Source: Ampullaceana balthica
Taxonomy: Eukaryota; Mollusca; Gastropoda; Lymnaeidae
Assembly (NCBI GenBank): GCA_944989445.1
Contig: CALYLW010000209.1
Coordinates: forward strand, 273,001-337,000
DNA: 64,000 bases
Reading direction: 5' to 3'
Position numbers and translations under genes: made by a program. The notes under the pieces are model-generated. The model was not told where the DNA came from. It was given only the letters and a program-made list of their open reading frames with translations, and made no database searches. Below, in pieces: positions 1-64,000 of this stretch (position 1 is the first letter of the stretch; every line of letters begins with the position of its first letter).

Positions 1-1417
1 CTTTCGATCTACATCTCAGAATGACAATGAAATATTGTCATATTGTCATATGGCTATCACTAGCGTCAGAACCTAATTGTACATTGTCAAACGCCAATCT
101 GCCAGGCTTCAGTCAGTACGTGACTTGTCAGTATTTATTCAAATGTTCTGGATATGTTGATTTTCCGCCTAAATGAGACAACAACATATCAACGTTGTGT
201 CGATTTATGTTTTTCGTTAAAAATTAATATTTGTTGAAACATTAGACCTAGTAGACTGTGTTGAATCCTAACTGATCATAATTGATATTTTTTACTCTTG
301 ACCTGGATTTGTCGAGACCTTGGAAGTTTCGCGACAGTTATCCTACATCGTCAGCCCTTGCCCTTCACTACTGGACTGTCAGTACTAGAACCTCAACACC
401 AGATCCTTAATAGAAGTCCTTCTGCACTAGTCCATCCATACAGATCGCATATCTCGCCACTTCCATGGTTTGATTTTAGTAGCATGTATTCTTCATTAAA
501 TTGTTAAAAACGAATCTATTGAAACACTAATCTCTATTTTTACACCAGTCTCTAATAGAAAAGCTTCATTCAGTTGATGCTTGCGCTTGAAGCTCTCACA
601 TTCATTCAATGAATATTCTCAAGGTCAAGAACTTTAAAATATTGTTGTATTTTCAATGATCAATCGTTTGAAAATTTGTAAAATATATTTTTAAAAAAAG
701 ACAAATAATAGAAAATTGTATCCGACCGTATCTCTACACAAAGGTATCACAGTTAAGTCTGAGTAGCCTTATATTAAATTTTACCGAGTTTCCAAGAATG
801 TCCTTCACCTTTTTTGCTGATACAGTTAAATGGCGCACGACACCACTAAGCCCGCAAAGGGAGAGTTGCATGACGTCATACTGGTCCAGCTGATCAAGAC
901 TAGGGGACTCCATTCTGATTTCATGAAAATGAATAAAACAACAATTATTTCAAATTGTCTTCAATTTTTCAAAAGTTGTCACTTTTTTAAAAAAGTGGAT
1001 ACATGCCATTTGGAATGAAGAAGAAACATAAATTTTACAGACGGTTATATCTCCCTGTTTGAGAGTTGTCCCCCCCCCCTAAGAAAAAACAACAAAAATA
1101 AATAACAATAACAATAAAACAAAGTTAAAATATAAAATAAAATTGCTTGCTAAAGAGTTTAGATTTTTAGATCTACATCTCAGTCGCCCCAGAGCGACAT
1201 ATTGGGGTTAAAAGACTGTTGTTAATGTAGGATGAAAGACCAGCAAACTAAATGGCTCTAGTTCTAGAGCTGTAATGCGCATGCAATACAGATAATATCA
1301 TGCCTGTATACATTTAGCTATAATTTAAGCTCTCTCTAATTTATTATCTTGCCTCTTTAAAAGGTGTGTATGACGACATAATTAAATGATGGGTCTGATG
1401 CAGTTACGGGCAGGCAC
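1..1417. other. No gene recognised
   Basis: AT-rich sequence with short random-looking open frames only (the longest about 69 codons at 298-507, with no recognisable motif). There are short homopolymer runs near 1070. I see no RNA gene or transposon ends. Confidence 0.5.
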
Positions 1418-1609
1418 CACCAATGTTCCCTTAAAGCTGCGTGGCTACGAGGCCACGCAGATATCTGACTGACACCGCGCAACAATTTAGAATTACCGAT
1501 CAGCAAATTTGGTAAAATATTTGCACACGAAGTGAAAGCTATGCAACTTTGCACGGGAGTTTTTTTTTACTTTGCACACGGACCAACGAGCTTTAGAGGG
1601 AAGATTGGA
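1418..1609. mobile_element. Short inverted-repeat element (MITE-like)
   Basis: The left end reads CCAATGTTCCCTTAAAGCT and the right end reads AGCTTTAGAGGGAAGATTGG, an imperfect inverted repeat of about 19 bp. A related end (ACCAATGTTCCCTCTAAACT) occurs at 6305, where a SINE follows directly. Size about 190 bp, no coding capacity. The family is not identified and target duplications are not clear. Confidence 0.45.
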
Positions 1610-2365
1610 AGGGACATCTATACAAAAGGGGGACACTTCTGGTCTCACTAAAAAAAGATTTGAGACCTCCCGCTATTCTCAGAGAATGTCACGATTTTCA
1701 AATCAACAGTTCACCTGACAGACTCTTGCAATCTTTTATTTGCGATGAGGACCCCCCCCCCACCCAATTTTACTTTAGTCATCCTGTTTTCTTAAAATCA
1801 TACATTTAAAAAAAACGATTTGTGGATTTGTGAAGTATTTTATAACACGTTTTATAGTACCTCGGAATTTGGACGTGGAATGGGTTGCCTGATGAAACCA
1901 GGAAAACCAACACTCTATTAACATGTAAAACTCTAATAAAAATGCACGACTAGACATTAACCATGGATAAGCGAAGGACGCAATAATTTTCTGTATATAA
2001 GGAGCGTCTGTAACAGTTAAGGTAAAATAAGGTAAGATGAGACCTCAATAAAAAATTATGTAGAGAATAATTTTTGGTGGAGTCCACGTTGCATGTAGAT
2101 ATCTCCACAGGTCTTTCTGCTATTTAATGATGACAAAGCAAAACGTATAAGACAGTCCCACTGAACTAAGGTCACGATAATAATAATAAAAGAAGTCCCA
2201 CAGGATATTCTGGAACTTCTTACATTGACCCATCATTGACACGGATCCAGGTGACATATGGCAAGCACGTGATGTTGTCAGTTTGGGGTCAAGGTTTTAA
2301 CTCCGTGTATCTCGCCCTATGACTTGATTGGTCCAATCACTGGGCTAATACCTTTTACAACCGTC
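1610..2365. other. Non-coding stretch with SINE-tail fragment
   Basis: No gene seen. Around 1990-2042 there is a fragment matching the 3' part of the SINE family at 6343 and 14903 (an AGGAGCGTCTGTA-like block followed by AAGGTAAGATGAGA). The rest is unassigned. Confidence 0.4.
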
Positions 2366-2373
2366 CTCTAGAG

Positions 2374-2569
2374 CAGGGGTCTCCAAACTTTTCTGCCGCA
2401 GGGCCGCATTAACTGTCAAACAGCAGTTTGGGGGCCTACTACACACAGTTGTGTGGTAAGCTAGAAGTAAAAATAGTATCTTTTTGGGGGGATTAAAGGG
2501 TCTCCGAGGGCCGGATGAGAGGGAATTGTGGGCCGCATCTGGCACGCGGCCGTAGTTTGGAGACCCCTG
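2374..2569. mobile_element. hAT-type MITE with perfect 8-bp TSD
   Basis: Terminal inverted repeats CAGGGGTCTCCAAACT / AGTTTGGAGACCCCTG bound a 196-bp GC-richer element. The flanks 2366-2373 and 2570-2577 are identical (CTCTAGAG), an 8-bp target-site duplication as expected for the hAT superfamily. The CAGGGGTC terminus resembles Charlie-type hAT elements. No transposase is present, so it is non-autonomous. Confidence 0.85.
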
Positions 2570-2700
2570 CTCTAGAGTGATAGCAAGATTCAATGCTATC
2601 ATCGAGCTTTGATGTCTATAACTCCCCTTATGGAAGAAAGTAGTTTGTATCTTTTTATAACAAACATTAGATAATAGTTTTCGTATCCTTATATTAAACA

Positions 2701-3115
2701 CTAGCGTATCACCCGTCAAAAATGACGGAAGTTTTCAACTGAAATCTATTTATGTTATAAAAAAAATGCACTTTTTTTAAGGGCACCTACGGCGCCGACC
2801 TTTTAAAAGCCCAGCTAACTTGTCCTTGTTTGATAAATACGAAATATCAAACTTTCTGAAATGTACACAAAGGCGCCCCCTTTGTTTTTTGATTTTATAA
2901 TTAACCATCATCAAATCCTTTTTTTACATTGATCCCTTTTCCAAAATTAAAATACATGTATGAGCGAAAACAAAGACGTCATATAATATTTTTTTTACAG
3001 CGCATCTTTAACTTGCACACCTTTTGATGCATTGCTGCAGTAATTTGATTTTCCCTTCTTTCTAAAATTAGTAGCGTCACGGACAGACATTGCAAATTAT
3101 ATTGTATAATTTCTT
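2701..3115 (-). mobile_element. Non-autonomous Helitron-like element, 3' end at 2701
   Basis: On the - strand the sequence ends with a hairpin (CCGTCATTTTTGACGG), an 8-nt spacer and CTAG followed by T, the signature of a Helitron 3' terminus. A homologous + strand copy lies at 17145-17600 and a truncated one at 32300-32600. No ORF is conserved among the copies. The 5' end is estimated only from where similarity to the 17.1-kb copy fades. Confidence 0.6.
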
Positions 3116-4154
3116 GTTTAAAAACCATACAATTTAGCGCTAAAATTGTTAAACATTTATAAAAAAATAAATTAAAAAACCACCACTGAATTACGAATAA
3201 AATGTTATTAATATTTTTATTCCTAATTCAGTATTTTTACATTTTTTTTTATCAACAGTCCATTTATCCAATGCAGTGTGGTAGGCGAAATATTTAATAG
3301 TAGGGAATTCCTGTTCGCAGGTACGAGTTTGATTCCTTGCCCCTGTGACTCTAGAGTGTGTATTTTTTTTTAAAATTTTAAATTACAGCTTTAAGAAAAA
3401 TAATTAAATTTTTAAACAATTAAAAAAAAAGAAAGCCATGGAACTCAGACTATCCAATCTATGGATGACACTTAAGCTTCATCCAAGATAACATTGGTCC
3501 ATGCAGTTAGTAAAGATTATCTCAACAACCTTTTGAGTTGTTTATAAAACGTGCTGGACTTATTTTGTCTGTGTGTCTGATCTGAATTCCTTAAAAAAAT
3601 TCAGTTATCCTTAACTGATTGTCACTAGTGGCGTAGCCATTGTTAATGCCACTTTGACCAGCCATTTTCCCGCCCCCCCCCGACACACCTAGAAAAAAAA
3701 ACTTCTCCTCCGTTGCACTTTATCCTACCCCACTGTTCACCGTTTCTACATTTGACTCCAATATTTGACTGTGAACCACACAAAGTATTACGTCATATTT
3801 ATTTGTATTTATATTCTCTAACTTCCTCCCTCACATCTCATTCATATCGACTTCACAAACAATTTTATTGACACACATGCGTGAGGCTGGACGGGACGCG
3901 TTAATAATATAGGGAGACAATCGTCAATGTTTTACGACACCGGAAAATAAAGTAGATACTGGCTGGGACTAAACGCCTTCGTCAGCAAACACGATGAACA
4001 ACAGAAGACAAAGAAAAATAGGAACGGTGTATTTCACAGGAGGCTCCGAGCAGGATCAAATTTGCTTTCATCAAGCTAACATGACCATAATTGAATAAGA
4101 TAAAAAGTTAAACCAATATTTTAAAGGTTAGTAAATCCATGTTTTTAATAAAAA
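3116..4154. other. No gene recognised
   Basis: AT-rich DNA. A weak tRNA-like B-box (GAGTTTGATTCC) near 3330 hints at an old SINE but cannot be supported further. Poly-C and poly-A runs near 3670-3705. Confidence 0.4.
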
Positions 4155-4616
4155 AAAGACCCGTAAAAACAAAGTTTTTGACTATAAATCCCTCATATAT
4201 GACACTTAACTAAAAGTATTGATTATGTTCAAACGCGACAAACATTTACAGACTGACACCGAGTGATATCACCTGGCTTTAAAACCGGGTGAAGGGACGG
4301 GAGGGGGTGTCGACATCGACGGTCGGCGTCAACGCGTGAACTGGCACGTGAAAGAAAAACAATAACAATCCGTGAATTTTAATTACATATAAAGTTATAT
4401 AGAGATAAATTAAAAATGCATTACTTAATTACGGTACGTTCGATCGATCTGCAATGTTGATACAATGCATTGTTAGGTGACACGAGTCTATGTGCCAAAT
4501 TTCAGCTCGATGGCATCACAGGAAGTGGGGTTTGACTTTTATTTTTCCGCCCGATGACGAACGACAGACAGAGAGAGAGAGAGAGAGTCGGCGGTGAAGT
4601 TAATATACGGGATTTT
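4155..4616 (-). repeat. Interspersed repeat family A, copy 1
   Basis: This is the reverse complement of the repeats at 12320-12835 and 12840-13290. Shared blocks are the ends (AAATCCCTTATAT and ATATAAGGGATTT on the family strand), a GGGCGGAAAAACAAAAGT block and a CACTTCCCGTGATGCCATCG block. The ends form a short inverted repeat, consistent with a non-autonomous DNA transposon. No coding potential. Confidence 0.7.
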
Positions 4617-5929
4617 TAAAAAAAAATGAGATAACTATATTGCTTATCGTAATTAAGTTAGTATCGATAGATGTTTAAGAACATGCTGTGCAGCTCCATT
4701 ACTCACAGATCAGCGTTAACATGATATTTGATTATAACTAGAACCATGACGAGGTCAGCAAGACAAGGTAACAGTAGAGTTTTAACGGAGAGGATGACTC
4801 CAGTTGCAAGCCGCATTACTCCGTCTCCATCTTACTCCGACTATTATTGGCCCTATACGACCCCCCCCCAACCACTAACCCCTCCACGACCCCTATCACT
4901 GACCTCTATACGCCCATTTTCATCGAACAACTTCAGCGCTACAGGGAGTAGAGGGACCCCCCGCCCGAGACACGAAGGGGGAGCTCAAATCGGCGTCGGT
5001 TGTATTTTATTGAAGAGCATATTAGGTTACGAGGTTGAGGCCTAGTATCCAGGAAATCTTTTCCAAGGGCGGCACCCGTACGCCCTCTTATGTTGATCCA
5101 AGACACCCTCTTCTAATGCCCTCTGTACGCCCCCGCCCACCTCTGTATTGCTTTAATCCCCAAAAGTATCAATACTCAAGGATATAGAAAGTGGGCCAGG
5201 CCCGGACGTAATGATTTTTCATTTCCTGCGAGTTGCTGAACACCTCGTTGTTATATTGATTCCGGGCACGAGCAGTATTGGTATTGGTATTGCCAATAAT
5301 TTTTTTTAGTATTGTTAACAACCCTGCCTTCTAGTCACCAGGGATTCCTTTTTAGACCAGAAAGATGTCTTTGATTTTAGAAAAAATTAACATTAAAAAA
5401 AAACAACAACCATAGACCACCAATAACCTCGTGAGAAATGGAACGCAAGCTATGCATTTTATTTTCTTCCAGAAACATTGATGATCGGTAAATATTAAAC
5501 CACGATTTAAAAAAAAAGGAACACAAGCTATATTTCTGCTAATAATATTGATTTTTATAATTTTTGACCACATAAAAAAAGTTATCTAGGGAGACATTTT
5601 TAAAAAAAGGATAATTGTAACGGAACCACTTATCAAGATGAAGTTGGACTGATTCTTATTACTGCGGTCAAAGGCGACTTTCATTAACGATAAAATCATG
5701 TGTATTGTAGAAAGCTTTTAAAATTTATTTAGGGTTATTCCATAAATATTATGCAAATGAGACTAAGTTAAAATTGGTGGCCACTTTGGGAACCACTGTG
5801 ATTTATCATTAGCTTTCCCCAGACAGGGCGCGATGGGTTTGTTAATTTAGCTTTCACGCACTTCTTCCCTGGCTGAGTCAGAGGCGTGGAACCAAACCAT
5901 TCAATGTCCTACCGATTAATTAGGCATTG
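4617..5929. other. No gene recognised
   Basis: A proline-rich open frame (4728-5045) lacks a plausible start, domain or splice context. A short TATTGG repeat lies near 5275. No structure beyond that was seen. Confidence 0.45.
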
Positions 5930-6200
5930 TCTTGGCATCCAGGGGTTAAAGTAGATATTGAAATTTTCTAACAATTCAATTATTGACTTTGTTTACCGTG
6001 GTATCCAGGGGTCAAAGTAGATATTGATACTTCCTAGCAATTATTGATGTACTGACTTGGTTTAACGTGGTATCCAGGGGTCAAAGTAGATATTGATACT
6101 TCCTAGCAATTATTGATGTACTGACTTGGTTTAACGTGGAATCCAGGGGTTTGAGAAGACATTTATACATTCCAACAATGATTCATGTCTTGACTTGGTA
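5930..6200. repeat. Minisatellite, about 66-69 bp unit, about 4 copies
   Basis: The block ATCCAGGGGTCAAAGTAGAT recurs at about 5937, 6003, 6072 and 6141. The two central units are almost identical at a 69-bp period; the outer units are diverged. Non-coding. Confidence 0.85.
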
Positions 6201-6342
6201 TCGGTTTGCGATATAATAATAAACGAATATTTAAAAAAATAATTATAAAAACCTACGTATGCGTGTACACATACGCACGCACACACACACACTCACTAAC
6301 ACATACCAATGTTCCCTCTAAACTCGTTGTTCAAAGTTAAAA

Positions 6343-6560
6343 ATGGTGGTCGAGTGGCTTGCGCGCTTGGCTGGCGTACCGATTGTTACGGGTGCGAATC
6401 CCCAGTTCCTAACACTATTTTGGGTGCTGGGTAATGTGTGAAACCCTCATAGCCTTGGTTCGTGAACGCTGCATCCCTTGCCACCAGACCGCCATGGCCT
6501 GTGGACGCAATACTCTTCTGTATAGATGGAGCGTCTGTATAGATAAGACGAGAAGATGAA
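6343..6560 (+). repeat. tRNA-derived SINE, family S1
   Basis: The head resembles a tRNA, with a B-box-like GGTGCGAATCC at about 6390. The body (GTGAACGCTGCATC, GCCTGTGGACGCA, GGAGCGTCTGTATAGATAAG) is shared with the - strand copy at 14903-15190. It appears to sit inside an older element starting at about 6305. Confidence 0.65.
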
Positions 6561-6831
6561 CTCGTGTGCTCAGTTGCACAGCATCCATTTTTTGTGCAAT
6601 ATTTTACAAAACTTGCTGCGCGATAATTCTAAACTACCACGCGGCGCCTGTCAAATATCTGCGCGGACTTGCGTCTTGGATCTTCCAAAAAAAGCATCGC
6701 GGTAATCGATAACCGAGATAAACGAAAACCAATACGTCGGCAACGTTAACATGCACCATACATGAAATCATATGCACGCTACTAATCAATTTAAAAAATA
6801 ATAATGATAAAATAGAAAATAATAATTTAAA

Positions 6832-6880
6832 AAATAAATAAATAAATAAATAAATAAATAACAAGTGAAAAAGCGTATAA

Positions 6881-6970
<90 letters not shown>
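6832..6970. repeat. (AAAT)n and (TA)n microsatellites
   Basis: A short AAAT run (about 6832-6860) is followed by a long perfect TA array (about 6883-6969). Confidence 0.95.
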
Positions 6971-6973
<3 letters not shown>

Positions 6974-7370
6974 TGCAAATATATATATATTATATATTTA
7001 TAAATAAATAATAAATACAATTTAAAAAATAAGAAGAAAAGAACGAATGCAACTGCTTTCAAACCTTCAAATAGGGCTCATGATTGATTAAATTAAAGCT
7101 TTTTATGACCGATGACTTAATATTTTTTGCAGACAATATTCTTTTATTGGTACGTGTTAGTAGAAGTGGTTGCGTGTAAAAATTTAACCTCAGTTTTTCC
7201 TCAATAGATCAAAATAGTGTTTGGCGACATAAAAGAATGGACACTTTATCAATGAAAAAATACTAAGACAAAGAGAGAATTTGTTGGTTCCCTTAAACAC
7301 TTAATAGAATTTGGCGAGTTTACCGAAATCCATTAAATGGGTTGCACTTTATATATGTACCATCGGATTA

Positions 7371-8047
7371 CTATGCCATCAGAACATTGTGCCATCAGAA
7401 CACTCTGCCATCAGAACATTGTGCCATCAGAACACTCATCCATCAGAACACTCAGCCATCAGAACATTGTTCCATCAGAACACTGTGTCATCAGAACATT
7501 GTGCCATCAGAACAGTGTGCCATCAGAACACTGTGCCATCAGAACACTGTGCCATCAGAACATTGTGCCATCAGAACATTGTGCCATCAGAACACTGTGT
7601 CATCAGAACATTGTGCCATCAGAACAATGTGCCATCAGAACATTGTGCCATCAGAACACTGTGCAATCGGAACATTGTGCCATCAGAACATTGTGCCATC
7701 AGAACATTGTGCTATCAGAACATTGTACCATCAGAACACTGTGCCACCAGAAAATTGTGCCATCAGAACACTGTGCCATCAGAACATTGTGCCATCAGAA
7801 CATTGTTCCATCAGAACACTGTGTCATCAGAACATTGTGCCATCAGAACACTGCGTGCCATCAGAACATTGTGCCATCAGAACACTGTGCCATCAGAACA
7901 TTGTGCCATCAGAACATTGTTCCATCAGAACACTGTGCCATCAGAACATTGTGCCATCAGAACACTGTGCCATCAGAACATTGTGCCATCAGAACATTGT
8001 GCCATCAGAATATTGTGCCATCAGAACACCGTGCCATCAGAACACTG
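7371..8047. repeat. 16-bp minisatellite, about 42 copies
   Basis: The unit ATCAGAACATTGTGCC is 16 bp long, with ATT/ACT variants at its centre. It contains no stop in any + frame, and because 16 is not a multiple of 3 all three + frames stay open for about 240 codons with the same 16-residue repeat. This explains the three overlapping open frames. There is no codon-level sign of a real protein. Confidence 0.95.
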
Positions 8048-8099
8048 GACCTTGAATATGTGAAGTCACGGTGGAGGTTTATTTGAAAGGCAGATTAGG

Positions 8100-8163
8100 A
8101 TGGCGCTGCGAGTTTACTTAAAACCGAGTTACACCAGCTCCAGTGAAGCCACTGTCTATGGTG
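8100..8163 (+). CDS. Candidate short exon ending at a tandemly duplicated splice donor
   Basis: An ATG at 8100 opens a 21-codon frame (MALRVYLKPSYTSSSEATVY then G) ending exactly before GTAAGTA, a strong 5' splice-site match. The last part of this frame and the donor are tandemly repeated downstream. The phase (1 nt over) does not fit the first recognised exon of the glutamine-synthetase-like gene, so it is not assigned to it. It may be chance; no homology is recognised. Confidence 0.2.
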
Positions 8164-8310
8164 GTAAGTAAATAACGTTAAACCGAGTTACACCAACTCC
8201 AGTGAAGCCACTGTCTATGGTGGTAAGTAAATAACGTTAAACCGAGTTACACCAACTCCAGTGAAGCCACTGTCTATGGTGGTAAGTAAATAACGTTTAA
8301 CCGAGTGACA
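8121..8310 (+). repeat. 59-bp tandem triplication containing GTAAGT
   Basis: The units start at 8121, 8180 and 8239, with a partial fourth at about 8298. Each full unit carries the block CTATGGTGGTAAGTAAATAA. The units are nearly identical, so the expansion is recent. Confidence 0.9.
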
Positions 8311-9112
8311 CAATACTCATTTTTAAAAATTAATTATCTTGATATAAGAGCACTTTAAAAAAAATATTTACTTTTATATAAATAATCACACTGAATGGAA
8401 AATTCAAAATTAATTTTGAAATTCGTCAAAACCATTTATTAAGTTTAAACAGTTTTGTATGGTTTTATTACAAGTAAATTACGTGGCATTATGCTGGCAT
8501 TAACAAAAAAGATAGAAAAAGATTTAGTGAAGTTGATTATATCAAAGGGCATACGTGATCTTGAAATGACCCATATGGCTCTGAAATTATACTATCATAT
8601 CTGTATATCATTATGAACAATGTGTTGTGATATGAGAGTGAGAGTCCTTCAAGGACCACTCAAACCTTACTAATTTTCTAGCTCCAATCAAATGTAACAT
8701 CTTAAAATGGCAATGAACGATTAACCCAAAATAAAAATCTAAGCTTCGTGCGAACATTAAAAAACTTTCAGTTCAAAATCGTCTAAAAATATTATTGTAA
8801 AAGTAAAGTCAATAATGGTTTCGTACAGTGAACAGTGGTTGGTACTTACATGAACAGTCACAGCAGTTTAAAACTACCCCACTTACAAACTAATGATCAG
8901 CTGAAATGTTAACAGTTAACGCCTGTACGCAGCAGTTTTTCAAAGGTTAAAGGTTACAAAGCTTGTATTTTGTAGAGTTTCAGTCCCTATCAAGTTTACG
9001 CAGGCAATCATCGTGAATCCTATCATTCACACATCCTGCAGTCTGCACACATGTATGTGAATATATGTATCTCACACGCCGTCTGCTCCAGTTCGCAGTT
9101 TGGCAAGAGAGA
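8311..9112. other. No gene recognised
   Basis: AT-rich sequence without recognisable coding, RNA or transposon signals. Confidence 0.5.
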
Positions 9113-9131
9113 GATACAGACAGACAGACAG

Positions 9132-9198
<67 letters not shown>

Positions 9199-9235
9199 GA
9201 GAGAGAAAAAATAGCGAGCGAGAGAGAGAGAGATA
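9113..9235. repeat. (CAGA)n and (GA)n microsatellite
   Basis: A short CAGA run is followed by a long GA array (about 9134-9194) with an interrupted tail. It accounts for the Ser/Leu and Arg/Glu repeat open frames on both strands here. Confidence 0.95.
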
Positions 9236-9769
9236 AGTAGGGGTCAACAGCGGGGGGAAAAACAACAACAGGCGCGTAACATTATTTGGGGAGGAGGGGT
9301 GTCTGTACAAAGTTTATTATCGTCACGCTCCTCTTCTCCCCTCCCCTCGCTGAAAAACGCCTTCTCTCCCAGTCTAAGTAAAATGTATAGCAAGGGTTAG
9401 TCTAATCGGGACGGAATACGTGGCTGGAGTTAGACAATCAAGCAGTGGGCTCACCAAAACACTGTGTTACTGTGATCTCATTTTAACACTGTGGTGTTAG
9501 TTCACTGTACTGTGGCGTACAGGGGAAGAAGCGTAAGTTTTGTATGTTTACTTCGAGTTATGGACCATGGACATGGTGGTGTGTGTACGCTCTTCACAAC
9601 TGCTGTGTGCATGAAAATACACCGGGTTAATTTTGCTGTGGGAATAGAATTTTACTGTTATAAGGATATAATAGTAAATGTATTGAAAGAATACTTAGAA
9701 AACTTTAGAAAAAAAAGTTAAAGCTTGCCATGTGAAAGTTACAAGGATAAAATAAAAATTTCAATGTTG
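9236..9769. other. No gene recognised
   Basis: A 76-codon open frame at 9491-9721 has no recognisable domain. Nothing else seen. Confidence 0.45.
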
Positions 9770-10010
9770 TATGAATATAATATATATTATATGTATATAA
9801 AGGAATACAATGTGAACGGCGTAGGAATACAATGTGAATGTTGCAGCAATGCATTGTGAATTTTGTAGGAATCTAATGTGAATGGTGTAGCAATAAGATG
9901 TGAATGTTGTATAAATTCAATGTGAATATTGTAGGTTAAAATGTAGGATATTAAATGTTGTAGGAATACATTGTGAAGTTTTTAGGAGTACAATATGAAT
10001 GTTTCATCAA
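9770..10010. repeat. Degenerate minisatellite (about 21-24 bp)
   Basis: Repeats of GGAATACAATGTGAATGTTG with many substitutions and variable spacing. Confidence 0.65.
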
Positions 10011-10559
10011 CAGGTTATATAGGCTGCAATACAAGAGTTGTTGAATACAATATTATTTATCATACATTTTTAAAAGTTACATTGATATCATTTACGATGT
10101 GAATAAACAATGAAAAAACTAATGAGTGTTGACAGCGGCTATATTAAGTCTGGTGGCGAGGTTAAGTCGTGGTCCTGCCTCCTCCCACCTACAACCTCAC
10201 CCCGACCCCCCGCCACACTTTGCATTCTCTCCTGACATTCTCCGACTAATTCGTAATCATATCATACAAAATCGATTTTTCCTTCTTCTGTCTAATATTG
10301 TTCGAACTTTTAAATGGTGCAATAAGAAATCGTAACAGCATGTTAAGTGTTGGTATTAAAGTAACGTTAATATTCCAAAAAAGAGTTATCATTGAAAACC
10401 TCAACGCTGACGGTTAAATCTTGTCCTAATCTTTGAAGATTCCAGCTTGTCAATCAATTCATCAACTTGAACACTCTACAGCGTAACACTCTCAACTGAC
10501 AGAATCGCAAGGCCAGAATACATTTTATTTCGTAAAAAATAATCGCAGATTGAAGGACA

Positions 10560-11110
10560 GGATATTGGAGACCATTCGTGATATGAGTTGATTCAAAGGG
10601 AAAGGATACAGGGTGATGCAAGTGAGAGAATTGGAGGGATTCAAGGGAGAGAACAGCGGCGATTCAAGGGAGATAGTAGTGGGGGATTCAAGGGAGAGAA
10701 TAGTGGGTGATTCAAGGAAGAGAATAGCGGCGATTCAAGGGAGAGAATAGTGGGGGATTCAAGGGAGAGAATAGTGGGGGATTAAGAGAGAGAATACTGG
10801 GGGATTCAAGGGAGAGAATAACGGGGGATTCAAGGGAGAGAATAGTGGGGGGGGGATTCAATGGAGAAAATAGAGGGTGATTCAAGGGTTATGATAGTGG
10901 GCGGTGCAAGGTAGATGGTAGAGGGGTGATTTAATGGGAGAGAATTGGGTTGGTTCCAGGGGCGATCCAAGTGGGATGATAGAAGGAGGTGATTCAATGG
11001 AGGTGATAGGGGTTTTTCAAGTGTGAGAATAAGGGGTGATCCAATAGAGGGGATATGAGTTAATTGAAGGGAGAAAATACTTGTTTTTTAAAGGGGGTAG
11101 GATAGGAGGA
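10560..11110. repeat. Purine-rich minisatellite (about 21-24 bp)
   Basis: Units such as GGGGGATTCAAGGGAGAGAA recur some 20 times. They are regular in the centre (10610-10860) and degenerate to the right. The array is strongly purine-rich on the + strand. Confidence 0.85.
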
Positions 11111-12319
11111 ATTAAAGGAAGTATTCTTGACATTTACTAACACTCGGTCATAGACCACCTAACGATTCCCCCCCCCCAAAACCGGTCCGTTCTTTTTTTT
11201 ACTTTCTTAATTTCAGTTTATTTTAAAATAAAAGGAGAAAGGTTTCTTTATACTTTTTTTTCCTGCAGTCGCTCATGCTTATTCCATGAGAGTAAATCTT
11301 ATTATTCCTATCGATTGTCAGCTCTTTCATTTCGCAGCGGGAAACCTTTAAAAAAAAAGCTTCTTTAATTAAATTCGTTGTTTGGGACAGCTTAGCAGAA
11401 CGACAGGCCACGCCCAAATTTTATAATATGTCACTTTATCCTTAAAGAGAAAGTAAAGCTTCCCATCATTGTATGTTTGTTTAACAGTTTTATTTGAAGC
11501 GTGAGCTCAACCTTGACGATACTTCGATATGGCCCTTGGGTCATATCGCTCTTTCGCATCTTTGCAGACAATTAGGTTATAGAAAGGATTACTATTTTAT
11601 TCAACATCAGTCTTTTTCGAGTAGTGTTATTATGATTGGAGGGCCACACAGGCCGGTGAGTTGGCTACCACTGATGACTGAAATAATTGTTTGCTTGAAT
11701 CTCAACATCAAGCATCCGGCTCACTAACTCTAAGTTCTAAGTTTAACTAATGTTATGCTTATGTTTCAGAATCTCAGTACATTACTCTTGTTCCGTCTCT
11801 CTATATGGAGCTCTAAATATTTATGTCATTGCCTAGATAGGGTAGAAATTTGGAGGCTAATGCATGACTACTGCATAAAGAATACTATGGTAATGTAATG
11901 AAACATCAATGTGTAACTATTTATAATAATAATAATAATAATAATAATGATAATAATAGTACACGGAAATGTGGATTCCCCCCCCCCTCCCCGCCATTTA
12001 AAAAAAATATTTAACATTTTCTAGCACTCGTACGCACTACTAAAACTTCATCTCTCCCCCCACTTCATTCTCATCTCCCTCCAGTTTGAGATCATCCCAT
12101 GTTAGACAACCCTGTCCCATTCTCTCACAATTATGTGAGCTTCGTGTAGATTTGAAAAATCTCGGTCAATGAGTAATGACATATACTTTTCTTCCTATAA
12201 AAGAAATGCTACACGTGAACTGAAACGCGGCTTCATTGCGGGTCATGCAATAAAGGGAATCATAAGACGTTATAGCTTTCATCGTGAGCTCGCAAGCCGT
12301 GACATCTAGTTTACTCTTT
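11111..12319. other. No gene recognised; short AAT microsatellite
   Basis: An (AAT)n tract lies at 11926-11957. An open frame of about 77 codons at 11494-11727 shows no family match. Otherwise unassigned. Confidence 0.5.
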
Positions 12320-12835
12320 CTTAAAATCCCTTATATTAACCTCCAAATCTTGTCTCTCTGTCTGTCGTCATCTCTTCGTACGTCGGTCGGGCGGAAAAAC
12401 AAAAGTAAAAAATGACCCACTTCCCGTGATGCCATCGAGCTGCAATTTGGTCACCTAACAATGCATCGTATCAAAATTTCAGATCGATCGAACGTACCAT
12501 AATTAAATTAATGCATTTTAAGTTTATCTCTATACAACGTATGTAATTCAATTTCACAGTTTGTTATTGTTTGTTTTTTTCACTTGAAAGTTCAGTTCGC
12601 GCGTTGACGCCACCCGTTGATGTACCGGCATGCTTATGTTTACATTTTACGTGTCACGCTGAGCTCGGTCCAGCGATCGGTGACCAGACCTCTCCAACCT
12701 CCTCCCGGGTTATAAAGCAAAGGGGAGTTAAGACAGATTTAGTCTGTAAATGTTTGTCGCGTTTGAACATAATCAATACTTTTAGTTATGTCTCATATAT
12801 AAGGGATTTATAGTCAAAAACTTTGTTTTTACGGG
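12320..12835 (+). repeat. Interspersed repeat family A, copy 2
   Basis: Begins with AAAATCCCTTATATTAA and ends around ATATAAGGGATTTATAGTC. Homologous to 4155-4616 (opposite strand) and to the next unit, with which it forms a head-to-tail pair at about 520-bp spacing. Confidence 0.75.
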
Positions 12836-12839
12836 TTTG

Positions 12840-13290
12840 TTTTATTTAAAAATCCCTTATATTAGCTTCACCGTCTTGTCGTAATCTCTTGATCAGTCGG
12901 GCGGAAAAACAAAAGTCAAAAATGACCCACTTCCCGTAATGCTATCGAGCTGAAATTTTGCACATAGTCGTGTGTTACCTAACAATGCATTGTGTCGTCA
13001 AACGTTCAGATCGATCGAATGCACCGTAATTAAATTAATGCATATTTAGTTTATCTCTATATAAATCAATGTAGTGTCTGCTATAGTTCACCTCCACATA
13101 CTGGAGTTCAGTCCAGCCATCGATGACCAGCCCCCACCCCCCATGGGGGTTTTACAGTAAGGGCAGATCAGTCAGTTTCAGTCTGTAAATGTTTGTCACG
13201 CGTTGCGTATTATATTGAATATATCAATACTTTTAGTTATGTCTCATATATATAAGGGATTTATAGTCAAAAACTTCGTTTTTACGGTGC
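12840..13290 (+). repeat. Interspersed repeat family A, copy 3
   Basis: Same ends and internal blocks as copy 2 (GGGCGGAAAAACAAAAGTCA, CACTTCCCGTAATGC, GATCGATCGAA). Diverged by substitutions and small indels. Confidence 0.75.
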
Positions 13291-13302
13291 TGTTTAATTA
13301 CA

Positions 13303-13375
13303 ATTCCTTTCCCAGCCATTCACTGAAATTCCAACTCGAACCCAATGTTACTGTAAAACATCAACAAGGGCGTAA
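13303..13375 (+). repeat. About 70-bp block also present at 15189-15265
   Basis: The block CAATTCCTTTCCCAGCCA to GTTACTGTAAAACATCAACAAG is repeated in the second intron of the gene below with about 10% divergence. The origin is unknown; it may be part of a larger decayed repeat. Confidence 0.7.
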
Positions 13376-13651
13376 CTAGAATAAATGCTGCCTTGGGATG
13401 GCCGAGAGATATTTACCCGTAGTGTCCATCTGTAAGATGTATCGCGAGAAGGAAGAACGATTTCGGCGTTCTGTTGATATGTTGAGGATTGATAACAAAA
13501 AGTCGAGTATTTTCCTAATCATTTTACACGTGTGGATTCTCGGAAATAGGATTATTGTATGTTGCAGCTCCAAGATTTTAATATATTGCAAATTCATAAC
13601 ATTATGTAACTACAGTTTTATTTATTATTATTTTTTTACATGATGTTGCAG

Positions 13652-13824
13652 TGCACCAGTGAAAGCCATGGCAGTAGACAAAGGAAACACGGCCAACATC
13701 CATTTGGAAGACTTTGACCTTGTCTTGTTGACAGCCTGCGACATCCACGGGGTCGCTAGAGGGCGCTTCATATTCAAACCTAGTGTCCAGGGGTTTGTTC
13801 GGGATGGTCTGGGAATGACTCAAG
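13652..13824 (+). CDS. Glutamine-synthetase-like (lengsin-like) gene, exon 1 recognised
   Basis: This is the N-terminal beta-grasp part of a glutamine synthetase fold protein. The exon follows a good acceptor (polypyrimidine, ATGTTGCAG at 13651) and ends at AAG|GTGAGT. The frame reads from an in-frame ATG at 13668, which gives residues 1-52 including the family's D-I-x-G-V-x-R signature (D25-R31). The frame is also open upstream of this ATG to the acceptor, so either an upstream exon exists or translation starts at 13668 after a non-coding first exon. I could not find an upstream exon with the matching phase. It joins exon 2 at phase 1. The whole model has eight exons and about 436 residues, close to the lengsin/GSI length (about 440-510). 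Confidence 0.85.
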
Positions 13825-13951
13825 GTGAGTGGGCTGTGATGTCCGCTTGTATCATTGAAGCTGGAGTTAAAATACTTCTGCTGTATCAGAGAATGTCACA
13901 AATTTGCCTGAACGAAGACACTCAATAGTCCATCTTTTCTGATCTTGTAGA

Positions 13952-14386
13952 CCTTAGGGGGCCCTCCTTAATTGTAATAGACGTCACGCGATTTTGGCCG
14001 ATTCCCCCCACCCCCAAATCGTGATACGTCTTCACAAAAAGTTAGATCCCCTCAAATATGACGTCACAAAGCCTTGCGCCCCCCAGCTCCCAACTGGTAC
14101 AAGCCATGTTTCCTATTTGAAAATGAGCGTGTTTCAAATCACTTTATTGTGATTTCAGTATGTAGTTAGTGCAAGGCTGCACTCTACTATCGTAACACGC
14201 GTGAAGCCATTTAAAGACGTTAAATAAATTGTAAATAATCAAATATTTAAGTGGAACTTTTATTTAAAATTGCGCGTTTTGATGTGACGTCACAGTTCTT
14301 AAACACATTATACCCCTCGTCACACATTGTCACAACCCCCTCATCCTCCTTTGGTGTGTGACGTAATTTATGGACAGCCCCTAAGG
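13952..14386. mobile_element. MITE family C, copy 1 (intron 1)
   Basis: The ends CCTTAGGGG... and ...CCCCTAAGG form inverted repeats. Next to them, GTCCATAAATTACGTCAC-type sequence is shared with family D at 17676 and 18247. Internal TGACGTCAC blocks recur in copies at 54189 and 55860. Non-coding. Confidence 0.65.
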
Positions 14387-14727
14387 ATGCATCGTTTGCT
14401 TAGAGATGTCCTTGTTTATTTTAAGGACATGTATTAAAGCTAGACCAAATCTACACAGTATATACTATTTAAAGAGTGTGAATAATAGGACCAAAAGCTA
14501 GGTTAACATTGTAAAGCTATAATTATCAGTAACACAATAATAAGTTATAACAAAATTGTAAATGTCTAAAATCAGATAGACTAAAACATGATTGGTTTAT
14601 CTGCAAAATTTCAAGCTGGTCCGATTCAAATTAAGAACAAGGTATTTAGGAATATATTTTAATGTTAATGTCCTAATCAGCATGGGAAAGTAGTAGGAGG
14701 CATTCAAAAGCTACACGTTCATTTCAG

Positions 14728-14867
14728 CGTCCCTCTTCTCTGGCATCATGTGTGACATACCAATAAACCTGACAGCCTTCGTCAAAGAAGGCTGGAGAAA
14801 TGGTACAATGATACCTTACACTGACACCCTCAGGCCATTCTCATGGCTCGCATACGGTGGAAAAAAG
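14728..14867 (+). CDS. Glutamine-synthetase-like gene, exon 2
   Basis: Bounded by TTCATTTCAG and AAG|GTAAGA, it continues the frame from exon 1 at phase 1 and ends at phase 0. It encodes residues 53-99, including the SGIMCD segment and the PFSWLAYGG segment. These correspond to the part of GSI/lengsin proteins just before the central barrel. No substitution here decides activity. Confidence 0.85.
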
Positions 14868-14902
14868 GTAAGATAACCTTCAACTACTGGAAGCAAAAGG
14901 TT

Positions 14903-15190
14903 CGTTATCTTATCTTACCTTATCTATACAGACGCTCCTTCTATGCAGAAGTTGACTGCGTCCACAGACCATGACGGATGAGCTTTTGGCAAGTGATGCA
15001 GCGTTCACAGGCCACGGCTTTGTGGGTTCCACGCATTACCCAGCTGCCTAACTAGTGTTACGTACCCATTCGGAGCTTGGTGACTCAGAGACGCCCTAGG
15101 CCCCGGGAACAAATCCTTGCCTTCACATGGATTAGACCACCGTGTCCCCCATCGTGTCGCAAGCCCTGACAGCCAGTTCACTTTTATTTT
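14903..15190 (-). repeat. tRNA-derived SINE, family S1, in intron 2
   Basis: The reverse complement shares the body of the SINE at 6343-6560 (GTGAACGCTGCATC, GTCTGTGGACGCA, GGAGCGTCTGTATAGATAAG) and ends in an AAGGTAAGATAAG tail on the - strand. It accounts for the 77-codon - strand open frame here. Confidence 0.7.
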
Positions 15191-15675
15191 ACAATTCCTT
15201 GCCCAGCCACTCACATAAATTCCAACTCGCACCGCCAATGTTACTGTAAAACATAAACAAGGAAGCTATTGATAACACTACATTTCTAAAGCTAACAATT
15301 TAGTTTCCTTTAAATATCTTTAAAATTTCGTCATATAGACTTACTCATCCAAAAATGTTTTACGGTAACACATATTTTAATTTTAAAAATCATTTAGTAA
15401 ACCAAAATATATGTTCAATAACAGATTATATTTATAGTTTGTTGGTTTTTTGAAAGACCAAAATTATTTTGATTAGCAATGAGAATTACAGAATTAACTT
15501 TGAAGATTTTAAAGAGAAACAGATTATAGAAAAATGTTGCATAATATACAAAATAATTTTTTGTACTGCCTTAATTAATATCTAAAACAATCACTTTATA
15601 CTGGATGTTTACGTAATGTACATTAATTATCATATAGGGCAATTATTATGTCCAGAAACATTTTAATAATTTCAG

Positions 15676-15855
15676 GTAGGACATTTGCTCTGTGACCTTT
15701 TGAATTCACAAGGTGAACCAGAGGTAGCTATGCCCCGCACTGTAGCTCTCTCACAGCTAAAGGCATTAAATGACATCGGTTATGACATCTCTGTCTCAGT
15801 GCAGCTTGAATTTGTCATCTTCAAGAAGAACTCTGTCATGCAAGTTCCGCTTCAC
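15676..15855 (+). CDS. Glutamine-synthetase-like gene, exon 3
   Basis: Encodes residues 100-159 between AATAATTTCAG and CAC|GTGAGT, phase 0 at both ends. The segment L-E-F-V-I-F (143-148) aligns with the family's E-P-E-F-F-L-F. The second Glu is kept (E144) but the first is Gln (Q142). Compared with lengsin, about 15 residues are absent after it, so the loop is shorter or a small exon has been missed in the repeat-filled intron. The last three bases of the exon (CAC) and the donor are the founder of the 18-bp array that follows directly. Confidence 0.85.
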
Positions 15856-17036
15856 GTGAGTACTACCTAACACGTGAGTACTACCTAACAAGTGAGTACT
15901 ACCTAACATGTGAGTACTACCTAACACGTGAGTACTACCTAACATGTGAGTACTACCTAACACATGAGTACTACCTAACACGTGAGTACTACCTAACACG
16001 TGAGTACTACCTAACATGTGAGTACTACCTAACACGTGAGTACAACCTAACACGTGAGTACAACCTAACACGTGAGTACTACCTAACATGTGAGTACTAC
16101 GTAACACGTGAGGACTACCTAACATGTGAGTACTACCTAACAAGTGAGTACTACCTTACATGTGAGTACTACCTAACACGTGAGTACTACCTAACATGTG
16201 AGTACTACCTAACACATGAGTACTACCTAACACGTGAGTACTACCTAACACGTGAGTACTACCTAACATGTGAGTACTACGTAACACGTGAGTACTACCT
16301 AACATGTGAGTACTACCTAACACGTGAGTACTACCTAACATGTGAGTACTACCTAACACATGAGTACTACCTAACACGAGAGTACTACCTAACACGTGAG
16401 TACTACCTAACACTTGAGTACTACCTAACACGTGAGTACTACCTAACACGTGAGTACTACCTAACATGTGAGTACTACCTAACATGTGAGTACTACCTAA
16501 CATGTGAGTACTACCTAACATGTGAGTACTACCTAACATGTGAGTACTACCTAACACGTGAGTACTACCTAACACGTGAGTACTACCTAACATGTGAGTA
16601 CTACCTAACACGTGAGTACTACCTATACATGTGAGTACTACCTAACACGTGAGTACTACCTAACATGTGAGTACTACCTAACACGTGAGTACTATCTATA
16701 CACGTGAGTACTACCTAACACGTGAGTACTACCTAACATGTGAGTACTACCTAACACGTGAGTTCTACCTATACATGTGAGTACTACCTAACATGTGAGT
16801 ACTACCTAACACGTGTGTACAAACTAACACGTGAGTACTATCTAACACGTGAGTACTACCTAACACTAACGTACTACCTAACACATGAGTACTACCTAAC
16901 ACGTGAGTACTACCTAACACGTGACTACTATCTAACACGTGAGTACTACCTAACACTAACGTACTACCTAACACTAACGTACTACCTAACACGTGAGTAC
17001 TACCTAACACGTGAATACTACCTAACACTAACACAC
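15853..17036 (+). repeat. 18-bp minisatellite built on the exon-3 splice donor, about 65 copies
   Basis: The unit CACGTGAGTACTACCTAA starts with the last three bases of exon 3, then the intron's GTGAGT donor. Most units are exactly 18 bp and keep GTGAGT. CAC alternates with CAT, giving CACGTG or CATGTG, so most units also carry an E-box (CANNTG). A few units have an extra base (near 16625, 16690 and 16770). In the exon-3 frame each unit reads V-S-T-T-stop, so use of any donor but the first would truncate the protein. Open frames on the - strand (LGSTHV repeats) are by-products of the array. Confidence 0.97.
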
Positions 17037-17144
17037 TGAAATGTTCATTTAGCAGTTTTTATTACCCAAACCAGCCCCCACGACCATGAATTTCATAAAA
17101 TAAAACATAAAGCAAATTAAAAAACCCACAAAAACAATATTAAA

Positions 17145-17600
17145 CTATATAATTTGCAATTGTCACGCACGTCAGTCAGTCGGTCCTGACGCTACTAATT
17201 TTAGAAAGCAGGGAAAACCAATTTACTGCACCAATGCATCAAAAGGTGTGCAAATTAAAGATGCGCTGTAAAAAAATATTATATGCCGTATTGTTTTCGC
17301 TCATATTTTAATTTTGGAAAAGGGATCAATGTAAAAAGAGGATTTGATGATGGTTAATTATAAAATTAAAAAAAAACTAAGTGGGCGCCGTAGGCGTCCT
17401 ACAACTCCAAAGCCCTATTATAAAATACTTTGTGTACATTTCAGAAAGTTTAATATTTCGTATTTATCAAACAAGGAGAAGTTAGTTGGGCTTTTGAAAA
17501 AGGTCGGCGCCGTAGACGCCCTAAAAAATGTGCATTTTTTAAATAAAATAAATAGATTTCAGCTGAAAACTTCCTTCATTTTCGACGGGTGATACGCTAG
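17145..17600 (+). mobile_element. Non-autonomous Helitron-like element in intron 3
   Basis: Homologous to 2701-3115 in the opposite orientation (shared: GACGCTACTAATTTTAGAAA, ATGCATCAAAAGGTGTGCAA, GACGGGTGATACGCTAG). It ends in CTAG followed by T at 17600 after an imperfect hairpin. No coding capacity. Confidence 0.6.
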
Positions 17601-17675
17601 TGTTTATATAAATTATTTGTGTTCTAAAAATTGGAAGTAAATATACCAACATGAATAAAATATTGTTTTTGCTGC

Positions 17676-17936
17676 TTCAACCATTAAGTACGTCACGCTC
17701 CAGAGGGGGGAGGGGGTGTAAGAAAGTGTGACAATTTGTGACAGGAGAGAGGGGGGGTCCGGCCATGTGTGACGTCACGGTGTTTTATATTAAATTTTAA
17801 TTATTTTTTAAATAAAAAACCAAATTTTTGTTCGAAAGTGTGACGTACTTTAGTTTTCCGAGATTTGTTACACTTTGTGATAGGGGGAGTTTAAAATTGT
17901 CAAAAATAGCGTGACGTACTTTATGGATGGCCCCTA
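17676..17936 (-). mobile_element. MITE family D, left arm of an inverted pair
   Basis: Begins with AAGTACGTCACGCTCCAGAG and ends GTGACGTACTTTATGGATGG then CCCCT. Its reverse complement closely matches 18247-18503. With that copy it brackets exon 4. Confidence 0.75.
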
Positions 17937-18067
17937 TCATATATTTTCACTGCAAATTATTCAAAGACATATCAAAAACATAAATGCTAACTTATGTCCC
18001 GCTCATATTGTCTGCAAGAAACAGTCGTAGTTATAATGTTATATATTCTAAAGCTTTTCTAACCCAG

Positions 18068-18169
18068 GAGGACATCTCTCAGCTGATCAACACATTATTG
18101 AGGGAACTCCGCAACAGCAGCATTCCTGTTTTATCTGTTGGAAAGGGAGCTGAGCCAGGTAAACTCCAG
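18068..18169 (+). CDS. Glutamine-synthetase-like gene, exon 4
   Basis: 102 nt, phase 0 on both sides, between TTCTAACCCAG and CAG|GTAATA, encoding residues 160-193. It ends in P-G-K-L-Q (189-193), the counterpart of the family's P-G-Q-F/N-E loop. The conserved Gln is Lys and the metal-ligand Glu is Gln. Skipping this exon would keep the frame and delete 34 residues. An upstream extension of the open frame (17984-18067) lacks a phase-compatible acceptor and is treated as intron. Confidence 0.8.
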
Positions 18170-18246
18170 GTAATAGATATTATGGTTCGTATGTCACTAC
18201 GTCCCTTAAATTACCTTTAGGCATCTCTAAGTTTACAATCTAAGAA

Positions 18247-18503
18247 AGGGGCCGTCCTTAAAGAAGGTCACGCTATTTTGACCATTTTTACCCCCCCTCC
18301 CCCCTGTCACAAATCTTGGACAAAGTGTGTCACACTTTCGAACAAAAATTTCTTTTTTATTAACAAAATAATTAAAATTTAATATAAAACACCGTGACGT
18401 CACACATGGCCAGACCCCCCCCCGCGCCCCTGTCACAAACTGTCACACTTTCTTACACCCCCCCTCTGGAGCGTGACGTACTTAATGGACGACCCCAAAT
18501 ATT
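18247..18503 (+). mobile_element. MITE family D, right arm of an inverted pair
   Basis: Begins GGGGCCGTCCTTAAAGAAGG and ends GAGCGTGACGTACTTAATGG then ACGACCCC. It is the inverted partner of 17676-17936, with long pyrimidine-rich (CCCCCCTCCCCC) interior blocks complementary to the purine-rich blocks of the other arm. Confidence 0.75.
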
Positions 18504-18870
18504 TTTTCTAGCTTGGTCATTTTATCTGCATAATGAGATAAATCACATTAATTTTGGGAAATATATAAAGCACCATTATACAAAAGTAATTAAGTTTCTA
18601 TTATATAGGGTGAATAAGATTGACAAAGAAGTAATCAAATGAAATCTTTAGAAATCTTTATTTCATGTTTCTATGTAGTAAAACGTGCATTACAAATTTA
18701 TTTCCAGTGATTCATTTGAGCCAGTTAGATGAAAATGTTGGATTAAATATATTTATAAGATATGGAGAAACTTGATGCAGTGCATAAAATTTAATTTTTA
18801 AAACTTTTAAAGCCTGGAATCAAACGTTTAAAGCTTAACACGGTTCATTAAGGAATGAAATTAATTTCAG

Positions 18871-19049
18871 ATATCACTGGAACCCTTACATGGAATTGAA
18901 CTGGCTGATTGCCTCCATCGCCTTCGTAACATGTTAAAATCTTTGTGCGCTAATGCTGGATATGAAGTCACATACATGACAAAACCATTGCCCAATATAA
19001 CTAAAAGTAGCAGCACGTATACTTACACGCTTATTGACAAGGAAGGACG
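18871..19049 (+). CDS. Glutamine-synthetase-like gene, exon 5
   Basis: Acceptor TTAATTTCAG, donor ACG|GTAACA; residues 194-253. The start I-S-L-E-P and the helix with G-I-E-L-A-D fit the stretch after the P-G-Q-x-E loop in this family, and Y-x-x-T-Y-M-T-K-P-L (224-233) fits the A/T-F-M-x-K-P strand. The family's G-S-G-M-H-x-H motif is replaced by a Ser/Thr/Tyr run (239-246), so the catalytic His is absent. Confidence 0.85.
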
Positions 19050-19441
19050 GTAACAGTAATATAATAATAATTACAGTTTTTAATAATTTTTATTCCTGCT
19101 ATTAAAAAAAAACAAAAAAAACTTAGAAATTCATTATAGTGTCATACAGCTTAGTTAGGCAATGCAAATATTTATTTACAACATGTATCAGACATTGAAA
19201 TAGTTCCAGAAAAAAGGCCTTTAATGAGATTATTATACTTGTGACTTGTTAAGGATGACATTTTCAATCTCTAAGAGAATGGTGTGTAGGAATTCATTTT
19301 AACACCTGCACTTTTGTTTCTTTCATTTATTATATTGTTGCAGTGAGAAAAAACTGGTGTGTAAATATCTAAATAACAAACAAAACATTTTTTGTAAATT
19401 TGCAAGTAATTTTTTATTCGTATATTTTCTCTTTCAATCAG

Positions 19442-19624
19442 AAATGTATTTGCAAGTTCTAAAAACAAACACGAATTATCAGAAATAGGTCAACAGTGGC
19501 TGGCTGGTTCATTGACACACCAGTCTGCCATGACAGCTCTACTTCGACCTACTTTGAATTGTTACACAGGAGAGTCAAATGAACAAGATCTTACGATCTC
19601 ATGGACTTCGAAGTCATCAAACAG
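19442..19624 (+). CDS. Glutamine-synthetase-like gene, exon 6
   Basis: Acceptor CTTTCAATCAG, donor AACAG|GTTTTT (a weak donor, but phase 2 matches the next exon). It contributes residues 254 to 314. Q-W-L-A-G (271-275) and the L-R-P-T-L-N-C-Y segment (287-294) match the family's F-x-A-G-L and P-x-x-N-S-Y/C-K-R segments. The exon ends within S-N-R (312-314), the conserved Asn-Arg of the N-R-S-A motif. Confidence 0.85.
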
Positions 19625-19913
19625 GTTTTTAAAAGCATATAAACCTTGGGTACAAATCCCAAAATCCAATTTTTTAATGAAGAAAAAATGGAAGTTACTA
19701 AAAAAAAACACACACACAATTTTAAAAATGTCTCTTCTCATTGAGGAGCCCTTTTTATAAAGCAGAAAGAAAAATCTTAGTTTTAAAAAACCCTAAATAT
19801 TGTTATGGAATGAATAAAATTAAAAACGCCACACTTTGAAATGGTAAAAATATAATTATACATAAGACATACTTTTTTAATGGTCATGGTAAATGTTAAA
19901 ATTTCAATTGCAG

Positions 19914-20064
19914 AGCAGCCAGAATAAAACTGGAACTGACGAGTGATGGCCCGTACATTACAGATAACCTTCCCACCCTAGCAGGTAATCCATACATTGT
20001 ACTTGGTGCCATTGTGGCAGCTGGCATCAATGGACTTGCCACTAAACTTTCTCTTCCAGCTGAG
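19914..20064 (+). CDS. Glutamine-synthetase-like gene, exon 7
   Basis: Acceptor TTCAATTGCAG, donor GAG|GTAAAT; residues 315-364. A-G-N-P-Y-I-V-L-G-A-I-V-A-A-G-I-N-G (337-354) is a clear match to the family's A-N-P-Y-L-x-x-A-A-x-x-A-G-L-D-G block. Just before it, the I-E-V-R-x-P-D active-site strand reads I-T-D-N-L-P-T (329-335), losing the Glu and Arg. Confidence 0.88.
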
Positions 20065-20251
20065 GTAAATTCTTTTACAAGATTTCTGCATAAGCATTCA
20101 TGCTGTCCGGGTTTAGATAAATAATGCCTGAAGCAGTCTGTTCACTTTAAGTCAGTGCTGTCATGTTTGATTTTTCAACTTGGAAACTTTTGTGACAAGC
20201 AAATTGCAAATTTTCATTGAACCTAAAAAAGTTTATAAATACATATTTCAG

Positions 20252-20470
20252 TTGAGTGATTCTCAATCAGCTCTAAAAGGTCCCATATCATTACTTGAGT
20301 CTCTATCAGCTTTGGAGAAGGACAGTGTCTTCAATTCAGGCTTTTTTTCTAAATTTGTCGAGCGCTTCATCCTCCTTAAGAAAGAATTTGAAATTGGGCG
20401 GCTAGAAAAGAAGAAAGACTCAGAAGATAGACTTACTTTTGAGAGGTCAATATACTTGAAGTGTCTGTAG
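20252..20470 (+). CDS. Glutamine-synthetase-like gene, terminal exon 8
   Basis: Acceptor ACATATTTCAG at 20251, phase 0; it runs to a stop at 20468-20470. It encodes the C-terminal helices (residues 365-436). L-K-G-P-I-S-L-L-E-S-L-S-A-L-E-K-D fits the family's P-x-x-L-x-x-A-L-x-x-L-x-x-D, followed by a charged helix ending E-R-S-I-Y-L-K-C-L. The length and the end agree with lengsin-type proteins. Confidence 0.85.
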   Translation: MSDSQSALKGPISLLESLSALEKDSVFNSGFFSKFVERFILLKKEFEIGRLEKKKDSEDRLTFERSIYLKCL

Positions 20471-20551
20471 TTTGATAAATTTCTTTTAAATATTATTTTA
20501 TACATTTTTTTAAAGCTAACCGTCTGAAAACATAGATTAAGATAAAATTTT

Positions 20552-20661
20552 AATAAATAGTTTGTTAACAACATTGTCATAAGCAACTTTATACATAGAA
20601 ATAAATGGTGAAGAGGTGAAAGTCAAAGCTTTGGAACAAGGCATTTCAAAGAAATAATAAA
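20552..20661 (+). promoter_or_regulatory. Candidate polyadenylation signals
   Basis: AATAAA hexamers at 20552, about 20599 and about 20657, 80-190 nt after the stop of the preceding gene. Any could serve it. In such AT-rich DNA the hexamer is also frequent by chance. Confidence 0.4.
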
Positions 20662-22190
20662 GACTTGTCAAATTGTGCATCTCTGATTTTATTTGAATAG
20701 ATTTGAGAACTTACACAATTGAAGTCTTAACCTGAAGTTAAATGCATTTTAAATCGATGTTTTCTAATGAATATTTTGAATATGACAAATAATGCTTATT
20801 TAAGATTTCAATTATTGTCCATTGTTTGATGAAATTGGTTAATAAATGAAATGTTAAAAATCAACTTTGTTCTTTTTGTTAAATATATAACTAAAGACAC
20901 TAGTTACTAACATTCCTTCAGAATATAAATTAATGCGGAAATACTATTTTAAAAAAGATATAAGTCTTTTCTATAATGGTTCCCACTATCTGTTACAAAT
21001 ATTTTCAATATTAATTTGTTAGAATTTTGTGAGAGTCAGATAATGATTTATGAATGATAATAACTAAATATGTAATAAAATCAATTGAAAATAACCATGA
21101 GCAACTTTAAGAAAGAAGTTTTGAAATAAATGTTTAAGCCAGTGAAAGATCACAGGTTGGTATGTAGAATAGAACATTCGTATCACGTCAGTAAATAACA
21201 ATCTTAAAGAGTTTTCAGTCATTCAACTTGCCCTTTAACATAACCTCTCACTACCACTCAAACTTTCATTCGTTGTTAATAGAACGAAGCAAACATCATA
21301 GAAATATGATAGGGGAAATAACAAAATGTTTTAGAATTTTAAGAAATTAACTCCCTTTCAAGAACGCCTTAAGTCCTACTATTTCAACTATGATTAACTT
21401 AGATCTATGACAGAAAATATCTAGGTTACTGCTTTGTAAACATACTGATCACTAAAAAGGTAATTATTCCAAATTTCTATTAACAAATCTCCAAAACATT
21501 TTTTAACTAATGTGTAACTGTGGTGACAGAGGGTATAACAAAATGTTATTTATAAGCTGTATGAAATTATAATGGAAGGATAGTGGCACTATGTATATAT
21601 CAACAGTGTGAATCATTTTTTTTCCTCTTCAAATCACATGTACGTAACTGTCACAGGTATCATCAGTTCATATAAATTCACACCTAAAAACTCAATTTAC
21701 CATGAAACAAAATGTCAGACAATGACAGAAAATATTACAAGCAAAACCTACGTTTTTTAATACAAAAGAAAATTTGAAGACCTTTTTGGTATTTTCTTCT
21801 GTTTTTCAAAAAGTATTGAGAATTGAAAATATATTTTTTATACTTAAAATATTTTAGGCAGTGTATTTAAGGTTGGGCCACACTATCAATCATTTGCTCG
21901 CGAGCATTTGATCAAACGCACTATTTTATTGGCGAATGCAGATGTAATAGAAGTAAACATTAATCACGTGACTTGACTTTACAGCTGATCTTAATTTTAA
22001 TGGCTGCCACTTTCTTTGATTCTAGTCTAATTATTATATATCAGCTCTACTAAATCGTAATGAAAACAAGGATAATAAGCTAATATTCACAATGAAAACA
22101 AATCCTCAGCATACCAAATGGTCTTTAAAATCAAATAATATCTACGCGACGTCTTCACTTTAAAGGACAAAATTTGAATCGAACAAATAC
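20662..22190. other. No gene recognised
   Basis: AT-rich sequence with no supported coding, RNA or transposon feature. Confidence 0.5.
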
Positions 22191-22290
22191 TCTGATCATA
22201 CTTCGTGACATAATAATATAATCCCTATATATATTGCGCTTAAGCGCGTCCGAGGCCGTGTGTGTGCTCGCTATGCGGGGTAACTCCCGA
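22191..22290 (+). repeat. Fragment of a Helitron-like repeat
   Basis: AATCCCTATATATATTGCGC followed by a G+C-rich block and GCTATGCGGGGTAA. The inverted counterpart lies at 53055-53245 (CGCAATATATATAGGGATT; ACCCCGTAGCATAGCACGGG). The ATGC(T)ACGGG-type palindrome resembles Helitron 3' hairpins. Boundaries are uncertain. Confidence 0.35.
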
Positions 22291-23660
22291 AAATAAAATA
22301 AATTATTGAAGACGTAAAATAATAAAAGTTTTGGTGTCGAGATTAACAAGACGGCATTACTCGCCATAAAAGATTGTGACTTTTACGTCATAGTTCGAGC
22401 TCATATTAATTTGTAAAATGGAAACAAAGTAAAAAGAGCCGCGGTTATTTCAATGTGATTTTTTTAATGGTACTATCCATCTCTGTGTGTGTTTATGTGG
22501 TTGAATTAGTGAGTGTGTGTGTGTGTTCGTTGTGAACTAAATGTGATGAAACGGTTTATTTTTATGTCTGGTAATGTTGCGCCTCTAACAAGATTACGTA
22601 TATCTTTTTTTTTGCTGTTGTTGTTTTTGTTGTTGTTGCTGTTGTTGTTAAACCCGGGAGAAGCCGGGTACTTGCCCCTAGTAATTAATATATATTTGCA
22701 AATTACATCTTTACACTGTTTTCTTTATGTATTTTCGAGATGTATGTCATCCAGCCGTTCGAAAAATGTATTTGCTTTAATCTTTCTACAACAGTCTACA
22801 TTCATGTTCAACGTTAATCTACCTAACGTTTTGTTTACAAACCATAGTCACTCTTTTCTTTAGTATAATATTTTAGCAATATTTATATAGATATACTATT
22901 ATTTTGTTTATTATCAAATATACAGTATCATTTTACCACTGTTCGTTATATCATTATATATGCTTAAATTTAAATGCTTTATGTATTTGTCATTTTAAAA
23001 ATTTATAAAAAAGTTATATTTTATTTTTAAAGTTTATTTAAAAAGTTATAAATAATCAAATACTAATAATTTATTATATGTATTAGAGATAAAGGGCACA
23101 TGAGTGAAACCAGATACCGACCGAACACTATAGCTCAGCCACTGTTAATATTCTTTTTGTATTAATTAAGCAACATGCAAGGTAAATTGAATTTATAAAT
23201 AGAAAAATGCGTGACGCAAGTGATTAGTGATGAGTGAATGCTAATGTTTCTTAGGTGGGAGATTTATTTTACTTCTAAATAGTTTACGTGATTTTTTTTT
23301 CTGGAACGATCGCTCCATAAACTGCCCCCCACCCCCCAAAAAAAATAATTGGAACCTAAAGCATGTTGGCGCCTTCGATAATATAGAACGCAACAACAAA
23401 GTGTCCACGTTGAAATATTAATTATAAATTTAATTTTCGATATCAATGTATAAAATCCCTTATTCGGTGTATGAGATTAACAATTGGTTTGTGTGATGCG
23501 TTTTTAGCAACAAATCCATTTAATTTGACAAGTTGTGTTTCAGTTTAGCGTTTGTTTTTTCTTTTATAGCTTTAAAAAAATACTTACAAATCTGACCCCC
23601 CCCCAACAACAATAGTTTTTGTTAAATGCATCTTAGACTGAATTTGAAAAACTTTGCATT
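22291..23660. other. No gene recognised
   Basis: Contains a short TTG/CTGTTG run (about 22610-22650) and AT-rich DNA. A 116-codon open frame at 22513-22863 spans this simple repeat and has no domain. Confidence 0.5.
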
Positions 23661-24205
23661 TAAAATCGATCTGAAAAAGGAGCTGACTGTAGAATAATGA
23701 AAACGTTTATTTCAATTCCTAAAATGTGTATATTAAATTCTAAATACGCTCAACAGTTAATACTTTAATGTTTTCTTTTATCATGTGACAAACTTTACTT
23801 ATTACGTTTCATGAAAAGAAATAGTTCTTTGTTATTCACATTTGCAAATAGGTTCATTTTATTGTTTACATGTTTTTGATAATGTGTATGTAATAATGTA
23901 TGGAGCAATGGATGCATAAAATGACAAGTCATAGTAGATCTGGAAAAGGTGCTGACTTAACAGTAATGAAAACGTTTATGTGAATTCCTAAAACGTGTAT
24001 ATTAAATTGTAAAAACAATTAACTCTTGATACTTTAATGTTTTCTTTTATCCTGTAACTAACTTTGCTTATTTTGTTTCATGCAAAATAAATAGTACTTT
24101 CTTATTTACATTTTTAAATAGTTGCATTTTAATTTTTACATGTTTTTTGATAATGTTTTGGTAATGATGTATGGACAAATGGGCGAATAAGCGGACAAGT
24201 CTTAA
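23660..24205 (+). repeat. Diverged tandem duplication, about 268-bp unit, two copies
   Basis: Unit 1 (about 23668-23935) and unit 2 (about 23936-24205) share ordered blocks: AATGAAAACGTTTAT, AATTCCTAAAA, TACTTTAATGTTTTCTTTTATC, TTTACATGTTTTT. Divergence is roughly 15-20% with small indels. Non-coding. Confidence 0.85.
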
Positions 24206-24244
24206 TTTTCAAAGAAGCTCGACGACTTCAAATCACAGATATGC

Positions 24245-24448
24245 TTGAAATGGATCGCATTACAGTCACATAATTTATTTGCAACGCTCTGTGCTGTCAT
24301 AATTGGTGCGCACTATTCAATGCCGCAAGTAAACGTCCGGAACGCGCTTCCGGCGGTTTATAAACAACCGGCTGACTCCTCAGCCATATTTGTGAAGACT
24401 TTGAACTTCAAACTTATTTGCTGCATTATCACTTTATGCTGTGTGTAA
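24245..24448 (+). pseudogene. Non-LTR retrotransposon ORF tail (relic)
   Basis: A short frame reading N-V-R-N-A-L-P-A-V-Y then F-V-K-T-L-N-F-K-L resembles the C-terminal W-N-x-L-P ... F-K-x-x-L-K end of LINE reverse-transcriptase ORFs. The G+C-rich core (24330-24370) stands out from the AT-rich surroundings. Only the tail is visible. It is a relic, or a chance match to a short motif. Confidence 0.4.
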
Positions 24449-25500
24449 TTCACTATGCATTTACTATTATCATGATTATATCATTATTATGTATGCAAAC
24501 TTATATAGCGCAACCTAAGCTTGGAGTTTTTTTCATTACACATATATTCGTATACAAAAATACATTATATACTATTAACTATACTGGGTCAATTTTTTCC
24601 TTTACTATCACATAACCTTTAAAATATAGCATGCTTATCTTTTATAGTGCTGGATCTAAATCTTTCTTTATTTTTATCTTGAATTGAAGTAGAGCTTTTT
24701 GTTTTTGTTTTGAACATTAAAGAATCAAAACAACATGTGGCCCATTTTACCAACAACGAAAGCATTTACCACCAGAGTTCAAGTGACACCGTGTTCACTG
24801 TTTCATTTTAATATATTCTTGCAATCAAATTTTAAGGTCACAACAACTCTTACATATTTGAAAATTAATTGTTCTTTTCTTATAATTTCTTTTTCATAAT
24901 ATCTTCATAATAAATCAAGTAAAATGTTGGTAAAATATTAATAAACAAAAATTAAAATTAATAAAATATTACTATTGCATAATATGAAAAAATATATAAT
25001 TTGGTAATGTTAAACTGATACATACATGTGTAATAGTTAGGTAGAAAACTTGAAATAACAATTTTTGGATGAAGCTATAATTTTAAATAAAATATAAAAA
25101 AAAGCTACATGCCGCATAATATTGTAATCCTGAGACTTAAATAAAAGAATAAAAGATAATTAATTTAACAAAGAGATAATAAGTTTTATTATTTTAATGT
25201 GATTTTTGTGCGAATTCATTCATAAATGTTTATATTACACATAACTTTTCAGTAGTAATAATAACTTATGTTGTGTATATTTTAAAATGAAATCAAGTAC
25301 AAAGTCTTTAAATTGAAGCTTATACATAGTTTGAATGTATCGTAAATTTTAATAAATCTTTTTCCTAAAATCTTTGAAATTTCTATAACTAATCACTTTA
25401 GATTAAAAAGAAATATTTTTATTTCAGTAAAAAAGCACAGTTTTCTAGAAATGTATAGAATTTATTTTATGGATTGTTTATGTATTTTACAACCACATTT
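24449..25500. other. No gene recognised
   Basis: Very AT-rich, no feature supported. Confidence 0.5.
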
Positions 25501-25512
25501 TTCAGACATACC

Positions 25513-25998
25513 ATGCCTCCTAAACGTCGCAAACCATACACTGAGGCTGAGATTGCGGCATGCTGAAAATCAACGTCGCCGTAGAGCAGTCATGACTGAG
25601 GATCTCCGTACACAACAAAATGCGACTAAAGCTGAAACTCAACGTCGCCGTAGAGCAGTCATGACTGAGGATGTGCGTACACAACAAAATGCGACTAAAG
25701 CTGAAACTCAACGTCGCCGTAGAGCAGTCATGACTGAGGATGTGCGTACACAACAAAATGCGACTAAAGCTGAAACTCAACGTCGCCGTAGAGCAGTCAT
25801 GACTGAGGATGTGCGTACACAACAAAATGCGACTAAAGCTGAAACTCAACGTCGCCGTAGAGCAGTCATGACTGAGGATGCGCGTACACAACAGCGGGAT
25901 CTCGGTCCCTCATGTGCCACAGATCTGAACAAAGCGCTAACAGCTGCGATAGATCTTTTGCTGGATCTCGTTATCATGATGCAAACATTTAAGGTCTG
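25513..25998 (+). pseudogene. STPR-like 23-residue repeat protein, frame-broken
   Basis: After an acceptor-like TTTTTCAG (25505), an ATG at 25513 starts MPPKRRKPYTEAEIAAC and stops at a TGA at 25564. One base out of frame, the sequence continues as AENQRRRRAVMTED and then tandem 69-bp units, each encoding 23 residues (AETQRRRRAVMTEDVRTQQNATK), about five units to about 25895. It ends with a 33-residue unique tail and a stop at 25998. A 23-residue, Arg-rich helical repeat of this type recalls the STPR (score-and-three) DNA-binding repeat known from FMBP-1. The units are nearly identical in DNA, so they expanded recently. The 1-nt shift suggests a pseudogene, although an unrecognised splice is possible. 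Function is inferred only from the repeat. Confidence 0.55.
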
Positions 25999-26102
25999 AT
26001 GTATCGAGGAACACTCGATCAGTTCAGTTCAATATTTTAATCTTATGATCAGGATAAGATCTTGATCATAAATACCTAGAGTCATAACTGATTTCTGTAT
26101 AT

Positions 26103-26360
26103 TTACAATTTCACAACTATATCCTTCACAATCCACCCACACTTAGTCCGTCTCTCTACGACTACGATACATCCACAATCCGCATCGCGCTCTTTTCCTT
26201 GGTGCTCACTAAACACTCCTTTTATCCCGTGTATTTTCTTACTCTGCCCAACGTCAAAGTTCATCTCATCTACGGGGTTCACATTCACGGATCTCGTGGC
26301 CAGCAATCCGTGTTCACTCACAACAAAAATATCCTTAAAACAGCCATGGGTGTCCGACCG
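26103..26360 (-). CDS. Unrecognised coding-like open frame (partial)
   Basis: The - strand frame is open from about 26360 to a stop at 26103, with balanced amino-acid content (for example NVNPVDEMNFDVGQSK) and higher G+C than its surroundings, which suggests a real or recently decayed coding segment. No family was recognised, no clean start or splice pair is visible, and no neighbouring exon was found. It could be a transposon fragment. Confidence 0.25.
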   Translation of the reverse strand, partial: RSDTHGCFKDIFVVSEHGLLATRSVNVNPVDEMNFDVGQSKKIHGIKGVFSEHQGKERDADCGCIVVVERRTKCGWIVKDIVVKL

Positions 26361-26379
26361 TAACCTGTTTAGTTACAAA

Positions 26380-26475
26380 ATTAAAAATAATAATAATAAT
26401 AATAATAATAAATTGATTATTTATATAGCGCTGTATCCCAGTAAGGAACTGGGCTCACAGCGCTTTACATGAAAG
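26380..26475. repeat. (AAT)n plus TATAGCGC...GCGCTTTACA repeat end
   Basis: An (AAT)n run is followed by TTATATAGCGCTGTATCCCA and GGGCTCACAGCGCTTTACAT, a terminal-repeat type seen in dispersed invertebrate repeats. A similar block (TCAAGCGCTGTGGGCCCGGC) is at 63382. Confidence 0.6.
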
Positions 26476-26818
26476 AAATAACATACCTATAAGTATTAAA
26501 TTAACTTTCATATCACAACAAACACAAAAAATTACAGTACATTATACATTATAATTTACAGGCCGTGATGTTGTCCTCATAAATCTACAGTTGGAGTTTG
26601 ACTTACTAAAGTTGTGAGCCATGTTATTATTTACTAAATTTACAGGCTGTGTTATTGTCTTGCTAAATTTACAGGCCTTGTTATTGTCTTACTAAATTTA
26701 CAGGCCGTGTTATTATTTTACAAAAGTTACGGGCTGTCTTACTAAAAATTATACTCTCCGTATTTTGTTCACGCCCCGGTGACCGCTTTACACTACGTTT
26801 TCCTCTATTCTTCCACAG

Positions 26819-27004
26819 AGCCCGTGGGGACCGCCCCGTGGTACGCTGAAATGTGGACTATGACAACGCTGATCGTCATCGCGGAGTGCGACTTCGGCTT
26901 CCTTATTATGTTCAGCATGGCGAGGTGCAGGAAACGAAAGTTCATCTTGAAAAGAATGGCTCGCAAGAGGTGTTACAGGAATCATCTCTTCCACCGTTCA
27001 GTTT
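26819..27004 (+). CDS. Candidate internal exon encoding one transmembrane segment
   Basis: The upstream acceptor is excellent (TTTTCCTCTATTCTTCCACAG) and the downstream donor is strong (TTT|GTAAGT). The exon is 186 nt, phase 1 at both ends, open throughout, and G+C-rich compared with its flanks. It encodes a hydrophobic stretch (from TMTTLIVIAE to FGFLIMFSM) followed by many Arg/Lys (RCRKRKFILKRMARKR), a typical stop-transfer pattern of a single-pass membrane protein with the C-terminus in the cytosol. Symmetric phase-1 exons are usual in extracellular/TM receptor genes. No neighbouring exon was identified and the family is unknown. Confidence 0.5.
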
Positions 27005-27559
27005 GTAAGTTTGCCAGTTCAGCGATATTTCCAGCAGGGGATAGTTTCAACGCAGACACACACAACACTTACATGTAAGGCCGAGAATGGTCTAATCGGT
27101 GTTTGAAGAACTCTATAGAATTTAAGAATAAATGTATTTTATTATTATTTTGCAAGTAGATACACGAAAAATAGAGAAACACAATTTTGTAGTCTTAAAA
27201 GTTAAACTTTTTATTCCAAATTAAAAAAAAATTGTCTAAATGTTTTATTGAAAATTATTAAATATTCATTAAACATATTTAAATAATTTTTTTTTCTAAA
27301 AAGATTTTTAGTCATTAACATTTTTATAGCCGCATGTAATAAATTCAATACATGCAATACATCACAAATCAATAATATATCTCCTGCAGTACAAGCAATC
27401 AATGCTCAATGCCATATAGAACTAATCATCGATATCAAGTATGTGGTGGTGATAATAACATTTTCTTTATTACCTTAAATAACCAACAGTTGTCACATTT
27501 TACTTTTACAGCGTTTGATCGAACTACCCCTTGCTAGAGAGGAAGTGAATTCTACAAGA
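27005..27559. other. No gene recognised
   Basis: AT-rich sequence, nothing supported. Confidence 0.5.
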
Positions 27560-27760
27560 ATCAGACCTTGACTATGACCTCTAAAACATATAATTCAAAC
27601 AATGACCTCTAAAAGCATCATACTCTAACAATGACCTCTGCAAGCATCAAATTTCAACGATGACCATTACACGCATCTAACTCTTTCAATGAACTCTACA
27701 TGCGTCAAAACTTGAAGATGTCCTCTACATATATCAATATAATCTTGAAGGTGATATCTT
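27560..27760. repeat. Degenerate minisatellite (about 34 bp)
   Basis: Recurring CAATGACCTCTAAAAGCATC-like units with many changes, about six copies. Confidence 0.65.
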
Positions 27761-28297
27761 AAGTTATCTAACCTTGAATGCACAAGGCGTCCGGGCTATC
27801 CATTGAGAAGGAACTCACCAAGATTTTTTAATAAAGCAACTGAAGTGAACAATTGTCTAAGCAGATTGCGATAAACAGGAAATATGTACATAAAATACAA
27901 TTATTTCATCATTTTAAATAATGATTCACTTACAATTTTAAACCAAGAACGTTAATCCATTGTGTCAATAGTTAGTTAGCATGTGTTTGTCTCTCTTTCT
28001 TACCTCTGGTCAACAACAAAGAAATGAAATACACCTACAATTTAATTACGTAAAACACATTTACTTCCCTCTGAACATAACAATAATAGTAATTTATATA
28101 TAAAAAATATAAAAACACTTAAATATTTATAAATTTGAAGCATAGTAATGGTCTGATAATGTGTGAGTTAAGAATTTTAAAGTTCGTTACAATTTAATTT
28201 GTTCTTAATTTATACGCTATTGAAGAGTAGTCTTTTTTTTTCACTTCATGCAACTAACACTCTATGACGGATATACCACACCTGTTTGAACATTTGT
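27761..28297. other. No gene recognised
   Basis: AT-rich sequence, nothing supported. Confidence 0.5.
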
Positions 28298-28305
28298 ATA
28301 TAATA

Positions 28306-28811
28306 TAGGGCTGTAATCGATTAATCTAAAATAAATCGTTTAGCTTTGAAAAATTAACGATTAATTAATCGATAATTTCTTTTAAAGCAAAAAATAGAAA
28401 GGTATGACGTCATTTAACTGAGCATTTTAAGGGAAGTAAAAAAAATCAAAACTTTTTCACCATCTTCGACTTTGCCATCCGCAGTTAGCTTAAAAACAGA
28501 ATTTTTGCTCAACTTTCCAGTTATATGTTTTAATTTAACTGCGCTGAAACTGTCAGCCATTATTTAGTCGACGTCTGCCGGTCCACATAAATTAATAAAA
28601 ATAAATTATAATATTACGCGGGAGAAGTTTGTATGGAAAAAAAATATTATTATTAATTATTACTAATTAATATTTTAATAAAATATTTTTAAAAAAATAT
28701 TATAAATATTTTCTTTAATTTTAATAGAATTTTTATCGATTAAAATAATTTTAATCCATAAAAAATGTTAACGATTAATCGAGAAATTAATCGTTAATTT
28801 CCGCAGCCCTA
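28306..28811. mobile_element. hAT-type non-autonomous element with perfect 8-bp TSD
   Basis: Ends TAGGGCTG / CAGCCCTA with subterminal ATTAATCG-type inverted blocks (AATCGATTAAT; ATTAATCGTTAA). The flanks 28298-28305 and 28812-28819 are both ATATAATA, an 8-bp duplication as in hAT elements. 506 bp, no transposase ORF, so non-autonomous. Confidence 0.85.
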
Positions 28812-28819
28812 ATATAATA

Positions 28820-29769
28820 TCGAGAATGTAACTAATGTATTTTGAGATTGTGTGCTGTGTCTTTTCTCAAGTGTATGAAAATTTCTATGAATTGCGGTGA
28901 GCCCAGCCGTTGTCTTAAGAACTGCGCTTTGTAGGTGAACAAAATAAATCAATAAAAACATCAATATTGTTATGTTTACGTCCTTTATGACAATTCCATC
29001 AGGTCGGCAGGTTATATATCATCGTTCTCTCTTTGTATCTATTGCCGAAACTCGGCCATATCAAAGCAACATCTTATGATTTAACAAATTGTCTTGCTAA
29101 AATCAAAACATCAAATTAAATAAAAAGTATCTCTAGTTTTAATTAACGGTCTTGAATATGTCAAGGGGAATAACCCAAATAACTTGACACGATATCTAAC
29201 ATTGTTAAGATAGTCATTGCTCTCCCCTGATTGTGTAGTTGAAACAGATAAAGTGTTTAATCGGGCATTGGTTAGAATGTCTTGGAGGATATGACTCGAA
29301 ACAAATGTATTTCATTCTTTGTTTTAAATATCTTATTAACGCTGCAGAATACCTGTCAGAACTTAGGAAAAGTATATAATTGTTATTTAAAGTTATCGTT
29401 TTAGTGAAACAAAGACAAGTATTTAATTAATAAGTGAAACCAAAACATTTTATTTGCCCAGTCTTTTATTTTATGATCGCAAAGCTTTAAATTATGATCC
29501 GTAAACATTATCATGGTAGCACTGAGGTCATAGTTGGCTGATGTAGGGAATCCTATCAACATCTTCCATATGGTATTTTCGTGGTAGGCAGATCCGAAAG
29601 TTTTCCTGGGTCCACTATTTATTATACAAGAGTTTGATTTCGTATGAAGGGAATATCTAAAGGAAATGAATGCGTGGCAGGGGCAGCTATTGTATATTCT
29701 GAAAGTAATCTAAAAAATCCCATTCATATAGTTTGCCTTTATGTAACTATGTGAGACATATTTATTCCA
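28820..29769. other. No gene recognised
   Basis: Nothing supported. Confidence 0.5.
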
Positions 29770-30070
29770 TCGTAGTGGACAAATCGTGATACCTGCATGG
29801 TAGGCACTTAATACATGTTGGGTAAATCTCGATACAAGTATGTTATACATCTTTTGTACAAGCACGATTGCAAAATCTTAATGCCATCATGAGAGGCACA
29901 TCTTGATATCAGCATAGTGGGAAACTATTGATACGAGAATGGTAGGTACATACTTTTATCAAAATGATTGGCAACTTTTGATACCAACATGATAGATACA
30001 TCTTTACATCAACAAAATTGCTACTTCTTTACATCAGCGTCATCGGTACGTGTTGATTGATGCATGATAA
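29770..30070. repeat. Degenerate minisatellite (about 30 bp)
   Basis: Recurring GATACAAGTATG / GGTAGGTACAT / CATCTTGATATCAGCAT motifs with weak periodicity of about 30 bp. Old and decayed. Confidence 0.5.
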
Positions 30071-30769
30071 CTTTTTTTTAAAATTTGGTAATGCATGTTT
30101 AAACTTTCCAATAAAATAAATTCTTATACTTATAAATTCTGGAATCAAATATTTTTAACCTAAGCATTTAATTTACGTGATAACATTTTACAATGAAAGG
30201 CTATGACTAGTTCCTACTTTGTAAATTTCTGCTTTTTCAGTGTATGTAATACTTCATGGATTATTAGTCGACCCATAAAGTTGTAAAATACTAAGCTGTA
30301 GATGGCTAGAGATAAGCTTAGGAAGAATAGACTTACTTTATATTCCTGTCCACTAAGATTATTTGAAGTAAAATTTTAAGAAATGTTAGTGCCAGATAAC
30401 TACCGACTTTCCAAAGTATGGCCCAATACGAGCCCCTAAACCTAAGAGAACGGTGCCAATTATTTATGCTTTTTTCTGCCACCATCTTTGATGTCAACAT
30501 GTGATCGTCTATGAAGTCAGCACTCATAAACAAATCAATCACAGGCATTTGCCCCCGATATTCAAGACGAACCCATAATCGGACAGTTAATTCAGCATCC
30601 GTCAACACAATTTTTTAATCACTTAATTTTACCCACAAATTTATCAAATAAAACTTACTCCAACTGTGCAAATTGTAGTTGAGCTGACAGGATGTGAAAA
30701 ATATTATTGATTTTCATCAATAATGGCCCCGCCCAGAAAATAGTGTACACTCTCTATTTTTGAAAAACT
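30071..30769. other. No gene recognised
   Basis: A 91-codon - strand open frame at 30333-30608 has no recognised domain and no splice context. Confidence 0.4.
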
Positions 30770-30840
30770 ATAAGTCTAACCCTAAACCGAACCCTAAGCC
30801 TAGCCCTAAGCCTATCTCTAAACCTAACCCAAAACTTATC
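30770..30840. repeat. Degenerate telomere-like CCTAAN tract
   Basis: About ten consecutive hexamer-like units (CCTAAA, CCGAAC, CCTAAG, CCTAGC, CCTATC, CCTAAC). Many are one change from CCCTAA, the complement of the TTAGGG telomere unit used by most animals. Confidence 0.6.
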
Positions 30841-30919
30841 CCTACACACATACTTTGTCTCTTCCGACTTGTACTTATCAATGTATTCATTTTAAAGCAT
30901 GTATTTATAATTTTCACAG

Positions 30920-31189
30920 GGACCAATGAACCTTAGAAGGAATATTGTTTATTGTTGCCCTAAAGATGTGTCGACCAAGTCGCAGAGGAGATGGTCGGGA
31001 TGTCATCGGGAGTGTTTCGAACACGATCTTTTCTATCATTCGTCTGGGTTTGGGCGCCTGTTGTCCGTTTGTTTGACATGTTACAGAGGCGTTCAGTATT
31101 ACAAGGCACAAGGAGGCTCTGTCACTGGCTGGCAGTTTGTTTATGCTTTATGTTGTAAAGGGCTCAATGAAGTCTTGAGCGACCCTTAG
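30920..31189 (+). CDS. Unrecognised Cys-rich open frame
   Basis: Follows an acceptor-like TATAATTTTCACAG and is open for 90 codons to a stop at 31187-31189, with seven Cys and G+C content above the flanks. Other frames also stay open in part and no domain is recognised, so reading frame and strand are uncertain. It may be a fragment of a decayed transposon or a terminal exon. Confidence 0.2.
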   Translation, partial: GPMNLRRNIVYCCPKDVSTKSQRRWSGCHRECFEHDLFYHSSGFGRLLSVCLTCYRGVQYYKAQGGSVTGWQFVYALCCKGLNEVLSDP

Positions 31190-32299
31190 CTGCAAACACT
31201 TACCTTGATCTCTGCGGGCTCTCTGTCTATCTATATGCTCGCAGTAGAAGAGCCTCTGAGGGAACCGATATAAGTTATGTGTATTAGTCTGAGAAATATT
31301 TCATTTATAATGTGCTAAACGAGACCTTAGTAGCAATACTACGACTGAGCAATAGTTAAGAATTCCATTGTTTTTTTGGCAAGTAAAAAAAAACAAAAAA
31401 AAAGCAATTGTTAAATGTTTTACATCGTGTCTTAGGAACAGAGAAACTACAAATGTCTACAGGGCAGGGTAGGTAATGAGTGGGTAAATAGATTTAGTGA
31501 AGATCAGTCAGATAGGAGGAGCATACGTCAGAAAAGAAGTTATGACAGAGAATGGGATGTTTTTAATCAATGATTTCTTGTACAGCGACAAAGTAACGGC
31601 AAACAAAAAAAAAGGGAAAAAAAAAGGAGCTGAGTGTTATGGCCGTGTTCATGCTTAAAAAAACTAGACTGGCAGTTGAAGTTTGAAACTTTTATATATT
31701 TTTTTCGCGAACCTAAAAGAATAGGATTTCAATAATCAAGACCAGAGAGATTGAGAGCAAAGGCTGGGGTATTTGTTTTGCACAAACTGTCAGGTAGTGA
31801 CGGATTGAGCTGAACTTACGGAGGGCGGTGAGAGGAGAGCTACATTTGTGATAACGTTTTATTTATATTTTTTTTTGTAAACAAGTTGGCAGAAATACTG
31901 TAGCCGAGATTCCTAGTTGATCATGCGGCCCGTTAACCAGAACAAACCACCAGCATACAAGACTAAGATACAAAGTACTGCGTAATTTAGTATTGCAATA
32001 GAGAAGCACTTCGGTCCTGTCATCATTCAGCTTCCTAAAAGTAATCCGAGACTTGACCTCACCAATGTTTCCCTGCAAAGCCTGGACATTGGAGTAAATA
32101 AGAGAATGTTGGTTTGAGTCTAAAGATGTGAATGATTAGCTCTTCCAGCAGTAGAAATTATATCATTGGGTTATGTGTGAGAATAATTAAATTTTTCAAT
32201 TTTATTAGCCGAATATAAAATATATTTTTAAAAAAATTAAGAAACTAAGCTATATATAAACAATATAATAGCCCAAGTCACAGTTTGGAAGGAAGGATC
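31190..32299. other. No gene recognised
   Basis: Short poly-A runs and AT-rich sequence only. Confidence 0.5.
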
Positions 32300-32600
32300 C
32301 GTAGCGCTATGACGTCATTTTTTGAGCTTATATTTAAGTATATATACAAGGCGCGCATCAAAAGGTGTGCACAATTCTAAAAGTTTAAAAAAAAATATTA
32401 TATGACGTCATAGTTTTAGCTTATTTTTTTAATTTTGGAAAAGAGAGCGATGTAAAAAGAGGATTTGAGGATTTATATTTATAAAATACTTTGTGTACAT
32501 TTCAGGAAGTTTAATATTTCGTATTTATCAAACAAGGATAAGTTACTTGGGCTTTTTACCTAAAAAAAGTGGCGCCGTAGGCGCCCTAAAAGCCCTAGTT
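32300..32600 (+). mobile_element. Truncated copy of the Helitron-like element of 2701/17145
   Basis: Shares GCATCAAAAGGTGTGCA, TTTTAATTTTGGAAAA, AAATACTTTGTGTACATTTC and GGCGCCGTAGGCGCCCTAAA with the copy at 17145-17600. The CTAG end is missing. Confidence 0.6.
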
Positions 32601-33230
32601 TGAAAATAATGGAGTTTACTTATCGTATCTGTATTTTCTTATATCATGTATAAAAGTAGTTCATTAAATACTTTACCTTATCCACTGTTGTTGTGGGCCA
32701 TATTTTGATGATTTAAAACTAAAAGTGATCTGACCTTAAGTTTTAAATGTTGTTGAAGTGCCACTAAAATCTTATTTTAAAATTATTTAAGTATAAATCT
32801 GACCAGTATACGGTGACCAATAAGCACCCACCTTGCCACGCCTCTTGTGTTGAAGAGATAAACTGCACTGGAAGTTGAAAATAAAAGAAGATACGATGTA
32901 AAAGCGAGGTTTCTCAAAGACTTTTAAAAAAAAATTTTATGTAATTTTCTAAATTATCCTCTTTCCCCATTTCGCATTAGAATCGGGGAATTCCATCAGA
33001 AATTGTACGTAAACAGAATAAAAACAATAAATACGAACTATACAGCATTAGTTTTGAAGATTAATTAAGCGTAATATTTACAATGTAACTTATTGTCATC
33101 ATTTTGTATAGAAATTTGATTTCAAAAGTAATTATAAAGAATTACTTAAACATTAAGAATTATTTTGACAACTGTGGGAAAGTTAACTAAACGACAGAAA
33201 ATCGACTCGCAAATAAATGAGCAGGAAAAG
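32601..33230. other. No gene recognised
   Basis: The frame of the following F-box exon is open back to about 33165 but has no ATG there. Otherwise nothing supported. Confidence 0.4.
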
Positions 33231-33343
33231 ATGTCTATGACTATGACAGAGGATCCTTCTTGGAGCGAACTACCAGCCCCAGTCATCAACGCCATCTACC
33301 AGAACTTATCTGATGCCGACAAACTTTCTATGTCTATGATAAT
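33231..33343 (+). CDS. F-box protein gene, first part of the F-box (partial)
   Basis: The first in-frame ATG is at 33231. The frame reads E-D-P-S-W-S-E-L-P-A-P-V-I-N-A-I-Y-Q-N-L then S-D-A-D-K-L-S-M-S-M, the N-terminal half of an F-box (W-x-x-L-P-x-x-V-x-x-x-I-x-x-x-L-x-x-x-D). F-box proteins bind Skp1 in SCF ubiquitin ligases. The second half is at 34108. The frame stops at TAA/TAG at 33345-33350, right after candidate donors. None of the GT sites gives phase 0 without a stop, so the junction is unresolved and the gene may be damaged. A TCTATG duplication at the exon end may be involved. Confidence 0.6.
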
Positions 33344-33350
33344 GTAATAG

Positions 33351-34107
33351 GTATATGTAAATAAATCATAAAAACCAAGAAACAATTTTTTTTAAAAAAA
33401 AGAATACCCAGTGTCGTTAATGACTAATATTCAAAATAGCCTCTCCATGAACAATGATTTAACTAATGATCTTTAGAAAAATAGCAAAAAGGTGTCGGCT
33501 GAAATAGACAATTAAGGACCCGTAAAGCTTACATTTAATTGGGGACTTTTATGACAGTAGGGACAATTGGGATAACGGATCAGTTGAGAGTCGGAGAACA
33601 GAGCACGGCTTAGAGTGTAGGAGACGTTGACAGATTTGATGAGACGTTGTGGTGACGAGTGGGCATATAAGTTATTGCATCATAGATGTAATGGATAAAA
33701 GAAAAGAGAACAAATTGCACAAATTGTAGCTAGAGGATTAATATGCAAAAAGAGATAAACAGAGAGAGGCAAGGAGATGGAGACCGCGTATTTGTTTACC
33801 ACGTGTTTCTTGGTTATATACAAAAGCAGAGGCGTCACTAGGGTTGGTGTCACAGTGTCACCCTGTGTGGTAGCTCATGGTTTCAATACCTCGCGATTTA
33901 CCCCATAGACCTCCACCGAGTCTGCCTGTGACAAATAATGCGAAAATAACGAATTTACTCTTTGGTGTCACCATGTGTGACGGAGTCACCTGGTGCGGTC
34001 CTGACCTCCCGCTCCCCCCCCCCAATGCCTCGTACAAACGGCAGCGGTACAATCACTACAGAGACAATTTTGTTCGCTACAACATATTTTACTTTTTCCT
34101 TCATTAG
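33351..34107. other. Probable intron of the F-box gene
   Basis: No coding signal apart from a weak 76-codon overlapping frame. It ends with a good acceptor, TTACTTTTTCCTTCATTAG at 34107. Confidence 0.4.
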
Positions 34108-34215
34108 GTTTGTAAGACTTGGAATGAAGGCTTGAACGACCCATCACTTTGGAGAGACAGAGTCTTTCAATTTCAAGGAAGCAATGAAAGCATTCTTTAC
34201 AAGTTGGAGTCAAAT
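34108..34215 (+). CDS. F-box protein gene, second exon (partial)
   Basis: Directly after the acceptor the frame reads V-C-K-T-W-N-E-G-L-N-D-P-S-L-W-R-D-R-V-F then Q-F-Q-G-S-N-E-S. This is the classic second half of an F-box (V-C-K-x-W-x-x-x-x-x-x-P-x-L-W-R) and continues the segment at 33231. After L-E-S-N the sequence merges into the tandem satellite at about 34210, so the 3' end of this exon and the rest of the gene are not visible. The gap that follows may hide them. Confidence 0.65.
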
Positions 34216-34964
34216 GTGGTCTTAGTACGACATCATCATAGTCCTATGTTTCTAACATCTTACTTACAAACGTGGTCTTAGTACGACATCATCATAGTCC
34301 TATGTTTCTAACATCTTACTACAAATTGGTGGCCTTAATATCACTACATCATCATAGTCTATGATTCTAAACATCTTACTTACAAACTGGCTAACGGTCT
34401 TAATACTACACATCAATGGTCCTATGTTCTACATCATCTCACTTTACCAAATGGTGCGGTCTTACTTAATACTACAACATCATCATAGTCTATGTTTCTA
34501 ACATCTTTCGTCACAAATGGTCGCCTCTATATCTACACTCATCATAGTCCTATGTTACTAACATCTTACTTTACCAAACTGCTGTGGCCTCATACGACTA
34601 CATACATCATCATAGTCCTCTGTTTCATAACACATCTTACTTAAAATGGTGGCCTTACATACTACATCATCATAGTCCTATGTTTTCTTAACATCTTACT
34701 TCCAAACGGTGGTTCCGTAATACTACATCATCTAGTCCTATAGTCTAACATCTTACTGACAAATGGTGGCCTTAATACTACATCTCATAGTTTCCTATGT
34801 TTCTAACATCTTATCTTACACGGTGGCCGTTACATACTACATCATCATAGTCCTATGTTTCTAACATCTTACTTACAAATCGGTGGCTTAATACTACATC
34901 ATCATAGTCCTATGTTTCTAACATCTTACTTACAAATGTGGCCTTAATACTACTTCATCATAGT
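34205..34964 (+). repeat. 58-60 bp satellite with irregular, error-like variation
   Basis: The unit contains TACATCATCATAGTCCTATG, TTTCTAACATCTTACTTACA and AAATGGTGGCCTTAA, about 13 copies. Most differences are single-base insertions and deletions (for example CATCATCATAG versus CATCTCATAG), as in unpolished long-read sequence. The array abuts the assembly gap. Confidence 0.9.
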
Positions 34965-35376
34965 NNNNNNNNNNNNNNNNNNNNNNNNNNNNNNNNNNNN
35001 NNNNNNNNNNNNNNNNNNNNNNNNNNNNNNNNNNNNNNNNNNNNNNNNNNNNNNNNNNNNNNNNNNNNNNNNNNNNNNNNNNNNNNNNNNNNNNNNNNNN
35101 NNNNNNNNNNNNNNNNNNNNNNNNNNNNNNNNNNNNNNNNNNNNNNNNNNNNNNNNNNNNNNNNNNNNNNNNNNNNNNNNNNNNNNNNNNNNNNNNNNNN
35201 NNNNNNNNNNNNNNNNNNNNNNNNNNNNNNNNNNNNNNNNNNNNNNNNNNNNNNNNNNNNNNNNNNNNNNNNNNNNNNNNNNNNNNNNNNNNNNNNNNNN
35301 NNNNNNNNNNNNNNNNNNNNNNNNNNNNNNNNNNNNNNNNNNNNNNNNNNNNNNNNNNNNNNNNNNNNNNNNNNNN
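34965..35376. other. Assembly gap (412 N)
   Basis: A run of N separates the satellite from Helitron copy 1. It hides the last 22 bp or so of that Helitron (terminal hairpin and CTAG) and the rest of the satellite. Confidence 1.
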
Positions 35377-35399
35377 TACGCCGCTATTGATTTAGTGAC

Positions 35400-35625
35400 G
35401 GGTGAAGACTTCCTTAAAGACACCGTTGGCCAAATGGAGGGGGGGTGGGCAAACGACTGTGAGTGAATGAAAAGAAGGAACTCTGGAGAGAGCAACATAC
35501 AATTGTCATGACTGAAAACAGGTTTTGGAAGATACAGGCATATCTTTTGAACGTTTGGCCCTGTGCTTTATTTATTGTCATGGCAAAGGCTAATCTCACA
35601 GGGAATTGTCTGCGCGTAAAAAGTA
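35400..35625 (-). pseudogene. Helitron copy 1, helicase C-terminal part, frame-broken
   Basis: After the stop that closes the 580-codon helicase ORF, another frame gives R-R-Q-F-P-V-R-L-A-F-A-M-T-I-N-K-A-Q-G-Q (helicase motif V region). A further frame then gives Q-L-Y-V-A-L-S-R-V-P-S (motif VI). These belong together in Pif1-like Helitron helicases, so two frame changes separate them here. Confidence 0.75.
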
Positions 35626-35630
35626 AAATG

Positions 35631-37373
35631 CTAATTTGAATCTGATGGAGTGAGGGATATCCGGGGAATAAGGACAGTTTGCGAGGTAGCAGCTGCGATA
35701 GTTTTACACTCCAGTACGTTGAGGTGAATGCTGGTAACAGTCAGTCTAGTGCCATTACAGAGACCTCTTGCTGGCATGAGGTTTCTAAGAAGCATGACCA
35801 CTGAACCAATTTTAATTTTCAGTTTATGCGGAGGCATGCCAGTAGGGGTAAGACTGTTCAGAAATTCTTCGGGGAATGAAAGTTGATCTGCGGGATCATC
35901 TGTGACGATGGAGTCAACGCTGGTGAAAGTTACTTCGTCGGTTGGGATACGTTTCAATACTTGTTCATTCAGGTGCAGGGAGTCTTCGTTCGTGACACTT
36001 AATATAGCTCGCGTACTGAGTTGTTCCCACGTGACAGTTGAGAAGTCGAGGTCGGCATATAGTTGTTGAACGGGATCAGAATGAACAGGAAAACAATGTG
36101 AAGGTAATGTTACAGGAGTTCCATTTGTCCCGTCTCCAACATCGAGAAGCCATTTTGCGAAATGTTGTTCATCAGGAAGAGCTCTCATATTTTTCGTCAG
36201 TGTAAGTACATGCATGTGACGCCACAAAGATTGCTTGTTAATGCAACTGGCGACAGTGAGTGCTCGGGAGCAACGCATAATAACGGAAAGTATTTGTCGG
36301 AAATCTCCACCCAATAGTTTTGTTTTCCCTCCAAATGGGTGCGTCTCACATGTGAGATCACGTAACAACCTGTCAACTGCCTGGAATGCGTATGCATGTG
36401 TCATTGGCGCCTCGTCCCATATAATCAATTTGGATTGCAGAATATGTTGCGCGTGTTGCGAGTTAGGTTTGATATTGCATGTTGAAGTAGTAGTGAGCTT
36501 CAACGGTATTTTAAACACAGAATGTGCAGTACGTCCACCCGGTAACAATGTTGCTGCTATTCCTGTTGATGCAACGGTTATAGGATTGTCTCCCCTGGCT
36601 CTGATTGTATGAATCAGGGTTTTGTAGACAAAGGTTTTCCCTGTTCCTGCGGGACCATCTAAGAAGAAGCAGGTTTGTAGCGGATGGGAGTCGTTGTATG
36701 CAGCGTCCAAAACAGTGTCAGCAGCGTGCTTTTGTTCTGTGTTGAGTTTGTCGTAGTGTTCCATAGCGTGGGAGTGTTCAGCCTGAGCGTCGAAGACGGA
36801 AGATGAATGACACATTGGAAGAATATCAGTGAGGGGTAGGTGTAATTTGTGCAGGTTGAGGCCATGTGGTTGGAGCATGTCATTTATTTCTGCGAGAGCA
36901 TACATGCAAGCGGTGCGTGTGGAATATTTTCTGAGAAAGTCCTCAGAAAGGGAGAGTTTATGCGTGTCCCAAAGGTGTGGAACGTTATGTGGTTCGCCGA
37001 AGACACAGACGAAAACGAAAAGTTGTCGCAAGAACGGTGGCATTCGTATCAGAGATGCCTCTGTAAGAGTATCATGCCATATCTTGTCGTCTTTAAGAAG
37101 ACCCAATTGTTGGCACGCCTCTTTGAAAGTGTTACATTCCACGCCGTTGACAGTTCGTAGAAGGTTGAAATTTGTGACGCCTACGGAACGGGTAAGGAGA
37201 AGCCTGAGGTAATAACGTTCGGTGTCGTTAATGGCAACAACAGGCATTCTACCATTTTGTGCCTCCTCTAATTCTCTTTTGCCATTTTCCAGAGGATTGT
37301 TGGAATGTGTAATGTTGGGGAACATCAGTGTAATGTAACTCCACAGCTTCAGGATCGGTCTTGTTGAGTTCAA
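35631..37373 (-). CDS. Helitron copy 1, Pif1-like helicase ORF (580 codons)
   Basis: Superfamily 1 DNA helicase domain of a Helitron Rep/Hel protein. Walker A is G-P-A-G-T-G-K-T (residues 240-247), Walker B is I-I-W-D-E-A (317-322), and motif III is G-G-D-F-R-Q (355-360). The ORF lacks motifs V-VI, which follow in other frames. Its first 30 or so codons overlap the end of the Rep ORF in another frame. It differs from copy 2 by Asn instead of Ser at residue 68. Confidence 0.88.
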   Translation of the reverse strand: MNSTRPILKLWSYITLMFPNITHSNNPLENGKRELEEAQNGRMPVVAINDTERYYLRLLLTRSVGVTNFNLLRTVNGVECNTFKEACQQLGLLKDDKIWHDTLTEASLIRMPPFLRQLFVFVCVFGEPHNVPHLWDTHKLSLSEDFLRKYSTRTACMYALAEINDMLQPHGLNLHKLHLPLTDILPMCHSSSVFDAQAEHSHAMEHYDKLNTEQKHAADTVLDAAYNDSHPLQTCFFLDGPAGTGKTFVYKTLIHTIRARGDNPITVASTGIAATLLPGGRTAHSVFKIPLKLTTTSTCNIKPNSQHAQHILQSKLIIWDEAPMTHAYAFQAVDRLLRDLTCETHPFGGKTKLLGGDFRQILSVIMRCSRALTVASCINKQSLWRHMHVLTLTKNMRALPDEQHFAKWLLDVGDGTNGTPVTLPSHCFPVHSDPVQQLYADLDFSTVTWEQLSTRAILSVTNEDSLHLNEQVLKRIPTDEVTFTSVDSIVTDDPADQLSFPEEFLNSLTPTGMPPHKLKIKIGSVVMLLRNLMPARGLCNGTRLTVTSIHLNVLECKTIAAATSQTVLIPRISLTPSDSN

Positions 37374-38076
37374 ACCAAGCTAAGAGCATGGTGCTTTTGT
37401 TGGCCTGTATTTGTAGCGCTCGTTCTTCGTGACCCTCATGAAAGAAGACGACTTTTTGTTCTGGCAAATGAACTGGTAATCGTGTAATAACGTGCGATTT
37501 TTCTGAAAGACTGTACTCGTTCAAACGCCACATAGCCTCAGGAGGACTAACATACCAACCATCAAGGAAAGTTTGTATTTCGTCATGTTGGAAAACACCA
37601 TCGGCTGGCTCCTTCTGAAGTGCAATGGATGCAGCGTCGTGTCCTTTGTAGACATACTTATATAGATACTTGATACATTGAATGAACGCGCACACTTCAA
37701 CGTTAATGTGAGCATTGAATTTCTGAGAAAGCCAGGGATTGTAAGGTACTATCCAACGATTATCGATGTCGTATTTGGCAACAATGGCAGTTGTGCCCTG
37801 TATTCGGCGGTATATGGGGTATCCTTGTGTGTTTTCTTGTGTCTCGGCGATGAAGTCCTTTGGGGAACTTTTGGTGCACTTGCCGTCTTTCATGCAAGGT
37901 GAGTTGGCATTGAGCGTGCCACACGGACCATGTACCATGCATTTAGTGATAATTTGGAAAAGTCGAGGGTGAATTTCGGGATTTGGAAGCTCAGCGCAGA
38001 CATATTTGTCTATGTCATCTTTGGTACTTATTTTGCACTGTGAATCAAGTGTCAGTAACATATGGCAATGAGGCAA
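37249..38076 (-). CDS. Helitron copy 1, Rep region with HUH motif
   Basis: Open frame of 275 codons whose start is not an ATG (a Leu codon); the frame runs open upstream. L-P-H-C-H-M-L-L at its beginning is the HUH metal-binding motif of rolling-circle Rep nucleases, preceded in frame by A-Y-I-F-V-I-E-F-Q-K-R-G. Y-L-Y-K-Y-V-Y-K-G-H lies in the region of the catalytic tyrosines (two Tyr, Y-x3-Y). It ends W-Q-K-R-I-R-G-G-T-K-W, overlapping the helicase ORF. In an intact element this would be one protein with the ORFs on both sides. Confidence 0.85.
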   Translation of the reverse strand: MPHCHMLLTLDSQCKISTKDDIDKYVCAELPNPEIHPRLFQIITKCMVHGPCGTLNANSPCMKDGKCTKSSPKDFIAETQENTQGYPIYRRIQGTTAIVAKYDIDNRWIVPYNPWLSQKFNAHINVEVCAFIQCIKYLYKYVYKGHDAASIALQKEPADGVFQHDEIQTFLDGWYVSPPEAMWRLNEYSLSEKSHVITRLPVHLPEQKVVFFHEGHEERALQIQANKSTMLLAWFELNKTDPEAVELHYTDVPQHYTFQQSSGKWQKRIRGGTKW

Positions 38077-38114
38077 GCCTCGTTTTTGGAACTCAATGAC
38101 GAAAATGTATGCGA

Positions 38115-39491
38115 CTACATTGCCGAAAATATTCCTCTCCAGAATGTCAGGAACTCCCGAAGTTTGATATGAAAGACGCGGGCAACGACATCAGGTCTGT
38201 GTTCCGGGCGCTCATGATGGGAAATGGCGTTAGAGATTTCCGGCCAAGCAGGACTGCAGGTGAATGTTAGGAATAAGTCAGGCTTTCCACACTTGCGGAC
38301 AATTGCCATCACGTCTTGGTAGTTATGTTGCATGTACCGTGGACTGCCTTGAAACGTAGAGGGAAGAATGATCAACTGTCCAGGGCGAAGGTTATTGTCT
38401 TGTGCTTTCGCAGCGATAGCATCCATCAGTCCCCTGTATTGTTCTACGCGCAAATCTTGTTGATGGGAGCGTAGGTAATGTAAACGTGCGCCTTCTGTTC
38501 TGACATATTCGTCGACGACATATTGCTGGAAGAGTTTGCCGCTGGAATGCAAGATGCTGAATGCAGATGTCATGGCAAGCCTGTAAGCATACAATTTGAG
38601 TTGTGTGACTCGGGTTGTGTTCGCGGTTTGCTTTTCTTCAACATGGATCAATTGTATGTGCCAGCCTGGATCTCCGTAATGGAATATTAGTGGATAAACC
38701 ATGGGGTCACAGTTCATATTGAGTACAGAGATACGCTTGCAAGCATCTCCTCTTGGGTATATGCAAATATCGCGTTGTGCAGGAGGTTCCCCGTCTTCCC
38801 CTACAAAGATAGCAGCAACATCAGTTTGACAGGATGGCGCGTTATACCTTCTCATATCCAGAGTTGGATTTTCCATGAACACCATTCGTACAGCAGCAAC
38901 AGGGTTATTATGAGTGATAATTTCGTGCATTTGCATGTAGGATTTAGCGAAGGGGTTAACCTGTCGTAAAATTTTGTCTAGTTGCAATAACAACATATCA
39001 CTGCAAGCACTGTTACAATCGTTTTGCAAACGTTGAGTGGTAGCCTCAGCAGAATCGAAGATATATAGTTGACCGTATCGAGGGGGCTTGTTAGGATTGG
39101 TATACAATGGAGAGACTTGATGATAAATTTGACCGTGGATTCGGAAAGCATACGGTCCATGGACAGGTGGTTGAGCGATGTGGGCGCCCATTGATGCGAA
39201 AGCTAAAGCAGAGTTGTATTCCCTGATACGATCACAGAAATGTCGGGACAGCGGATTCTTGCCACTCAAGAGGTTTTGTAATAAAGGAGGAGTTTGGGAT
39301 AGCGGTGGCAAAGATACTTTGCCGTGACGACAACACTTAGTATAATGTCCGGATTTGTTTACCTCTGATGGCCAATGAAGAGCATTGCAAGAAGTACATA
39401 GTGCGGTAGGTAGTCCAATGTTGTGTTCCTCGATGGGAATGGCAGTGTGTTCTTGAAACGCAGCCGAAAGTTGAATGCGATTAATGTGCAT
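38115..39491 (-). CDS. Helitron copy 1, Rep N-terminal ORF (458 codons)
   Basis: Matches the Helitron helitron-like N-terminal region. A C-x2-C ... H-x-x-x-C-C zinc-binding segment (TALCTSCNALHWPS; HYTKCCRHGK) is followed by F-C-D-R-I-R-E-Y-N and P-R-Y-G-Q-L-Y-I-F-D. Later come Y-P-L-I-F-H-Y-G-D-P-G-W-H and L-P-S-T-F-Q-G-S-P-R-Y-M. Upstream the frame is open into a C2H2 finger (ECVHCKRSFKQCHLLANHMH). The ORF ends by frameshift just before the HUH segment. Residue 16 is Thr here and Pro in copy 2; a Ser in an I-L-H-S-S-G segment is Asn in copy 2. Confidence 0.85.
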   Translation of the reverse strand: MHINRIQLSAAFQEHTAIPIEEHNIGLPTALCTSCNALHWPSEVNKSGHYTKCCRHGKVSLPPLSQTPPLLQNLLSGKNPLSRHFCDRIREYNSALAFASMGAHIAQPPVHGPYAFRIHGQIYHQVSPLYTNPNKPPRYGQLYIFDSAEATTQRLQNDCNSACSDMLLLQLDKILRQVNPFAKSYMQMHEIITHNNPVAAVRMVFMENPTLDMRRYNAPSCQTDVAAIFVGEDGEPPAQRDICIYPRGDACKRISVLNMNCDPMVYPLIFHYGDPGWHIQLIHVEEKQTANTTRVTQLKLYAYRLAMTSAFSILHSSGKLFQQYVVDEYVRTEGARLHYLRSHQQDLRVEQYRGLMDAIAAKAQDNNLRPGQLIILPSTFQGSPRYMQHNYQDVMAIVRKCGKPDLFLTFTCSPAWPEISNAISHHERPEHRPDVVARVFHIKLREFLTFWRGIFSAM

Positions 39492-39499
39492 GTGGTTTG

Positions 39500-40073
39500 C
39501 GAGAAGATGGCACTGTTTGAAAGAACGTTTGCAATGTACACACTCAAAGAATATGTCATGGCTGTGTTTTTGTATGTTTGTTGAGAAGAGATGATGTTGT
39601 GAACGATTCAGTGCTGTATTGACACTGGAAGGATTTCGTCAGGGCATGTGTTTTCAAATGGTTAGTAAGATTTCTGTGTGCGTGAAACTGTCGCAAATGC
39701 TGCAAAGAAATGTTGTTGAATGTGTTTCTACATGTACATGTTTAGTTTGTAAGTGCTTCTTGAGAGTGCGAATTGTTTTGAAGCATTGCTGGCAATGGTC
39801 ACATTGCGTCATTCGTTCAGTGGAGTGTGTTTTTAAATGTGCGTTGAGATATCTCTGGAGGCGGAGGGTTTTGGAACAAATGGTGCATATAAAGTCCTCT
39901 GTGGGATGCGTTTGTTCACTTGAGTGTCTTTTTAAATGTGCGTTGAGATATCTCTGGAGTCGGAAGGTTTTGGAACAAATGGTGCATTTAAAGTCCTCTA
40001 TGGAATGCGTTTGTTCACTGGATTGTTTTTTTAAATGTGCATTGAGATTATATTTTTGTGTGAACTGTTTAGA
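39500..40073 (-). pseudogene. Helitron copy 1, C2H2 zinc-finger region, broken
   Basis: The - strand encodes several C2H2 fingers, for example F-K-C-T-I-C-S-K-T-F-R-L-Q-R-Y-L-N-A-H-L and Q-C-D-H-C-Q-Q-C-F-K-T-I-R-T-L-K-K-H-L. The first finger continues in frame from the OTU ORF, but its second Cys codon is TGA (the OTU ORF stop) and its first Cys is Tyr. Two later frame changes separate the fingers from the Rep ORF. The 155-codon + strand frame here is only its complement. Confidence 0.75.
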
Positions 40074-40691
40074 TCAAATGTTGTAATGAAATTCCGGCGT
40101 TTGTAAATGTTCATCAGTAACAGGAGAGTGGGAAGTTGAAGTCAGATCAGTGTGGAGATCACATGGATGTTTAATGTTGGTGCACTTGCCGACGTTGTCA
40201 ACAGATGACACCAGAAGGTCATCACGTGGGTTTGTGACAGGCAAGAGAACTTCATAATGGCCATGATCCAAAGGACCGCTAAATAGCAGGGATATGGAGA
40301 GACGTTGACCCGGATTGTAAACTCGAGGTGGGTCATGCGGACGTTCTCGGAAGTGAATAGTGATAGTAGCGGGAATTATTTGAGACATCGCCACAATTTC
40401 AGCCTCGCCACCATAAACGCCGGAAGTATTCGTGTACGCAGCGTATTGTCGAGCTGAGTGTATGACTGTGCTTCCGTGAGTAGGAACAACGGACAGGGCG
40501 TCGCCATAGTTATCCCAATGTTCGCAAACAAATCTTACAGCCATCTTGCGAAGTTCGAGAGCAACAGTTTCGTCGATGACATTTTTCCAGAAATATGCGA
40601 CAGATAGAAGTAAACAGTTACCTGATGCAGGAATTTCGACTACACTGAAAGACCCGTTGACTCCACGAAATATATGTGAAGCGGTAGCCAT
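40074..40691 (-). CDS. Helitron copy 1, OTU-domain ORF
   Basis: Starting at the ATG at 40691 (the frame is open a little upstream). P-A-S-G-N-C-L-L-L-S-V-A-Y-F holds the OTU catalytic Cys (C26 from this ATG). G-V-Y-G-G-E-A-E-I-V-A-M is the conserved central segment and D-H-G-H-Y-E-V-L-L-P carries the catalytic His (H145). OTU domains are cysteine proteases, often deubiquitinases, and are known companions in a branch of animal Helitrons. Residue 14 is Ser here and Phe in copy 2. Ends at the TGA described in the zinc-finger entry. Confidence 0.85.
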   Translation of the reverse strand: MATASHIFRGVNGSFSVVEIPASGNCLLLSVAYFWKNVIDETVALELRKMAVRFVCEHWDNYGDALSVVPTHGSTVIHSARQYAAYTNTSGVYGGEAEIVAMSQIIPATITIHFRERPHDPPRVYNPGQRLSISLLFSGPLDHGHYEVLLPVTNPRDDLLVSSVDNVGKCTNIKHPCDLHTDLTSTSHSPVTDEHLQTPEFHYNI

Positions 40692-41029
40692 GGTTAGGAA
40701 ACGAAGGGCAATACGAAGGGGCAAAATCAAAACAAAGCTTCTGGGACAAACGAAGAGAACAATGGAAAGACAACGTGGCTCAGACGACTGTAGAAGATAA
40801 CAAAGCGACTGAGGACACAGCTTGAGCTTGAGCGACTGAGGTACACACTCCTAAGGGCACACACTATTACGCATGCCTTGAGAGGTGGTGTTTATGTTCG
40901 CTAAGAAAGGGGGGGGGAAAGAACGGGCAAGAAAAAAAGGTGAGGGGGAGAACGGACACAAACAGTAGCACGAACAAATGGGAACAACGCGAGTGAACGT
41001 TGGGGGACCACCGAAGAATTTTTGATAAG

Positions 41030-41175
41030 TATTTCGGACATCGCCACAATATATAAACAAATATTACAGCCATGAAGCCAAGTTGGAGAGCAACAACTTC
41101 GTCCATGCACGAAATATTCGACCAATAGAAACAGACAGGTACCTGGTGAAGGAATTGATATAACATTGAACTAAG
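41030..41175 (-). pseudogene. Helitron copy 1, decayed second OTU module in the leader
   Basis: The - strand reads V-I-S-I-P-S-P-G-T-C-L-F-L-L-V-E-Y-F and, one frame over, D-E-V-V-A-L-Q-L-G-F-M-A-V. Both parallel V-V-E-I-P-A-S-G-N-C-L-L-L-S-V-A-Y-F and D-E-T-V-A-L-E-L-R-K-M-A-V of the intact OTU ORF. It lies 5' of that ORF and is frameshifted, so it is a relic of an internal duplication. Confidence 0.7.
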
Positions 41176-41261
41176 CTTTTTTCCGTGTCATGCGAAGCGG
41201 TGTTTATGTTTGCTAAGAAAGGGGGGAAAAGAACAGTCATTAGCATTTTTAAAAATAAAAA

Positions 41262-41350
41262 AAAACATATGTTGCCGCTTGGGCTTGAACCTAAGACCTT
41301 CAGCATGTCAGGCGGATGTAATAACCAATACACTACGAAATACATACACA
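41262..41350 (-). repeat. Helitron copy 1, tRNA-Val-like segment
   Basis: The - strand reads GTAGTGTATTGGTTATTAC (A-box region), CGCCTGACATGC (anticodon stem-loop, anticodon GAC) and GGTTCAAGCCC (B-box), the order and spacing of a tRNA-Val. Mismatches in the stems make it a captured tRNA-derived piece and not a working tRNA gene. Confidence 0.6.
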
Positions 41351-41547
41351 CTGAGCAGGAACATCAAAAGTGAATGTAAAAAACATTGTTGCTCTCAAGA
41401 CATGCCCCACTCCACCGCTACCTTCGCTTGCCAAACGTTAACTGTGTTTAGTTGACCCGAGCGAGGGTCATTCGTCATGCTCGGTTGCACATATTTTTGC
41501 AGCTTACTTGCCTGGCATGGTCCCATGAAGAGAATTATATATATAGA

Positions 41548-42549
41548 TAGCTTTGATAGTATTAATGAAAATTGCACCATTTTTGTTCAGTTGTTTTAAT
41601 CATGATAGAAATACAATACTATGATGTGTATAAATTTTCAAAAAAAATTAATAAAAGCGATAAAATTTATTTACCTTTGACGATGTTCACATTAATCAAA
41701 GTTTTCTAAAGTTCAGCATAAAAATTAAGTCATCAATAACAGTAGTTTGTGTTGCAGTGCCGATGAAAAACATATGTTAATATACGTTTGATACAATAAT
41801 ATAAAACTTGATAAATAAGACTTGTACTTTCTGACCCAATTTAATGCATATGTCTTCTGCACAAGTCACTCGTGTTGATGGTACAAACAATAAAATTATT
41901 ATAGTAGCATGTATTTTAGGCTTCCCATAAATTTGTTTATAATTTATTTTATATCTGTCGGAGGCTGAAAATGTTTTCTTAATAATAATAATCACCAAAA
42001 AAAAGTATTAAAATTATTCTAGTGAGAAGTCAAGTCGTATCTTCTTTACGCCTGAAAAAAAACAAAGTTTATTTACTACAAACACATACGTTGTTCTTGT
42101 ATGAATTCTTTCCAATAAAGTAGTAAATGTTTATGTCTAAAGTTTTGTTTACTTGTAACAACAATTTCAACAGTAAATGACTCCTTCAGATCCTTCGTTA
42201 CCGAAATAGAGAAGAAAACATTTAGAAATGCATTGTTTATGATTTAAAGTCGATGAATTAAATCATTATTTTCATTGCTATTTGCACAATTATGTCATAC
42301 ATTTTTTAATGGTGTAATTAGTAATATAGTGTGAATGTCTTAAATTGAATTCATTCATAAATACATAAATATAGTAGGGCAATAACCGTTCTTATCTACG
42401 GGGTAAGCATACAAAATATAACACTATTACCCGAAGTATGTGCTATGCTAACGAATTATTTTAAAAATTACCCCAACATTATTATTTTAAAAAAGTAAGT
42501 TTCACCATTTGTTTGTCCTTAGGTAGCTTGTCATAAGATTCATTTGTTC
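41548..42549. other. No gene recognised
   Basis: Unique-looking AT-rich flank of Helitron copy 1. It differs from the flank of copy 2, which supports independent insertion. Confidence 0.5.
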
Positions 42550-42915
42550 AACACTCTCTAAAACAACCAGTCTATGTCCAGTATAAGCTTTGGTGAACAC
42601 TCTCCAAAAAAACCATTCTATGTCCAGTATAAGGTTTGGTTAACACTTTCCAAAACAACCATTCTATGTCCAGTATAAGGTTTGGTTAACACTTTCCAAA
42701 ACAACCATTCTATGTCCAGTATAAACTTTGGTGAACACTCTCCAAAACAACCAGTCTATGTCCAGTATAAACTTTGGTGAACACTCTCCAAAACAACCAT
42801 TCTATGTCCTGTATAAACTTTGGTGAACACTCTCCAAAACAACCATTCTATGTCCAGTATAAGCTTTGTTTAACACTCTCCAAAAAAAAACAACAACATT
42901 ATATATCCAGTATAT
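42550..42915. repeat. 46-bp minisatellite, about 8 copies
   Basis: The unit has AACACTCTCCAAAACAACCA followed by TTCTATGTCCAGTATAAGCT and TTGGTG, with a period of 46 bp. Single-copy relatives occur at about 43705 and 52085 (CTCTCCAAAACAATCTTTCT), so it expanded from part of a dispersed repeat. Confidence 0.9.
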
Positions 42916-45223
42916 GCTTTGGTTAGCATAGAGAGGGGACGGAATAGGGCTTGTCTTCAGGTAAAACGATTTTTATATTTTCCTTTCGTTAAATTGCATC
43001 TCAAAGTTTAGCCTAGGATATGCTTAAAGGCTTATTAACAGTGGCTAAGCTAGAGTTAGTGCCTATCATGTTTGGGTGATATTATTAACTACTTCCACTA
43101 CCAATGATAAGTTCCATTCAAAAGGTCACACAGGTGCCCTCAATATAAAAATAAATGTTCCACCGATTAGCCTCAATCTTAACCCAGTGTATATTATAAT
43201 AATACATTTTCTGCTAAGAAAGCCCCGGTAACTGTTTCTCAGCGTTTATCACAAACTATTGAAATATTTAAAAAATGTCATTACTTGTTGAGTGTTTTTT
43301 TTTATCTTGAATTTGTTTCTGAAAGTAACGAATGATTCAAAAATTAATTTTTTTTAAAGACACAATTAAAATTCAATATTTCAAGCACGTTTGAAAAGAC
43401 GTGTCTAAACTCTACTCCCAAAATGATTGTAAAATTATCTAAATGTAGAGAAAATAAAAACGTGTATTTGGCTATTATAGATGTACGAGCGCAATGCCCG
43501 TGCTATGCTACGGGGTAACCACAATAAAAATAACTTGTATATCTGCTTTAGTAACGCATGCTTTTCTCTGTATATTCTATCAGTATCAGAATAACGAAGG
43601 TCCTTAACAGTTACAAACGTCTAATGTGCAAGGATGAATTTCTTTTCACATGACTCATAAAATGAAAACAATATCTTTCCATATTTTTCCTTTGGTTCTA
43701 GGAAAAAGGTCTCCAAAAAACCCATTCCATTTCATAGTCTAAGCATGAAATTATATCAATACGAAGAGGATATTTTCTTGAGCCAGATAATATTTATGTG
43801 AATATTGAAGCCTGGGGAGGGTGGAAAATAAGGTTTATTTATTTAAAAGACACATTTCTGTTCACATGAATAATAACGTGTTCATGTGTGTGTGTGTGTG
43901 TGTACGTCTGTGTGTGCGTGTGAGTGTGTTAGTTGTGAACTAACGATTGATTTCATAGATTGCTAAAAATTAAAATAAATATTGAAAAATACTTTCCAGT
44001 TCTTTCTAAGAAGAAATTGGTTTCTGTATTGTTACAATATGCACTGGGTTAAGATTGGGGCTAATTGGCGGCACATTTATTTCTTACTTAACTTACTTCT
44101 CTTTGGTAAGGCGGCGTCAATAACTTTCAATAACATCATCCAAACCTGGGTGGAACTAGCGCTATCTTACCAACTGTTAACATGTTTATAGCATAAATTA
44201 GGCCGAGCTTTTTGTTTAAATTGAAAGTTCTATCTTTGCGATATAACTGCAGGAATATATGAAAAACTAGTTAAACATTTACTATAAGTTTGTGTATACC
44301 TAGGTTTAATATCGGAACTAGCATCGCAACAGTGTGTCATCTGTAGAAAAAAATTATAACAATCACTATGGCAAGCTGGAACAAATTTATAAATAGACAA
44401 CTATAGAAATATATTTGAAAAAATGATTTAAGTGCAGACGAATTATCAAACTTACATTTTAGTGTAAGTTTTTATACACCTACAGATATAATTGGACGGA
44501 ATCAAATTTTATACGGGCTTATAACAACATCAAAATTGCATAACATTAAATTTATAAGTAAAAAATGCACAAGGAACCGCATTTTTGCATTTAACAAGTG
44601 ATTTGTAATAAAAAAACAATGGCAAATATGTGTTAGGTGTAAGATTTATTTACCTTAGGGGCTTACATAATACAAGAGACAGTTTAGGATCGATTGCTCT
44701 ATAAACTGACATTTAAGAAAGCTGTATTGAAAGTAAACGATCAGGGACTTTAAATAAGAAAATGGAATATGTATAGGAGTTATATACACTTTTGTAAGAG
44801 TGAGGCTAATAAGCGGAATAGTTATTTTTATAAAGAGGGGCAACTTTATGAACTATTTGAAAGGTTATTTTTATTTGTAGGGGCAGGAGTTAATAATATC
44901 ACCGAACCCTGGGTGGCAACACAATTTCTTAACCACTGATAATATCCTTTTTGCAAAGCTTAAGCTAAACCAACAGAGTAAATTTTAAGCCCAAACCTTG
45001 CGACTCTAACGTGTGTCTTTTAAAACAAATAAGATATATTACCAAACCCCCTACCCTAGGCATCAATATTCACATAAGTATTATATAGTTCTATAAAAAC
45101 ATATCAAATTTGTCTTGAATAAATTCTCATGCATAATCTGTAATGGAATGGACGTTGTGGATTAATGGGTAGACCAATGATAAATCTTGCCTTTAATTAT
45201 TTTATTTTTAAAATTATGAATTA
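42916..45223. other. No gene; dispersed-repeat fragments and a GT microsatellite
   Basis: A (GT)n tract at about 43884-43930. A palindromic block GCCCGTGCTATGCTACGGGG at about 43497, like those at 22.2 and 53.1 kb. Otherwise AT-rich, no gene supported. Confidence 0.5.
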
Positions 45224-45261
45224 CTAGCTGACCCGCGGCGTAGCATACGCCGCTATTGATT

Positions 45262-45494
45262 TAGTGACGGGTGAAGACTTCCTTAAAGACACCGTTGGCC
45301 AAATGGAGGGGGGGTGGGCAAACGACTGTGAGTGAATGAAAAGAAGGAACTCTGGAGAGAGCAACATACAATTGTCATGACTGAAAACAGGTTTTGGAAG
45401 ATACAGGCATATCTTTTGAACGTTTGGCCCTGTGCTTTATTTATTGTCATGGCAAAGGCTAATCTCACAGGGAATTGTCTGCGCGTAAAAAGTA
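45262..45494 (-). pseudogene. Helitron copy 2, helicase C-terminal part, frame-broken
   Basis: Same arrangement as in copy 1. The motif V segment (L-A-F-A-M-T-I-N-K-A-Q-G-Q-T) and the motif VI segment (Y-V-A-L-S-R-V) lie in different frames. The motif VI frame ends at a TAA at about 45262, a few bases before the terminal hairpin, which is the expected end of the ancestral protein. Confidence 0.75.
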
Positions 45495-45499
45495 AAATG

Positions 45500-47242
45500 C
45501 TAATTTGAATCTGATGGAGTGAGGGATATCCGGGGAATAAGGACAGTTTGCGAGGTAGCAGCTGCGATAGTTTTACACTCCAGTACGTTGAGGTGAATGC
45601 TGGTAACAGTCAGTCTAGTGCCATTACAGAGACCTCTTGCTGGCATGAGGTTTCTAAGAAGCATGACCACTGAACCAATTTTAATTTTCAGTTTATGCGG
45701 AGGCATGCCAGTAGGGGTAAGACTGTTCAGAAATTCTTCGGGGAATGAAAGTTGATCTGCGGGATCATCTGTGACGATGGAGTCAACGCTGGTGAAAGTT
45801 ACTTCGTCGGTTGGGATACGTTTCAATACTTGTTCATTCAGGTGCAGGGAGTCTTCGTTCGTGACACTTAATATAGCTCGCGTACTGAGTTGTTCCCACG
45901 TGACAGTTGAGAAGTCGAGGTCGGCATATAGTTGTTGAACGGGATCAGAATGAACAGGAAAACAATGTGAAGGTAATGTTACAGGAGTTCCATTTGTCCC
46001 GTCTCCAACATCGAGAAGCCATTTTGCGAAATGTTGTTCATCAGGAAGAGCTCTCATATTTTTCGTCAGTGTAAGTACATGCATGTGACGCCACAAAGAT
46101 TGCTTGTTAATGCAACTGGCGACAGTGAGTGCTCGGGAGCAACGCATAATAACGGAAAGTATTTGTCGGAAATCTCCACCCAATAGTTTTGTTTTCCCTC
46201 CAAATGGGTGCGTCTCACATGTGAGATCACGTAACAACCTGTCAACTGCCTGGAATGCGTATGCATGTGTCATTGGCGCCTCGTCCCATATAATCAATTT
46301 GGATTGCAGAATATGTTGCGCGTGTTGCGAGTTAGGTTTGATATTGCATGTTGAAGTAGTAGTGAGCTTCAACGGTATTTTAAACACAGAATGTGCAGTA
46401 CGTCCACCCGGTAACAATGTTGCTGCTATTCCTGTTGATGCAACGGTTATAGGATTGTCTCCCCTGGCTCTGATTGTATGAATCAGGGTTTTGTAGACAA
46501 AGGTTTTCCCTGTTCCTGCGGGACCATCTAAGAAGAAGCAGGTTTGTAGCGGATGGGAGTCGTTGTATGCAGCGTCCAAAACAGTGTCAGCAGCGTGCTT
46601 TTGTTCTGTGTTGAGTTTGTCGTAGTGTTCCATAGCGTGGGAGTGTTCAGCCTGAGCGTCGAAGACGGAAGATGAATGACACATTGGAAGAATATCAGTG
46701 AGGGGTAGGTGTAATTTGTGCAGGTTGAGGCCATGTGGTTGGAGCATGTCATTTATTTCTGCGAGAGCATACATGCAAGCGGTGCGTGTGGAATATTTTC
46801 TGAGAAAGTCCTCAGAAAGGGAGAGTTTATGCGTGTCCCAAAGGTGTGGAACGTTATGTGGTTCGCCGAAGACACAGACGAAAACGAAAAGTTGTCGCAA
46901 GAACGGTGGCATTCGTATCAGAGATGCCTCTGTAAGAGTATCATGCCATATCTTGTCGTCTTTAAGAAGACCCAATTGTTGGCACGCCTCTTTGAAAGTG
47001 TTACATTCCACGCCGTTGACAGTTCGTAGAAGGTTGAAACTTGTGACGCCTACGGAACGGGTAAGGAGAAGCCTGAGGTAATAACGTTCGGTGTCGTTAA
47101 TGGCAACAACAGGCATTCTACCATTTTGTGCCTCCTCTAATTCTCTTTTGCCATTTTCCAGAGGATTGTTGGAATGTGTAATGTTGGGGAACATCAGTGT
47201 AATGTAACTCCACAGCTTCAGGATCGGTCTTGTTGAGTTCAA
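45500..47242 (-). CDS. Helitron copy 2, Pif1-like helicase ORF (580 codons)
   Basis: Same motifs and residue numbers as copy 1 (Walker A 240-247, D320-E321, G-G-D-F-R-Q 355-360), with Ser at residue 68. The uninterrupted length and intact motifs I-III contrast with the broken ends, so this part decayed little before amplification. Confidence 0.88.
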   Translation of the reverse strand: MNSTRPILKLWSYITLMFPNITHSNNPLENGKRELEEAQNGRMPVVAINDTERYYLRLLLTRSVGVTSFNLLRTVNGVECNTFKEACQQLGLLKDDKIWHDTLTEASLIRMPPFLRQLFVFVCVFGEPHNVPHLWDTHKLSLSEDFLRKYSTRTACMYALAEINDMLQPHGLNLHKLHLPLTDILPMCHSSSVFDAQAEHSHAMEHYDKLNTEQKHAADTVLDAAYNDSHPLQTCFFLDGPAGTGKTFVYKTLIHTIRARGDNPITVASTGIAATLLPGGRTAHSVFKIPLKLTTTSTCNIKPNSQHAQHILQSKLIIWDEAPMTHAYAFQAVDRLLRDLTCETHPFGGKTKLLGGDFRQILSVIMRCSRALTVASCINKQSLWRHMHVLTLTKNMRALPDEQHFAKWLLDVGDGTNGTPVTLPSHCFPVHSDPVQQLYADLDFSTVTWEQLSTRAILSVTNEDSLHLNEQVLKRIPTDEVTFTSVDSIVTDDPADQLSFPEEFLNSLTPTGMPPHKLKIKIGSVVMLLRNLMPARGLCNGTRLTVTSIHLNVLECKTIAAATSQTVLIPRISLTPSDSN

Positions 47243-47945
47243 ACCAAGCTAAGAGCATGGTGCTTTTGTTGGCCTGTATTTGTAGCGCTCGTTCTTCGTG
47301 ACCCTCATGAAAGAAGACGACTTTTTGTTCTGGCAAATGAACTGGTAATCGTGTAATAACGTGCGATTTTTCTGAAAGACTGTACTCGTTCAAACGCCAC
47401 ATAGCCTCAGGAGGACTAACATACCAACCATCAAGGAAAGTTTGTATTTCGTCATGTTGGAAAACACCATCGGCTGGCTCCTTCTGAAGTGCAATGGATG
47501 CAGCGTCGTGTCCTTTGTAGACATACTTATATAGATACTTGATACATTGAATGAACGCGCACACTTCAACGTTAATGTGAGCATTGAATTTCTGAGAAAG
47601 CCAGGGATTGTAAGGTACTATCCAACGATTATCGATGTCGTATTTGGCAACAATGGCAGTTGTGCCCTGTATTCGGCGGTATATGGGGTATCCTTGTGTG
47701 TTTTCTTGTGTCTCGGCGATGAAGTCCTTTGGGGAACTTTTGGTGCACTTGCCGTCTTTCATGCAAGGTGAGTTGGCATTGAGCGTGCCACACGGACCAT
47801 GTACCATGCATTTAGTGATAATTTGGAAAAGTCGAGGGTGAATTTCGGGATTTGGAAGCTCAGCGCAGACATATTTGTCTATGTCATCTTTGGTACTTAT
47901 TTTGCACTGTGAATCAAGTGTCAGTAACATATGGCAATGAGGCAA
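47118..47945 (-). CDS. Helitron copy 2, Rep region with HUH motif
   Basis: Identical in protein sequence to the copy 1 counterpart. The HUH motif P-H-C-H-M and the Y-L-Y-K-Y-V-Y-K tyrosine segment are both present. It overlaps the helicase ORF by about 125 bp in another frame, which marks a frameshift. Confidence 0.85.
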   Translation of the reverse strand: MPHCHMLLTLDSQCKISTKDDIDKYVCAELPNPEIHPRLFQIITKCMVHGPCGTLNANSPCMKDGKCTKSSPKDFIAETQENTQGYPIYRRIQGTTAIVAKYDIDNRWIVPYNPWLSQKFNAHINVEVCAFIQCIKYLYKYVYKGHDAASIALQKEPADGVFQHDEIQTFLDGWYVSPPEAMWRLNEYSLSEKSHVITRLPVHLPEQKVVFFHEGHEERALQIQANKSTMLLAWFELNKTDPEAVELHYTDVPQHYTFQQSSGKWQKRIRGGTKW

Positions 47946-47983
47946 GCCTCGTTTTTGGAACTCAATGACGAAAATGTATGCGA

Positions 47984-49360
47984 CTACATTGCCGAAAATA
48001 TTCCTCTCCAGAATGTCAGGAACTCCCGAAGTTTGATATGAAAGACGCGGGCAACGACATCAGGTCTGTGTTCCGGGCGCTCATGATGGGAAATGGCGTT
48101 AGAGATTTCCGGCCAAGCAGGACTGCAGGTGAATGTTAGGAATAAGTCAGGCTTTCCACACTTGCGGACAATTGCCATCACGTCTTGGTAGTTATGTTGC
48201 ATGTACCGTGGACTGCCTTGAAACGTAGAGGGAAGAATGATCAACTGTCCAGGGCGAAGGTTATTGTCTTGTGCTTTCGCAGCGATAGCATCCATCAGTC
48301 CCCTGTATTGTTCTACGCGCAAATCTTGTTGATGGGAGCGTAGGTAATGTAAACGTGCGCCTTCTGTTCTGACATATTCGTCGACGACATATTGCTGGAA
48401 GAGTTTGCCGTTGGAATGCAAGATGCTGAATGCAGATGTCATGGCAAGCCTGTAAGCATACAATTTGAGTTGTGTGACTCGGGTTGTGTTCGCGGTTTGC
48501 TTTTCTTCAACATGGATCAATTGTATGTGCCAGCCTGGATCTCCGTAATGGAATATTAGTGGATAAACCATGGGGTCACAGTTCATATTGAGTACAGAGA
48601 TACGCTTGCAAGCATCTCCTCTTGGGTATATGCAAATATCGCGTTGTGCAGGAGGTTCCCCGTCTTCCCCTACAAAGATAGCAGCAACATCAGTTTGACA
48701 GGATGGCGCGTTATACCTTCTCATATCCAGAGTTGGATTTTCCATGAACACCATTCGTACAGCAGCAACAGGGTTATTATGAGTGATAATTTCGTGCATT
48801 TGCATGTAGGATTTAGCGAAGGGGTTAACCTGTCGTAAAATTTTGTCTAGTTGCAATAACAACATATCACTGCAAGCACTGTTACAATCGTTTTGCAAAC
48901 GTTGAGTGGTAGCCTCAGCAGAATCGAAGATATATAGTTGACCGTATCGAGGGGGCTTGTTAGGATTGGTATACAATGGAGAGACTTGATGATAAATTTG
49001 ACCGTGGATTCGGAAAGCATACGGTCCATGGACAGGTGGTTGAGCGATGTGGGCGCCCATTGATGCGAAAGCTAAAGCAGAGTTGTATTCCCTGATACGA
49101 TCACAGAAATGTCGGGACAGCGGATTCTTGCCACTCAAGAGGTTTTGTAATAAAGGAGGAGTTTGGGATAGCGGTGGCAAAGATACTTTGCCGTGACGAC
49201 AACACTTAGTATAATGTCCGGATTTGTTTACCTCTGATGGCCAATGAAGAGCATTGCAAGAAGTACATAGTGCGGTAGGTAGTCCAATGTTGTGTTCCTC
49301 GATGGGAATGGCAGGGTGTTCTTGAAACGCAGCCGAAAGTTGAATGCGATTAATGTGCAT
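47984..49360 (-). CDS. Helitron copy 2, Rep N-terminal ORF (458 codons)
   Basis: Differs from copy 1 by two residues (Pro for Thr at 16; Asn for Ser in the I-L-H-S segment). It ends at the same TAG, one frame away from the HUH-coding frame. Confidence 0.85.
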   Translation of the reverse strand: MHINRIQLSAAFQEHPAIPIEEHNIGLPTALCTSCNALHWPSEVNKSGHYTKCCRHGKVSLPPLSQTPPLLQNLLSGKNPLSRHFCDRIREYNSALAFASMGAHIAQPPVHGPYAFRIHGQIYHQVSPLYTNPNKPPRYGQLYIFDSAEATTQRLQNDCNSACSDMLLLQLDKILRQVNPFAKSYMQMHEIITHNNPVAAVRMVFMENPTLDMRRYNAPSCQTDVAAIFVGEDGEPPAQRDICIYPRGDACKRISVLNMNCDPMVYPLIFHYGDPGWHIQLIHVEEKQTANTTRVTQLKLYAYRLAMTSAFSILHSNGKLFQQYVVDEYVRTEGARLHYLRSHQQDLRVEQYRGLMDAIAAKAQDNNLRPGQLIILPSTFQGSPRYMQHNYQDVMAIVRKCGKPDLFLTFTCSPAWPEISNAISHHERPEHRPDVVARVFHIKLREFLTFWRGIFSAM

Positions 49361-49368
49361 GTGGTTTG

Positions 49369-49942
49369 CGAGAAGATGGCACTGTTTGAAAGAACGTTTG
49401 CAATGTACACACTCAAAGAATATGTCATGGCTGTGTTTTTGTATGTTTGTTGAGAAGAGATGATGTTGTGAACGATTCAGTGCTGTATTGACACTGGAAG
49501 GATTTCGTCAGGGCATGTGTTTTCAAATGGTTAGTAAGATTTCTGTGTGCGTGAAACTGTCGCAAATGCTGCAAAGAAATGTTGTTGAATGTGTTTCTAC
49601 ATGTACATGTTTAGTTTGTAAGTGCTTCTTGAGAGTGCGAATTGTTTTGAAGCATTGCTGGCAATGGTCACATTGCGTCATTCGTTCAGTGGAGTGTGTT
49701 TTTAAATGTGCGTTGAGATATCTCTGGAGGCGGAGGGTTTTGGAACAAATGGTGCATATAAAGTCCTCTGTGGGATGCGTTTGTTCACTTGAGTGTCTTT
49801 TTAAATGTGCGTTGAGATATCTCTGGAGTCGGAAGGTTTTGGAACAAATGGTGCATTTAAAGTCCTCTATGGAATGCGTTTGTTCACTGGATTGTTTTTT
49901 TAAATGTGCATTGAGATTATATTTTTGTGTGAACTGTTTAGA
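49369..49942 (-). pseudogene. Helitron copy 2, C2H2 zinc-finger region, broken
   Basis: Same finger order, same TGA in the first finger and same two frame changes as copy 1. The identity of the lesions shows that they predate the split of the two copies. Confidence 0.75.
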
Positions 49943-50560
49943 TCAAATGTTGTAATGAAATTCCGGCGTTTGTAAATGTTCATCAGTAACAGGAGAGTGG
50001 GAAGTTGAAGTCAGATCAGTGTGGAGATCACATGGATGTTTAATGTTGGTGCACTTGCCGACGTTGTCAACAGATGACACCAGAAGGTCATCACGTGGGT
50101 TTGTGACAGGCAAGAGAACTTCATAATGGCCATGATCCAAAGGACCGCTAAATAGCAGGGATATGGAGAGACGTTGACCCGGATTGTAAACTCGAGGTGG
50201 GTCATGCGGACGTTCTCGGAAGTGAATAGTGATAGTAGCGGGAATTATTTGAGACATCGCCACAATTTCAGCCTCGCCACCATAAACGCCGGAAGTATTC
50301 GTGTACGCAGCGTATTGTCGAGCTGAGTGTATGACTGTGCTTCCGTGAGTAGGAACAACGGACAGGGCGTCGCCATAGTTATCCCAATGTTCGCAAACAA
50401 ATCTTACAGCCATCTTGCGAAGTTCGAGAGCAACAGTTTCGTCGATGACATTTTTCCAGAAATATGCGACAGATAGAAGTAAACAGTTACCTGATGCAGG
50501 AATTTCTACTACACTGAAAAACCCGTTGACTCCACGAAATATATGTGAAGCGGTAGCCAT
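49943..50560 (-). CDS. Helitron copy 2, OTU-domain ORF
   Basis: As in copy 1, with catalytic Cys and His segments intact; Phe for Ser at residue 14 counted from the ATG at 50560. Confidence 0.85.
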   Translation of the reverse strand: MATASHIFRGVNGFFSVVEIPASGNCLLLSVAYFWKNVIDETVALELRKMAVRFVCEHWDNYGDALSVVPTHGSTVIHSARQYAAYTNTSGVYGGEAEIVAMSQIIPATITIHFRERPHDPPRVYNPGQRLSISLLFSGPLDHGHYEVLLPVTNPRDDLLVSSVDNVGKCTNIKHPCDLHTDLTSTSHSPVTDEHLQTPEFHYNI

Positions 50561-50898
50561 GGTTAGGAAACGAAGGGCAATACGAAGGGGCAAAATCAAA
50601 ACAAAGCTTCTGGGACAAACGAAGAGAACAATGGAAAGACAACGTGGCTCAGACGACTGTAGAAGATAACAAAGCGACTGAGGACACAGCTTGAGCTTGA
50701 GCGACTGAGGTACACACTCCTAAGGGCACACACTATTACGCATGCCTTGAGAGGTGGTGTTTATGTTCGCTAAGAAAGGGGGGGGGGAAAGAACGGGCAA
50801 GAAAAAAAGGTGAGGGGGAGAACGGACACAAACAGTAGCACGAACAAATGGGAACAACGCGAGTGAACGTTGGGGGACCACCGAAGAATTTTTGATAA

Positions 50899-51045
50899 GT
50901 ATTTCGGACATCGCCACAATATATAAACAAATATTACAGCCATGAAGCCAAGTTGGAGAGCAACAACTTCGTCCATGCACGAAATATTCGACCAATAGAA
51001 ACAGACAGGTACCTGGTGAAGGAATTGATATAACATTGAACTAAG
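50899..51045 (-). pseudogene. Helitron copy 2, decayed second OTU module
   Basis: Same relic as at 41030-41175, with no difference noticed. Confidence 0.7.
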
Positions 51046-51131
51046 CTTTTTTCCGTGTCATGCGAAGCGGTGTTTATGTTTGCTAAGAAAGGGGGGAAAA
51101 GAACAGTCATTAGCATTTTTAAAAATAAAAA

Positions 51132-51220
51132 AAAACATATGTTGCCGCTTGGGCTTGAACCTAAGACCTTCAGCATGTCAGGCGGATGTAATAACCAATA
51201 CACTACGAAATACATACACA
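51132..51220 (-). repeat. Helitron copy 2, tRNA-Val-like segment
   Basis: Same A-box, GAC anticodon loop and B-box order as at 41262-41350. Confidence 0.6.
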
Positions 51221-51567
51221 CTGAGCAGGAACATCAAAAGTGAATGTAAAAAACATTGTTGCTCTCAAGACATGCCCCACTCCACCGCTACCTTCGCTTG
51301 CCAAACGTTAACTGTGTTTAGTTGACCCGAGCGAGGGTCATTCGTCATGCTCGGTTGCACATATTTTTGCAGCTTACTTGCCTGGCATGGTCCCATGAAG
51401 AGAATTATATATATAGATTGCTAGAATAATGCGATGTCATGGCGTGCGCTTAGGTTAATAACTGTAGAGTTGTCTATTGGTGCAAGTGTGTGTGTGTGGG
51501 GAGGGGGTATGTGGGTGCGTGCGTGTGTTATGGTTATTTCTATGTCTGCTAATGTTGAGCCTCTAAC

Positions 51568-51925
51568 AAGAGCTGGTGGTCTTGTGGCAGCGTAGAAGGC
51601 TTGTAGTGCAAGCGGTGTCGGGTTCAAATCCCAGAGGGGATATACTTTTTTTTATTTAATTTGGTCTTTTTTTTAAATTATCTTTTTACACTCAATTTTA
51701 GTTTTCCGGCAAACAGTTATTTCTTTGTGTTCTGTTTTTTTGGTGAATCCGATCCCGTAGTACAGAAAAATTTTGAGTTTGGAACCAATGGACTATTTAG
51801 TTACAAGTTACAGTCATAGTCTTATATTAGCTGTCAGCAATCATTTTATTTAAAGGGACGCTGGCTGGATAGGGCCTAAGTTTGAATTGCAGCCAGGGGC
51901 CCCGTGCAGTCTTAATCCGCCCATG
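51568..51925 (+). repeat. tRNA-derived SINE, family S2, + copy
   Basis: The head has GAGCTGGTGGTCTTGTGGCA and the B-box GGTTCAAATCC. The body contains TTTTCCGGCAAACAGTTATT and ends AAAGGGACGCTGGCTGGATA then GGGGCCCCGTGCAGTCTTAA. The inverted copy is at 52428-52772. Confidence 0.75.
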
Positions 51926-52427
51926 ATTTACACCTTAAAGAACATAACAGTTTTTACCCGAAGCGTATGCCATGCAACCGCATTGTTCTAGAAATCTACC
52001 CAATTTTATTTTATTTTTTAATGGATGTTTCATCATTCGTTAGCTCTTAAATACATGTTTTTAGGATTACTTGTTAATGGGAAAAGCTCTCCAAAACAAT
52101 CTTTCTATTTCCAGGCTAAGCATGACCTTAGTCAAATGAATGGGATTTTTTTTTAAATGCGCCAGATATTATTTCTGTGAACATTGATGCAAATTAAAGT
52201 ATGTATGGGTTTATATGTTTTAAAGAAACAATTTGAATCGCACAGTTTGGGCTTTATATTTACCCTGCTGGTTTAGTTTGAGTTATGCAAAAAGTATATA
52301 ACAGTTACTAAGATATAGTGCTTATGCCACCCAGGATATTATTGACTCCTGCCCCCATCAATATAAAAATAAATGTTTCATTTATTAGCTACACTCTTAC
52401 GCCCGTGCATATAACCCCTATATCAGG
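51926..52427. other. Spacer between inverted SINEs; dispersed-repeat fragment
   Basis: Contains single-copy relatives of the 42.55-kb minisatellite unit (about 52085) and of the 43.5-43.8 kb repeat (CCAGATATTATTTCTGTGAA). No gene. Confidence 0.5.
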
Positions 52428-52772
52428 GGCGGATTAAGACTGCACGGGGCTCCTGGTTGCAATTCAAACTGGGGCCCTATCCAGCTAGCGTCCCTTTAAA
52501 TAAAATGATTGCTAGCAGTTAATATAAGACTGTAACTTGTAACTAAATAGTCCATTTGTTCCTTGTTCATAATTTGTCTGTACTCCGGGATCGGATTCAT
52601 CAAAAAACACAAAGAAATAACTGTTTGCCGGAAAACTAAAATTGAGTGTAAAAAGATCATTTGAAAAAAAAAGACAAATGAAAAAAAGATTTGCCCCTGC
52701 TGGGAATCGAACCCGTTATCGCTTGCGCTACAAGCAAACACGTTGCCATAAAGACCACAAGATCCCGACGCA
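52428..52772 (-). repeat. tRNA-derived SINE, family S2, - copy
   Basis: The reverse complement has GATCTTGTGGTCTTTATGGC, the B-box GGTTCGATTCC and the same body as 51568-51925 (GGGACGCTAGCTGGATAGGG then GCAGTCTTAATCCGCC). The inverted arms are about 340 bp with a spacer of about 500 bp. Confidence 0.75.
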
Positions 52773-53054
52773 CTTATTAAAGTTAAAAGATATAGATAGT
52801 ATTCATTAATATTTTCTCTTATTGAGCCAATCAAATTAAGTTTTTCGATACTGACGCTATCGGGTCCGAATAGCGATCAGATTATTAGATAAGAATGTAT
52901 TAATTTATTTAATTTATGATATTTTTAGGGATTCATGCAAACATCTGTTCACTTTTATTATAAATTATACTAAATTTTGGGGCTCCTAAATCATCGGGGG
53001 CCCCTGGCTTTAGCCAGTTCAGCCCCCCCCCCTTAATCCGCCATAGGCTTACCC

Positions 53055-53245
53055 CGTAGCATAGCACGGGCATTTCACTCGTATTATTTACGGCGCGAAA
53101 CATCACATGCTCTGTTAGTCTCGAAACAAAAACCATTATGATTTTACGTCCATATTTTCAATTAAAAAAAATAAATCAAGAGTTAGCGGGAATAGGGGCT
53201 TCATACTGACGGACGCACTTATGCGCAATATATATAGGGATTATA
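53055..53245 (-). repeat. Short Helitron-like repeat
   Basis: The - strand begins AATCCCTATATATATTGCGC at about 53230 and contains GCCCGTGCTATGCTACGGGG near 53065. Related to 22191-22290 and to the block at 43497. The termini are not certain. Confidence 0.35.
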
Positions 53246-53517
53246 AAATACAGGGTCATATCTTGAATCACTCACACTACCTTACTAATATGACAGGTCA
53301 GTTAGTGTTTTTAAGATATGGATCTAATCATGTTACTGTTTTACACAAGGTTATTTCCGTTGTGTAATCGTGCTTGGAGGTTCTTACTTAAATCAGGTTG
53401 CTCCTTTGGCATGTATGTGTAAAGATAGAATTAACTTCGTTAAGTTACTTGTAATAGAAGTTGTAACCATTGTGACTTCTTTCTCTGTTTAAATATGTAT
53501 TTATAAGGATATATATG

Positions 53518-53559
<42 letters not shown>

Positions 53560-53789
53560 TCGATATACATAATTCCCGCTGTCTGTATGTATGTATGTAA
53601 TAATGCTGTTAGGTGGCGCTGCGATCGATTTGTTCAATAGTTCGCACCAAATTACTGCACCAAAAGTAACACTTTCCGAACGTTCCGCATAAAATTGTTC
53701 AATATGATAATAAATGAATCAAATAAAAATAAATAAAATAAATGAAAGTTCTGTATTACGTTATTTTTTAATCTGATGTGTATTTATTT
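53246..53789. other. No gene; (TA)n microsatellite
   Basis: A TA array at 53521-53552 and a short TGTA repeat at about 53583. Nothing else supported. Confidence 0.6.
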
Positions 53790-53966
53790 TGAAAACTTCC
53801 GTCATTTTTGACGGGTGATACGCCGCGGGTCTCTCCAGAGTTTTTTCTTTTCATTCACTCACAGTCGTTTGCCAAAACCCATCCCATTTTGACAACTGTG
53901 TCTTTCCGGAAGTCTTCAACCGTCAGTAAATCATTAGCGGCGTATGCTACGCCGCGGGTCGCCTAA
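53790..53966 (+). mobile_element. Solo Helitron 3' end
   Basis: 53838-53966 matches the last 130 bp or so of the large Helitrons (TCATTCACTCACAGTCG; GTCTTTCCGGAAGTCTTCA), ending with the same hairpin (53937-53955) and CTAA followed by T. Just upstream, 53795-53830 is the CCGTCATTTTTGACGGGTGA end of the 2701-type family, so two Helitron ends lie side by side. Confidence 0.7.
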
Positions 53967-54188
53967 TATATATATAATTCGCCAGAAACAAGAGCAAGCA
54001 AGACGACGCAGTCTATATATACGTAGTAGTGTGTTCACAGGCAACGCAGTGCACTATGCGCACCGCACTGAGACGCACTATATAGAAGGAAGGTAAGTGA
54101 AGAAAGAAAAAAAAGCGCGTTTCATCGTTGTGCAATCATCTTAGCCACTCCCCCTCTTTTTCTTATTCTTTTTGTTTTATCTTCGGTG

Positions 54189-54606
54189 TTGTCCATAAAT
54201 GACCTCACACAGTTTTGGTCGATATTTCACTTCCCTTCCCCCCTCATTATGCGTCATCACAAAAACTTAGACCCCACCTCCATAATGAAGTCACAAAGCT
54301 TTCCTCAACCCCTCCCCTCTTATAATCTGTATTTTCTATTTGAAAACGAGCATGTTTCAAATCATTTTGTTGTCATTTAAGTATGTTTTTATGGTAAGGC
54401 TGCACTCTAATATCGTAACACTTGTGAAACCATGTAAAAGTCTTAAAACAAATGTAGAAATCAAATATTTAACAGGAACTTATATTTAATGTTGCGAGTT
54501 CCCATGTGACGTCACATATCTCAAACACCCCGCTCCCCCTCGTCACATATCGTCACAAATGCATGGACCCCAGTCCCTCTAGGTCATTCAAGGACCCCCT
54601 TTTATG
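54189..54606. mobile_element. MITE family C, copy 2
   Basis: GTCCATAAATGACC at the left, TGACGTCACA blocks and an AAGGACCCCCTTTTATG-like right end. Internal blocks (AAGGCTGCACTCTAATATCG; ATTTGAAAACGAGCATGTTT) match the copy at 13952-14386. Confidence 0.65.
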
Positions 54607-54800
54607 TTTCTGTTTCTTTGGTTTTTGTTTAATTTTGCATTAAGTTGTGTCTCATTGCTATCTTACTTAAGCCATGTTCAATTGCGTCGTTCTGCTATTT
54701 TTCGTGCTGCTGTTTGTGCCCGTTCTTTTCTCCCTTTCTTTACACTATCTATGAGCAATACTGCGGCGTTTGCTACGCCGCGATTTGGATCGAGCTGTTT
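54607..54800 (+). mobile_element. Short Helitron derivative
   Basis: TTCGTGCTGCTGTTTGTGCC matches the leader of the large Helitrons (- strand, about 40970), and GCGGCGTTTGCTACGCCGC at about 54764 matches their terminal hairpin. This suggests an internally deleted copy. The outer ends are not clear. Confidence 0.45.
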
Positions 54801-54861
54801 TTATTAAAGGACTTTGCGTCTTCATATAAGAATAAGAAGCGAAATGACTATGCTATTTCCA

Positions 54862-55310
54862 TCAGCGTCGCACCACAAAGCATCAGTCCTGACTTATTTA
54901 ATATAAAATTTCACTTGAAAAACTTAGATGAGAAAATTAAATATAGCATCCTTTATTTAAAAGTCATTTAAAATACTATTTACATTTCTACGAGATTTAG
55001 ACTAATAATGTGTGCTACTTAAATGTTTCATTGTCTTTAGTTTATAAGAATTAATAGAAAAATAACATTTGATGAACCAAACACATTTTTATGTCTTATT
55101 CATTTCACTTTAACTAAAACTAGTTAATGTATACATTTACTATACATATATCATTGTCAGCATTTTAATCCTAGTTGTTTGTACTCTTGTTAACGTGTAT
55201 ATGTAATTTATCCTAGTGGTACGCCACTTGAACTCGATCCCTATAAATAGGGATTCAATGTCTATTAAAGAGTTGTATTTTCCTACCCCGGTAAATTTTC
55301 ATTTAATTTT
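54862..55310 (+). repeat. Repeat family E, copy 1 (with 14-bp palindrome)
   Basis: Starts AGCGTCGCACCACAAAGCAT and includes TAGTGGTACGCCACTTGAAC then TCGATCC near 55216. Shares order and strand with copies at 58922 and 62274. Non-coding. Confidence 0.75.
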
Positions 55311-55859
55311 AAGAACTCATTTCATGGTTCGCAGTATAATAATTTGATGTGCTTCTTAAAAATGGTACATTTAATAAGACTTTCATAGTAGGCTTATATT
55401 TGTGACTCGCGTGGCTACAAATTTTATATTCATTTTATAAGTTAAGAAAATTATTTTTTATAAACTTCGACACCCTTTAAATCATGAAACCACATATTGC
55501 TCAAATCTCACAGAATCTTTTTGTAATAAATATAAACTTATCCTAATATTTTTTTTAAAAATTATTTTTATTTTGTTTGTTTATATTTTCTATGTTTTAA
55601 AATATTTTTATTAAATGGAAATGGAGTCTGTACGCATTTAAAAGCAACTTTATGAAAAATACATGTAGACTGTAGACTAGACGTTGTATAACAAATCTTT
55701 TAATATCATGTAGACTTTAGACAGTCGCTTTATAGCAAAAATGTTAATAGCATGTAGTCGGTGGCGTTACCATTGGTGCCAGTGACAATTTTTGTAAAAA
55801 CCTAGCCAACATGTCAAAAAAACCTAGTTCCGACAGAAAAAACATAGACACGCTAAAAT
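55311..55859. other. No gene recognised
   Basis: AT-rich. A short duplicated CATGTAGACT/TAGAC block lies at 55662-55760. Confidence 0.5.
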
Positions 55860-56195
55860 AAATAAATATGACGTCACAAAGCTCCCCCCACATACACACA
55901 AAAAAGAAAAATGTCTTATTTTCTACTTAAGAGTTAGCATGTTTCAAATCACTATTATGATATTTAATTATATATTTAGTGTAAGACTGCATTCTAATAT
56001 CGTAATTAGCGCTGAGCCAATTAAACGTCATTAAATAAATTTATTGAAGCAATCAAATATTTAAGTGGAGCTTTCATTTAAACTTGTGCATTTTTGATGT
56101 GATGTCACAGTTCTAAACACCTCCCTCCCCCTTGTCAAACATCACACTAAAGTGTGACTCCCCTACCGTGTCGTCATTTATGGACGGCCCTTATG
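55860..56195. mobile_element. MITE family C, copy 3
   Basis: Internal blocks ATGACGTCACAAAGCT, AAATATTTAAGTGGAGCTTT and an end GTCATTTATGGACGGCCCTT match the other family C copies. The left end is eroded. Confidence 0.6.
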
Positions 56196-57559
56196 TTGTA
56201 CATTACTATTTGTAAAATATACTTTCATTTGCAATTATTCCTCACTTATGTCATCTTCCTTAAAAATCTTAATGCCAATCTTATCAGCATTCTTGGCATT
56301 ATTCTTATTTTATCTATTACAGACGTAATTTTATACAGATATGAGTCCTACTTTTATCCATTGTTTGTCTAGTCTTGCATTTTAATTTGAGTTTTAAATG
56401 TTGATGGAGTTTTGATTTTCCTCGTTTGATCAGCTAACACATTCCACTTCCGAATCCCGGACGGAAAGAACGAGATTTTTTATGTGTTTGTTGTTGCATA
56501 CGGAATAGGAAAAGTGTTTTTATAACTATGTATATCTTAAGGTTGTATTAGATTATCTTTGGTTTATACCATGAATACTTGAGAGAATATTCTCTCAACG
56601 AGGGCAGAAGAAAATGATATAGCTGTTAAGTTTGTCATAAAGTCTAATAAAATTGAAAATTGTGGCTTGTTCAAGCTGTTTTATCTTGTACCAGATTTCT
56701 TTAGACAGATGGAGCAGCGCCATCTTTCGAATTCGGTGGGGTAGAGCTATATATATATCATAATATAAGTGACAGAACAGAGAGGGTGAAAAATCTGTTG
56801 CCACCTAATGCTTAATTATTTTTTTTTGAAAAATCGTATTTATGTAGGATCTTAATAGCACATATTTATTAAATTAAGTACTTAGATAGTGATTATTTAC
56901 TTTTTTAAAAGAAAAACCTAGATTATGGCTATTTTTTAAAATAAAAAACCTAGACAAGATGAAAAAAAACCTAGATCTAGGTTGAAAAACCTAGTGCTGG
57001 CAGCACTAGCATGCACATGTACTTTCGCAAATATGTCCATCATCGTCTTATAAAATTGTAAATGAATTCCTTTTTGTGGTTTTACAACAAAGACTCAGTA
57101 TGATGCTATTAATTTCTTGGTAAAATATTCTCTTATCACCAGATTTACATCCATGACCACTAATATTAATTTAAATTTTTATGACATTAAATTATTTCAT
57201 TGTTAAAACTACATCAATATCCTTTATTCAGAAGAACTATTAATATTCTTAAAATGTTATCAAACCTACGACATATTTCCTTTATCATGAATCTGGGTGT
57301 ATTTCATGTGCTGTATAACTAAGGAAGGGCTGTTAAAAGTAAATTTAAAACATTAAAAACAATACTTTTGAATTGTGTCTGAGATGTTAATTTTACATGG
57401 TAAATGCTCAGTCATGTATTTAAAAATTTAATTCTTATATATCTTACATCGAGACATCGAGTTCATTATTGAGAGTTTGTTGGATGCAGCAAGCGTTAAG
57501 TGTCCAGATAAGAATTTTAAAAAATTACAGCATTTATAATCAAAGAGGACTCTAGTCAG
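56196..57559. other. No gene recognised
   Basis: AT-rich sequence without supported features. Confidence 0.5.
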
Positions 57560-58090
57560 ACGTGTTTGAAATAATAAATGACACTTTGATTAAAAAACTT
57601 CTAGGAGCAAAAATAACTGTTTGTGGTACTCTCTTGCGGTGGACGAAAGTACCAATATACTGAAACATCACAATTGTTAGTATTTATACGGGGAATAAGC
57701 CCCGAGAAATTTCCAATTTAAACATTAGAACCCCGAGGTTAAGGGACACAAAAAAATATAAAATAATACGGGGAATAAACAGTCATTTCCGGTTTTTCGA
57801 AAACTTACTTAGTCTTGAACCACTCAAAGAACCAAACACAGGCTAGCAATAGTCAATGCCTTAGAGAACTGTGTTCAAAGAACTGGGTTGGTGTTGAACT
57901 AGATGGTATGTGTAGCTACCGATATTGCGCGTGCTTTGACTGGAAAAAACGTAGGTCTTGCGAAGTTGATGAAAAATACAATTAAAGAAGACCGTCTTGA
58001 CCCATAAAATCTTACCTCTCAACTGGATCATCAATCAGGATGTGTAAAGTTGCATTGAATAACAAGCATATTATTGACCTGTTTGTCCGT
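57560..58090 (+). pseudogene. hAT transposase relic (+ strand)
   Basis: Fragments in more than one frame read L-A-V-D-E-S-T-N and V-C-V-A-T-D-I-A-R-A-L-T-G-K-N-V-G-L-A-K-L-M-K. They match the F-S-L-A-L-D-E-S-T and T-D-G-A-x-A-M-x-G-K-x-x-G-L segments of hAT (ZBED-like) transposases. Stops and an inserted block between them make it non-functional. Confidence 0.65.
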
Positions 58091-58921
58091 GTGAAATACA
58101 AAATACACAAACAAATTGTGCAATGAAAACAATATATTTAAGCTTTTTTTAAAACTAATACGACAGTAAACGTTTCGGCTAATGCCTTCATCAGTACAAT
58201 AACATAAAATACGTACTTAAAACTTGTATTATTTGAATTTGTATTATGCAATAAATATTAAAATAAAAGAAAAAGGAAGGGACAACATTAACCAACAAGG
58301 ACAAAGGATATAGGAAAAAGGAGGAAGTCTCTACGGTAACAGTGAAAACTACAACGGGAACAATATTCTGCAGTTAGGTAAAATTATGAATTTGGTTAAC
58401 TCCATATGGAGCCAACGTACCAAATCGTTTTATAAGCCTATTTTCCATGTGGATTCTATCTTGGGTATTGCTTGCATAAAAAAATACCAGTTACTGCAAG
58501 ATCTGAAATGACGTCATGGTCAACACTATTAAAATGTTTAGATACAGGAAATTGAGCCTGTTTATTTATATTATACAGGTGTTCTCGAAACCGATCTCCA
58601 GCAAAACTTCTTGTTTTTGGACTTACTGTATAACGGGTATAGGAAGAATCAAAATGATTCATTGAAATTCATCTCTATTTACAAGGATTCATTTCAGACG
58701 GATTTCCGCTTAGACAAAACATAAAACGGTACTATTTGATTAATAAAAACTTGGCCTTATGAAGTAGTTAATCTAATTAAAATTGAAAAATATAAAATTT
58801 AAAAAATACAACTTTTTGGATATATTAATACAAACCATTTTTAGTTTCAAAACAGATACATATATTTATTCAAAGTTATTTCTCATTTTCATATTTGACG
58901 TGCATTTAAATTGTATCTCCT
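58091..58921. other. No gene recognised
   Basis: A 68-codon - strand frame at 58456-58662 shows no domain. Otherwise nothing supported. Confidence 0.45.
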
Positions 58922-59110
58922 GACAGCGGCGCACTAAAAAGCACCGGTGCTGAACTATTTAATGTTACTTTGAACGTGAGACAAATTAGATGACAAAATA
59001 AATATGTGTTAGTGATGACTGCCATTACGCTGCAATTAAATTGTAATTTACAAGTCTATGAGACATGATATCATTGATTTGTATTACTTAAATATTTTAA
59101 TTTTAAATTC

Positions 59111-59160
<50 letters not shown>

Positions 59161-59390
59161 TTATTTATTTATTTATTTCGAGGAAAAATATACGTTTTAA
59201 AGTCATATTTATTTTTTTGAATTATGTAAACCATGTAATTTATATATTTACTGTCATATATGTTCTTGTTTAACTGTTGCAAGGCACATTGTAATGCATT
59301 TTACACTTCCAATTTATTTTAGTGGCACGCCACTTGACTTCGTTCCCTTTAACGAGTGATAATGTGTAAATAAAAAGCTAGGATTCTCTT
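58922..59390 (+). repeat. Repeat family E, copy 2, with AT and TTTA microsatellite insert
   Basis: Starts AGCGGCGCACTAAAAAGCAC and includes TAGTGGCACGCCACTTGACT near 59321. A long (TA)n (59113-59155) and (TTTA)n (59155-59180) lie inside. Confidence 0.7.
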
Positions 59391-60239
59391 ACAATTGGCC
59401 TATTCTGAGTTAGATTAAAAGGAATTCATGCGTTTAGTGAATTTTCCTTTGAATTTCAATACTTCATAAATTAGTAACTTGATATAAGACATAAAAATCA
59501 ATTTGTTAACCTTGCCTTTGTTGATCACATTTACTAAATACGTAATGATAATTTGATGATCTGTTTGTTTAAACACTGAGCTATTTCGACTCTTCATACA
59601 ATTGCACGAGACCAAGCTAAAACATTTCTTAAAATCTCATCTGGAGAAACTTGTAAAATATCCAGATCTAGATAATACATTTTTAAATACCTCAAAGAGC
59701 CTAAGTTGTTTTTTTATCCTAATTTATAATAGCATTTTATGATTATAAAATTTATAATCATATAATGCTGAAGTATGGGCTGTGATTTAAAATTTCGCAA
59801 TTACATTTACTTCATCATATTTAGCGGAATATAAATTCAGTGCGGTAACTATTCTTTTAATGCAAACAGACAATAGCGGTTACCTAAGATTACTGCTAAC
59901 GAAAATAAAGCCGAGGATTTCTAAATTGGTAGCAGCAAACCAAGTTCATCGTATCATTTATATGATTTCGAATTTGTGTTTGTTTGTGTTGAACTATTCT
60001 TGAATTGTGGAACCAGATTACTGGTTGTTATTATTGGCATGAAAGCATTCAAATTGCAGTCAGTCAACATCGATCTGTTCTGAGACTTATTTATTTTCAT
60101 ACAAGAAAAAGTTTGCTCATAGATGTATGTGAACCCAAATGGTGGCAAAAGTTTGACAGCAAAATTGTTTTTTTTTATTGTGGAAACGCCGCACCTAGCA
60201 ACAACAACAAAACTGAAGCAGAAAAATTATTTTGAACTT
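59391..60239. other. No gene recognised
   Basis: Nothing supported. Confidence 0.45.
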
Positions 60240-60785
60240 CTCCTTCAGGTCATAATCTGATTTTTGCTTTTAGGTTAAGCAGTTCAAACAGTATATCCTC
60301 TGGGGCTTAATCAGCTTTTGCACTAAATTGCAAGCTGAGGATATTGAAGAGTGGTTTCAGGTTCTTGCCGTCTTGCAACCTCCTTTCAAAGCCCATAGCA
60401 CAGTCATCCAACTAAGCCTTGTACTTGTCAGCAATTTTACAAGAAACGGGTTTCTGGTTTAGCAAATGGAAATGGCAAAACCTGTATACACCTGCTCGCC
60501 TGGACAACAGGGAGAGCTTTGTCTGAAATGATTTAACACATAAATTCCATGTGCAAACAAGCCATTGTCCTGAAGTTTGACATTCAGTTAATTCAAATTG
60601 TCTATAATGTTAATGGCGAACATGAAGTCTGACTGCAACTCTTTATTAACTATGGAAGTAACAAAATCACAAACAAAACCCTTCATATCCAGCAACATAA
60701 CTATTTCTTCCTTGAGATCCCATACTCGCCTCAATATCTTGCCCAGTCTCAGCCAGCGGACACTGCCGTGGTAGATAATATAACA
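60240..60785 (-). pseudogene. hAT transposase relic (- strand)
   Basis: The - strand frame reads H-G-S-V-R-W-L-R-L-G-K-I-L-R-R-V-W-D-L-K, then F-A-I-N-I-I-D-N-L-N, a stop, and L-N-V-K-L-Q-D-N-G. It matches the R-W-L-S-R-G-K-V-L-x-R-V-x-E-L and D-x-x-x-x-L-N-x-L-N-x-x-L-Q-G segments of ZBED-type hAT transposases. Interrupted by stops. Confidence 0.7.
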
Positions 60786-60853
60786 TTCAAATCTTCAAAC
60801 AGTGATTTTAACAATTGTGATTAAATTTCCTAGCTTTTACAAAGTTTGGTGGT

Positions 60854-61922
60854 CGGACACTTCGACCCCGTACGGTTCGACCCTGCCAGTTTGACCACAT
60901 GACGTTACGACCCCAGGACGTTTCGACCCCGGACGGTTCGACAACGGACGGTTTGACCACGGACGATTCGACCTCAGGACGTTTCGACCCCGGACGTTTC
61001 AACCCCTTCTTATCTAAACTGTAATCATGTTGTTGTTTTTTTTTAAATTATATACTTTTTAAAATGTATTATATTGAAAATTAATTTTTTGGGATCCAAA
61101 AAATAATTTTTTAAAAATTAAATACCGTAACAAATCGTTATTTGTATATAAACTGACAACCAGTCAACATACAATGCGAATTCATGATTGTAATAAATAT
61201 GTCTATTCCTCTAAAGTAGAACGTCTTTCCAAACATATCAAACTCCACCGCCACCCCGTCCGTTGTAATCGGACAATAAAAGGCAATGTGGTCAGGTGGT
61301 CCTTTCTTAAGGTGCCAAATTCTCCCTGCCCCCACTCACTTTATTTACCTACCCCATAAACAGCACACGGCGAGCTGTAGTGGTCACCAGTGAAACCCCC
61401 AGATAAGATGTAAGCAACAATGACGAAACGTTCATTCAGGTCATATGGGCCCAGCAGCTTGAATGTTATTGTCTGCTAGGTGGCGGTATTAACTATAGAA
61501 ATTTTACTAACTTTAAATGCTGACAACTTTGTACGTCTTATGAAAAGAATTAATTCTGCGAGGAAGGTCTTCACGTGTTAAGGAACACAAGAAACACAAG
61601 TGAATGGAAGGGCCCGGGTTTGTAATGGTTTCAGCGCCTGCGATGTGCATCGTTCAGCATGTCGACACTTTTAAATAAATTAGACCATTTTTAAATGTGT
61701 TTGGGATAGGAGTGGGGATTCTATTTTTATTTTTTAATGGATAATATACCAAAAATTTATTGAAAAAAATATTTAAAAAACAAGGAGTAAATAAACATTT
61801 CACAGTGTCGAAACGAAAGGGTTGAACTGTCTGGGATCGAATCACGCGGGGTCGAATTATCCGTGGTCGAACTGGCAGGGGCGAACGGTCCGGAGTCGAA
61901 TCGTTCGGGGTCGAAGTGTCCG
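60854..61922. mobile_element. Foldback-like element with tandem-repeat termini
   Basis: Both ends start CGGACACTTCGACCCCG (the right end inverted). Each terminus is a tandem array of 15-16 bp units of the type GGACGGTTCGACCCC (left 60854-61008, about ten units; right about 61806-61922, about seven to eight units, inverted). The interior of about 800 bp has no transposase. Terminal inverted repeats made of short tandem units are typical of foldback elements such as sea-urchin TU. No clear target duplication. Confidence 0.7.
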
Positions 61923-62273
61923 TAATTCAAAGTATAGGATTCCTGACCTAATATAGATTACCTCATAATTTCTCGGTAATAATCAATTGGAACATTTTAC
62001 TTAAGTATACAATTTAACTACGTATGCATTCAATTTCTATCTAGGTTTCATGTACATATATACATGTATTTTATTTTAATATATTTTTGCTATATCTTAT
62101 GACATTTTTTCCCCAAAGATATAATAAATATACTATAAAAATAACTTTCTAATTTTATTGATGCACATATAACTGATAACAAGACATGCGGATATTTCAA
62201 GAACCGGAATAGATGTTTTTATTAAATAACATTGTGTTTTTATATAGGAGATGCAATGATTATTTTCTTCCAG
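61923..62273. other. No gene recognised
   Basis: AT-rich sequence, nothing supported. Confidence 0.5.
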
Positions 62274-62695
62274 TCAGCGTCGCACCACAAAGCACCAGTG
62301 CTGACGTATTTCATAGTAACTTTTACTTGTAAACTTAGACAAGAAGATTAATTATAACATCTTTAATTTAAAAGTGTATTAAACTATAGTTTACACCTTC
62401 ATGAGACCTAGTGCTAATAAGGTGTGCTACTAAAATGTTTACCTGTGTAAAGTCTCTAATAATTTATTGAAAAATAACATTTTAGGATCAACAATCAGTT
62501 TAATATCAACTTGTTTTCATTTTTAATGAAACTATTACATTTATTTATTTACTGTAAAAGATATTTCTACATTTACATTTTCTCAACAGGAGTGACCCTC
62601 ATTACTCGAAATTTATGTATTATCCTAGTGGCACGCCACTTGAACTCGATCCGATACAATGCAAAAGTAATGGTATGATTCTCCTACCCCGATAA
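62274..62695 (+). repeat. Repeat family E, copy 3
   Basis: Starts AGCGTCGCACCACAAAGCAC and includes CTAGTGGCACGCCACTTGAA then CTCGATCC near 62626. Same orientation as the other two copies. Confidence 0.75.
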
Positions 62696-63160
62696 GCTTA
62701 TACTTTTTTAAAATCTTATTTTATATTTCATGGTATAAGAATTTGAAGTGCTTCTTGAAAATAGTAACTTTAGTAGAATTTCATGATGTGCCTTATAATT
62801 GTTTTTTTTGACTACCTACTTAATATTAATAAACATTTTATAATGTATGTCAATATTAGATGTCGTGTAGCTTTTTGAGTGATCTTTTGTGTGTGATTGT
62901 TATTTGTTACCATCACTTTCTATTTTATTACGATCTTTTGTATGCGTATGACTCGTTCAATTATGGGCTGAGAAAGACTGTAAAGTAGAAAAAAGAAAAT
63001 ACATTTGTGTGAGAAATCATTTAAAAGAAATTTAAAAGTATTACAGTAAAAAAAACTCGCCTTTGATTTGAATAGCCCTATGTACAGTACTTGGAGAAAA
63101 TCATATTATTCTCTGTGTTCCAAAGACACGAACTAAAACTTTGGCGAAAGGTCATTCTCT
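62696..63160. other. No gene recognised
   Basis: AT-rich sequence, nothing supported. Confidence 0.5.
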
Positions 63161-63165
63161 TTTTG

Positions 63166-63262
63166 TGCAGCCAAACAAAGGAATTCTCTACCATTACACA
63201 TCCGTAGTATTCCAACTACCAAGTACTTCAAGACTGCACTTTAGACGCATCTATTTACAAAA
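63166..63262 (+). pseudogene. LINE ORF tail relic
   Basis: Reads A-A-K-Q-R-N-S-L-P-L-H-I-R-S-I-P-T-T-K-Y, then F-K-T-A-L, a stop, and T-H-L-F. It resembles the W-N-x-L-P-x-H-I-R ... F-K-x-x-L-K-T-H-L-F end of non-LTR retrotransposon ORF2. A GCGC-type terminal block follows at 63382. Confidence 0.55.
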
Positions 63263-63743
63263 TTAAGTAAACAACATTTCTTTTAATGATTAACATAGCA
63301 TATGTGTAACGTAATGCCATTTATGTGGGTAAAATAGTATGAATGGTTATTTAATTATTATACGTATTTTATTATCTACATGTCAAGCGCTGTGGGCCCG
63401 GCTCCTTGCTGAGACGTAACGTTACGTACATTATAAATTTAAAACGACTGTTATTGTTATAAATTGAAGCTGCGATATTTAAAGTGGGAGATGTTTAGAA
63501 TGTTTGCAGTTTATTTAAATATTGTTGGTGTTAGAATTGTTAAATAACAACAATGAAAGTATAATTTTTAGTTAAATAAGAACTTAGCCTCATGAAATTG
63601 TAAACAAAAATACTTATACAATATAAATAAATTTAAACTGTGCTTCCTAAACTCGTTATAAACCAAGTTCAATAACAAGAAGTTTGGCTGAAGAAGACGA
63701 TGTTAACTCAATCAAGTGAAACTCTTTATTTTTATATTATAAC

Positions 63744-64000
63744 TAGCAGACCCGTCGTGCGTTGCAACGATCTCAGTAAAAAGAAATACATATAGATAAC
63801 AAAGACATTACATTAAGGGTCACAGGGCCCATCAGTTTACCATATGAAGTTCGAAAATCTATTCATTTCAATCAATTTCATAACAAATATATTTTATATA
63901 TATTTCTCATTATCGTGTAAAATTGAATCGGGAATACAATGTTAAAAGTTTAGTAAAAAAACACATTTAGGGCCCAAGCCCTGAGGAATTGGACATTAGG
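63744..64000 (-). mobile_element. Helitron-like 3' end, element running out of the window
   Basis: The - strand ends CGTTGCAACGCACGACGGGTCTGCTAG followed by T at 63743 (positions 63744-63770; CTAG preceded by a GTTGCAAC palindrome and a GGGTCTG spacer similar to GGGTCAG of the large Helitrons). The body would lie to the right and is cut by the window edge. Confidence 0.45.

Follow-up and report, generated by a model that had tools for sequence, protein, structure and literature searches.

How an intron comes to begin with dozens of copies of its own 5′ splice site, and which of these donors the gene then uses, are the questions raised by intron 3 of a lengsin-like gene in the snail Ampullaceana balthica. 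We examined this gene within a 64,000-nucleotide stretch of contig CALYLW010000209.1 (here called the window). A preliminary description had counted about 65 tandem copies of the exon 3/intron 3 junction at the head of the intron and had let the array run to 17036. Tandem Repeats Finder reported an array at 15853-17028 (period 18, 65.2 copies, 92% matches, 1% indels), and decomposition into individual units yielded 65, which confirmed the copy number; the array proper, however, stops at 17025, and the bases at 17026-17036 are flanking sequence similar to a broken unit. With the boundary taken from our gene model, each unit corresponds to the last 3 bases of exon 3 plus the first 15 bases of intron 3. 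The consensus, CACGTGAGTACTACCTAA, is found exactly in 23 of the 65 units, and CATGTGAGTACTACCTAA is found exactly in another 19. An intact GTGAGT is retained in 52/65 units and a GT at +1 in 56/65, compared with 21 occurrences of GTGAGT in the remainder of the window when both strands are counted. When the 15-base core was searched for with up to three mismatches allowed, all 62 matches in the window fell within the array (mean of 1.65 matches over 100 shuffles). An exact-match search of viral_contigs with a 26-base stretch of the array returned no copies.

The donors had also been described as lying in a single register. This holds for units 1 to 43 and 52 to 65 but not for units 44 to 51: one extra base is present in each of units 43, 47, and 51, placing units 44 to 47 in phase 1 and units 48 to 51 in phase 2 (Table 1). 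The shift hardly matters, because unit 1 already holds an in-frame stop.

The host gene was modeled by eye, with reading frames and splice signals as guides. The resulting model comprises eight coding exons (13668-20470; 436 residues), has no internal stops, and shows GT-AG boundaries at seven of seven introns; an acceptor-like site preceding coding exon 1 points to a possible non-coding exon further upstream. The model protein matched PF00120, the glutamine synthetase catalytic domain, at 133.9 bits (cut-off, 24). A protein search that scored 8000 candidates yielded four proteins, the best of which was a Lymnaea stagnalis protein named Lengsin (P0001; 80% identity, full length), followed by proteins from Bulinus (P0002; 52%) and Bradybaena (P0003; 48%) and one unnamed protein with 22% identity. 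These relatives appear to be predictions, and the L. stagnalis protein is either an ortholog or a paralog of the model. The domain match above the cut-off, together with a relative that covers 100% of the query, places the host protein in the lengsin/glutamine synthetase C domain family, a kinship that concerns the host gene only and is uninformative on the array. In an alignment with a glutamine synthetase of solved structure, the HMH of the enzyme, which we take to be a His motif with a role in the enzyme, is replaced by YTY in the snail model, suggesting that the lengsin-like protein is likely a pseudoenzyme.

Table 1. Coordinates of the lengsin-like gene model and of the 18-bp array in intron 3
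Feature	Position in window	Strand	Basis
Coding exon 1, lengsin-like gene	13668..13824	+	Gene model, homology
Coding exon 2	14728..14867	+	Gene model, protein alignment
Coding exon 3, 180 nt, phase 0-0, 3′ end ...CTT CAC	15676..15855	+	Gene model
18-bp minisatellite, 65 units, each copying the exon 3/intron 3 junction; 52 keep GTGAGT	15853..17025	+	
First donor GTGAGT, needed by the coding sequence	15856..15861	+	Gene model, gap-free junction
Intron 3, 2212 nt, of which the array makes up 53%	15856..18067	+	Coordinates of gene model and array
Units 44 to 51, register shifted by the extra base of units 43 and 47; phase 0 returns after the extra base of unit 51	16628..16773	+	
Last 12 units, GTGAGT lost in 7/12	16810..17025	+	
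Coding exon 4, 102 nt, phase 0-0	18068..18169	+	Gene model
Coding exons 5 to 8, with stop	18871-19049, 19442-19624, 19914-20064, 20252-20470	+	Gene model, PF00120

To determine where the array came from, we compared its left edge with the coding sequence of related snails. The 18-base period reaches back exactly three bases into exon 3, that is, to the last codon, and the bases before this codon are out of register. In the model, exon 3 ends with PLH and exon 4 starts with EDIS. The junction reads SLHEDIS in L. stagnalis, ALHEDTS in Bradybaena, and SLKENL in Bulinus, and it is gap-free across the model and these three other snail proteins. The model, L. stagnalis, and Bradybaena share the terminal His of the exon, with Lys in Bulinus; by this comparison, the His codon at the end of exon 3 probably predates the array. 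The three-base reach into the exon and the shared His therefore support growth of the array from the exon-intron junction, as the preliminary description had proposed, and we infer an array-free ancestral intron from the predicted-looking proteins of the relatives. For 12 arrays and the 14 splice boundaries of this gene, the number of array edges expected to fall by chance within 3 nt of a boundary is approximately 0.037; the 12 were hand-picked from the tandem-repeat list (period of at least 10, approximately 3 or more copies), with low-complexity rows such as 6810, 22612, 30776, 53488, 53493, and 53509 omitted. Under growth from the junction, intron 3 of a lymnaeid ortholog is expected to open with a single GTGAGTACTACCTAA-like start or with a short array.

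Because the exon 3/4 junction is gap-free in the three other snail proteins, the first donor is the one needed by the coding sequence. This bears out the earlier expectation that the gene needs an exact choice of the first donor; translation past copy 1 gives V-S-T-T-stop in frame, as had also been described. Duplex energies were calculated with what we took to be the 5′ end of U1 RNA. Donor 1 scored −7.2 kcal/mol, a value equaled in 27 other units and lying inside the range of the gene's other six donors (−5.2 to −11.8 kcal/mol), and its predicted openness ranked 54th among the 65. On the tie in U1 duplex energy and the low openness rank, a predicted advantage of the first donor in strength or openness was rejected. 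No excess of RNA structure was detected at 15796-16160, which covers approximately 17 units (z = −1.21; 12/100 shuffles folded as well), and a special structure of this folded part was rejected on the same grounds. On general principles of splicing, exon definition and first-come binding of U1 during transcription remain as what may favor the first donor.

A gene of this sort had been thought undescribed. That view is wrong, since lancelet mirages and human ABCA7 have the same architecture. In amphioxus, exon-intron boundaries of Adh3, TnC, globin, and PGBD5 genes have been copied in minisatellite-like fashion, giving so-called mirages, with units of 10 to 72 bp in Adh3 and with 6 and 3 units of 150 to 160 bp in two haplotypes of the globin gene BflGb6; these papers report length instability and state that regular splicing is undisturbed, without aberrant mRNA (PMC3087553, PMC3902484). 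The snail array likewise consists of tandem units that span an exon-intron boundary, as placed by our gene model, and carries a splice signal in many of them; at the protein level, its junction agrees with splicing that the array leaves undisturbed. The systems differ in that amphioxus is a cephalochordate in which either the donor or the acceptor side is repeated, and in that the globin cases described have few long units, whereas the snail has 65 short ones.

The human counterpart is a variable-number tandem repeat (VNTR) in intron 18 of ABCA7, for which the available text describes a 25-bp unit whose first two bases are the donor GT of exon 18, with 23.7 units in hg19 and between about 12 and 427 among typed individuals (PMC5954066). 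According to the same text, a transcript retaining one unit, which arises from use of the second donor and acquires a premature stop, accounts for 2 ± 1% irrespective of VNTR length, and longer arrays show more skipping of the in-frame exon 19 and lower expression (PMC5954066). As in ABCA7, the snail array lies at the canonical donor of the preceding exon and every unit repeats that donor; it begins three bases before the donor, whereas the frame-shifting 25-bp unit is described from the GT, without exonic bases, and ABCA7 is unrelated to lengsin. The effect of length on exon 19 skipping was measured in ABCA7, whereas any such effect in the snail is a prediction. The snail array is therefore a striking addition to a class already described, and no new mechanism, in a host that is new among the cases compared, and gastropods join lancelets and human as animals with a minisatellite that probably grew from a 5′ splice site. 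The available text of an earthworm metallothionein paper mentions intronic minisatellites and describes no donor array (PMC12783039).

The reading that we favor, and to which we assign a good probability, is that a mirage-type minisatellite grew from the junction, that the first donor is used normally, and that the gene puts up with the array as a minor leak. Tandem duplication at the exon 3/intron 3 junction of the lengsin-like gene would have yielded the minisatellite. Normal mRNA would be spliced from the first donor, in keeping with what the coding sequence needs, and this donor would likely win because the end of exon 3 is set by the exon itself and U1 encounters donor 1 before the others. 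Splicing at donor 2 or later would append the four residues and the stop, which should direct the transcript to nonsense-mediated decay; a small leakage through unit 2 to the premature stop is thus predicted, and the array would be tolerated. Skipping of exon 4 would stay in frame, because this exon is 102 nt long with phase 0-0. If array length matters, the human precedent points to reduced output and exon 4 skipping and not to the use of successive donors. The ABCA7 data, which suggest that a second donor is seldom used and that array length affects the exon that follows, are the best forecast available for the snail, so little use of later donors is expected and exon 4 is the exon to watch. 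With so many near-identical donors in a row, the gene is a natural setting in which to ask how the spliceosome selects the first among identical sites and whether the length of the array influences the following exon, as it does in ABCA7.

We then examined the sequence history within the array. The order of units recurs beyond that of shuffled units at lags 8, 14, and 18 (P = 0.004, 0.027, and 0.0315, respectively, uncorrected for 30 lags), and these excess matches indicate internal block duplication. The most variable site is the CpG at the junction, where 21 units have T in place of C and 4 have A in place of G, the pattern to be expected if a methylated CpG had decayed and its variants had spread. 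GTGAGT is lost in 7/12 of the last units compared with 6/53 of the first (Fisher P = 0.001 for a cut picked post hoc), and a scan over cuts supported donor loss toward the 3′ end (P = 0.004). Three of the seven late units without the donor carry one common variant (CACTAACG...). Selection against acceptor-proximal donors was considered and rejected, because shared variants imply few events and ordinary edge decay is enough. Block duplication and a decayed 3′ end fit ordinary minisatellite behavior. Over the whole array, donor columns 5 to 9 were changed in 14/325 cells compared with 11/585 in columns 10 to 18 (P = 0.036), with a single shared variant supplying 9 of the 14 changes; in the first 53 units, the corresponding counts were 2/265 and 7/477. 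Donor columns thus vary more over the whole array and slightly less in its first 53 units, a mixed picture that supports neither selective upkeep nor purging of the donors.

An adaptive role for the donors themselves deserves weighing against growth and tolerance. The array could act as a U1 decoy, binding many U1 snRNPs and slowing removal of intron 3, with copy number setting lengsin output under selection. The abundance of intact GTGAGT relative to the rest of the window, an exon 4 that can be skipped in frame, and the slightly lower change of donor columns in the first 53 units are all consistent with such a device, as is the available account of ABCA7, in which such length can go with reduced expression and with skipping of the exon that follows (PMC5954066). 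Against it stand the greater change of donor columns over the whole array, mostly owed to one variant, and lancelet mirages that are reported, in the text available, without aberrant mRNA (PMC3087553, PMC3902484). We regard selection on copy number as unlikely, and give a similarly small chance to the version in which the 52 donors form a length-variable rheostat, with U1 occupancy slowing intron 3 removal and promoting exon 4 skipping or decay and with copy-number mutation tuning lengsin output. Were it true, donor VNTRs would be a recurrent regulatory device across animal phyla.

Arrival of a ready-made minisatellite at the junction, for example from a transposable element, with its first unit becoming the donor, seems to us improbable. 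The window is rich in tandem repeats, intron 3 itself contains an apparent dispersed repeat near 17690-17935 with a relative in opposite orientation in intron 4 (18240-18500; both identified by eye), and only three exonic bases are shared, a match that an inserted array would attain by chance in 1 case in 64. Such an insertion must nevertheless have hit the junction exactly and matched the last codon of the exon by chance, and the core of the array has no copies elsewhere in the window; an ortholog intron starting with GTGAGTACTACC once would not be expected from it. We give still less credence to a function at the DNA level, in which the array would serve as an intronic enhancer or a transcription factor sink. 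It contains 33 copies of CACGTG, which we take to be an E-box core, compared with 11 in the rest of the window, and 21 of the E-box-like CATGTG. CACGTG, however, arises wherever CAC meets the donor GTG, so no separate cause is needed, and it is lost at the CpG in 25/65 units through the substitutions described above. Least probable of all is an assembly artifact that inflated the copy number or misplaced the array. The assembly does have weak places, as indicated by a 60-bp array at 34211-34964 that has 14 to 15% indels and adjoins a 412-N gap, and that looks to us like uncorrected long reads; the 18-bp array, in contrast, has 1% indels, an identical insertion that recurs in three units, and variants specific to particular units, and both of its flanks lie inside a gene model without an internal stop.

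Several other repeats in the window were recorded. At 8121-8311, a 59-bp unit present in 3.2 copies contains three GTAAGT, each after a potential coding-exon end (ATG at 8100, MALRVYLKPSYTSSSEATVYG), making this a possible second boundary minisatellite; a Pfam search with the short peptide from this region found no match. The 60-bp array noted above starts close to where a likely F-box exon ends (34105-34964), where a peptide joined from two predicted exons gave an F-box-like match (E = 9e-07). At 26618-26741, about 4 copies of a 29-bp unit end in TTACTAAATTTACAG, which resembles a branch point plus acceptor. Two closely similar blocks on the minus strand, approximately 9.9 kb apart (35417-41363 and 45286-51233), contain reading frames of equal lengths (582, 313, and 507 amino acids) and are perhaps Helitron-like. 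Finally, a 69-bp unit at 25562-25893 (4.8 copies, 98% matches) carries an open frame that encodes a 23-residue repeat (ETQRRRRAVMTEDVRTQQNATKA).
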